Source: Micromonospora maritima
GTDB lineage: Bacteria; Actinomycetota; Actinomycetes; Mycobacteriales; Micromonosporaceae
Reading direction: 5' to 3'
Length of the DNA: 41,515 nucleotides
Assembly: GCF_902825405.1 (NCBI RefSeq)
Contig: NZ_CADEAU010000008.1
Coordinates: 1 to 41,515, forward strand
Made by a program: the position numbers and the translations under genes. A model generated the notes under the pieces. The model was given only the letters and a program-made list of their open reading frames with translations. It was not told where the DNA came from and searched no databases. This document shows, in pieces, positions 1-41,515 of the stretch (position 1 is its first letter; every line of letters begins with the position of its first letter).

Positions 1-154
1 CGATGAGGGCGGGGGCCGCCGCGGACGCGGCGTACCCGCTCGTGCCGTCGTCGACGAGCAGCACCTGCGCGTCGAGTCGACGGGCCGTCCGCGCGGCGGC
101 GAGCCCGGCGACACCGCCGCCGAGAACCACCATGTCCCACGTGCCGGTTCGCAT
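1..154 (-). CDS. FAD/NAD(P)-dependent oxidoreductase, N-terminal fragment (runs off left edge)
   Basis: Only the first 51 codons are in the window. The ATG at 154-152 begins MRTGTWDMVVLGGGVAGLAA, a beta strand followed by the dinucleotide-binding GxGxxG-type loop (GGGVAG). The chain continues through an alanine/arginine-rich helix to a second strand ending LLVDD, the acidic end that contacts the ribose of FAD. This is the classic Rossmann start of a flavoprotein, but substrate and subfamily cannot be told from so little. It points left and is separated from the repeat protein at 309 by a terminator hairpin, so it is probably transcribed on its own. Confidence 0.75.
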   Translation of the reverse strand, partial: MRTGTWDMVVLGGGVAGLAAARTARRLDAQVLLVDDGTSGYAASAAAPALI

Positions 155-256
155 CCCTCGCCCCGCTCCGTGACGTCCGCAGCCCGATCCTGTGTCTGTC
201 GTCGCACCGCCGTGAGCTGCGCCCGACCGGGTGGTCGTCGGGCGGCGCGGACGCGC

Positions 257-290
257 CGCGGCCCGGCAGAGGACACTCCGCCGGGCCGCG
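257..290 (-). terminator. Rho-independent-type hairpin after the triplicated secreted protein
   Basis: A perfect 11-bp inverted repeat (257-267 with 280-290, CGCGGCCCGGC) with a 12-nt loop lies about 20 nt past the stop codon of the leftward gene ending at 309. There is no clear U tract, as is common in actinomycetes. Confidence 0.7.
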
Positions 291-308
291 ACCTTCCCCG
301 GTGTGCGG

Positions 309-1421
309 TCAGTTGAGGGTGCAGACCGCGAGGCTGTCGAGTTCGGGGCGCTGCGCGCCGACGCGGTTGAAGGCGATCTCGATCCGGTCGAGCGCCGCCC
401 CTCGCTTGCTCTTCAGCGGGTTGAGGATGGCGTTGGCGATGAAGTTCGGCCCGCCTTCCGGCTTGACGGCGATCCGGGCAAGCCGGGAGTTGGCCTCGTC
501 GATCTGCTTGTCGAGGGTGGCCAGCTCGGACTGGACCTGCCCGGCGGCCGCGGCCGGCACCGCCGGCAACTCGACGCGGGGGCAGTTCACCGTACGGGCC
601 TGCGCGGCCCCGCCGTTCTCCGACCCGGCCGCCTCGCCCTGGCCGGCGTTGCCGTTGACGGCGCTCGGCGTGCCGGGGGAGTTGAGCGTGCAGGTGGCGA
701 GGTCGACCAGGTTGCCCGGACGGTTGCCGTTGACCCGGCCGATGTCCGTGGCGATGCGGTTCAGGACGGCCACCCGCTTGTTGCGCAGCGGGCCCAGGAT
801 GGCGTTCTGGATGAAGTTCGGGCCGCCCTCGGGCTTGACGGCGAGCTTCGCCAGGCGCTCGTTCTGCCGGGCGATCTCCTCGTCCAGGTTCGCCAACTCC
901 TTCTCCACCCCGGCGACCGCCTCGGCCGGCACCTCGGGGAGCTTGTCGCGTACGGTCGGGCAGTCGACCGTCTGCGCGTTGGCCGGCGGGGCGGCCACCC
1001 CGCCGTCCCCGGCGCCGCCGGCCGCACCTTCGAGCGTGCAGTTCGCCAGGCCCTGCAGCCCGGCCGGCGCGGCGCCGCCGACGCGGGTGATGTCCTGGCT
1101 GATCCGGTCCAGCACCGCGCGGCGCTTGCCGGCGATGTCGTTGAGCTGGTTCTGTGCCGCCTTGGGCTCGCGGGCCAGCCGCTCGTTGACGTTCGCGATC
1201 TGCTTCTGCAGATTCTGCAGCTCGCGGTTCACCCCGTCCTGCGCGGCGGCCGGCACCGCGCCGAGCTTGTCGGCGACCGACGGGCAGACCACCGACACCG
1301 GCGTCGCGTTGGCGTTCTCGTCGGCGGACGCCAGTTGCAGTCCCGCGCCGATCAGCAACGCGGCGAAGGCTCCCACACCGCCGAGCTTCAGAACGGCGTT
1401 GTTGCGCGTACCCCTGGTCAT
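309..1421 (-). CDS. Secreted protein of three tandem cysteine-bracketed helical repeats, function unknown
   Basis: This 370-residue protein has an N-terminal signal peptide (charged start, hydrophobic residues about 13-30, likely cleavage after LASA). Three homologous units follow at about residues 46-130, 154-246 and 280-369. Each opens with a Cys-Pro (C46, C154, C280), then LPxVPA, a charged helix with ELxxLxxQI and NxRLA, and a second helix with KRxAxLxRI. Each closes with CTL (C128, C244, C367). Units 2 and 3 share the insert KPEGGPNFI.NAIL.PL, which unit 1 lacks. The six cysteines, two per unit, suggest one disulfide per unit closing a helical hairpin. Linkers of about 24 and 34 residues are Gly/Ala/Asn-rich. 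The ATG follows the ribosome site AAAGGAGAGG. I do not recognise a named family; a wall-associated or surface role is only a guess from export. Confidence 0.85.
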   Translation of the reverse strand: MTRGTRNNAVLKLGGVGAFAALLIGAGLQLASADENANATPVSVVCPSVADKLGAVPAAAQDGVNRELQNLQKQIANVNERLAREPKAAQNQLNDIAGKRRAVLDRISQDITRVGGAAPAGLQGLANCTLEGAAGGAGDGGVAAPPANAQTVDCPTVRDKLPEVPAEAVAGVEKELANLDEEIARQNERLAKLAVKPEGGPNFIQNAILGPLRNKRVAVLNRIATDIGRVNGNRPGNLVDLATCTLNSPGTPSAVNGNAGQGEAAGSENGGAAQARTVNCPRVELPAVPAAAAGQVQSELATLDKQIDEANSRLARIAVKPEGGPNFIANAILNPLKSKRGAALDRIEIAFNRVGAQRPELDSLAVCTLN

Positions 1422-1629
1422 GCACCTCTCCTTTGGTCGACCGCACCGGGCCGACGTGACGGGATGTCGCGGCGACCCGGTGCGGTGCGAAGTGAGGACT
1501 CAGGAATCGTGCTCGTGCCCGCTCCGGCATCGCGGTTCCGGACGATGTCCTCTGTCGATGAGGAGTACGGGGTGTTCAGCAGTATCGTTCAGTTTTTGTC
1601 ACAGAATTTCAGGAAACACGAAGACCGGG

Positions 1630-3327
1630 TCAGTTGAAGGTCAACGTGGGGCTGCCCGTGATGTCGAAGCCACCGTCGGTCCTGGCGTTGGCGGAGGTGA
1701 TCCTGGTGCCACCGATGGTGAGGTTCGTGATCGTCAGCTCCAGCGGTGCCTTCGCCTGCCTGACCAGGTTGCGGGGCAGGTCCTTGCTGCCGTTGCCGCG
1801 CAGCGAGTTGATCTCCGCAAGGCTGTAGAGCCTGTCCACCCTGGTGTCGGCCAGCGTGATGTCGCGGAACGCCTGGCTGGCGGAGGTGTTGGAGAGGGCC
1901 ACGACCCGGGTGGTGGGTCCCATGATCCGGGTGCCGGTGACGCTGACGTTCGAGATGGCGCCGGAGCCGCCGGCCTCCTGGTAGTTCAGCAGCCCCCAGT
2001 TCGAGTTGGTGCCGGTCCACTCGGTGTGCAGCAGGGTGTTGTTGGTGGCGGTGATGTTGGAGATGGTCTTGGCGAACCAGCCGAGCTGGAACACGGCGCC
2101 GTTGTCCATCTGCCACAGGGTGTTGTTCTTGATGGTGGCGTTGGAGCTGTAGAGCTTGAAGGCGTCGTCGAAGGCGGAGACGAACGAGTCGCTGATGGTG
2201 GTGCCGGTCAGGGCGGGGATGCCGTCGCCGTTCCAGCCCCAGTTGCCGAGCACCTTGACGTCGGAGATGGTGCCGGTGAACCGGGACTCGTCGTCGCCCT
2301 GCTTGGCGGTGATCTCGTTGTCGCGGTGGCCGGTGACCACCCAGTGCGGGGCGTTGACCACGGTGACGTCGTGGAAGCGGAACCTGTCGGTGCCGAGCTG
2401 CACCATCTTGACGGTGTACTCCCAGCAGTCGTAGCTGCACGAGGTGGTGCCGTTGGTGCGCTTGTCGGCCCGCCAGTTGAAGTCCTCACCGGAGAGCACG
2501 CCCCGGCCGGTGACGGTGAAGCCCTGCTGGGTCGACTTGCTCACCGTGGCGGAGCCGATCGCGCCCTTGACGTACGCGCCGCCGGCCAGGTGCACGCGCT
2601 GCACCGAGTCCGGCACCGGCCAGTAGCCGAGGTCGTGCACGCCGCGGGTGAAGATCACCGTGGTGGAGCGGGCGGCCCGGGAGCGGTCGAAGGTGGCGCC
2701 GGGGTTGACCACGTAGGTGTCGGGGGCCGTACGTGACGGGTCCGCCACGGCGGCGCGCGAGTCGTCGGCGAACAGCAGCATCCCGTCCAGCGGCAACTGT
2801 CGGAGGCTGTCGTAGCGGTTGTCGATGAACTCCACCGACAGCTTGGCCTTCGGCCGGTTGACCCGGATCTTGATCTGCCGGGCGGCGAGGTCCTTGCTGA
2901 CGATGGTGAAGTCGCCGGTGCCGCGGACCTTGATGTCGGTCACGGCTCCGGCGGCGGCCGTCCGGGTCACCGTGACGGTCGGGGTGGTGCCGACCGGGAA
3001 CCAGAACGAGGACCAGTTGAACGACCGGTTCTCCGCGCGGGCGTGGTCGCCGCCGTCGCAGTTGGTGCTCGAGCAGGTCCGTGCCTTCGGTGCGGTGCGG
3101 TAGACCGACGGGGTCTTCCCCTCCACCGACACCGCGTAGATCGACGACTTGTCGCCCGCGGGCAGCCCAGGGGTCTTCGCGACGGTCACTGCGGCGACGG
3201 CTGCGGCGGTCGGGGGGAGGGCTGGTTGCTGCCCGGCGTACGCGCTGGTGACGCCGGCGACGGCCAGGCCTGCGGCGACGGTTACGCCCAGGGCGAGTGC
3301 CCCGAGGCGTCGGGTCTTTCCTGCCAT
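1630..3327 (-). CDS. Secreted parallel beta-helix glycoside hydrolase, GH49-like
   Basis: This 565-residue exported protein has a signal peptide (about 1-31) and an N-terminal beta-sandwich-like part to about residue 200. A right-handed beta-helix follows, marked by GRGVLSGEDFNW and repeated I.N.T-type rungs. Two acidic motifs match the GH49 dextranase/isopullulanase active-site pattern: NWGWNGDGIP near residue 365 and SAFDDAFKLYSS near 387, followed by DNGAVFQLGW. GH49 enzymes cleave alpha-1,4 or alpha-1,6 glucans, but related pectin-lyase-fold enzymes act on other sugars, so the substrate is open. It is the last gene of the leftward binding-protein/permease operon, 127 nt after the second permease, and has its own good ribosome site (AAGGAG). 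The context suggests it generates the oligosaccharide that the transporter imports. Confidence 0.75.
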   Translation of the reverse strand: MAGKTRRLGALALGVTVAAGLAVAGVTSAYAGQQPALPPTAAAVAAVTVAKTPGLPAGDKSSIYAVSVEGKTPSVYRTAPKARTCSSTNCDGGDHARAENRSFNWSSFWFPVGTTPTVTVTRTAAAGAVTDIKVRGTGDFTIVSKDLAARQIKIRVNRPKAKLSVEFIDNRYDSLRQLPLDGMLLFADDSRAAVADPSRTAPDTYVVNPGATFDRSRAARSTTVIFTRGVHDLGYWPVPDSVQRVHLAGGAYVKGAIGSATVSKSTQQGFTVTGRGVLSGEDFNWRADKRTNGTTSCSYDCWEYTVKMVQLGTDRFRFHDVTVVNAPHWVVTGHRDNEITAKQGDDESRFTGTISDVKVLGNWGWNGDGIPALTGTTISDSFVSAFDDAFKLYSSNATIKNNTLWQMDNGAVFQLGWFAKTISNITATNNTLLHTEWTGTNSNWGLLNYQEAGGSGAISNVSVTGTRIMGPTTRVVALSNTSASQAFRDITLADTRVDRLYSLAEINSLRGNGSKDLPRNLVRQAKAPLELTITNLTIGGTRITSANARTDGGFDITGSPTLTFN

Positions 3328-3454
3328 AGCCTTGCTCCTTCGGTGTGGTGGGGGTGGGGGGGTGTGGTGCCGCGGTCGCGCCCCGGGCAGGCGTGGCGAG
3401 GATGGTGCGGTGGGGACACTCCGCGGGACGGTGGGAGGTTTCAGGACGCGCCGG

Positions 3455-4282
3455 CTACTTCTCGGCGCCGGCGAGCATGCCCTTGATGAAGTGCCGCTGC
3501 AGGAACAGGTACGCCAGCAGGATCGGCGCCATCGCGGTCAGCGACGCCGCGGCGGCGGCACCGAGGTTGCTGCTCTGCTGGGAGAAGAAGGACCCGATCG
3601 CGGGGGCGATGGTGCGGACGTCCTGGGTGGTCAGCATGTAGACCGACATCTGGTAGTCGTTCCAGATGAACACGCCGGTCAGGATCGCCACGGTCGCGGT
3701 GACCGGCTTGAGCAGCGGCAGCACGATCCGGAAGAACACCCGGAAGGTACCCGCGCCGTCGACCCGGGCGGCCTCCTCAAGGGCGGTCGGCACCGTCCGG
3801 ATGAACGCGGCGTAGAGGAACACGCTCAGTGGCAACTGGCCCGTCACCAGGATCAGGATGATGCCCCAGTAGGTGTTGACCCCACCGAGTTGGTTCATCA
3901 GCGAGTACAGCGGCACGAGCACGCTCAACGGCGGCACCATGATCGAGCCCAGCATCAGCAGCATCACCACCCGGTTCACCCAGGTGCCGCGCCGGGCCAG
4001 CGGATAGGCGGCGAGCGCCCCGATCAGGCAGACCAGGACGGTGGCGACCGAGGTGACGACGAGGCTGTTGACGATCGCCCGCAGGATGCCGCCCTGTTCG
4101 ATGGCGATGCGGAAGTTGTCCAGGTAGAGACGCCCGGTCGGCGGCATCCACTGGGAGCTCAGGTCACTCTTGGGCTTGAGTGCCGTGGTGAGCGCGACGT
4201 AGAACGGGACGAGTTGGATGACCGCGAAGGTGAGCAGGAAGCCCACCGAGGCCAGCCGGAACAAGCGGTGTCCGATCAGCAT
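3455..4282 (-). CDS. Carbohydrate ABC transporter permease, MalG type
   Basis: This 275-residue inner-membrane permease has about six hydrophobic segments. The EAA loop EEAARVDGAGTFRVFFRIVL is followed by PLLKP and docks the cytoplasmic ATPase. The length and the C-terminal RHFIKGMLAGAEK tail (compare the typical Q+.IV.GLT.GAVKG ending) fit the CUT1 MalG family for oligosaccharides. Its start lies 3 nt after the stop of the MalF-type gene, so the two are translated together as a heterodimeric channel. No ATPase gene is linked; many actinomycete CUT1 systems use a shared MsiK-type ATPase encoded elsewhere. Confidence 0.92.
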   Translation of the reverse strand: MLIGHRLFRLASVGFLLTFAVIQLVPFYVALTTALKPKSDLSSQWMPPTGRLYLDNFRIAIEQGGILRAIVNSLVVTSVATVLVCLIGALAAYPLARRGTWVNRVVMLLMLGSIMVPPLSVLVPLYSLMNQLGGVNTYWGIILILVTGQLPLSVFLYAAFIRTVPTALEEAARVDGAGTFRVFFRIVLPLLKPVTATVAILTGVFIWNDYQMSVYMLTTQDVRTIAPAIGSFFSQQSSNLGAAAAASLTAMAPILLAYLFLQRHFIKGMLAGAEK

Positions 4283-4285
4283 TGC

Positions 4286-5239
4286 TCACGCCTCCAGCCG
4301 GCGCTTGTTGAGTGCCGCGTTGAGCACCAAGGTCATGATCATGATGACGGCGAAGAGCGCGACGCCCATCGCGGCCGCGTACCCGGCGCTCTGCGCGTTG
4401 AAGTAGGTCAGGCCGATGAAGGTGGACACCGAGTTGGTCGAGTAACCGGGGCCGCCGCCGGTGAGCACCTTGATCACGTCGAAGAGCTTCATGCCACCGA
4501 TCAGGTTGAGCACGATGCTGGTGGCGAAGGCCGGCTGCAGCAGGGGCACGGTGATCCGGCGGAACAGCGACCAGCCCGACGCGCCGTCGAGCCGGGCCGC
4601 CTCGTAGTACATCGTCGGGATCGACTGCAGCCCGGCCAGGTAGATGATCATCGACAGGCCGACGAACTGGATCGTGTTGACGGCCACGATGATGGCCACC
4701 GAGCCGGTCGTGGTGCTCAGCCACGCCTGCTGCTCACCCCCGAGCGCGACCACGATGTCGTTGAGGGCACCGTTGTCGTACTGCAGCAGCAGGTAGTAGA
4801 TGGTGCCCATGATGACCGGGGAGACCAGCACCGGCAGGTAGATGATCGCGCGCAGCAGGGCCCGTCCCCGCATCGGCCGGTCCAGCGCGAGCGCCAGGCC
4901 CAGGCCGAGCACCTGCTGCAGGACGGTGCTGCCGAGGGCGTACACCAGGGTGTTGACGAAGACGGTGCGGAAGGTGCCGTCGCTGAGCAGCCGCTGGTAG
5001 TTCTCCAGGCCCACCAGGTGGTGGCCGGGACTGTAGCCGTCCCAGTCGGTGAACGACAGCCCGACCCCGTTGACCAGCGGGTACGCCGTGAACATGGCCA
5101 GCAGCGCCAGCGCCGGCAGGTAGAGGACGTTCACCAGCCCTTGCCGAGGCCGATGTCGGGGGCCGGCCGTCGGGCGGTACGTCGCGTCCGCGCTGCGACG
5201 CACCGCCGTGTCGATGCCGCTGTCGACCATGTCGGTCAC
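4286..5239 (-). CDS. Carbohydrate ABC transporter permease, MalF type
   Basis: This 317-residue CUT1 permease has a cytoplasmic N-terminus of about 35 polar residues, six predicted membrane spans and the EAA motif YEAARLDGASGWSLFRRITV, followed by PLLQP. The GTG start at 5239 overlaps the stop of the binding-protein gene in a GTGA, which argues for coupled translation; an in-frame ATG three codons later (5230) is the alternative. It pairs with the MalG-type permease directly downstream. Confidence 0.92.
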   Translation of the reverse strand: MTDMVDSGIDTAVRRSADATYRPTAGPRHRPRQGLVNVLYLPALALLAMFTAYPLVNGVGLSFTDWDGYSPGHHLVGLENYQRLLSDGTFRTVFVNTLVYALGSTVLQQVLGLGLALALDRPMRGRALLRAIIYLPVLVSPVIMGTIYYLLLQYDNGALNDIVVALGGEQQAWLSTTTGSVAIIVAVNTIQFVGLSMIIYLAGLQSIPTMYYEAARLDGASGWSLFRRITVPLLQPAFATSIVLNLIGGMKLFDVIKVLTGGGPGYSTNSVSTFIGLTYFNAQSAGYAAAMGVALFAVIMIMTLVLNAALNKRRLEA

Positions 5240-6498
5240 TTCGCCTGCGCGTACAGCTTGGTGAAGTCGGTCTTGACCTTGGCCACGCTGTCGGCGACGG
5301 TCGACTGCTTGGTCACCACGCCGTCGGTGGTCTTGACCATGGTGTCCCAGGCGCCGTTGGGCATGTAGACCCGGTCGAAGTAGGGGACGGTCGGCACCGC
5401 GCCCGACTTGACGTACGTGTCGTAGCTGCTCTGCAGGCCGCCCAGGTCGGACTGGGCGCTGGTCAGGCCCGGCGCGGACCCGGAGGCCTTGGCCAGCTTG
5501 GTCAGGTTCTCCGGCTGGGCCAGGAACGCGAGCAGCTCCTTGGCCTCCTTCGGGTGCTTGGTGTCCTTGTTGATGCCCAGCGCGTTCTTCTCGCCGCTGA
5601 TCAGGTAGGGCTCGCCACCGTTGGCGGTGGGCACCGGCATGAAGCCGATCCTGGCGTCCTTCTTGTACTCGAACGCCGAGGTGGCGACGAAGTTCATCAG
5701 GAAGCTGAACCCGGTCTTACCCTCGGCGAGGGCGCGGGCGACGTTGTCCGTGGTCGCCGAGCTGTAGTCCTTGTTGAACAGGCCGGCCTCGCGGAACGCG
5801 CCGACGGTGTCGAGCACCTTGGTGTAGCTGCCCTCGGCGAACGTGCCCTCCTTCATGCTCTTCAGCTCGGCCTCGCTGAAGACGCCCGGCGCGATCCAGT
5901 CGACGAACAGGCCGGTCGGCCACTGGTCCTTGCCGGCCGCGTAGATCGGGGTCTTGCCCTTGGCCTTGATCGCGGCGGCGGCCCGGTTGAAGTCGTCCCA
6001 GGTCTTGATGTCGTCGGGCTTGACGCCGGCCTCGGCCAGCACGTCGGCGTTGTAGAGCAGGCCCGCGATGTCGGTGTCGACCGGCATGGCGTACAGCTCG
6101 CCGCCCTGGCCGAGCATCGCCGGCTTGAGCGCGGGCGCGAGGTCCTTGGCCCAGGGCTCGTTCTGCAGCGGCATCAGGAACTTGCCGTAGCGCAGCAGCG
6201 ACCACCCGTGGGTCATCCAGATGTCGGGGATGTTGCCCGAAGCCAGCCGCACCTTGAGGTCGCCCTCGTGGTCGGTGCTCGACGGCACCAGGTTGACCTT
6301 GACGCCGGAGTGGTCGGCCTCGAACTTCTTGACCAGGTCCTGGTACTGCCCGTAGAGCGGCGAGTCCACCGCGGTGCCGGTGAGGAACTCCACCTGCCCG
6401 CCCTTCCCGCCGCCGGAGTCGGTGCCACCGCCGGTGCAGCCGGTCAGGGCGAGTGTGAGTGCGGAGATCGCCGCGGTGAGGACGAGGCGTCGTCTCAT
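5236..6498 (-). CDS. Extracellular sugar-binding lipoprotein of an ABC transporter
   Basis: This 420-residue lipoprotein has a short charged start, a hydrophobic stretch and the lipobox LTGC (C21), followed by a Gly-rich flexible tether. The mature part is a CUT1 family-1 solute-binding protein: it has the DIWMTHGW-type strand, TWDDFNRAAAAIKAKGKTPI and the C-terminal KEAKELLAFLAQPEN helix typical of this fold. It captures the sugar and delivers it to the two permeases downstream (GTGA overlap). The ATG follows the ribosome site GGAAAGGA. The 380-nt intergenic region upstream holds a perfect match to the 14-bp operator shared with the araBDA locus, so control by the LacI regulator at 13462 is likely. 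The actual ligand is not evident; arabinose-containing oligosaccharides are the context guess. Confidence 0.93.
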   Translation of the reverse strand: MRRRLVLTAAISALTLALTGCTGGGTDSGGGKGGQVEFLTGTAVDSPLYGQYQDLVKKFEADHSGVKVNLVPSSTDHEGDLKVRLASGNIPDIWMTHGWSLLRYGKFLMPLQNEPWAKDLAPALKPAMLGQGGELYAMPVDTDIAGLLYNADVLAEAGVKPDDIKTWDDFNRAAAAIKAKGKTPIYAAGKDQWPTGLFVDWIAPGVFSEAELKSMKEGTFAEGSYTKVLDTVGAFREAGLFNKDYSSATTDNVARALAEGKTGFSFLMNFVATSAFEYKKDARIGFMPVPTANGGEPYLISGEKNALGINKDTKHPKEAKELLAFLAQPENLTKLAKASGSAPGLTSAQSDLGGLQSSYDTYVKSGAVPTVPYFDRVYMPNGAWDTMVKTTDGVVTKQSTVADSVAKVKTDFTKLYAQAK

Positions 6499-6717
6499 GG
6501 GTGTGTCCTTTCCAGGGGGTGGGCCGGCGGGCCCACCGGCAGGCGCGGCAACGGGTCGGGTCGGGTTCGGTGCGCGCCGGGTGGGGTTCGGAGTGGATCG
6601 CCGGCCGAGAGCCGGCGCTGGGCGGTGCCGAGGCAGGCGACACCCGGGTGGGCGGGATCGTCGCCGTGCCGTGCGGTGGTGTGCCCACCGCGGTGCGGTG
6701 TGCTGTCAGCGGACCAT

Positions 6718-6731
6718 TGTGACCGCTCACA
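6718..6731. promoter_or_regulatory. LacI-family operator O1 (TGTGACCGCTCACA)
   Basis: This is a near-perfect 14-bp palindrome of the form TGTGANCGNTCACA, symmetric at every position except the 6th/9th pair. It lies about 220 nt upstream of the binding-protein start. Its half-site is shared with the boxes upstream of araB and of the LacI regulator gene at 13462. Confidence 0.7.
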
Positions 6732-6862
6732 TTGAGCGTGAGTCTGGTCGACCGAAAACCGGCAAGTCAAGCGTCCTTCAAGTTACGTTTGGGTCACAAG
6801 CGGCCTTCTACCAGTATGTTCACGCGCACATGCTTGTACGGCTATTGATCAAGGCCGCTCAT

Positions 6863-6876
6863 TGTTACCGTTCTCA
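6863..6876. promoter_or_regulatory. LacI-family operator O2 next to the formylglycine-enzyme start
   Basis: The sequence TGTTACCGTTCTCA matches the consensus TGTKANCGNTMACA with one mismatch. It ends 3 nt before the chosen ATG of the formylglycine-generating enzyme, where a bound repressor would block initiation. Confidence 0.5.
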
Positions 6877-6879
6877 AAC

Positions 6880-7845
6880 ATGAAGTCGCCAGAGGTTGCG
6901 TCCTCCGCCTGCTGCCAGCCCGGCACGGCGGGAGGATCCCCTGCGGTGGTCGGCCCGCCGCACCCCGTTCCCGGATTCACGTCCGGTCCTGCCCGTCCCG
7001 CACCAGCCGACGCCCTGGCGGAGATGATCACTGTTCCGGCCGGTTCGTTCTGGATGGGCGCGGACGGCCCCGGCACCGTCCCCGGTGACGCCGAGGGCCC
7101 GGTCCGCCAGGTCCACGTCGACGAGTACCGGATCGGCGTCACGACGGTCACGAACGCCGCGTACGCCGAGTTCGTCGACGCCACCGGATACGTCACGGAC
7201 GCAGAGCGCTACGGGTGGTCCTTCGTCTTCGCCGGCCTCGTCGGCCCCGAGGCCTGGGCCGGCGTGCTGCCGGGCACCGTCGCGGAGGCGCCCTGGTGGT
7301 TCGCCGTGCGCGGCGCGAACTGGCGGCACCCCTTCGGTCCCGGGTCGTCCGTCGACGAACTCGCCGACCACCCCGTGGTGCACGTGTCCTGGTACGACGC
7401 CTCCGCCTACGCGCGCTGGACCGGCACCCGGCTACCGACCGAGGCGGAGTGGGAGAAAGCCGCGCGCGGCGGCCTGGACCGGGCCACCTACCCGTGGGGC
7501 GACGAGCTGCTGCCCGGCGGCGAGCACCGGATGAACGTCTGGCAGGGGGAGTTCCCGTTCCGCAACACCGCCGAGGACGGCCACCGTGCCACCGCGCCGG
7601 CCCGGTCCTACCAGCCCAACGGGTACGGGCTCTTCAACGCCTGCGGCAACGTCTGGGAGTGGACGGCGGACTGGTGGTCGGGCGACCCGGCCGGTGGCGG
7701 GTCAGGGCGCGACGCGGCCCGGGTGGTCCGAGGCGGGTCCTACCTCTGCCACGCGTCGTACTGCAACCGCTACCGCACCTCGGCGCGGACCCGTAACACG
7801 CCCGACACCTCGGCCGGCCACACCGGCTTCCGCGTGGCCTGCTGA
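6880..7845 (+). CDS. Formylglycine-generating enzyme (sulfatase-modifying factor)
   Basis: This protein of about 321 residues has the FGE-sulfatase fold. It oxidises the active-site Cys of type I sulfatases to formylglycine. Family signatures are MITVPAGSFWMGADGPG, NAAYAEFVDATGYVTDAE, HPVVHVSWYDASAYARW, GTRLPTEAEWEKAARGG, YPWGD, GNVWEWTADWW and VVRGGSYLCHASYCNRYRTS. The catalytic copper-binding cysteine pair is C290 and C295 in LCHASYCNRYR, which separates true FGE from cysteine-less SUMF1-fold relatives such as EgtB. The start is uncertain: ATG 6880 gives an ACC-containing N-terminus but has no ribosome site, while GTG 6946 follows GGAGG. No sulfatase lies in the window. A copy of the arabinose-locus operator abuts the start, which ties sulfatase activation to sugar uptake. 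Confidence 0.9.
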   Translation: MKSPEVASSACCQPGTAGGSPAVVGPPHPVPGFTSGPARPAPADALAEMITVPAGSFWMGADGPGTVPGDAEGPVRQVHVDEYRIGVTTVTNAAYAEFVDATGYVTDAERYGWSFVFAGLVGPEAWAGVLPGTVAEAPWWFAVRGANWRHPFGPGSSVDELADHPVVHVSWYDASAYARWTGTRLPTEAEWEKAARGGLDRATYPWGDELLPGGEHRMNVWQGEFPFRNTAEDGHRATAPARSYQPNGYGLFNACGNVWEWTADWWSGDPAGGGSGRDAARVVRGGSYLCHASYCNRYRTSARTRNTPDTSAGHTGFRVAC

Positions 7846-7851
7846 GCCGGG

Positions 7852-7898
7852 CCGGCCGGCCGCTCGGCGGGGGACCACACCGCCGAGCGGCCGGCCGG
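7852..7898. terminator. Bidirectional terminator between convergent FGE and GH27 genes
   Basis: Perfect 19-bp arms (7852-7870 and 7880-7898) flank a 9-nt loop. It lies 7 nt past the stop of the formylglycine enzyme and about 40 nt past the stop of the leftward GH27 gene, so it can serve both. Confidence 0.9.
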
Positions 7899-7940
7899 GT
7901 CGCGAGGCGACGCGGGGTCGGGACCCGGCCGGTGTACCGG

Positions 7941-9209
7941 TCAGCCGAGGTGCTGGACGCGGAACAGCCGGGCGCCGTGCGCCTCGACGCGCATGCCGGT
8001 GGTGCCGCAGGCCTTGCCCTGCTCGGACCGGCTCCACAGGTCGCGCAGCGTCACCTCACCGTCGATGCCCACCGCCCGCAGGTCCAGCTGTACGTCCCGG
8101 TCGTCCTTGCCGACGTTGAACACCGCCAGCGCGGTGCTCGACTCGTCGAGCCGGGAGGTCCAGACGATGACGTCGTGCTCGCGGTACACCTCCCGGGCCC
8201 CGTCGCCGTCGCGCAGGACGGCCAGCACCTCGGGGTTGGTCAGCAGGTCCCGGGTGGCGTCGTCGAGCCGGGTCAGGTCGGTGCCGAGCATCAACGGCGA
8301 GCGGGCCACGCACCACAGGGTCATCAGGGTCGTCTGCTCCGGCCTGGTGAACCGGGTGTACCGGTCGCGCACCCCGGTCTCGCCGGAGCGCAGGGCGATC
8401 CGGCCCAGCGGCAGCATGTCGGCGTCCGGCCAGTGTCCCGGCCCGGCGTACGGGGCCCAGGCGGCGCAGATGTCGAACGCCGCACGCAGGTCGCTCCACC
8501 GGTCCCAGAAGTCGGCCGTGGTACGCCACATGTGCGCCCGGGAACTCAGGTGACCGGCCTCCGCCACCGGGGTCGGGCCGCAGGAGAGGCTCAGCACCAT
8601 CTCCCGGCCGCAGGCGTCCAGCGCGTTGCGCATCAGGTTGATCTCGCCCCGGTGGTACGGCAGCAGCATGTCGTCGGCCTTGACGAAGTCCACCCCCCAC
8701 GAGGCGTAGAGCGCGAACAGGGAGTCGTAGTACTCCTGGGCCCCGGGGCGGGTGGCGTCCACGCCGTACATGTCGGTGTTCCACGGGCAGATGGAGTTGG
8801 TCTGCGCGATGTCCCGGGCCGTCACGTCGCTGCCCAGGATCGGGGTGGCCGCGTGCACGGCCTGGCGGGGCACGCCGCGCATGATGTGGATGCCGAACTT
8901 CAGGCCCATCGCGTGGATCCGTTCGGCCAGCGGCGCGAAGCCCCGGCCGCCGGCCGCCGACGGGAACCGGTTCGCCGCCGGCACCAGCCGTGAGTGCCCG
9001 TCCACGGTCAGCGGTACGAACGGCCGGTAGGCGGAGCTGTGCGCGTCCGGCTCGTACCACTGGATGTCGACGACCAGGGTGTCCCAGCCGAAGGGGAGCA
9101 GCTCCCCGGCCAGCACCTCGGCGTTGGCGAGGATCTCCGCCTCGGTCACACTGGCGCCGTAGGTGTCCCAGCTGTTCCAGCCCATCGGGGGAATGGCGGC
9201 CACGGTCAT
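7941..9209 (-). CDS. GH27 glycosidase (alpha-galactosidase or beta-L-arabinopyranosidase)
   Basis: This 422-residue protein has the GH27 (beta/alpha)8 barrel starting directly at PPMGWNSWDTYG and no signal peptide, so it is probably cytoplasmic. The catalytic nucleophile is the Asp in DFVKADDM (family form LKYDNC) and the acid/base lies in GHWPDADMLPLG. The SPLMLGTDLTRL motif and a C-terminal beta domain follow. The region after strand 2 is VVDIQWYEPDAH rather than the usual DDGW, marking a bacterial subgroup. GH27 contains alpha-galactosidases and beta-L-arabinopyranosidases, which act on sterically similar sugars. Lying 160 nt downstream of araA, release of L-arabinose is plausible but unproven. 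The ATG at 9209 follows AGGAC and starts just before the conserved barrel; the frame is open further upstream but low in meaning there. Confidence 0.88.
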   Translation of the reverse strand: MTVAAIPPMGWNSWDTYGASVTEAEILANAEVLAGELLPFGWDTLVVDIQWYEPDAHSSAYRPFVPLTVDGHSRLVPAANRFPSAAGGRGFAPLAERIHAMGLKFGIHIMRGVPRQAVHAATPILGSDVTARDIAQTNSICPWNTDMYGVDATRPGAQEYYDSLFALYASWGVDFVKADDMLLPYHRGEINLMRNALDACGREMVLSLSCGPTPVAEAGHLSSRAHMWRTTADFWDRWSDLRAAFDICAAWAPYAGPGHWPDADMLPLGRIALRSGETGVRDRYTRFTRPEQTTLMTLWCVARSPLMLGTDLTRLDDATRDLLTNPEVLAVLRDGDGAREVYREHDVIVWTSRLDESSTALAVFNVGKDDRDVQLDLRAVGIDGEVTLRDLWSRSEQGKACGTTGMRVEAHGARLFRVQHLG

Positions 9210-9369
9210 GTTCTTGTCCTGCGCTTCCTGGTCGTCGGTCACGAGCGGTCGTTCGAGGTGGCGCCGGCCGGCACCGGTCGGACCCGGTCCGGGCGGGCCG
9301 GCGCCGAGGACGGCCCAGGAACCGCGGCGGTGGCGTGTGCCAGTCGTGCGGTCCGAGGGTGCGGTGGTG

Positions 9370-10866
9370 TCACAGCCCGCGGGCGAGCCGGTGGTAGGCG
9401 CTGGTCCAGCGCAGCTCGTGGGCGAAGCGCCGGGACGTGGTCTCCGCCTCGATGAGTGCGAGTTCGACACCGAGGATCTCGGCGAAGTCGTACAGGTGCT
9501 CCCTGGTCAGCGCGGTGGAGAGCACGGTGTGGTGCGGGCCGCCGGCGGTCAGCCAGGAGTCGGCGGACGTGGCGAAGTCGGGGTGCGGGCGCCAGACGGC
9601 CCTGGCGACGGGCAGCCGGGGCATCTCGGCCAGCGGCTCGACCACCGTCACCTCGTTGGCCACCAGGCGGAACCGGTCGCCCAGGTCGCACATGCCGACC
9701 ACCAGGCCCTCGCCCGGGTCGGCGTCGAACACCATCCGGACCGGGTCCTCCCGGCCGCCGATCGACAGCGGATGGATCTCCACGCGCGGCGTGCGGGCGG
9801 TGATCGTGGGGCAGACCTCCAGCATGTGCGCGCCGAGCACCAGTTCCCGGTCGGGCTCCAGGTGGTAGGTGTAGTCCTCCATGAACGAGGTGCCGCCCGG
9901 CAGCCCCGCCGCCGTGACCTTGAGCGCGCGCAGCAGCACCGAGGTCTTCCAGTCGCCTTCGCCGCCGAACCCGTAGCCGTCGGCCATCAACCGCTGCACG
10001 GCCAGGCCGGGCAGTTGGCGCAGGCCGCCGAGGTCCTCGAAGTTGGTGGTGAACGCGGTGAAGCCGCCGTCGTCGAGGAAGTGCCGCAGCGCCAGTTCGA
10101 TCCGGGCGGCGTAGCGCAGCGACTCGTGGCGCCCGCCACCGGCGCGCAGCTCCGGCGCGACCGCGTAGCGCTGCTCGTACTCGCCGACCAGTTCCTTCAC
10201 CGGGCCGTCGTCGACGGCGTCGACCACGGCGACGAGGTCGTTGACCCCGTAGGTGTTGACCGAGACGCCGAAGCGCAGCTCGGCCTCGACCTTGTCCCCC
10301 TCGGTCACCGCGACGTCGCGCATGTTGTCGCCGAAGCGGGCCAGTCGCATGGTGCGCAGCGCCTGCACCCCCACGGCCACCCGGGACCAGTCGCTGATCC
10401 GGGCCAGTACGGTCGGGTTGGACAGGTGGCCGGAGACCGTCTTGCGGGTCCTGCCGAGCCGGGTCTGCACGTAGCCGAACTCGCGGTCGCCATGCGCTGC
10501 CTGGTTCAGGTTCATGAAGTCCATGTCGATGGAGCTCCACGGCAGGTCCCGGTTGACCTGTGTGTGCAGGTGCAGCAGGGGCTTGCGCAGCGCGTCGAGG
10601 CCGGTGATCCACATCTTGGCGGGGGAGAAGGTGTGCATCCAGGCGACGACTCCGACCACCCGGTCGTCGGCGTTCGCCGCGCACATCACCTGACGGATGG
10701 CGGTGGCATCGGTGAGCACCGGCTTGGCCACCACCTCTGCCACGATCCCGGGATGCCGGGCCAGCGCCACGCAGATCTCGCCGGACTGGCGGGCGACCTG
10801 GTCGAGCACCTCCGGCCCGTACAGCCCCTGGCTGCCGGTGAGGAACCAGATCTGCTGCTGCCTCAT
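9370..10866 (-). CDS. araA: L-arabinose isomerase
   Basis: The 498-residue enzyme converts L-arabinose to L-ribulose and matches the usual AraA length of about 500. The start [17 protein letters not shown] is the family N-terminus. The metal/catalytic residues are visible in [31 protein letters not shown] and GGPHHTVLS (two Glu and two His in the E. coli enzyme). [17 protein letters not shown] and [13 protein letters not shown] are further signatures. The ATG overlaps the araD stop in an ATGA, and a GGGAG ribosome site lies 11 nt upstream. It is third in the araB-araD-araA operon. Confidence 0.97.
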
Positions 10867-11561
10867 GAAGTCGGTTCTCCCTGCTGTCCGTAGACGTTCT
10901 GGTAACGGTGGAAGAGGCTGTCGATGTGCTCCTGCTCCAGGCGCGGTGGCCGGCCGAGCTGGTGGGCGACGTGCACCGTGCGAGCGACGTCCTCGAGCAT
11001 CACCGCGGCCTTGACCGCGTCCCGCGCGTCGCTGCCGATGGTGAACGGACCGTGGCCGCCCATGAGCACCGCCCGGCTGCGCGACCCGCGCAGCGTCTCG
11101 ACGATGCCGCGGCCGATGGAGTCGTCCCCGATCAGCGCGAACGGGCCGACCGGGATGTCCCCGCCGAACTCGTCGGCGACCATCGTGAGCACGCACGGGA
11201 TCGGCTCCCGTCGGGCCGACCAGGCGGTGGCGTACGTGGAGTGCGAGTGCACGATCCCGCCGACCTCCGGCAGGTGCCGGTAGACGTAGGCGTGCGCCGC
11301 GGTGTCCGAGGACGGGGCGCGGTCGCCGTCGACCAGCCGACCGTGCAGGTCGGTGACGACCATCGCCGCGGGGGTGAGCTCGTGATACGGCAGCCCGGAG
11401 GGCTTGATGACCATCAGCTCCTCGCCGGGCACCCGGGCCGACACGTTGCCAGCGGTCCAGACGACCAGTTCGTAGCGGGTCAGCTCGGCGTGCAGCGCGC
11501 AGACGGTGTCGCGTAGCTGCGCCACGGCGGACCGTACGGCGGAGGCGGTGTCGATCGTCAT
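10863..11561 (-). CDS. araD: L-ribulose-5-phosphate 4-epimerase
   Basis: The 232-residue class II aldolase-fold enzyme turns L-ribulose 5-phosphate into D-xylulose 5-phosphate, the last step before the pentose phosphate pathway. Visible signatures are the phosphate loops GNVSAR and KPSGLPY, and the zinc ligands of [10 protein letters not shown] (two His) and [10 protein letters not shown] (third His). The DDSIGRG segment is typical of AraD-type rather than fuculose aldolases. Its ATG overlaps the araB stop as ATGA and its stop overlaps the araA start, so all three are translationally coupled. Confidence 0.96.
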
Positions 11562-13225
11562 GCGGTGGTCTCCCGTCGAATCGCCTTGAGGCGCCGCATG
11601 GCGTCGGTGCCGCCGCGGCCGAACTGGTCGTGCAGTTCCCGGTAGATGTCGTAGAGCCGCTGGTAGGCCATGACGTTGGCCGTGATCGGCCGGTACGACT
11701 CGACCACCCGGCCACCCATTGCCGCGGCGGCGGTGGGCACGTCCGGGTAGGCGCCGGCCGCCACGGCCGCGTGGATCGCGGAGCCGAGGGCGGGACCCTG
11801 CTCCGAGACGACGGTGGACAGCGGCAGGTTCAGCACGTCGCTGTAGATCTGCATGAGGAACCGGTTCTTCGGCAGCCCACCGGCGACGATGAACTCCCGC
11901 ACCGGCACCCCGGCGCGGGCGAAGGTCTCCACGATCACGCGGGTGCCGAAGGCGGTCGACTCCAGCAGGGCGCGGTAGATCTCCTCGGGCCGGGTGGTGA
12001 GGTCCAGGCCGATCAGGAGACCGGACAGCTCGTGGTCGACGAGTACCGAACGGTTGCCGCTCCACCAGTCGAGGGCGACCAGTCCGTGCGCGCCCACGGG
12101 GTCCCGGGCCGCGAGGTTGGTCAGGTATTCGTGCACGGAGACGCCCTGGGTGCGGGCGTCCGCGACGTACGCCGGGGGGACCTGGTTCGCGACGAACCAG
12201 CCGAACATGTCGCCGACCCCGGACTGGCCGGCTTCGTAGCCGGGAAGCCCGGCGACGATGCCGCCGTCCACGACACCGCACATCCCCGGCACCTCCACGA
12301 GCCGGTCGCCGCTCATCACATGGCAGGTCGAGGTGCCCATGATCGCCACCAACTGACCGGGCTCGACCGCCTGCGCGGCGGCGGCGGTGACGTGTGCGTC
12401 CACGTTGCCGACGGCCACCACCGTTGCCTCGGGCAGCCCGGTCCAGCGGGCGGCCCGGGCGGTGAGCCGGCCGGCGGCGGCGCCCAGTTCACCGATGCGC
12501 TGGTCGAGCTTGTCCCGGACGAAGTCGCGGAAGTCGGGGTTGAGCGCGGCGAGGAACTCCTCGTCCGGGTATCGGCCGTCCTGGAGGATGCCCTTGTAGC
12601 CGGCGGTGCAGGCGTTGCGGATGTAGGTGCCGGTGAGCTGCCAGACGATCCAGTCCGCCGCCTCCACCCACCGGTCCATGGCGGCGTACGCCTCGGGTGC
12701 CTCCTCCAGCAGTTGCAGACCCTTGGCGAACTCCCATTCCGAGGAGATCAACCCGCCGTAGCGGCCGAGCCAGGGCTCGTTCCGTTCGGCGGCCAGAGCG
12801 TTGATCCGGTCGGCGTGGCGCTGGGCGGCGTGGTGTTTCCAGAGCTTCACGTAGGCGTGCGGCTCATGGGCGAAGCGGGGCAGCTCGCAGAGCGGCGTGC
12901 CGTCGGCCAGCGTGGGCACCATGGTGCAGGCGGTGAAGTCGGTGCCGATGCCGATGACGTCGGCCGGGTCGATCTTCGCGGCCCGTACCGCCCGGGGCAC
13001 GGCGGTGCGCAGCACCGTGAGGTAGTCGGCGGGGACCTGGAGGGCCCAGTCGCGGGGCAGCCGTCGCCCGGTGCCGGGCAGCAGGGTGTCGATGACGCCG
13101 TGCGGGTACTCGCAGACCGCGGACGCGAGTTCCGCGCCGTCACTCACCCGGACGACCAGCGCTCGGCCGGAAAGTGTGCCGAAGTCGACCCCCACGACGT
13201 AGCGCGGTCCTGGCTGCGTGCTCAT
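11558..13225 (-). CDS. araB: L-ribulokinase, FGGY family
   Basis: This protein of about 555 residues phosphorylates L-ribulose. The ATPase-fold start is [51 protein letters not shown] and the C-terminal [20 protein letters not shown] loop are typical of bacterial AraB. The start at 13225 (MSTQPGPRY) is preferred because GGGAG lies just upstream. The frame is open from an ATG at 13282, but that codon overlaps the promoter -10 and the operator. It is the first gene of araBDA, divergent from the LacI regulator at 13462. Confidence 0.96.
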
Positions 13226-13282
13226 GTCCCCGACTCCCATGATCCCGACGGTGCCGGCGGGCACCTCGCTGCTGGCGGCCAT

Positions 13283-13296
13283 TGTTAACGGTCACA
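13283..13296. promoter_or_regulatory. LacI-family operator O3 over the araB promoter
   Basis: TGTTAACGGTCACA reads TGTGACCGTTAACA on the araB strand and fits TGTKANCGNTMACA fully. It overlaps the inferred -10 of araBDA, so binding would repress the operon. Confidence 0.7.
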
Positions 13297-13394
13297 ACAG
13301 GCGCCGTCAACCCTTGATCAAGGGCAAATCACGGCTGAGAGCGGCAATAACGTCCGCTCTATAAGCTCTCCTGAGAGTTGGTTGATGATCGCTT

Positions 13395-13408
13395 TGTGAC
13401 CGCTCTGT
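13395..13408. promoter_or_regulatory. LacI-family operator O4 upstream of the regulator
   Basis: TGTGACCGCTCTGT is identical to O1 over its first 11 bases, then diverges. It lies about 55 nt upstream of the regulator ATG and fits autoregulation. A further half-site, TGTTACCG, occurs at 13446-13453. Confidence 0.5.
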
Positions 13409-13461
13409 TAAACGTTTTCGAGAGTCGCGGTCGGGCGGCGCGGCCTGTTACCGTACGGGTC

Positions 13462-14496
13462 ATGACCTCACGCGCGCCCGCTCAAGGCGAGGACGCGGGC
13501 AGGGCCCGGACACCAGTCATGCGCGATGTCGCCCGGCTCGCCGGCGTCTCGCACCAGACCGTCTCCCGGGTCCTCAACGGGCTGCCCAACGTCAGCGACT
13601 CCGTGCGGGAGCGGGTGGAGCGGGCCGTCGCCCAGCTCGGATACCGCCCGAATGTCAGCGCCCGGGCCCTGATCACGAAGCGGACGATGACGCTGGGTGT
13701 GGTCAGCGTGTCCACGCAGCAGTACGGTCCGGCGGGCACGCTGACCGGCATCTCCGAGGCGGCGCGGCGGGCCGGGTACTTCGTCAGCGTCACCGTGCTC
13801 GACGCGGTCGATCGCCAGTCGATGCGGTCCGCGATCGACCACCTGCTGGCGGCTGCGGTGGACGGGGTGATCGTCATCGCGCCGGTCGGCTCCGTGGTCG
13901 AGGCGGTGGCCGGTGTCGCACGCACAGTGCCGCTCGTGATGGTCGAGGCACGCGACGGCGAGCAGTCCGTCGCCGGCATCGACCAGGTCGGCGGGGCCCG
14001 GACGGCCACCCGTCACCTGCTCGATCTCGGGCATCGGACGGTGGCTCACGTCCGGGGCCCGATCAACTGGTTCGAGGCGGACGCCCGGGTCAGCGGCTGG
14101 CTGACCGAGCTGATGGCCGCTCATGCTCCCGTGCCCGAAGTGCTGGTGGGCGACTGGTCCCCCCGCTCCGGCTACGAGGCGGGCCGGCGCATCCTCGAGC
14201 GGTCCGACGTCACCGCCGTCTTCGCCGCCAACGACCAGATGGCGCTGGGCCTGCTCCGCGCATTCGAAGAGGCCGGGCGCTCGGTACCAGGCGACATCAG
14301 CGTGGTGGGTTTCGACGACCTGCCCGAGTCGGAGTTCTTCCACCCGCCGTTGACCACCGTCCGGCAGGACTTCGCCGAGGTCGGTCGACGCTGCATCGCC
14401 GAGATCGTCGCTCGGATCGACGGCACGAGCCCGCCCTCGGCAGGTCTGATCGTGCCCGAGATGGTCGTGCGAGACAGCACCGCCGCGCCCCGCTGA
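13462..14496 (+). CDS. LacI-family transcriptional regulator of the arabinose locus
   Basis: This 344-residue repressor has an N-terminal helix-turn-helix, MRDVARLAGVSHQTVSRVLN, the hinge helix ARALIT, and a periplasmic-binding-like ligand domain (VDGVIVIAPVGS, TAVFAANDQMALGLLRA, ISVVGFDDLP). The chosen ATG at 13462 gives a 20-residue arm before the DNA-binding domain; there is no clear ribosome site, so an ATG at 13519 or an upstream GTG remains possible. It diverges from araBDA, and matching operator boxes occur at araB, upstream of itself and in the transporter/FGE region. L-arabinose or an arabinose-containing sugar is the likely inducer (inference). The DNA-reading helix is nearly identical to that of the regulator at 26959. 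Confidence 0.93.
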   Translation: MTSRAPAQGEDAGRARTPVMRDVARLAGVSHQTVSRVLNGLPNVSDSVRERVERAVAQLGYRPNVSARALITKRTMTLGVVSVSTQQYGPAGTLTGISEAARRAGYFVSVTVLDAVDRQSMRSAIDHLLAAAVDGVIVIAPVGSVVEAVAGVARTVPLVMVEARDGEQSVAGIDQVGGARTATRHLLDLGHRTVAHVRGPINWFEADARVSGWLTELMAAHAPVPEVLVGDWSPRSGYEAGRRILERSDVTAVFAANDQMALGLLRAFEEAGRSVPGDISVVGFDDLPESEFFHPPLTTVRQDFAEVGRRCIAEIVARIDGTSPPSAGLIVPEMVVRDSTAAPR

Positions 14497-14693
14497 GCGG
14501 GCGGGCGGGCGTACCCAGCGTCGGGCCGAGAGCGGCTGCGCGGGCCGTCGGCGCCACCGTGCCGACGCACGGTCGCTCCGGTTCTCCGGCAGGCCCCGGG
14601 GCCGCCCCCACCTCCCGCTGAAACTCCGGCTGCGCCGCCGGAGTGTTCCCGGTCGACGCCGCCGTCCCGGTGGTGACCGACCCGAGGAGCGCC

Positions 14694-15602
14694 ATGAAAC
14701 CCTCAACTCGCGCCTGGCCGAGCGGCATCATCGCCGTCCTGCTCGTCCTGCTGCCCGGTGATCCCCTTGGGATCACGTCCGACGCCCCCACCGCCGTCCC
14801 GCCGCCGGTTACCACCGCCTACCTCTCGTCGAGCAGCGGCGGTGTCACCGCAGCCTCCCAGCGCCCCGGCTTCGCGCGGCGCACCGTTCGGCGGCCACCC
14901 ACCAACGTCTCGATCGACTACCAGCTCGGCGGCGCCTACCCGCTACCGCTGCCGGCGCGGGTGGTCAGCCGCGACTGGGCGGACAGCCCGGCCCTCGGCG
15001 CCTACACCATCTGCCGCGTCAACGCCTTCCAGGCCCAGCCCCAGGAGATCGGCTGGTGGCGGGCCTACCACGACGACCTGCTGCTGCGCGACGCCATTGG
15101 ACGGTACGTGGTCGACGCGCCGCGGCAGGAGATCCTGCTCGACATCTCCACGCCGGACAAGCGGGCCCGTCTCGCCGCCATCGTCGGCGGTTGGCTCGAA
15201 CGATGCGCCGCCGACGGTTTCCCGGCCGTCGAGCCGGACAACCTCGACTCGTATCACCGGTCCCAGGGCCGACTCACCGAAGTGCAGGCGATCGAGTACG
15301 TCGGGATGCTCGCCGCCCGCGCCGACCGGGTCTCCCTGGCCGTGGCGCAGAAGAATGCCGTCGACCTCGGCCGGGCCGGACGCGACGTCGGTCTCGACTT
15401 CGCCATCGCCGAGGAGTGCGGCCGGTACGCCGACTGCGACGACTACACCTCCGTCTACGGCGACCATGTCATGGTCATCGAGTACACCGACGCCGGCTTC
15501 GCGCAGACGTGCCGCACGGTCGGGGCCCGACTGTCGGTGGTGCAGCGTGACCGGCGGCTCAGCCGCCCGAACAGCCCCGGCTACGTCTACCGCACGTGCT
15601 GA
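14694..15602 (+). CDS. Secreted GH114 protein, endo-alpha-1,4-polygalactosaminidase-like
   Basis: This 302-residue protein has a signal peptide (hydrophobic residues about 10-25). A TIM-barrel domain matches GH114/TM1410: IDYQLGGAYPL, VVSRDW, ICRVNAFQAQP, EILLDIST, the catalytic-region motif FPAVEPDNLDSYHRS, AVAQKN and DFAIAEECGRY. GH114 enzymes cut alpha-1,4-linked galactosamine polymers such as fungal galactosaminogalactan and bacterial polygalactosamine. The ATG has a good GAGGAG ribosome site. No operon partner is evident. Confidence 0.85.
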   Translation: MKPSTRAWPSGIIAVLLVLLPGDPLGITSDAPTAVPPPVTTAYLSSSSGGVTAASQRPGFARRTVRRPPTNVSIDYQLGGAYPLPLPARVVSRDWADSPALGAYTICRVNAFQAQPQEIGWWRAYHDDLLLRDAIGRYVVDAPRQEILLDISTPDKRARLAAIVGGWLERCAADGFPAVEPDNLDSYHRSQGRLTEVQAIEYVGMLAARADRVSLAVAQKNAVDLGRAGRDVGLDFAIAEECGRYADCDDYTSVYGDHVMVIEYTDAGFAQTCRTVGARLSVVQRDRRLSRPNSPGYVYRTC

Positions 15603-15751
15603 ACCCCGTCGTCGCCTGCGGAGTGTCCTGTCGCGAGCGCCCTCTTGGTCCAGACAGAAGGCATCTGTCAGGAGGCCGAACGGATGGCCGCGTGGACCGG
15701 GTGGACTTCGTCCTGGACGGGGCCGATCCAGTGCGCTGGACGGAACGCGGC

Positions 15752-15784
15752 CGAGCCGGACCCCGTCGGCCGGGCTCCGGCTCG
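15752..15784. terminator. Hairpin between the convergent GH114 and GerMN genes
   Basis: Arms CGAGCCGGA (15752-15760) and TCCGGCTCG (15776-15784) are perfect over 9 bp, with a 15-nt loop. It lies only 6 nt past the GerMN stop. Confidence 0.55.
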
Positions 15785-15789
15785 TGCCG

Positions 15790-16530
15790 TCATTTCGGCA
15801 CCTGGTCGTGCAGCACGTCCACATAGAAGGCCCGCTGGTCACCGCGGATGGAGAAGCGGGCCTCCCGGATCCAGCCGAACTGCTCCAGGGTCCGCCGCAT
15901 CGGCTCCAGCAGCTTGGTCTTCTCGCACCTGTCGTCGGGGGCCAGGATGCCGTCCAGGTCGGTGAAGTCGGCGCGGGCCATCGGCCCGTCCAGCTTGAGA
16001 TACCGGAACCGGTAGGCGTCGTCGCGAAAGACGCTTGTCAGCCCCGCCGACTGCTCCGCCGGTGTCGGCCCGTCCAGCAGCGCGGCCAGCGCCCGCTTGG
16101 CCACCCCCTCGGCGGGCAACTCGCGAGTCACCGGCACGATCTGCGGACAGGGTTGACCGGCGCGCTCACGCAGCAGGAACAGCTTGACCCTGCGGGTGCC
16201 GGTGGAGGGCTCCACGGTCGGCTGCAGCGGCTCCTGCCCGTCACTCGGCCGGGCCGTCGGCGCGACAGATGTCGTGGTTGAAGGCCCCACCGCCGGGCCG
16301 GTGACCGCCTGTCCGCGTTGCCCCGCCGGGCTCAGGGCCCCGATCCCGATCGGCACGGCCAGCACGGCTGCGGTGACCATTCCGACGGCACCGGCGGTAC
16401 GAGCGCGGCGTCGGCGGGTCCGGCGGTGCAGATCCGCCAGGTCCGGTGGCCGGGCGGTGTCCGCGGCGGTGCCGGCCAGGCGGCGCAGGGCGTCCCGCGT
16501 CGCGCCGTCGTCGCGCCCACCGTCCGTCAC
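15790..16530 (-). CDS. Membrane-anchored GerMN-domain protein, possible anti-sigma partner
   Basis: This 246-residue protein has a cytoplasmic N-terminus (about 1-44, with an LRRLAGTAADTARPPDLADL helix), one membrane span at about 46-66 and a Pro/Thr linker. The extracytoplasmic GerMN domain runs from about residue 105 to the end (VKLFLLRERAGQPC, VTRELPA, ALAALLDGPTPAEQSAGLTS). GerMN domains occur in spore-germination proteins and in actinobacterial LpqB/GerMN lipoproteins; their ligand is unknown. The GTG start has a GGAGA site. The layout resembles transmembrane anti-sigma factors, and the divergent neighbour is an ECF sigma gene 151 nt away, so a signalling pair is plausible. There is no ZAS zinc motif. 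Confidence 0.75.
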   Translation of the reverse strand: MTDGGRDDGATRDALRRLAGTAADTARPPDLADLHRRTRRRRARTAGAVGMVTAAVLAVPIGIGALSPAGQRGQAVTGPAVGPSTTTSVAPTARPSDGQEPLQPTVEPSTGTRRVKLFLLRERAGQPCPQIVPVTRELPAEGVAKRALAALLDGPTPAEQSAGLTSVFRDDAYRFRYLKLDGPMARADFTDLDGILAPDDRCEKTKLLEPMRRTLEQFGWIREARFSIRGDQRAFYVDVLHDQVPK

Positions 16531-16569
16531 CGCTGTCTCCTCGAAGCGTCGTCGAGGCCACTGTAACGT

Positions 16570-16598
16570 TTGACGCTGAACCGGCCGTCACATAGCGT
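16570..16598 (+). promoter_or_regulatory. Promoter of the ECF sigma gene
   Basis: TTGACG (16570-16575), exactly 17 nt, then TAGCGT (16593-16598): a good housekeeping-type promoter. The inferred transcript starts near 16605, about 77 nt before the ATG. Confidence 0.65.
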
Positions 16599-16681
16599 GC
16601 GGTAGCGGATGGCGGGTGAGTGGGCCTCGTTGCTGTCGGACGGCCGCCACAGTCACGGGCGATCCCTGGCTGAGAGGTTCG

Positions 16682-17191
16682 ATGTCGACGGACCGGGAGT
16701 TCACCGAATTTTACCTCGCCACCTATCGTCGACTGGTTGGTCAGCTGTACGCGTTGACCGGGAACCGCCACGATGCCGAGGAGCTGGCGCAGGAGGCGTT
16801 CTCCCGCGCGCTCGTCCGATGGGCGAAGATCAGAGAGTACGACCTGCCCGAGGCGTGGGTACGCAGAGTGGCCTTCAACCTCGCGTTCTCCCGACGCCGG
16901 CAGGCACTTCGCGCGACGGCCGCCATGCTGCGCCTCGGCGCCGGTCGTCGCGGGCAGCCCGACGACGGTGACCACACCGCCGTCGTGGACGCGCTGCGGA
17001 AGGTGCCCGTACGCCACCGACAGGCACTGGTCCTGCACTACCTCGTCGACCTCCCCGTTCGGGACGTGGCCGAGGAACTCGGCGTACCGGAGAACACCGT
17101 CAAGACGTGGCTGCGGCGAGGACGCCAGCAGCTACAGGACGTGCTGCGTGACGAACTGACCGTCGCGGCACTGGCCCGCCTCGAGTTCTGA
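16682..17191 (+). CDS. ECF RNA polymerase sigma factor, SigE-like family
   Basis: The 169-residue protein has sigma region 2 (FTEFYLATYRRLVGQLYALT, DAEELAQEAFSRALVRW) and sigma region 4 (LRKVPVRHRQALVLHYLVDL, then VAEELGVPENTVKTWLRRGR, the -35 recognition helix-turn-helix). The length and lack of C-terminal extension match the short actinobacterial SigE-like group. The ATG at 16682 is used because GAGAGG precedes it. It diverges from the GerMN membrane protein, a possible cognate anti-sigma. Confidence 0.93.
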   Translation: MSTDREFTEFYLATYRRLVGQLYALTGNRHDAEELAQEAFSRALVRWAKIREYDLPEAWVRRVAFNLAFSRRRQALRATAAMLRLGAGRRGQPDDGDHTAVVDALRKVPVRHRQALVLHYLVDLPVRDVAEELGVPENTVKTWLRRGRQQLQDVLRDELTVAALARLEF

Positions 17192-17258
17192 GCCCGGCCG
17201 CCGTTCGACATGAAACCCGCGCCGTCCCCGCGGGGTGTTCCTGCGCAGATCCCACCGC

Positions 17259-17277
17259 CGGCGCTCGCGAAGCGCCG
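17259..17277 (+). terminator. Weak hairpin after the sigma gene
   Basis: CGGCGCT / AGCGCCG form a 7-bp stem with a 5-nt loop, 68 nt past the sigma stop and 27 nt before the next start. Confidence 0.35.
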
Positions 17278-17303
17278 CCGGTCGACACGGAGGAGGCCCG
17301 AGG

Positions 17304-18581
17304 ATGAGCAGTCGTGGTGCGAGAGTTGGTCTGCTGAGTACCGCCGGTGTGCTGGTGCTCGCCGCCGCGGCGGCGTGGGGGACCGCGCCGAGTGCCTCCG
17401 CGGCGGCGGCACCGACCATCACCGCCGTCACCGGCGCGACGGACGGCGGCACGGTACGAGGCGTCACGGTGGTCCAGGCGAAGGTCCGGGGAGCAACCGA
17501 CGCCGTCACCTTCACCCTGTCCGGCCCGTCGAGCGACGTCTGGACCGAACGGGCCGCACCGTACTTCTTCCACGGCGACCACAACGGAGCCGCCACGGGC
17601 TGGGACACCAACCGGATCGCCGACGGGCGCTACACCCTGACGGTGCGGGCCGCCAAGGGCTCCGCCGCCACGACCCGGACGGTAACCTTCACCGTCGACA
17701 ACGGATCCGCCACCCCGACGCCCGACCCGACCGACGCCGCCGGCCGGCCCTCGGTGTGGGTGCTCAGCGACATGAGCATCCCCGGTGGCGGCACCGACCG
17801 CGACGACATCGTGACCCTCGCGACGCTGAGCGCGTATGCCGACAAGTTCGCCGTCGAGAGGGTCGTCGTCGGCGCGACCACCGTCGGCATCAACTGCGCC
17901 AAGGCTCTCGACTACGCGAGAACGTCCTTCGGCGCGCACCTGCCAGGCATCACCTTGGCCTCCACCTGCGCCGACGGCGACGGCTTCACCACCTGCACCG
18001 CCGCGAACCCGTGGCTGCGGCAGCCACCGGCGACCGTCGAGGCGCTCGTCGCCTCGATCCGGGCCGGCGGGCTCACGGTGCTCAACTGGGGGCCGATGTC
18101 GGAGATCGCAGGTGCGGTGTGTTGGCTGGAGCACCACGCGCCGGCCGACCTGGCCAAGGTCCGGATCATCAGCCACTGGACGGACCCCAGCCCCGGCTAC
18201 CCGAGCCGCGGACAGGCGTACAACTGCGCGAAGGACCAATCCGCCTGCGACTACCTGCACCAGGCTGCCCGACGCGCCGCCAACCGGATCTCGCTGGTGG
18301 AACTCGGCGGCTCGGGCCAGCGATTCGTCGACGAGGCCAACGACCGGTGCGCCGCGGACACCAGCGTCCCGAACAACGGGCTGGGTGCCCTGCTCAACGT
18401 CACCAAGGACACCGGCACCCCGGACATGTCCGACGGGGCGACGTTCCTGCTGCTGGTGACCGGCGGCCTGGAGAGCTACGTCGACGACGGGACCGACGAC
18501 GCGAACTTCACCAAGGGCTTCCAGCAGCTCTGTGTGGCGGCGCCGGCCATCTTCGACCATCTGCGCACCCATCTGAACTGA
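17304..18581 (+). CDS. Secreted nucleoside-hydrolase-like protein with N-terminal Ig-like domain
   Basis: This 425-residue protein has a signal peptide ending ASAAAA (about 1-37). A beta-rich domain follows at about 38-140 (TVRGVTVVQAKVRGATDAVTF, DGRYTLTVRA, TRTVTFTVDN). A TPTPDP linker leads to a domain from about 150 with VWVLSDMSIPGGGTDRDDIV, an Asp cluster like the DxDxGxDD metal/ribose site of nucleoside hydrolases. Similar secreted IUNH-like domains (DUF1593) occur near plant-wall degradation genes; the true substrate may be a glycoside rather than a nucleoside. The ATG at 17304 has GGAGGAGGCCCGAGG upstream. Confidence 0.65.
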   Translation: MSSRGARVGLLSTAGVLVLAAAAAWGTAPSASAAAAPTITAVTGATDGGTVRGVTVVQAKVRGATDAVTFTLSGPSSDVWTERAAPYFFHGDHNGAATGWDTNRIADGRYTLTVRAAKGSAATTRTVTFTVDNGSATPTPDPTDAAGRPSVWVLSDMSIPGGGTDRDDIVTLATLSAYADKFAVERVVVGATTVGINCAKALDYARTSFGAHLPGITLASTCADGDGFTTCTAANPWLRQPPATVEALVASIRAGGLTVLNWGPMSEIAGAVCWLEHHAPADLAKVRIISHWTDPSPGYPSRGQAYNCAKDQSACDYLHQAARRAANRISLVELGGSGQRFVDEANDRCAADTSVPNNGLGALLNVTKDTGTPDMSDGATFLLLVTGGLESYVDDGTDDANFTKGFQQLCVAAPAIFDHLRTHLN

Positions 18582-18683
18582 GCCGTTCGGCGGGCGGGCC
18601 GGCGCTCCCGGCCGGTCCCCCCGTCGTGCGGGCTCGCGCGACACGCCGAGCCTCGGTCGACCCGGGCGGGGCGTGGCACAGGA

Positions 18684-20192
18684 TCAGGCGGCGGGTGTGG
18701 CACGGGACACGGCGTCGCCGACGCGGTCGACGGCGTCGGTGAGCGCCGGGGCCGCCGCCGCTGACACCCCGCCGTCGCGGATCTCGTCGGCGAGGCTCCG
18801 GCGCAGGTCAGACATCAGCTGGGCCAGGTTGTCCGCCCGGGCGTTCTGGTTGTTCACCACGTTCACCACCTGAGCGTCGATCTTCTGCGCCGCGCCGGAG
18901 GTCACGGTGCCCTCGGCGAGATCCCGGCGGAGCAACTCACGAAGCTCGGCCGCCGCGACGGCGAGAGACACGGTCGGACTGGCGGACGGTCCCGTCGTGG
19001 CGGAGGCGGGCCCACCGGTCGAGGGCGCGGATGAGCGGATCGCGCTCGGCACACGGGTCGGCTTGTTGCTCCGTGATGGTCCGGGCGTCGTGACCGGCCG
19101 CGTCGACCGGACCAGGGGCGGCCAGGAGAGCTCAGGCGCGGGCAGTTGGGCCTCGGGCGGCGGCGTCGGCGAGCGAGTGAGCGCGACGATGGTCACGGCG
19201 GCGGCCAGAGCGCCCGCGACCACCGTGGCCACCCCGGCGATCACCGGTCCTCGCCCACGCCGGTCTGCCGCCGGTTCGAGCACCGCGGTCACCACCCGGC
19301 CGGCCGGCGCGGTCGCCGGTGCAGGCGTCCGGGGCGGCTGGTGTCCGGCGGACATCGGATCGGTGACCGCGTCCAGCTCGGCGGCGACCTCCGCTGCGGA
19401 CGGGCGCCGGCTCGGCTCCCGCCCCAGACACCTGTCGCACAGCCGCACCACCTCGGCGGGGACTGCGGCGGGCATGCGGATGGCATCGTCCGGTGGTCTG
19501 CCGGTGAGCATCTCGACCAGCAGCGCGCCGAGGGAATAGACGTCTGCCGCCGGATCGGCCGGAGCATCGGCGAGCCGTTCCGGCGCGAGGTACGGGGGAG
19601 TGCCGAAGGTCCAGCTCCGCTGCGGGCGGTCCCCGATCCTCGCGGCGATTCCGAAGTCGAGCAGCTTGACCTCGCCGTCGGCCACCATCACGTTGTCCGG
19701 GGTGACGTCCCGATGGACGACGCCGTGTGCGTGGACGGCCGCCAGCACCGCGGCCAGCCGCGCGGCGATCCTGACGGCCTGGCGCCACCCGAGCGCCCCG
19801 GAGGCCAGGACGTCGAGCAGCGATTCCCCGGCCAGCATCTGCAGGACCAGGAAGGTGGCCGTGGTGCCGTCGGGTGCCACGACCTGTCCGACGTCGTGCA
19901 CGACCACCACGTCGGGATGCGAGACGGCCGCCATGGTGCGCGCCTCGGTGCGTGCCAGGGCGTCCCGGTCCACCGGCACGTCGCGGTCCGGGCCGGGAAG
20001 CTTGACCGCGACAAGACGGTCCAGCTCCACGTCCAAGGCCCGCCAGATGACGGACATGCCGCCCGCGCCGATGCGCTCCACCAGCCGGTAACGGCCGGCG
20101 AGCGTCACGCCCGGCGTGGGCCAGCGCTCGGGCGTCGGCCGCTCAGGCCGACCCACGACGGACGAGTTCAGTGGGAAGTACGACGGTGTCAC
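18684..20192 (-). CDS. Transmembrane serine/threonine protein kinase
   Basis: This protein of about 502 residues carries a Hanks-type kinase domain at about residues 30-285. It has the glycine loop RIGAGGMSVIWRA, the lysine in VAVKLPG, the catalytic loop HRDVTPDNVM, the DFG loop LLDFGIAARIG, and FGTPPYLAPERL. One membrane span at about 315-340 is followed by a Pro/Ser/Thr-rich linker. The small extracytoplasmic tail is predicted helical (AAAELRELLRRDLAEG, QVVNVVNNQNARADNLAQLM). There are no PASTA repeats. The start is GTG 20192, which overlaps the upstream LacI gene by 50 nt; GTG 20156 (14-nt overlap) is an alternative. Signal and targets are unknown. Confidence 0.9.
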   Translation of the reverse strand: MTPSYFPLNSSVVGRPERPTPERWPTPGVTLAGRYRLVERIGAGGMSVIWRALDVELDRLVAVKLPGPDRDVPVDRDALARTEARTMAAVSHPDVVVVHDVGQVVAPDGTTATFLVLQMLAGESLLDVLASGALGWRQAVRIAARLAAVLAAVHAHGVVHRDVTPDNVMVADGEVKLLDFGIAARIGDRPQRSWTFGTPPYLAPERLADAPADPAADVYSLGALLVEMLTGRPPDDAIRMPAAVPAEVVRLCDRCLGREPSRRPSAAEVAAELDAVTDPMSAGHQPPRTPAPATAPAGRVVTAVLEPAADRRGRGPVIAGVATVVAGALAAAVTIVALTRSPTPPPEAQLPAPELSWPPLVRSTRPVTTPGPSRSNKPTRVPSAIRSSAPSTGGPASATTGPSASPTVSLAVAAAELRELLRRDLAEGTVTSGAAQKIDAQVVNVVNNQNARADNLAQLMSDLRRSLADEIRDGGVSAAAAPALTDAVDRVGDAVSRATPAA

Positions 20193-21141
20193 TGGTGGGT
20201 CGGTCCTCGATGATGTCGGCCAGCAGCAGTCGGCAGGCGATCCTGCCCAACTGCTCGACCGGTTGACGGACGGTGGTCAGGGCCGGCTGGATCATGGTGG
20301 CGACGGGTGCGTCGTCGAACCCGACCAGGGCCACGTCGTCGGGTACGGCGCGGCCGGCACGGCGCAGGGCGTGAAGAGCACCGACCGCCATCGCGTCCGA
20401 GGCGACGAAGACCCCGTCGACCGTCGGTGCACGGCTGATCAGCCACTGCATGGCGTGCGTTCCGGAGGCCTGGGTGAAGTCCCCGTAGGCGGTGGCCGCC
20501 GGCTCGATCCCGGCCTCCGCCATCGCCTCGCGGTACCCGGCGAGGCGGTCGGCGGCGGCGGGCAGGTCCGGCGGCCCGGCGATCATGGCCACCCGGCGAC
20601 GTCCGCCGCGCAGCAGGTGCCGCACCGCCGCGCGGGCGCCCCCGCGGTTGTCCACGTCGACGAACGGAATGTCCAGCTCGGCCGGGCGGCCGACACCGCG
20701 TACCGGCACCGGGGACGTGGCGACCGCCCGGGCAACCGGATGCTGGTGGTATGCGCTGACCAGGAGGACACCGTCGGCGCCGCCGGTGAGCAGGTAGCGT
20801 TCGATCCCGGCCAGGTTGTCCCGTGCCGCCGTCAGGATCGGCATGGGAGAGCCGTGGATCGACAGTTCGGCCTCCGCGCCGGCGGCCAGCCGCGCGAAGA
20901 ACGGGTCGGCGAACACCCGTGCGGTCGGCTCGCAGATCACCAGGGCCACCACCGGAGGCTTCCGCAGACCCGGGTGCCGGGCGTCCCGCCGTATGTAGCC
21001 GAGCTGCGCCATCGCCGCGTACACGCGCTGCCGGACTCCCGTCGTCACGCGGACGGAGCCGGTGAGCACCCGCGACACCGTGGCCGGTGACACCTGGGCC
21101 GCGGCGGCGATCTGTTGGACGGTCGGCTGCGCGCGCATCAT
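20143..21141 (-). CDS. LacI-family transcriptional regulator
   Basis: This 332-residue repressor has the helix-turn-helix TVQQIAAAAQVSPATVSRVL, a short hinge region and the ligand-binding domain (GGADGVLLVSAYH, VDVDNRGGARAAVRHLL, VDGVFVASDAMAVGALHALR, VALVGFDDAP). The hinge is atypical: HPGLRKPPVVALV replaces the usual ARxL helix. GGAG precedes two consecutive ATGs (21141, 21138). It lies beside the CBM2 cellulose genes, and the perfect palindrome TGAAACGCGTTTCA at 21554 and 24225 is a candidate target. Its gene runs into the kinase gene. Confidence 0.92.
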   Translation of the reverse strand: MMRAQPTVQQIAAAAQVSPATVSRVLTGSVRVTTGVRQRVYAAMAQLGYIRRDARHPGLRKPPVVALVICEPTARVFADPFFARLAAGAEAELSIHGSPMPILTAARDNLAGIERYLLTGGADGVLLVSAYHQHPVARAVATSPVPVRGVGRPAELDIPFVDVDNRGGARAAVRHLLRGGRRRVAMIAGPPDLPAAADRLAGYREAMAEAGIEPAATAYGDFTQASGTHAMQWLISRAPTVDGVFVASDAMAVGALHALRRAGRAVPDDVALVGFDDAPVATMIQPALTTVRQPVEQLGRIACRLLLADIIEDRPTSDTVVLPTELVRRGSA

Positions 21142-21494
21142 GCTCCGGCTCGAGGTCGGGTACCGAGCGGTCGGCCGCCGTTCTGTGAACAGGAAGGCGC
21201 GTCCGCGGCGCGACGAGCCCGGCTGAGGTCGTTGGAAGCAGGTCTCGTCGCGGGTACCTGCTTCCGAGTGGCGGGGCGTGGCCCGACTGCGCCGGAATCA
21301 CCGAAGCGTGGCACGGCCGCGAAGGCCTGGCAAGGCCGGCGTGCCGTACGGGCCCGTACCCCGGCCGGCGGTGCCCCGCCGTTCCGGCCGGGGCCGCTGC
21401 CGGGAGGTGGCGTCCCGTCCACGGCATCCGCGCCGGTCACCGCCGTCCGGGCATCGACGGCGGTGGCCGGCGTCGGCGCGTCACGGACCGTCGC

Positions 21495-21519
21495 CGCCGC
21501 CTGCGAGCCGCAGGCGGCG
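21495..21519 (-). terminator. Hairpin downstream of the CBM2 concanavalin-like gene
   Basis: CGCCGCCTGC and GCAGGCGGCG form a perfect 10-bp stem with a 5-nt loop, about 130 nt beyond the stop of the leftward gene ending at 21652. Confidence 0.5.
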
Positions 21520-21553
21520 ACGTGCCGGGACCCGGCCGGGCCGGACGAGGCCG

Positions 21554-21567
21554 TGAAACGCGTTTCA
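21554..21567. promoter_or_regulatory. Perfect palindrome TGAAACGCGTTTCA, copy 1
   Basis: This 14-bp perfect palindrome with a central CG is typical of LacI-family operators. An identical copy is at 24225. It lies about 410 nt upstream of the leftward LacI gene. Confidence 0.6.
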
Positions 21568-21651
21568 GGCAGCGGGCGTCGCCGGTCCCGGGACGTCTCC
21601 CGCCGGCGGCGCGGGCCGGTCGTGGGGGACGACCCCCGGGGCAGCCGCCGG

Positions 21652-22842
21652 TCAGCAGGCGAGCGGGTACGCCGACACGGCGACGTCGTCGAACCAGAGG
21701 GTGTCGTCGCCACCGCCGTAGCTCTCCCAGCCGAGCCGGAGGTCGGTGAGGTGCGGACGCCAGGTCCGGCCGGTCCACTGCGCGTCGACGTCGGCGGTGG
21801 GCACGGCGTCGACGAGCAGGCCCGGCACCTGGGTCCCGTTCACGCTCGTGGACATCGTGCCCCGCTCACCGTCGACGGCGAACGCCACGCAGTTCCACGT
21901 GCCGGTCGGCAGCGGAAGGCTCTGCGCCACCCCCGCCGGACTCTGCACGGGCACGGTGGCGTCGTCCGACTCCCGGTTCCACTGCAGCGCACCGCTCTGT
22001 CCGCCGAGGCGCAGGTCCTTGCCGCCGTCGGCGTCGTCGCGCAGCGCCGCCAGCGCCACATGGCCGCCGGGCAGCGGCACGCTGTGGCGGACGTAGAACC
22101 GGACGTGCCAGGTCCTACCCACGGGGGTGAGATCGGCGACCGGCCGGACGAAGACGTGGTTGCAGTAGCCGGCGCGGCCGTCCACCCGCACGGATCGGGT
22201 GCCGGAGTGCGCGACGGCGGTGTCGACGGTGGCCGTACCGGATCCCTGGCAGTGGGGCCGGCTCACGGTCCAGGCGCCGTCGGGCACGGTGCCACCCTGG
22301 GCCTCGAAGCCGTCGCAGAACGTCGCGTTTCCGCAGGCGGCATCCGGCGGGCCGCTCGGTGTGGTCGAGGGGGTGGGGCTGACGGGCGGGACCGAGGGGG
22401 TGGGAGTGCCCGCGCCAGCCGGGTCCGCGCACGCGACCGCCGGTGCCTTGCTGTCCGGTTGACCGGTGCCCAGCAGCCCGATGATCGTGGACCCGGCCGG
22501 CGTCACGTTGCCGTTGAAGGTGGCGTTGGTGGCGGCCACCGTCGACCCGTCCTGGGTCACGGTGGCGTTCCACCCCTGGCTGACCTGCTCACCGTTGTCG
22601 TAGGACCACACGAGCCGCCAACCGGTCAGCGGGACGGTGCCGGTGTTGGTCACCTGGATGTCGGCCTGGAAACCGCCGGACCACTGGTTGACGATCCGGT
22701 AGGTCGCGGCACACGAGGCGGCCGCCGCGCCGGCGGCCGCGGGGGAGAACAGCACGGGGAGCGCCGCGGTGGTGACCAGGACCGCGGCGATGGTTGCGGT
22801 CGGTGCCGACCGTATGGTCGGCAGCCGGAGGGGACGGGTCAT
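21652..22842 (-). CDS. Secreted CBM2 protein with C-terminal concanavalin-like domain (Cip1-like?)
   Basis: This 396-residue protein has a signal peptide (about 1-42) and a family 2 carbohydrate-binding module at about 43-140 (CAATYRIVNQWSGGFQADIQ, WRLVWSYDNG, WNATVTQDGSTVAATN). A Pro/Thr/Ser linker leads to a C-terminal beta-sandwich of about 225 residues (CGNATFCDGFEAQ, GYCNHVFVRPVADL, WHVRFYVRHSVPLPGG, LRLGWESYGGGDDTLWFDDV). That domain resembles the Cip1 group found in cellulolytic fungi and actinomycetes, by memory of the pattern only. The ATG at 22842 has the site AGGAG. It lies downstream of the AA10 gene on the same strand, across a hairpin. Confidence 0.8.
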   Translation of the reverse strand: MTRPLRLPTIRSAPTATIAAVLVTTAALPVLFSPAAAGAAAASCAATYRIVNQWSGGFQADIQVTNTGTVPLTGWRLVWSYDNGEQVSQGWNATVTQDGSTVAATNATFNGNVTPAGSTIIGLLGTGQPDSKAPAVACADPAGAGTPTPSVPPVSPTPSTTPSGPPDAACGNATFCDGFEAQGGTVPDGAWTVSRPHCQGSGTATVDTAVAHSGTRSVRVDGRAGYCNHVFVRPVADLTPVGRTWHVRFYVRHSVPLPGGHVALAALRDDADGGKDLRLGGQSGALQWNRESDDATVPVQSPAGVAQSLPLPTGTWNCVAFAVDGERGTMSTSVNGTQVPGLLVDAVPTADVDAQWTGRTWRPHLTDLRLGWESYGGGDDTLWFDDVAVSAYPLAC

Positions 22843-22863
22843 CGGTGCTCCTGCGGTGGTGGG

Positions 22864-22896
22864 GGTGCGGTCCACGTCGGGGACGTGGACCGCACC
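22864..22896 (-). terminator. Strong hairpin between AA10 and CBM2 genes
   Basis: GGTGCGGTCCACGTC and its exact complement (22864-22878, 22882-22896) form a 15-bp stem with a 3-nt loop. It ends the AA10 gene (stop at 22922) and sits about 10 nt before the ribosome site of the next gene, so it could also attenuate read-through. Confidence 0.8.
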
Positions 22897-22921
22897 GGTG
22901 GTGGGGCGGGTACGGCTGGGC

Positions 22922-23974
22922 TCAGCCGCAGGTCACGTCACTGAAGGTGGGAGCGGTGGTGCCGCTGCCGAGCAGTCCGGCGGTGGTCGAGGCGCCCGGT
23001 GCCAGGACCCGGTTCCAGCTCGCCGCGTGGATCATGGCGGTGGTGCCGCTCTGCATCGGAGTGCCGTTCCAGACCTGATCGAGCCGTACTCCGGTCGGGA
23101 ACGTCCAGCTGGCGTACCAGTTGGTCATGGTCGTCGTGCCGGTGTTGGTGATGGTCAGGGTGGCCTGGAAGCCGCCGCTCCAACTGTTGTCGGTGCGCAG
23201 GCTCGCCCGGCAGGCCACGGCCGGTGGGGCGGTGGGGGAGGTGCTGGGCGTGGGCGTGGGCCCGGTCGGCGTCGGGGTCGGGGTCGGGGTCGGGCCACCA
23301 GGTCCGCTGAAGTCGACGTCGGAGCAGCCGTAGAACGTTTCCTGGCTGTCGGTCCGCGACCAGACCGAGTAGATGACGTGTCGGCCGGAGCGGTGTGGCA
23401 GCTGGCCGCTGAAGCGGTAGGCGCCGTCGCTGACCGGGGGCTGCGGATCTGCCGTCAGGAACGGCTGCGCCTCCAGATCGTCCCAGGTGAGCGGCTTGGT
23501 GGGGTCGTAGCCGTCCTTGGTGATGTACAGCCGGATTCCACCGGGGTGCGGCACCCAGGCGCCGTAGGAGAAGTCGTACGTGCCATCGGCCCGCACCGAG
23601 GTGGCCGGCCAGTCCGCCCGGGGAGCGTCGTACGCGGCGTACTTCGGGTTGCCGCCGCTGCACAGTTGGCCGTCCGGAATGTAGCCACGGGTGCGACCGC
23701 CGCCGTCGGAGCGCAGGACGCCGTACCAGTCGTAGAGCGGCTGGGTGCCGCCGGCGGCCACGGCGGCCTGGCAGGCCGGGTTCTCGGGCACGATCTCGCC
23801 GCTGCCGACGATGCCGTCGGTGTAGCAGGCGTACGTTCGGCTGGCCGGGGCCTGGAGCGCGCCGTGCGCCTGTGCCGGCCGGGGCGTGGACAGGACCGTC
23901 ACGACGCCGGCCGTGAGGGCCAGGACGCCGAAGGCGGCCAGCACACGCCGGGTAGGTGCTGCCGACAGTTGCAT
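22922..23974 (-). CDS. AA10 lytic polysaccharide monooxygenase with CBM2, cellulose-type
   Basis: This 350-residue copper enzyme cleaves crystalline polysaccharide oxidatively. The signal peptide ends PAQA, leaving HGALQAPASRTYAC with His1 of the copper histidine brace; the second His is in GAWVPHPGGIRLYI. YDWYGVLRSD, GYIPDGQLCSGGN, RADWPAT, LTWDDLEAQPF and ETFYGCSDVDF match the Streptomyces CelS2-type cellulose-active AA10 enzymes more than the chitin-active ones. A TPTPTP linker of about 30 residues leads to a C-terminal CBM2 (CRASLRTDNSWSGGFQATLT, NWYASWTFPTG, WNGTPMQSGTTAM). The start has a perfect GGAGGAAAC ribosome site. It acts with the GH5 endoglucanase encoded divergently. Confidence 0.95.
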   Translation of the reverse strand: MQLSAAPTRRVLAAFGVLALTAGVVTVLSTPRPAQAHGALQAPASRTYACYTDGIVGSGEIVPENPACQAAVAAGGTQPLYDWYGVLRSDGGGRTRGYIPDGQLCSGGNPKYAAYDAPRADWPATSVRADGTYDFSYGAWVPHPGGIRLYITKDGYDPTKPLTWDDLEAQPFLTADPQPPVSDGAYRFSGQLPHRSGRHVIYSVWSRTDSQETFYGCSDVDFSGPGGPTPTPTPTPTGPTPTPSTSPTAPPAVACRASLRTDNSWSGGFQATLTITNTGTTTMTNWYASWTFPTGVRLDQVWNGTPMQSGTTAMIHAASWNRVLAPGASTTAGLLGSGTTAPTFSDVTCG

Positions 23975-24224
23975 GTTTCCTCCTCGCGGCCCCGCTTCCG
24001 GGACCGCCTTCGCCGACCGAGGCCGGCCGGTGTTTCCGCAGACGAGTGAGTCCGGTGGCGGCGCGGTGGCCCAGGCCGCGGTCGCCCATTCCGGCGAGCG
24101 GCGGGGTGCCCGGCCACCCGGCTCGCTCCGATCGCAGCCGCCGCTCGGTGCCAGAAGCCAACATCCCGCACGTCTCGGGTACCAGCCCGTGGCCAGCTAT
24201 TCGGCGACGACCTGCGGCTTTGTG

Positions 24225-24238
24225 TGAAACGCGTTTCA
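24225..24238. promoter_or_regulatory. Perfect palindrome TGAAACGCGTTTCA, copy 2
   Basis: Identical to 21554-21567. It lies about 250 nt upstream of the AA10 start and 212 nt upstream of the GH5 start. Confidence 0.6.
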
Positions 24239-24395
24239 GCGATCGGGCCGGTGACCACCGGGTCGGTCCGAGGCCATGCGGCAGACGTCGTCGCAGGTGA
24301 CCGGGGTTTCGGGCGGATCCGGCGCAGGGGTTCGGTGCGGGGGTCGCGTCATCCGGCTGGACGGCAGTGGTTCTCGGGCTGCTTATGCTCGCCGA

Positions 24396-24409
24396 TGGAA
24401 GCGCTCCCA
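24396..24409. promoter_or_regulatory. CelR/CebR-type cellulose operator (TGGAAGCGCTCCCA)
   Basis: It differs by one base from TGGGAGCGCTCCCA, the operator bound by CelR of Thermobifida and CebR of Streptomyces, which release DNA on binding cellobiose. It lies at the probable transcription start, 40 nt before the GH5 ATG. Confidence 0.8.
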
Positions 24410-24449
24410 TTCGCATCATCACCACACCACCACCGTCGAAGGACAGAAC

Positions 24450-26432
24450 ATGTCTGTGAAGAGATCCGTGCGCGGCGTCGCGCTGGCGGCCTGCGTGGTC
24501 GTCGGGCTGTCGACGCCGGCGACCGCCACGGCGGCCCCGCCACCCCGAGCGGCGTTGCCGCCGGCGGCCGACAGCGCGGCACCCGCCGCGGACTGGCTGC
24601 ACACCGAGGGCAACAAGATCGTCGACGAGGCGGGCAACCAGGTCTGGCTCACCGGGGTCAACTGGTTCGGCTTCAACGCCACCGAGCGGGTCTTCCACGG
24701 CCTGTGGGGCGGCAACCTCGAGACCATCACCCGGCAGATGGCCGAACGCGGCATCAACACCGTTCGGGTCCCGATCTCCACCCAGCTGCTGTTGGAGTGG
24801 AAGGCCGGGCAGACGGTCATGCCCAACGTCAACCTGGCGGCCAACCCGGAACTGGCCGGGATGAACAATCTGCAGATCTTCGACCACTGGCTCGACCTGT
24901 GCGAGAAGTACGGCCTCAAGGTCGTGCTCGACGTGCACAGCGCCGAGGCCGACAACGCCGGCCACGTCTATCCGGTCTGGTACAAGGGCACGGTCACTCC
25001 CGAGCAGTTCTACCAGGGCTGGGAGTGGGTCACCGCGCGGTACGAGGAAAACGACACCATCGTCGCGATGGACATCAAGAACGAGCCGCACGGCCAGCCG
25101 GGCGAGTCCCCCCGGGCGAAGTGGGACGGCAGCACGGACGCCGACAACTGGAAGAACGCCTGCCAGACGGCCGGTCGACGGATCCTCGCGATCAACCCCA
25201 AGGTTCTGATCATGTGCGAGGGGATCGAGGCGTACCCCCGGCCGGGCAAGAGCTGGGACTCGCCGAAGACAAACCCCGACCTGAGCCCGAACTACTACAA
25301 CAACTGGTGGGGCGGCAACCTGCGCGGCGCGAAGGACTTCCCGGTCGACCTCGGCGCCAACCAGGACCAGCTGGTGTACTCCCCGCACGACTACGGACCG
25401 CTTGTCTACGAGCAGCCCTGGTTCCAGGGCGCGTTCGACAAGACCACGCTGACCGACGACGTGTGGCGCCCGAACTGGCTCTACCTGCACGAGGGCAACA
25501 CCGCGCCCCTGCTGATCGGTGAGTGGGGCGGACGCCTCGGCCAGGACGCCCGGCAGGACAAGTGGCTCAAGGCGCTGCGCGACCTGATCGGCGAGTACAA
25601 GCTGCACCACACCTTCTGGTGCCTGAACCCCAATTCGGGCGACACCGGCGGGCTGCTGCTCGACGACTGGAAGACCTGGGACGAGACGAAGTACAACCAG
25701 ATCCTCAAGCCGGTGCTCTGGCAGCACAACGGCAAGTTCGTCAGCCTGGACCACCAGGTCCGCCTGGGCGGCAACACCGCCACCAGCGGCATCAGTCTCA
25801 CCGAACGCTACGCCGGTGGCAGCGAGGACGACACCGTCGCGCCGACCGCTCCGGGCCGGCCCGCCGCCAGCGCGGTCACCGCCAACGCCGCCACCCTGAC
25901 CTGGGCCGCCTCCACCGACAACGTCGGAGTCACGTCGTACGAGGTGTTGCGCGCCGTGGGCACCGCGCCCGCGACGGTGGTCGGCACCGTCTCCGGCACC
26001 AGCTACCGGGCCGGGAACCTCAGCGGCGACACGACGTACACCTTCACCGTGCGGGCCCGCGACGCCGCCGGCAACGTGTCGGCGCTGTCGCCGGCCGCGA
26101 CCGTCACCACCCCGGCCGGCGGTAGCGGTGAGGGCGGGTGTGCCGCGACATACCAGGTGACCAACGCCTGGCAGGGCGGCTTCCAGGGCGAGATCCAGGT
26201 GAAGAACACCGGCACCGCACAGATCAACAGCTGGACGGTGACCTGGACCAACCCGACGGGCACCGCCATCTCCTCGGTCTGGAACGGCAAGCTGAGCACC
26301 ACCGGTGGCAAGAACACGGTCAGCAACGAGCCGTACAACGGCAAGGTGGCCGCGCAGGCCAGCACCAGCTTCGGCTTCACGGGCACCGGTGCCGGGTCCG
26401 CACCGTCCGACCTCAGCTGCGCCGCGTCATGA
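24450..26432 (+). CDS. Secreted endo-beta-1,4-glucanase, GH5 (subfamily 1) with FN3 and CBM2
   Basis: This 660-residue cellulase has a signal peptide (about 1-28) and a GH5 catalytic barrel at about 45-430 (ITGVNW-type strand TGVNWFGFNATERVFHGLW, VLDVHSAEADNAG). The acid/base is E212 in DIKNEPHG and the nucleophile E358 in LIGEWGGRLG; TFWCLNPNSGDTGGLLLDDW is highly typical of the Acidothermus E1-like group. A fibronectin type III domain (about 470-555, DTVAPTAPGRPAASAV) and a C-terminal CBM2 (about 562-660, CAATYQVTNAWQGGFQGEIQ) follow. The ATG has a GAAGGA site. The CelR-type box upstream implies induction by cellobiose. Confidence 0.96.
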   Translation: MSVKRSVRGVALAACVVVGLSTPATATAAPPPRAALPPAADSAAPAADWLHTEGNKIVDEAGNQVWLTGVNWFGFNATERVFHGLWGGNLETITRQMAERGINTVRVPISTQLLLEWKAGQTVMPNVNLAANPELAGMNNLQIFDHWLDLCEKYGLKVVLDVHSAEADNAGHVYPVWYKGTVTPEQFYQGWEWVTARYEENDTIVAMDIKNEPHGQPGESPRAKWDGSTDADNWKNACQTAGRRILAINPKVLIMCEGIEAYPRPGKSWDSPKTNPDLSPNYYNNWWGGNLRGAKDFPVDLGANQDQLVYSPHDYGPLVYEQPWFQGAFDKTTLTDDVWRPNWLYLHEGNTAPLLIGEWGGRLGQDARQDKWLKALRDLIGEYKLHHTFWCLNPNSGDTGGLLLDDWKTWDETKYNQILKPVLWQHNGKFVSLDHQVRLGGNTATSGISLTERYAGGSEDDTVAPTAPGRPAASAVTANAATLTWAASTDNVGVTSYEVLRAVGTAPATVVGTVSGTSYRAGNLSGDTTYTFTVRARDAAGNVSALSPAATVTTPAGGSGEGGCAATYQVTNAWQGGFQGEIQVKNTGTAQINSWTVTWTNPTGTAISSVWNGKLSTTGGKNTVSNEPYNGKVAAQASTSFGFTGTGAGSAPSDLSCAAS

Positions 26433-26469
26433 CCGGCCCGCTGCGGCGCGACGGCGCGGCGGCGCGCAC

Positions 26470-26496
26470 GCGGCAGGCCGTCCCTGCGCCTGCCGC
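26470..26496 (+). terminator. Terminator after the GH5 gene
   Basis: GCGGCAGGC / GCCTGCCGC form a perfect 9-bp stem with a 9-nt loop, 38 nt past the stop. Confidence 0.65.
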
Positions 26497-26958
26497 CGGC
26501 GTCGACAGCTCACAGTTGACCGCGGAGACCACCGGCCAGAACGTCGTCGGACCGACTCGCGCGGGAGTGGACCCACTGGCCAGACGCCACCGCGGCTTCC
26601 GGGTCCACCGATTCCGGTGACTCATCGCCACGGATCAGGACACTCACCTTCACGAAGGACGAGCTGTCTCTGATGCGGGGTCGGCAGAGACATGCCGACC
26701 CGATCAGGACGCGGCCCGGCGGGACCCCACCCCGTCGGGCCGCATCCTTCCCCGCTCCGTGCGCAAGATGCTCACCGCACATCTCATTCAGCTGTTCAGG
26801 TACGCGGGTTGGCTGCGTAGACTCTGCTCCACCCTTCCCGACCAGCGGCGAAGGCTGCTCCGGTACGCCTCCACCGGAGCGCCAGTGCTGACCCGCGCCG
26901 CTCGGATCGGTCAAGGCCCGTGGGTGGGCACCCACGGGCAGGCGGAAAGGTGGGTGCC
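26497..26958. promoter_or_regulatory. Intergenic region with second hairpin and promoter of the third LacI gene
   Basis: No gene is seen in 26433-26958. A -10 hexamer TAGACT lies at 26818-26823 with a weak -35 (TTCAGG, 26795-26800) 17 nt upstream, giving a leader of about 130 nt for the regulator at 26959. Confidence 0.5.
26711..26743 (+). terminator. Long GC hairpin upstream of the third LacI gene
   Basis: A 13-bp stem (26711-26723 with 26731-26743) with a single G-T pair and a 7-nt loop. It may be a second barrier to read-through from the cellulase gene. Confidence 0.7.
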
Positions 26959-27960
26959 GTGCGCGGTCCAGCGATGACGGACGTGGCTCGCCTCGCCGGC
27001 GTCTCCCACATGACGGTCTCCCGCGTCCTCAACGGGCACCCCACCGTCCGCGAACAGACTCGCCTGCGGGTTCAGGCGGCCATCGCGCAACTCGGCTACC
27101 GACCCAATCGGGCAGCCCGAGCGCTGGTCACCGGCCGGTCGCAGATGATCGGAGTGATCGCGCAGAGCACCAGCCTCTACGGTCCGGCATCCCTGCTCAC
27201 CGAGGTCGAACGGATCGCGGCGCAGGACGGGCTGGCCGTCAGTGTCAGCTGCGTGCCGCGCCCCGACCAGCACTCCATCTCCGAAGCGGTCGACCGGCTT
27301 CTCGCGCACCGGGTCGCCGGCATCATCGTCATCGCCCCGATCGAGGTGGCCGACGCGGCCCGGTACCGCCTTCCCCCGGACGTTCCCCTCGTCACCATCG
27401 ACGGCGACATCCAGCGATCGACGGCCGTGGTCACGATCGACCAGGTGAGCGCTGCCCGCGAGGCCACCCAACACCTGCTCGACGCGGGACATCGCACCGT
27501 CTGGCACGTCGCCGGACCACCGGACCGGTTCGGCAGCGCTGCCCGTCAGAAAGGATGGCAGGAGGCACTCGTCGCGGCGGGGGCCGATGTGCCGCCACCG
27601 CTGCCGGCCGGCTGGTCCGCGGCGTCCGGATACGAGTGCGCGGAACTGTTGGCCCGGATGCCCGAAGCGACCGCGATCTTCGCCGCCAACGATCATGTCG
27701 CTCTCGGCGTACTACGCGCGCTTCAGGAACACGGCAGGCGAGTCCCGGAGGACGTCAGCGTCATCGGCTTCGACGACGTGCCGGAGGCCGCGTACTTCAT
27801 GCCACCACTGACCACGGTGCGACCACACTTCGACGCGGTCGCGCGAGCCAGTTTCGAGCTCTTGGGCGCGCAGCCCGGATCCGGGGACGGCGGCGTGCGG
27901 CAGCGCACCGTCGTGCCCACCCTCATCAGCCGGGCCAGTGTCGCGGCACCGCCGAGCTAG
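26959..27960 (+). CDS. LacI-family transcriptional regulator, paralogue of the arabinose-locus one
   Basis: This 333-residue repressor has the helix-turn-helix MTDVARLAGVSHMTVSRVLN, the hinge ARALVTGRS and the ligand domain (VAGIIVIAPIEVAD, VTIDQVSAAREATQHLLD, ATAIFAANDHVALGVLRALQ, VSVIGFDDVPEAAYFMPPLT). The GTG at 26959 is chosen because GGCGGAAAGG ends 8 nt before it. The recognition helix is almost the same as that of the regulator at 13462 and the ligand domain is similar, including the YGPA segment, so the two arose by duplication. No target is evident nearby: the cellulase lies upstream and broken signalling genes downstream. Confidence 0.93.
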   Translation: MRGPAMTDVARLAGVSHMTVSRVLNGHPTVREQTRLRVQAAIAQLGYRPNRAARALVTGRSQMIGVIAQSTSLYGPASLLTEVERIAAQDGLAVSVSCVPRPDQHSISEAVDRLLAHRVAGIIVIAPIEVADAARYRLPPDVPLVTIDGDIQRSTAVVTIDQVSAAREATQHLLDAGHRTVWHVAGPPDRFGSAARQKGWQEALVAAGADVPPPLPAGWSAASGYECAELLARMPEATAIFAANDHVALGVLRALQEHGRRVPEDVSVIGFDDVPEAAYFMPPLTTVRPHFDAVARASFELLGAQPGSGDGGVRQRTVVPTLISRASVAAPPS

Positions 27961-28159
27961 CGGCCGACGCGGTAGGCGGGCCGGCGCCCCTATCGGGTCA
28001 TGAGCTCACGCCGCCCTGCCGGCGGATCAGGAGGCGCCGAGCTACGCCGGATCCTGCATCGTCACTACGCCGGTCGCGGCGCCCAGTTTGGCGCTCGCAC
28101 CCCGACGGAGCATCTTCGTCCACATGGCGGAAGACCACGCCACACACGCGTTGCGAACC

Positions 28160-28192
28160 AGGCCGTGACCGGCGTTCGCCTGGTCACGGCCT
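28160..28192 (+). terminator. Hairpin downstream of the third LacI gene
   Basis: AGGCCGTGACC / GGTCACGGCCT form a perfect 11-bp stem with an 11-nt loop, 200 nt past the stop of the LacI gene. Confidence 0.6.
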
Positions 28193-28224
28193 TGACGGGT
28201 CGCGAACGGAAAGCGTCTGAGCCG

Positions 28225-28374
28225 TGCCGTCAACCCCTCGCGAAGGTCGTGATCTGGCACTCCTGCTCGAATTCCTCTTGTCTCTGCTCCGGAGGGACCA
28301 CCACGTTCGGTCGCCCCACCCACCTCATCACTGTCTACGGCGTGGGCTACAAGATGTCCGATGCGACGCGCTGA
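28225..28374 (+). pseudogene. Remnant of an OmpR-type response regulator (C-terminal tail only)
   Basis: One frame reads LLLEFLLSLLRRDHHV, like the EFxLLxxLxR start of the winged-helix effector domain. After a +1 shift a second frame reads FGRPTHLITVYGVGYKM and ends at 28374, like the closing RxxTVRGVGYRL hairpin. The receiver domain and the recognition helix are missing, so the gene is dead. Its stop overlaps the ATG of the kinase fragment at 28361, the normal layout of a two-component operon. Confidence 0.55.
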
Positions 28375-29040
28375 GGTTCCGCTGCGCCACAGCCTGCTCG
28401 TGCGGCTGCTGGCCATCTCGCTGACCGTGGCCGTCTCCGCGATCGTGGCCACCGCGTGGCTCACCTTCCGCACCACCACCCAGGTCATCGAGCGTGAGCA
28501 GGGCCAGTCGCTCGCCAACCACGCACAGATCTACGACTCCCTGATCGGCTACGCCGCGACCCACACCAGCTGGGCCGGTGCCGGTTCACTGGTGGCCGAC
28601 CTGGCCAGGCAGACCGGACGGCGGATCACCCTCACCACCCCCGACCGGACGGTGCTGGCCGACTCCGCGCCCGGGCCGGCACTGAGCGACACCACACCGT
28701 CGGCGACGATCGACCCACTGCGGCTGGAAGGCTCACTGAGCGGTCGCCCGCACGGCAGCATCGACCCCAGGGTCATCGGGCCGTACGAGCTGTCGGACAA
28801 GGAGGCGACGGTCCTGCTCGAAGCCGCGGAGAAGACGGCGAACTGCCTTCGTGGGAACGGCATGGCGGCGCAGATCTCCGTGCACGCCTCCGGTCGCCCG
28901 CACGTCGAGGGACCCGGCGCCGAGCCGTTCCTCGCCGAGTGCACCGAACCCTACCTGCGCTCGGCTATGCCCGGTGAGCAGCGATCGTTGACCGAACTGG
29001 CCACCGCCACCAACACGTGCCTCGGCCGACCCCAGACAGC
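28361..29040 (+). pseudogene. Truncated sensor histidine kinase (sensor half only)
   Basis: The frame opens MRRAEVPLRHSLLVRLLAIS, a membrane span (about 11-35) and an extracytoplasmic sensor region (QVIEREQGQSLANHAQIYDS, RRITLTTPDRTVLADSA). Then coding character fades near 29040, before any second span, HAMP, dimerisation His box or ATP-binding domain. The frame stays open to 29320, but that part is antisense to the LysR gene and meaningless. A complete kinase of this type is about 450-500 residues. Loss of the catalytic half, together with the broken regulator upstream, indicates a decayed two-component system. Confidence 0.65.
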
Positions 29041-29118
29041 CATCGGCGTAGCGGGTGCCGGCAGCGGAGAGGATCGACACCGCGCGGCCGCTCTCAGTCG
29101 GGCCGGCGCCGGCCTGGG

Positions 29119-30006
29119 TCACTCACCTGCCCTCAGCGCCTTGAGCACGGCCGCCACCTCCGGGCGTGACGCGGCCGGTCGCCGGACCGCAGCCGTGATG
29201 CGCCGGGTCAGCGGCGGGTTCAGCGGCCGGGTCACCACCCGGTACCGCGGGTCGACCGCCAGCCGCGGCAGCATGGTGATCGAGCGGCCGTTCTCCACGT
29301 GCTGGAGCGCCAGCATGTAGTTGTTGAACCGACAGATCACCACGGGCTCGAACCCGGCCTCCCGGCACAGCCGGGTGGACAGCTCGGACATGTACGAGCC
29401 GGCGACGTCGAACGTCCAGCGCTGCTGCGCGCACGCCTCCAGGGCGACCGACTCGGCGCTGGTCAGCGAGTGCCCAGGAGGTAGCACAAGCACGACCGGG
29501 TCGGTGGCGAGCGGCACCAGGTCGATCTCCGGGGAGAGCTCGGCGCCGGCGAAGTCGGCCGTCGTGACGATCAGATCGACGTCGCCCCGACGCAGCGCCG
29601 GCATGCTCTCGTGCGGCTCCAGTTCCAGCAACACCACGTGCACGTCCGGGTGCCGGGCCGCGAGACGGGCCAGCGCCGGTTCGGCGAGGGCTTGCACGGC
29701 ACTCTGGAACGCGGCCACGGTAACCGTGCCGGCCGGGTCGTCGGCGAGACGGCGCAGCTCCGCCTCGGCCGCGTCCATGGCCGCGAGGATCTCCCGAGCC
29801 CGACCGGCGAGCAACATTCCGGCCGCGGTGAGCCGCACCCGCCGCCCGGTGCGCTCCAGCAGCGCGGTCCGGGTCTCCCGTTCCAGCGTGGTCAGCTGCT
29901 GCGACACCGCCGACGGGCTCAGGTTTGCGCGCTGCGCGACGGTCCGGACGGTGCCGTACGCCGCCAGGTCGGCGAGCAGCCGCAGTCGCCACGGATTCAG
30001 CGTCAC
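29119..30006 (-). CDS. dgdR: LysR-family regulator of the dialkylglycine decarboxylase gene
   Basis: This 295-residue LysR protein has an N-terminal winged helix-turn-helix (LRLLADLAAYGTVRTVAQRA, then NLSPSAVSQQLTTLERE) and a type 2 periplasmic-binding effector domain (GTVTVAAFQSAVQALAEPAL, MPALRRGDVDLIVTTADFAG, VENGRSITMLPRLAVDP). GTG 30006 is the best start; a TTG at 30042 is possible. It diverges from dgdA with only 85 nt between the starts, the standard layout of a LysR regulator and its target. The same dgdR/dgdA pairing is known in Burkholderia cepacia. The symbol rests on that context. Confidence 0.85.
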   Translation of the reverse strand: MTLNPWRLRLLADLAAYGTVRTVAQRANLSPSAVSQQLTTLERETRTALLERTGRRVRLTAAGMLLAGRAREILAAMDAAEAELRRLADDPAGTVTVAAFQSAVQALAEPALARLAARHPDVHVVLLELEPHESMPALRRGDVDLIVTTADFAGAELSPEIDLVPLATDPVVLVLPPGHSLTSAESVALEACAQQRWTFDVAGSYMSELSTRLCREAGFEPVVICRFNNYMLALQHVENGRSITMLPRLAVDPRYRVVTRPLNPPLTRRITAAVRRPAASRPEVAAVLKALRAGE

Positions 30007-30055
30007 GGCCCCCGACTGTACGGCTCTGCTTAACAGCGACAACGGAAATGTGCGA

Positions 30056-31405
<1,350 letters not shown>

Positions 31406-31500
31406 GAATCGGAGCTGCCAGCAGGCCCGGCATCGAAGCCGGCAACGACCACGGCCGCCCGATCGGCACGACCGAAGCCGCCCGGATCGCCGCCGTTCCG

Positions 31501-32487
31501 TCACGGCCGGGTGTGGCGTGGCGTCGCACCGGTGCCGGCCGGCTCCGCGGTGAGTGCCGGTCCGGTCTTTCGGGTACGCCACCAGATGATCGCGGTGATG
31601 ACGACGACCGCAACGGTGGGGACGAGCTGGTACGGCGTGCCGACTCCGGCTGAGCGGTCCTGCAGTGCGGTGCCGAGGTCCACCCGCAGCGACGCGGCCA
31701 GGACGAGGCTGAACGTGTTGAGGACCGCGTGCAGCATGACGGGGATCTCGAGCCCGCCGGTGCGCCAGGTGATGATGGCCAGTCCGGTCCAGAGCACGAA
31801 GTACCAGACGATGATGTACGGATCCGTCGCGCCGTGTGCGGCCGTGAACAGTGCGCTGGAGAGCAGGACGCCGGCGATCAGTCCCGCCCGTGGGCTGCGG
31901 GTCCAGCTTCCGATCACGCGGAAGATCAGGCCACGCACGCCGTATTCCTCGCCCGCCGACTGGAGCGGGGTGAGGAGGATGGTGGCGAGGAAGATGGCGA
32001 CGAGGTCGGTCTGCGACCAGGGGGACTCCTCGACGGGCGTGAGGGATCCGAGGGCGTTGACCACCAGCCAGGCGGGACCGAAGATGAGCAGCGACTTGCC
32101 GAGCAGGTCGAAGCGGAACCGCGACGTCACGGAGTGCAGGGACGCGCCGGGCACCCCGTAGAGCCACCGCTGGATGAGCATGCTCCAGGGAATGAGCAGG
32201 CCGAGGGCGAACATCGAACCGGCGTGGTAGAGCGGCGTGTAGTCGGTGCCGCCCAGGATCGGCGGGGTGTTGCCCATCCGGACGTCGATCGGCGCAAGCG
32301 CTCTGCCGATGACCGTCGGAAAGACGACGAGCCCTGCCAGCAGGAGGATGATGGCGAGAACGCCGCGACCGATCCGGCGTTTCTCTCCGGCGAGTACCCG
32401 GTGGTACTCGACTGCGGTGGGGACTGACGGCCCGTTGCGGGGCGCGGCCGGAGTGAGCAGCGAGTTCGGCCTGGTCATGGTGGTCAT
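31501..32487 (-). CDS. CPBP-family intramembrane metalloprotease (CAAX/bacteriocin-processing type)
   Basis: This 328-residue polytopic protein has about eight hydrophobic segments. The three Abi/CPBP motifs are visible: the EExxxR box (SAGEEYGVRGLIFRV), the second motif ending FTAAHG, and the late HxxxN (MLHAVLNTFS). Such proteases cut within membranes and are linked to CAAX processing, bacteriocin self-immunity or signalling. The ATG at 32487 has a perfect GGAGGAAAC site. It lies 20 nt after the upstream membrane-protein gene, so it is probably in the same operon under the TetR repressor at 33256. Confidence 0.9.
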   Translation of the reverse strand: MTTMTRPNSLLTPAAPRNGPSVPTAVEYHRVLAGEKRRIGRGVLAIILLLAGLVVFPTVIGRALAPIDVRMGNTPPILGGTDYTPLYHAGSMFALGLLIPWSMLIQRWLYGVPGASLHSVTSRFRFDLLGKSLLIFGPAWLVVNALGSLTPVEESPWSQTDLVAIFLATILLTPLQSAGEEYGVRGLIFRVIGSWTRSPRAGLIAGVLLSSALFTAAHGATDPYIIVWYFVLWTGLAIITWRTGGLEIPVMLHAVLNTFSLVLAASLRVDLGTALQDRSAGVGTPYQLVPTVAVVVITAIIWWRTRKTGPALTAEPAGTGATPRHTRP

Positions 32488-32507
32488 GTTTCCTCCGGTG
32501 GATGTGG

Positions 32508-33197
32508 TTACTTCCCGACCTGGTCGAGCACGCTGTGACGCACGCGGAGCGCCCGCTCGGTGCTGGCCAGGATGGCCCCGACGGCGAGGGCGAAGTTGAG
32601 CCAGATCGGTAGGTGCAGGGGCGATTCGAAGGTTCCGACGCGTTCGGCGATCGGAGGGATCCGGGAGATCGGTTCGGCGAGTTGCAGCAGGTTCAGGCCC
32701 ACGCCGGCGAGGAGGACCAGCACCGACAGGAAGCTGACCGAGCGGCTCAGCGTCGGGTGTTCGCGTTCGAGGCGGGCGCGGCGTCCTTCGGCGGACTTCG
32801 GATCCGGAACGAGCCGGTGCTCCGCGCCGGACGTGGTGACGTAGTGGCAGCGCTTGAGCCCGAACGCACTGATCGCCACGTCGATTCTGCCGCCCTCCAC
32901 GGGGAAGGCCGCCGGGAGCTTGGACTCGGCGTGGTGTCTGCCGTCCAGATACAGGTGCGCTCTCGCCTTGCCGCCGTCCGGATCGGTCCGGCGCGGGATG
33001 TCGACGGCATACACCGTCTGCCGACCATCCCCGGCGGGCAGCGGCAGGTAGAACAGAGCCCGGAAGGGCAACTGCCACCAGCGCAGGCGGGTCAACGCCC
33101 GCCCGTCTCCGCTCGTGATGCGCTTGGCTGCCCGCCGTTGCCGCCACTCCTCGATCACCTTTTCTCCCTCGCCGTCGACCGCCGTTTCCGCTAACAC
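32508..33197 (-). CDS. Membrane protein of unknown function in a TetR-controlled operon
   Basis: This 229-residue protein has a polar N-terminal domain of about 145 residues rich in beta patterns (QTVYAVDIPRR, ARAHLYLDGRHHAESKLP, VEGGRIDVAISAFGLKRCHY). Two membrane spans follow near the C-terminus (VSFLSVLVLLAGVGLNLLQL and IWLNFALAVGAILAS). I do not recognise a family. The GTG start at 33197 lies just left of the operator shared with the divergent TetR gene, and the CPBP protease gene follows after 20 nt. Confidence 0.75.
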   Translation of the reverse strand: MLAETAVDGEGEKVIEEWRQRRAAKRITSGDGRALTRLRWWQLPFRALFYLPLPAGDGRQTVYAVDIPRRTDPDGGKARAHLYLDGRHHAESKLPAAFPVEGGRIDVAISAFGLKRCHYVTTSGAEHRLVPDPKSAEGRRARLEREHPTLSRSVSFLSVLVLLAGVGLNLLQLAEPISRIPPIAERVGTFESPLHLPIWLNFALAVGAILASTERALRVRHSVLDQVGK

Positions 33198-33242
33198 GCT
33201 GTACTAGTAGCCACGCTAGCACGATGTGCTAGTACGCTGTAC
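33191..33242. promoter_or_regulatory. TetR operator region: inverted and direct repeats between divergent genes
   Basis: A perfect inverted repeat CTAGCAC-gat-GTGCTAG (33216-33232) lies between two direct copies of CTARYACGCTGTAC (33191-33204 and 33229-33242, 12 of 14 identical). The block is unusually AT-rich for the window. It covers both starts and is the obvious binding site of the TetR protein. Confidence 0.75.
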
Positions 33243-33255
33243 GAGGAGGTGGCCG

Positions 33256-33864
33256 ATGACACGGGACGACGGCAGTGGCGGCTCGCGGGAACGGATCCTC
33301 GCCGCTGCGGCGGCGATGATCGCGGAGGACTTGACCGCGCGGTTGAGCGTGCGCGCGGTCGCGGCGCGGGCCGGGGTGAGCACAGGCTCGCTCAGGTTCC
33401 ACTTTCCGACCCAGCGCGCGTTGCAGGACGCCGTGCTCGCCAGGATCTCCGACTGGATGTTCCCGGACGACCCGATCCACGACCGGTCGCTACCGGCCCG
33501 GGATCGACTGGTCACCTGTCTGCGGCAGGTGCTCGCCCCCGCCGGCGTCGGGGAGCAGGCGCGCACGGCGTGGGGCGCGGCGTACCACACATTCATCGCG
33601 CCCGAACCGACCGAGGAGGTACGCGCGGCGTATCGCGCCGTGGAGCGGCAAGGGTGGCGCCGGGTCGAGTACTGGCTGACGGTTCTCGCCGAGGAAGGCG
33701 CCCTCCCCAGGGAGGACCACGCGCGCCGAGTGAGATTCCTGCTCACCGTCCTGCAGGGGCTCTCCATCGAACGAGCCCTGCCCGCCGATGACTCGATCCT
33801 GAGATCCGAGACCGAAACCCTCTACCTGGCCGTCGACTGCGTCCTCGACGATCCGGCCGCTTAG
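33256..33864 (+). CDS. TetR-family transcriptional regulator
   Basis: The 202-residue repressor has the TetR helix-turn-helix (SRERILAAAAAMIAED, then SVRAVAARAGVSTGSLRFHF) and an all-helical ligand domain with the C-terminal pattern of the TetR_C_6-like group (RVRFLLTVLQGLSIERALP). The ATG at 33256 is preceded by GAGGAGG. It diverges from the membrane protein/CPBP protease operon across a 58-nt region full of repeats and probably controls both directions. The inducer is unknown. Confidence 0.93.
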   Translation: MTRDDGSGGSRERILAAAAAMIAEDLTARLSVRAVAARAGVSTGSLRFHFPTQRALQDAVLARISDWMFPDDPIHDRSLPARDRLVTCLRQVLAPAGVGEQARTAWGAAYHTFIAPEPTEEVRAAYRAVERQGWRRVEYWLTVLAEEGALPREDHARRVRFLLTVLQGLSIERALPADDSILRSETETLYLAVDCVLDDPAA

Positions 33865-33934
33865 GGAGGCTGTCCCCGGTCGCACTCCGGCGCGGCGACG
33901 CCACAGAGGCAACGCGGGCCCGGCGCGACGAGGC

Positions 33935-34255
33935 TCAGCGGTCGCCCGACACCTGGTCGGGTCGCCGGTCGCGGCTGGCGAAGCGTTGCAGGATCCGGAC
34001 GTACAACATGCCCATACATCCGCTGAGTGTGGCGATGATGATCGCCTTGGTGACGGGCCCGTCAGCGACGATGTCCGCCACCACGAACAGCGACACCATG
34101 AACGCGACGACGCCGAGCGCGGCGTAGACCCTGTCCTGCGCGTTCTCCCAGCGTCGCATCGTGCGGCTGCCCTGCCGGCCGAGGCTGCGCGTGTCGATGA
34201 ACAGGGCGATCAACAGAACGGGGACCACCTGCAGCGCGCCTTCGTAGAGGACCAT
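33935..34255 (-). CDS. Small membrane protein, unknown
   Basis: This 106-residue protein has three predicted membrane spans (about 5-22, 43-62 and 68-90) and basic cytoplasmic ends. The ATG has a GGAAAGG site. It follows the DUF3159 gene on the same strand after 64 nt and may form an operon with it. No family was recognised. Confidence 0.7.
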   Translation of the reverse strand: MVLYEGALQVVPVLLIALFIDTRSLGRQGSRTMRRWENAQDRVYAALGVVAFMVSLFVVADIVADGPVTKAIIIATLSGCMGMLYVRILQRFASRDRRPDQVSGDR

Positions 34256-34319
34256 GCTCGTGCCTTTCCGGTGCGTTCGTCGTGATGCGGGGGGACGGGT
34301 CGTCGGCCTCGCGCCCCGG

Positions 34320-34991
34320 TCATCTGTCGGCTGCGGTGAGGCGTCTGGTGCTGCGCCGGAAGCTCCAGACGACGACCAGCGCGGCCAGCACCGTGAGCGG
34401 CGTGCCCATGACGATCCGGGCGACGCCCAGCCCGCCGGTGCTGTCGCTCAGGTAGAGCCACTGCTGCACCGCGAACCGCGAACCGAACACCGCCGCCACG
34501 GCGAGGGTCGCGACGTCGTGTGCCACGCGTACGGCCGGGTCGGCTCGCCACGCGTGCCCTCCGCCGTGCAGCGCGTTCCAGATGACGCCGGTCAGCGGCC
34601 GACGAGCCAGCACCGACCCGACCATGACGACGAACCCGGCCAGCGAGGCCCAGATCCCGATCACGAAGAAGTCCCGCGCGGAGCCGGTCCACGCGACGAT
34701 CCCGGCGGCCACCACCACGCCGACCAGGCTGCCCACCGCGGACAGGGGACGTTCGCCGCGCAGCAGCCGAACGATGAACAACGCCAGCCCGGTCGCGACC
34801 GCGACTCCGACGGCCAGCGGCAGCGGCAGGAACGCGTCCGCCGTCACGAACACGACCACCGGAACGGTCGAGTAGACGAACCCGGCCACACCGCCCATCT
34901 GGTCCAGTAGGGAGGACCGGGCGCCGTCGTCGGGCCGGATGGGCCCGTGGTGCCGCTCCGGCAGCCCGCCTGGTTCGACCTCGTTCAGCAT
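34320..34991 (-). CDS. DUF3159-family membrane protein
   Basis: This protein of about 223 residues has around six membrane spans. The pattern LLDQMGGVAGFVYSTVPVVV, LFIVRLLRGERPLSAVGSLV, GVVVAAGIVAWTGSARDFFV and SVLARRPLTGVIWN matches DUF3159, an actinobacterial integral-membrane family without known function. In other actinomycetes it often lies near potassium-transport or translation-related genes, which is not the case here. The ATG at 34991 lacks a clear ribosome site; a GTG at 35024 is possible. Confidence 0.8.
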   Translation of the reverse strand: MLNEVEPGGLPERHHGPIRPDDGARSSLLDQMGGVAGFVYSTVPVVVFVTADAFLPLPLAVGVAVATGLALFIVRLLRGERPLSAVGSLVGVVVAAGIVAWTGSARDFFVIGIWASLAGFVVMVGSVLARRPLTGVIWNALHGGGHAWRADPAVRVAHDVATLAVAAVFGSRFAVQQWLYLSDSTGGLGVARIVMGTPLTVLAALVVVWSFRRSTRRLTAADR

Positions 34992-35174
34992 CGACCCATT
35001 AGCCGGTGTGCCCCAACGGCACACTCAAGCCCGGCCGACGCGGTGTGTCGAACCTCACCGGCGGACGACCGGCCGGTCCAGCGGCCGTCGCTGGTGCCGT
35101 ACAGCAGGCGTCGGCAAACAAGGGAGCGGAGTCTCTCCGCACGTCACCGACCAGATCACACCGGCCGGGGTTGA

Positions 35175-35510
35175 GTGTGCCGCCACGGCCGGGTGTCTCG
35201 CCGAGGGCGCACGCCTCTGGGACGACTCGACTCGGAGATCCCGATGGCCGTGTTCGGCTCCGGTCCACCCGTGGGCGGTCCACCCCGCCTGCTTCCCGGC
35301 GCACCGGCGCTCGCGTCGGCGTCGCCCTTGGGGGGCGACTGTCGCGCTCGTCCTGTCGGCCGCCTGTGCCGGCATCCCGACCTCGGCGGAGTCCGCGCCG
35401 CAGCCGTCCGCCACGGGACTGAAGGCGTACTGGGGGCAGAAGATGTCGTTCGGCTCGTGCGCGGGCTACGGCAGCACCCGGGGAAGAAGAAGCAACACGG
35501 CATCCGTACG
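35175..35510 (+). pseudogene. Possible decayed secreted alpha/beta-hydrolase (N-terminal piece)
   Basis: One frame reads WGATVALVLSAACAGIP (export signal with a lipobox-like LSAAC), then SATGLKAYWGQKMSFGSCAG. The latter resembles the start of mature tripeptidyl-aminopeptidase-like hydrolases (YxQKxxWGxC). After about 35500 no frame continues the family, and no clean start or ribosome site is present. I read it as a truncated gene, with low confidence. Confidence 0.3.
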
Positions 35511-35765
35511 TTCTGTCGGGCGGCCGTACCTCCGGACGCCCGGTGGTTCTGCCGCCGCACGGCTACCCGCGGACGGAGGCCGGCAGGTTCGCATGCAGCT
35601 TCGACGCGTACGCGGGCCTTCGGCGCCGATTGGCGGACGTGCCGAGGGTGACCCGCTACGCGATCTGCCTCCAGTGCTACGGCTCCCAGTCCAGGCCGGC
35701 GATGGGTACGGCGGGGCGGGTGGCGGCGCTGGTCGTCCATGACGGTGGGCATCTAGGCTGCACAG
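35511..35765. other. Non-coding or decayed stretch
   Basis: Together with the preceding fragment this makes about 740 nt without an intact gene. Open frames exist on both strands but none has a ribosome site or a recognisable motif. Confidence 0.4.
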
Positions 35766-36092
35766 GTGGTCCGGGATGAACTGCTGCGGCTGCGAGCGAG
35801 GGCGGAGACCGAGGCGGCGGCGCTGGCGAAGGATCTGGAGGCGCTGTTCCTGGCATCGCGGGATTCGAATGCCGACGACGAGCACGACCCGGAGGGCGCC
35901 ACCATCGGCTTCGAGCGCGCCCAGTTGACCGCGCTGCTGGCCGGGGCGCGGGCGCGGATCGCCGACCTTGACGACGCGCTGCGTCGGGTGGACGCGGGGA
36001 CCTACGGCGTCTGCGAGCGATGCGGGCAGCCGATCGGCGATGATCGGCTCGCCGCGCGTCCGTTCGCCCGCTTCTGCATGGCGTGCGCGTAG
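35766..36092 (+). CDS. DksA/TraR-type C4 zinc-finger protein
   Basis: The 108-residue protein has a long N-terminal coiled-coil arm (ELLRLRARAETEAAALAKDL and the ARIADLDDALRRVDAGTYG helix) and the C-terminal finger CERCGQPIGDDR...ARFCMACA. The four cysteines are intact. Such small proteins bind the RNA polymerase secondary channel or serve as general transcription modulators in actinobacteria. It has a GTG start with a poor ribosome site. It appears to be monocistronic. Confidence 0.88.
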   Translation: MVRDELLRLRARAETEAAALAKDLEALFLASRDSNADDEHDPEGATIGFERAQLTALLAGARARIADLDDALRRVDAGTYGVCERCGQPIGDDRLAARPFARFCMACA

Positions 36093-36315
36093 GGCAACCA
36101 GCGGTTCACCAGTGCCAGTGAACCGTCCACGCGGGCCTCGACCAGACGCGCTCAACTGCCGCGAGCCGCGCTGGTCGTCGGCTACGCGTCTCCGTGGGGG
36201 AGGTGGCAGGGGGCGGCGACGCGTTGACGAAGGTGCCGGGGCACCTGATCGGTATCGAGCCACGGTGGGCACGAGGACTACAGCCCTTGCGGCCGGCCCG
36301 GGGATGCTGCCCGGC

Positions 36316-36879
36316 CTACAGGAAGCGCTCAGGGTCGAAGCTGTCGAGGTCGATGATGCGAACCCGAGGAAGGACGTTGGTGAAGCAGCCGGCATCCTCC
36401 TCGATGTCGAAGACGTGCAGGCCCGGCAGGTCGGCGAAGCCGGCGTTGAGGAACTCCTTGAATCCGACGACCGCGACCTGGTGGTCACCTCGTAGAAGCT
36501 CGTCGACTTGTGGCAGGAAGTCGCCGTCGTGGCTGGCGAGCATCACGTTGCCGGGACGCCGGGTGATGGCCTCCAATGTTCGCTGGATGCCGATGTCCAC
36601 CACCTTCTGATCCGATGATCCGGCCAGCGGGATGGGCCGGTACTCCAAGCTCAGAAGGGCCCGGACGAAGGGCATCGGCAGACCGCCGCCCGAGGCGTTG
36701 AGGAAGAACAGCGCCTTCACCGGCTGCTGCCAGGTCTCCCGCGCGAAGTCCCGCAGACGCTCCCACCGGGGTCGCTCCGCCGGGGCCGGCCGGCGCTCCA
36801 GGACACTGTTGCCGAGAGTGGCATCGATGTTCTCCCCGTCCACGATGAGGTACGTGACGGGTGCGGTGGTGCCGGGCAT
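36316..36879 (-). CDS. NYN-domain (LabA/PIN-like) putative RNase
   Basis: The 187-residue protein has the NYN fold signatures VTYLIVDGENIDATL, SSDQKVVDIGIQRTLEAI, NVMLASHDGDFLPQVDELL and VAVVGFKEFLNAGF. The conserved aspartates (DGEN, DIG, DGDF) form the metal-binding nuclease site of LabA/DUF88 proteins. The ATG has a GAGAGG site. No toxin-antitoxin partner is adjacent. Confidence 0.88.
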   Translation of the reverse strand: MPGTTAPVTYLIVDGENIDATLGNSVLERRPAPAERPRWERLRDFARETWQQPVKALFFLNASGGGLPMPFVRALLSLEYRPIPLAGSSDQKVVDIGIQRTLEAITRRPGNVMLASHDGDFLPQVDELLRGDHQVAVVGFKEFLNAGFADLPGLHVFDIEEDAGCFTNVLPRVRIIDLDSFDPERFL

Positions 36880-37350
36880 AGGCGTGCCTCTCGAGTCGAG
36901 CAGCGAGCGCGGACCGGACGAGCCCGGACGCGTGTGACGTGCCGGAGGAAGCCCCGCTCATGGTCAAGGGTATGGCCTGCCGGCCCTGCCGGCAGACAGC
37001 ATCCGACTCTCCTCCGGCGCCCCGGGGTGGGCCGGTGTCCACCACCGCTGGTGTCGCACGGCAGGTATAACCCTCTGTCCTGCTTCGGCGTCCCGACTCG
37101 ACAGGTACTTCGCGCGGATGATGCATGCACATTTGTCTCTGAGCGGGTTGCTTCTGGCTCATCTGGGCGAAGTTTCGTCTGCTGCGTTCAAAAGATATCG
37201 ACGGGATTCTAAAAGTCTTCTAGGGTCGTGGTGCGTCGCGGCATCAGGGCTGGTCGATCTTCTGCCTCGCCGACCAGCACCGAGCCGGACCTCGGCGGTC
37301 AGCTCCTCCGCAACGGGCCGCCGCCTCCGTCCCCCAGCACTGGAGGAACC
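36880..37350. promoter_or_regulatory. Intergenic region with promoter of the large multidomain gene
   Basis: 471 nt without a gene. An AT-richer block (37110-37230) holds a candidate promoter TCGACG (37198-37203), 17 nt, TAGGGT (37221-37226), giving a leader of about 120 nt. Confidence 0.5.
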
Positions 37351-40300
37351 ATGGCCACACGACGGCTGCGCCGACTCCGCAGCTCGGTCCTGGCAATGCT
37401 CACCCTCACCGCCACCGTCCTCGGGGCCGCCCCGGCCCACGCCGCGCCGGCCCAGGAGCCGGGCGTGACGCTGCGCGTCTTCGACGTGCAGGTGCCACTG
37501 AACGAGATCTGCACCCTCAAATCCGGGCAGACGCCGAACGTCGACAAGCTGATGTCCACCGTCAACTGGACCTCGACCGCCGACTTCGGCTTCGACGACT
37601 ACTTCGTCTCCCAGGTGCTCGGCAACCTCACCGTCACCCAGGCCGGCAGCTACACGTTCCGGCTGACCAGCGACGACGGCTCCCGACTGACGATCGACGA
37701 CGCGGTCGTCATCGACCACGACGGGTTGCACGGCGCCACCCCGCCCAAGGAGGGCACGCGCACGCTCACCGCCGGGCTGCACCCACTGCGCATCGACCAC
37801 TTCGAGCGCACCGGTGGGCAGCAGATCACCCTGGAGTGGAAGACGCCGGGCTCGTCGACCTTCGCCGTCGTGCCGAACTCGGCGCTGAGCACCGACGCCG
37901 GCGTCGTCCGGGTGACCGCGCCGGGCAAGAAGGAGTGCGAGGGTGTCACCGACTCCCCGGGCGACGGACTGCCGCTGACCGGGGTCCATCCCGGCTACAC
38001 CCTGACCAACCTGCGGCCGAACGGCTTCCAGCCCAAGGTCACCGGGATGGACTGGCTGCCCGACGGCCGTCTGGTGATCTCCACCTGGGGCGGCAGCGAC
38101 CAGTCCGGCAGCTCCCAGGACGGCGAGGTCCACATTCTCGGCAACACCGGCGGGTCCACCGGCCCGGGCAGCGTCACCACCAAGAAGATCGCCGGCGCCC
38201 TCAAGGAACCGATGGGGCTCAAGGTCGTCGACGGGGTGGTCTACGTGTCCGAGAAACAACGGCTGACCAAGCTCGTCGACACGAACGGGGACGAGGTCGC
38301 CGACCGCCTCGACACGGTCGCCACCTGGCCGTACGGGGGCAACTTCCACGAGTTCGCCTTCGGCCTGCTCTACGACGCCGGCTTCTTCTACCTGAACCTG
38401 TCGGTGTCGATCAACTACGGCGGCGCGACGACCAACCCGCAACCGGCCCCCAACCGCGGCACCACCATCAAGGTCAACAAGGACACCGGGGCGGTCACCT
38501 ACGTCGCCGGCGGCCTGAGGACGCCGCACGGCATCGGCTGGGGCCCGGAGAACGGCATCTTCGTCACCGACAACCAGGGCGGATGGCTGCCCTCGTCGAA
38601 GCTGCTGCACGTCAAGCAGGGCCGGTTCTTCAACCACTACATGAACCCGGCCGGCCCGTTCGACACCAACCCGGTCACCGCGCCGGTGCTCTGGATGCCG
38701 CAGAACGAGATCGCCAACTCCCCGAGCACCCCGCTGTACCTGAGGTCCGGAGCCTTCGCCGGGCAGTTCGTCATCGGTGACGTCACCTACGGCGGCCTCC
38801 AGCGCGCGTACGTCGAGAAGGTCGACGGCGAGTACCAGGGCGCCCTGTTCCGGCTCACCCAGGGCCTGGAGGCGGGGGTCTCGGAGGTCAACCTCGGACC
38901 GGACGGCGCGATCTACGTCGGTGGCCTCGGCGCCGGGGGCAACTGGGGGCAGAGCGGCAAGCTCTCGTACAGCCTGCAGAAGCTGACCCCGAACGGCACC
39001 AGCGTCTTCGACATCCTGGCCATGCGCGCCACCACCACCGGTTTCGAGCTGGAGTACACCCAGCCGCTCTCGGCCGACACGGCGGCGGACCTGGCCGCGC
39101 ACTACAAGGTCAAGCAGTGGCGCTACCAGCCGACCGCCAGCTACGGCGGCCCGAAGATCGACGAGGAGACGCTCCCGGTCACCTCGGCCACCCTGTCCGC
39201 CGACCGCAAGAAGGTCAGCCTGACCATGAGCGGTCGCAAGGCCGGGCACGTGGTCTACGTCCGCTCGCCCCGCCCGTTCACCTCCGACAGCGGCCAGTCG
39301 CTGTGGAGCACCGAGGCGTGGTACACGCTCAACGCCATTCCCGGCGCCACCCCGCCGCCGACCGGTGGGAGCAACCTGGCGCTCGGCAAGCCGGCCACGG
39401 CGGACAGCTCCTGCGCCACGACCGAGGGCCCGGAGAAGGCGGTCAACGGCTCCGTCACCGGCGGCAACACCGACAAGTGGTGCTCGAAGGGCGCCACGAA
39501 GTACCTCCAGGTCGACCTCGGGTCCAGCACCGACGTCAACCGGTTCGTGGTCAGGCACGCCGGCGCCGGTGGCGAGAACACCGCCTGGAACACGAAGGAC
39601 TTCACCATCGCCACCAGCGCCGACGGTGCGAACTGGACGACCCGCGCCACGGTGACCGGCAACACCGCCAGCACCACCACGCACGACGTCGCCGCGGTGG
39701 CCGCCCGCTACGTACGCCTGTCCGTCACGGCGCCGACGAGCACCACCGACCCGGCGGCCCGGATCTACGAGTTCGAGGTCTACGGGCCGAGCGGGTCCGG
39801 CGGCGCCATCACCGGCATCGCCGGCAAGTGCCTGGACGTCAGCAACGCGGGCACCGCCGACGGCACGAAGGTCCAGCTCTGGACCTGCAACGGCACCAAC
39901 GCCCAGAGGTGGAGCCGGGTCGGTGAGACCTACCGGGCGCTGGGCAAGTGCCTGGACGTCTCCAACGGCGGCACCGCGAACGGCACCAGGGTGCAGCTCT
40001 GGACCTGCAACGGCACCGGCTCCCAGGTCTGGCGACCGCAGACCAACGGCTCCGTCCTCAATCCCCAGTCCGGCAAGGTCCTGGAGGCCGCCGACGGGAG
40101 CACCGCCGACGGCACCCAGGCCCAGATCTGGGCGTACGACGGCGGCGACAACCAGCGGTGGTCGGTCGAGGGGAGCACGGCCGCCCGCGTCACGCTCCTC
40201 GACGGTGACGACCTGGACGCGTGGCAGACCACCGGCGGTGGGGCGGCGACCTGGCCGCTGGCGAACGGCTCGGCGGAGGTCGCCGGTGGCGACATCCGGA

Positions 40301-40767
40301 CCCGGCAGACCTTCGGCGACTTCCGGCTGCACGTCGAGTGGTACGAGCCGACGTACCCGGCGGACGTCACCGGCCAGCAGCGCGGCAACAGCGGCATCTA
40401 CCTCCAGGACCGGTACGAACTCCAGGTCCTCGACTCCTTCGGTGACAGCTCGCTGGACAACACCGAAGCCGGCTCGATCTACGGCCGGAAGGCGGCCGAC
40501 AGCAACGCCGCGACCGCACCGGAGACGTGGCAGACCTACGACGTCGTCTTCCGCGCCGCCCGCTTCGACGGCGCCACCAAGACGGAGAACGCCCGGGTGA
40601 CGGTCCGCTGGAACGGGGTCCTGGTGCACGACGACGTGCCGATCTCCGGCCCGACGGGCGGTGGGGCCGCCGAGAGCGCGGCGGGTGGCCCGATCCGCCT
40701 CCAGGATCACGGTGATCCCGGTGCCAACGTCCGCTACCGCACCATCTGGATCGAACCGCTGACCTGA
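37351..40767 (+). CDS. Secreted multidomain glycan-active protein: PA14, beta-propeller, CBM32, ricin-B, DUF1080
   Basis: This 1138-residue exported protein has a signal peptide ending AHAAPA (about 1-33) and a PA14 domain at about 37-180 (GSYTFRLTSDDGSRLTIDDA). A sorbosone-dehydrogenase-like beta-propeller at about 205-600 follows (VTGMDWLPDGRLVISTWGG, GLRTPHGIGWGPENGIFVTD, VNLGPDGAIYVGGLG). Next are an F5/8 discoidin CBM32 (about 673-814, GSNLALGKPATADSS) and a ricin-type CBM13 trefoil (about 819-942, three repeats with QLWTCNGTNAQRW-like ends). A C-terminal DUF1080/3-keto-disaccharide hydrolase jelly roll (about 945-1138; LLDGDDLDAW, GNSGIYLQDRYELQVLDSFG) completes it. DUF1080 relatives hydrolyse 3-keto-glycosides; a propeller dehydrogenase in the same chain could supply the oxidised sugar (inference). 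The start has TGGAGGAACC. An 18-bp terminator follows. Confidence 0.93.
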   Translation: MATRRLRRLRSSVLAMLTLTATVLGAAPAHAAPAQEPGVTLRVFDVQVPLNEICTLKSGQTPNVDKLMSTVNWTSTADFGFDDYFVSQVLGNLTVTQAGSYTFRLTSDDGSRLTIDDAVVIDHDGLHGATPPKEGTRTLTAGLHPLRIDHFERTGGQQITLEWKTPGSSTFAVVPNSALSTDAGVVRVTAPGKKECEGVTDSPGDGLPLTGVHPGYTLTNLRPNGFQPKVTGMDWLPDGRLVISTWGGSDQSGSSQDGEVHILGNTGGSTGPGSVTTKKIAGALKEPMGLKVVDGVVYVSEKQRLTKLVDTNGDEVADRLDTVATWPYGGNFHEFAFGLLYDAGFFYLNLSVSINYGGATTNPQPAPNRGTTIKVNKDTGAVTYVAGGLRTPHGIGWGPENGIFVTDNQGGWLPSSKLLHVKQGRFFNHYMNPAGPFDTNPVTAPVLWMPQNEIANSPSTPLYLRSGAFAGQFVIGDVTYGGLQRAYVEKVDGEYQGALFRLTQGLEAGVSEVNLGPDGAIYVGGLGAGGNWGQSGKLSYSLQKLTPNGTSVFDILAMRATTTGFELEYTQPLSADTAADLAAHYKVKQWRYQPTASYGGPKIDEETLPVTSATLSADRKKVSLTMSGRKAGHVVYVRSPRPFTSDSGQSLWSTEAWYTLNAIPGATPPPTGGSNLALGKPATADSSCATTEGPEKAVNGSVTGGNTDKWCSKGATKYLQVDLGSSTDVNRFVVRHAGAGGENTAWNTKDFTIATSADGANWTTRATVTGNTASTTTHDVAAVAARYVRLSVTAPTSTTDPAARIYEFEVYGPSGSGGAITGIAGKCLDVSNAGTADGTKVQLWTCNGTNAQRWSRVGETYRALGKCLDVSNGGTANGTRVQLWTCNGTGSQVWRPQTNGSVLNPQSGKVLEAADGSTADGTQAQIWAYDGGDNQRWSVEGSTAARVTLLDGDDLDAWQTTGGGAATWPLANGSAEVAGGDIRTRQTFGDFRLHVEWYEPTYPADVTGQQRGNSGIYLQDRYELQVLDSFGDSSLDNTEAGSIYGRKAADSNAATAPETWQTYDVVFRAARFDGATKTENARVTVRWNGVLVHDDVPISGPTGGGAAESAAGGPIRLQDHGDPGANVRYRTIWIEPLT

Positions 40768-40781
40768 TCCGACGCGGTGCG

Positions 40782-40828
40782 GGCGGGACGGCGGCGAGCG
40801 GGATCCTCCGGCTCGCCGCCGTCCCGCC
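40782..40828 (+). terminator. Very strong terminator after the multidomain gene
   Basis: The 18-bp arms (40782-40799 and 40811-40828) are perfectly complementary, with an 11-nt loop, 14 nt past the stop codon. Confidence 0.92.
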
Positions 40829-41342
40829 GTCGCACGGCGTGCCGCGGGGCGTCGGTGTCGAGGGTGCCTCCGCCGTCCTGGTGACACCGACTTCACCAGA
40901 CCGGTTGGCATGGTGACCCGGGCTGATCGACGAGGGACACCGGGCGCTCGGGCTGTACGACGCGCCACCTGACCGGGGGTGCGTCGCATGCTGCCCGACG
41001 GCGTCGACGTGTTGCCGCCCGCAGGTCGACTGCCGTGTCGCCCGGTGCCGGATCGAGCTGGTGGTCGGACCGAGCGGGTGGATGCACCGGATGGTGGCCC
41101 ATCGCGGCGGCGGAGAAACAGGTGACAGCATGTCGGAAACGTTATCCGTGAGGCCTTCCATAACCGCGCGAACATAACGGCCGGTCAGCGACGTGAGTCG
41201 GTTAAGTGTGTCGTAAGGATTGTCGCTCCGGTGCCGGATCCGGCTGCGGTCGGCAGTTTTCCCGCTAATCTTCCGCAGTCCGGTCCGGCGATTTCCGGAA
41301 CCGGCGGGAAACTGCTTCACCACGGAGAGGCGAAGGATCCAG
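40829..41342. other. Intergenic region upstream of the lipoprotein gene
   Basis: About 510 nt with no credible gene. AT-richer sequence at 41130-41225 probably holds the lipoprotein promoter; I could not place -35/-10 with confidence. Confidence 0.5.
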
Positions 41343-41515
41343 ATGTCAGATCGTTCGGATGCCCGCTCGCGGCCTACGCCCGCCCTGCGCGGCCTCGTCG
41401 CCGGCAGTGCGGTGCTGCTCGCCCTGACTACGGCGCTGACCGGGTGCAGGGCGCAGAACGGGGCGGGTGACCGCCCGGTCGCCGGCCCCGCCGCTGCCGC
41501 GTCGGCCGGCGCCCC
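41343..41515 (+). CDS. Lipoprotein, N-terminal fragment (runs off right edge)
   Basis: 57 codons are visible. The ATG follows GGAGAGGCGAAGGATCC. The start MSDRSDARSRPTPALRGL is followed by a hydrophobic stretch and the lipobox ALTGC, then a low-complexity Gly/Ala/Pro tether. It is a secreted lipid-anchored protein; its functional domain lies outside the window. Confidence 0.75.
   Translation, partial: MSDRSDARSRPTPALRGLVAGSAVLLALTTALTGCRAQNGAGDRPVAGPAAAASAGA

Follow-up and report, generated by a model that had tools for sequence, protein, structure and literature searches.

CBM6 and F5/8 type C domains, both of which are beta-sandwich folds, are found together with DUF1996 (PF09362) in secreted proteins, and these proteins are among the closest described counterparts of the locus analysed here. 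According to the part of the literature available, fungal DUF1996 is often accompanied by CBM1, CBM6 or WSC domains (PMC7679414), and Beauveria mutants in DUF1996 show sensitivity both to wall stress and to metal ions, as the available portion of a second report states (PMC4738358). Two regulatory systems are also relevant. The published CebR box is TGGGAGCGCTCCCA, as given in the accessible sections of two papers (PMC4898821, PMC5332605), and a Streptomyces coelicolor sigma-E target, situated before sco6178, is listed with TGAAC-N17-CGTA in the available part of its source (PMC6767563). We describe a secreted protein of Micromonospora maritima that consists of three copies of a ~90-residue unit. 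This unit is a recurrent partner of DUF1996, being placed N-terminal to it or inserted in it twice, but it is a separate module, and the window protein itself has no DUF1996, as the PF09362 model found no match in it. Unlike CBM6 and F5/8 type C, the unit is predicted to be all-helical and disulfide-closed, and no CBM model is present among the 24 Pfam matches listed up to E 10 for the window protein.

The window, by which we mean the whole stretch of 41,515 nucleotides that was analysed, has the three-unit gene as its first complete gene, an open reading frame on the minus strand (309..1421) encoding 370 amino acids plus stop from an ATG start. A ribosome-binding site, AAAGGAGAGG, is located 5′ of the ATG (1425..1434, minus strand) on the basis of the sequence and an alignment of relatives. 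Because a GGAGA ribosome-binding site is common to 24 aligned Micromonospora upstream regions (the window's included, a few of them being one gene twice), the ATG start of the window gene is supported. An earlier note on this DNA, made from the letters alone, had called the product secreted, and a signal peptide is indeed found at approximately residues 1–34 (1320..1421, minus strand), with a cleavage site judged by eye and an LKLGGVG core that is common to the aligned relatives. The best relatives, at 45–83% identity, keep the reading frame of the window gene open, and the long frames on the opposite strand of 309..1421 are of the shadow type that high-GC DNA usually produces.

The protein comprises three related units bounded by cysteines, all encoded on the minus strand: unit 1 (1029..1292, residues 44–131) with Cys46 and Cys128 and a shortened loop, unit 2 (681..968, residues 152–247) with Cys154 and Cys244, and unit 3 (312..590, residues 278–370) with Cys280 and Cys367, which forms the C-terminal end of the protein. 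These six are the cysteines of the window protein, one pair per unit at exactly the positions previously given, and all three units start with Cys-Pro and end with Cys-Thr-Leu, as had been noticed. A unit length of 84–92 residues had been quoted, and this is close to the measured Cys-to-Cys spans of 83, 91 and 88 residues (units 1, 2 and 3) without matching them exactly. Linker 1 (969..1028, minus strand) and linker 2 (591..680, minus strand) consist of G, N, A, S, P or Q in 84% of 19 residues and 79% of 29 residues, respectively, when bounded by the profile. Local alignment of unit against unit yielded identities of 47/87, 44/84 and 55/93 and scores of 183, 139 and 250, compared with shuffle means of ~29 (sd 5–6, maximum 60, 3 × 1000 shuffles); the repeat z-scores of 20–42 bear out the description of the protein as triplicated. 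VKPEGGPNFI is common to units 2 and 3. The earlier note was right that KPEGGPNFI is shared by two units but not that it is an insert, as it is the family's normal loop (consensus GGPNF..NAILGPL), most of which is missing in unit 1.

The proposed architecture of a disulfide-closed helical hairpin is backed by structure prediction. AlphaFold2 modelled unit 2, with a 39-unit alignment (A1), as a two-helix hairpin at a mean pLDDT of 93.2 and a pTM of 0.82, with helices at 15–44 and 50–80 and a short helix at 87–91. The lone bridge of this model pairs residue 2 with residue 94, the immediate neighbours of Cys3 and Cys93, so that the unit 2 cysteines should be adjacent rather than far apart. In a separate AlphaFold2 run, two units within the DUF1996 protein of a relative (L123) were predicted in the same hairpin form, with means over ten residues of 62–92 and strands again flanking the cysteines in both; the model of this protein has a mean pLDDT of 50.9 and is confident in the units only. 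With unit 2 and the two L123 units modelled, prediction supports the view that each unit is a two-helix antiparallel hairpin closed by a disulfide between adjacent terminal cysteines. Foldseek with the hairpin returned no match at E ≤ 0.001 (best E 1.6), an absence that is not equivalent to a new fold, and VIA-align reached a best Z of 6.8, inside the tool's range for unrelated helical models; the weak structural matches were mostly RNA polymerase hairpins and designed oligomers.

The cysteines and a set of basic residues are nearly invariant among 103 units (unit numbering): Cys93 and Arg65 are kept in 103/103, Cys3, Arg71 and Arg78 in 102/103, Arg38 in 101/103, and Lys64 in 99/103, with Arg in the remaining 4. 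Phe is conserved at position 52 in 95 of the 103 units. Trp and Tyr, the usual residues of CBM sites, show no conservation across the 103 units. We read Arg65 as occupying a core-like heptad position, and the conserved basic residues of the unit may be structural only.

No family had been recognised for this architecture, which holds for Pfam, NCBIfam and the PDB as searched. The window protein has no convincing relative in Pfam, its single match above the cut-off being Val_tRNA-synt_C (PF10458), a helical arm, at 26.1 bits against a cut-off of 25.9, with a best stretch of 20/66 profile positions (9–28). A tRNA-synthetase arm was rejected, since the match is short and marginal with partial coverage of the profile, no synthetase domain is listed, and the window protein is secreted; we read the match as a coiled-coil-like chance match. 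A phage scaffold and the other Pfam and NCBIfam matches were likewise rejected as short and weak. Nothing convincing was found in the NCBIfam search of the window protein or in a PDB profile search (best E 0.096), and no description of the unit was recognised in the open-access text searched. Relatives of the unit proved to be widespread. The hairpin unit, which has no model in Pfam or NCBIfam, is an uncharacterised module and not a new kind of system.

With the full window protein as query, 98/200 sampled genomes of the family were matched, together with 8/296 phylum genomes from two genera. In a presence/absence survey of Micromonosporaceae with the 39-unit profile A1, the unit was detected in 99/200 sampled genomes (12/44 genera); it is present in 34/38 sampled genomes of Micromonospora, the window's genus, and in 32/394 class genomes from 2/137 genera. 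A 16-unit alignment (A2) scanned against named genomes confirmed at least 551 relatives, and the best 80 loci kept of these at least 551 include Micromonospora, Actinoplanes, Phytohabitans, Virgisporangium, Streptomyces, Kutzneria, Lentzea, Saccharothrix, Kibdelosporangium, Nonomuraea, Actinomadura, Rhodococcus rhodnii and others. From the class and phylum samples and the named-genome scan, it follows that the unit is patchy beyond two main genera. Phages gave no unit match, and among plasmids 4 Streptomyces records were matched, two of which are annotated as DUF1996 proteins. The genome of the window (G000) contains further unit genes, one for a two-unit protein on contig C210 and one for a single unit with another C-terminal domain on contig C199.

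From 165 loci, a set chosen for search rank that does not amount to a census, 146 distinct unit-bearing frames were obtained: 85 are stand-alone, 36 have their units on the N-terminal side of DUF1996, 22 carry two units as an insertion within DUF1996, and 3 combine one unit with a C-terminal domain. The stand-alone frames comprise 6 with one unit (some of them possibly fragments), 50 with two and 29 with three. Where units are inserted, the pair occupies a single gap in the DUF1996 match, one unit after the other, and this gap follows the motif SSYFWPVVRI. The unit tree indicates repeated late duplication within genes, for example of units 2 and 3 of L008. A second partner domain of ~180 C-terminal amino acids was observed in L003 (the gene on C199, with the motif HFHTACRMLGSTR), L053 and L070, and also in 3 genomes of another family among the 296 phylum genomes; Pfam has no family for the C-terminal domains of L003 and L053, the two of the three one-unit fusions that were scanned. 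At L121 (7174–8906, Kibdelosporangium aridum), there are two overlapping frames with a unit in each and DUF1996 in the second only, and this gene looks frame-shifted or mis-sequenced.

DUF1996 itself is frequent in the family, with PF09362 matches in 135/200 genomes. Among 40 DUF1996 proteins from this bacterial family that lack the unit, picked from the best-scoring of the matches listed with four duplicates dropped, CBM6 is present in 15/40 and F5/8C in 7/40, whereas a Pfam CBM match is found in 0/36 unit-bearing DUF1996 proteins (36 of 58 distinct frames). With relatedness ignored, the Fisher p is 1.6e-5 for 15/40 versus 0/36, and 1.6e-8 if all 22 are distinct proteins. In the first unit-less member, CBM6 lies at 99–225 and DUF1996 at 306–515, the one member in which the N-terminal position of CBM6 was seen, and in Streptomyces-type fusions the unit precedes DUF1996 in like manner. 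The DUF1996 bit score is 182 in this member versus 87–112 in six unit-bearing ones, and the unit-less and unit-bearing sets look like different subfamilies. Because of this, and because the sets were picked from search lists, the exchange with CBMs is a positional argument and does not represent independent events. Searched against the PDB, the 40 unit-less proteins gave matches within the CBM6 part only. All 40 unit-less and 21 inserted-type DUF1996 sequences (alignments A3 and A4) share five invariant motif histidines (HxH, HxxH and a late H) and several invariant cysteines, which suggests a metal-dependent enzyme.

Upstream of the window gene, a promoter-like element of presumed type, TGAAC-N17-CGTA, is located ~145 nt from the ATG (1566..1591, minus strand). 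It has 1 match in the window against 0.09 expected, and 9/100 shuffles had one. With a spacer of 16–18 nt, the element is found upstream of 64/83 unit genes without DUF1996 (which take in three genes with another C-terminal domain) and 26/34 N-terminal DUF1996 fusions, versus 0/22 inserted-type DUF1996 genes and a background of 140/8000 one-strand random windows; many of the 82–83 genes are close relatives, and the counts do not stand for independent events. Upstream regions that were identical or shorter than 250 nt had been dropped, and starts were chosen by a simple RBS score. Genome-wide, TGAAC-N17-CGTA occurs at 17, 21 and 48 sites in the window's genome, in G189 (the genome of the closest relative) and in G381, compared with 2, 4 and 6 for the reversed control, and all 9 known unit genes of these three genomes are preceded by it. 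About half of the 17 sites in the window's genome were inspected, and some of these lie within genes. The gene that follows one site (L261 on contig C592, 373–1542) is, by eye, presumably an ECF sigma factor, and that following another (L262 on contig C44, 570–1568) is by its look what we take to be an HrdD-type sigma factor; their products are candidate regulators of the unit genes. In Actinoplanes-type unit genes, the −35 is often TGATC or CGATC. An inverted repeat with 21-nt arms that are 86% complementary and a 5-nt loop is located at 1440–1486, between the promoter-like element and the ribosome-binding site, i.e., in the presumed 5′ leader. Judging from its placement, its genome-wide counts and the listed sigma-E target (PMC6767563), the element looks like an ECF-sigma promoter. 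The −35 and the spacing are similar to those of the sigma-E envelope-stress regulon of S. coelicolor, but in the portion of the source available its −10 elements are mostly CGTC, whereas the unit genes have CGTA (PMC6767563).

A second regulatory element connects relatives of the window gene with cellulase genes. The sequence GGGAGCGCTCCC, with at most 1 mismatch, is present within 300 nt upstream of 30 of the 82–83 unit genes without DUF1996, versus 50/4000 random 300-nt windows, and the box is found upstream of none of the DUF1996 unit genes (inserted type 0/22, N-terminal type 0/34). Across five genomes of the bacterial family, 12 sites carry the exact CebR 14-mer; 9 are at GH5, GH6, GH9 or GH12 genes and 3 (L223, L226 and L233) are not. 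An Actinoplanes-type variant, TGGRAGCGYTYCCGTA, has 7 sites in six genomes of 7.6–9.9 Mb, all directly upstream of stand-alone unit genes, with some shared with a divergent neighbour; one of the sites (L241, at the second unit gene of G137) was absent from the sequences behind the pattern, and G191, a seventh genome searched, has 0. YGGGAGCGCTCCCR occurs at 31 sites across five genomes from the window's genus. Unit genes carry it in G191, G168 and G177 and are without it in G000 and G189, and among the 28 other sites the genes at 10 were scanned, 8 being GH1, GH5, GH9 or GH12, one a solute-binding protein and one an alpha/beta hydrolase. GGGAGCGCTCCC and TGAAC..CGTA were first noticed in Micromonospora and TGGRAGCGYTYCCGTA in Actinoplanes-type genes, some of which were later counted; the independent part is that the patterns also occur in the remaining genera and that hardly any additional sites exist in those genomes.

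The box and the promoter-like element can be combined. The GH12-CBM2 gene of the window's genome has TGAAC-N17-CGTA with a CebR-like box in the spacer, the unit gene of L014 has the same arrangement upstream, and in Actinoplanes-type unit genes the CebR-like box fills the promoter spacer up to the −10. At Streptomyces loci (L138, L151, L135 and others), a GGGAAACCGCTTACCC-like block, perhaps another LacI-type operator, occupies the spacer where Actinoplanes has the CebR-like box. The 14-bp operator of the CebR regulon or a close variant is thus placed before unit genes (30/83) as well as cellulase genes of the same genomes, but the window gene has no such box, its best match in the 300 nt upstream having 4 mismatches in 12, and neither have the other two unit genes of its genome or the closest relative in G189. 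No unit gene was recognised among the CebR targets in the accessible sections of the published work (PMC4898821, PMC5332605). The CebR link, read from operator sequences, is one for the relatives and not for the window gene.

Upstream of the window gene is a gene that matches the GH49 N-terminal domain marginally (21.4 versus 21.3 bits), and this GH49-like gene is followed by genes for a sugar-type ABC permease and a binding protein. Inspection by eye of 7944–26429 revealed what we take to be a GH27-like gene, arabinose isomerase/epimerase/kinase-like genes and LacI-type regulators, together with a presumed AA10-like LPMO at 22925–23944 and a presumed GH5-like gene at 24456–26429. The window contig looks like a plant-polysaccharide region. 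Elsewhere, the unit gene on C210 is a neighbour of a gene for a CBM2 protein with a pectate-lyase-like helix, and the closest relative (in G189) is flanked by GH43 on one side and DUF1501 on the other. In a comparison, for polysaccharide enzymes, of genes near the unit genes with genes far from them, the near set comprised 35 genes (32 left of 87 after relatives were removed, plus 3 added by hand, two of which were already known as sugar-enzyme-like) and the far set 64, of 118 left of 286; among the matches listed, CBM2 appears twice in both sets, LPMO, GH19 and pectate lyase in the near set, and GH62 and GH127 in the far set.

The explanation that we tentatively prefer is that the window protein is a non-catalytic, multivalent, secreted polymer binder using a new all-helical CBM-like module. 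Each ~90-residue unit would be a two-helix antiparallel hairpin with its ends locked by one disulfide, as predicted, and three such hairpins, whose order and flexible Gly/Asn/Ala linkers are seen in the sequence, would make a beads-on-a-string protein. Each hairpin would bind a polysaccharide outside the cell, probably one from plant cell walls or cellulosic material; the near-invariant Arg38, Lys64, Arg65, Arg71 and Arg78 would be candidate contacts or structural residues, and repetition of the unit would raise avidity. Transcription of the gene would start at an ECF-sigma-type promoter, and the adjoining genes resemble polysaccharide-use genes. We infer polysaccharide binding from the hairpin's occupation of the CBM position in DUF1996 proteins and from the CebR-like operator at stand-alone genes; a carbon-use reading is weakened by the ECF-type promoter, which is equally suggestive of envelope stress. 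A wider proposal, of which we are more doubtful, is that the ~90-residue single-disulfide helical hairpin represents a new glycan-binding class with which filamentous actinobacteria replace CBMs on DUF1996, and that strings of 2–3 such hairpins are a secreted cellulose-response component with an ECF-sigma promoter and, in some lineages, a CebR-type operator in the spacer.

The promoter raises an alternative that is unlikely in our judgement but carries weight, namely that the product is an envelope protein of the producer itself, whose hairpins bind the hyphal wall (peptidoglycan, teichoic or other anionic polymers) and whose gene is part of an envelope-stress regulon under an ECF sigma factor. 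Anionic polymers would be suitable ligands for the five near-invariant basic residues, and a sortase-like motif is found near the end of 2/146 frames, some frames being cut by the locus end. Genes for a D-Ala-D-Ala carboxypeptidase and an M15 peptidase lie near the unit gene in one Micromonospora clade, but this peptidase neighbourhood was observed solely at Micromonospora loci. The promoter-like element also precedes the presumed ECF sigma and HrdD-type genes of the window's genome, and its occurrence before 64/83 and 26/34 unit genes, together with its resemblance to the sigma-E target in the available part of the source (PMC6767563), would fit such a regulon. Binding to the producer's own wall, however, leaves unexplained both the CebR-like boxes and the exchange with CBM6 and F5/8C, which the polysaccharide-binding reading draws upon.

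Two-helix antiparallel hairpins are common assembly elements, and the units might accordingly dimerise or dock partners such as DUF1996 proteins, with the stand-alone protein serving as a scaffold or adaptor. We regard this as improbable: the weak structural matches to RNA polymerase hairpins and designed oligomers, the presence of stand-alone and DUF1996-fused units within one genome (for example in G003 and in G381) and the promoter element common to stand-alone and N-terminally fused genes are in keeping with it, but no neighbour was seen to be fixed across genera, and the CBM exchange points to ligand binding instead. That the gene is no functional unit, its repeat being accidental or its reading frame mistaken, as long shadow ORFs on both strands of high-GC DNA might make one suspect, was rejected as next to impossible in view of repeat z-scores of 20–42, relatives in 99/200 family genomes, near-complete conservation of the two cysteines (102/103 and 103/103 units), and a shared ribosome-binding site and promoter element.

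The hairpin module is widespread in Micromonospora and extends to loci of Streptomyces, Actinoplanes, Nonomuraea, Lentzea and further genera, yet it is without a Pfam or NCBIfam model. It provides a handle on DUF1996, a domain common to fungi and actinobacteria. If the unit is polysaccharide-binding, it would constitute an all-helical, disulfide-locked alternative to the beta-sandwich CBMs.
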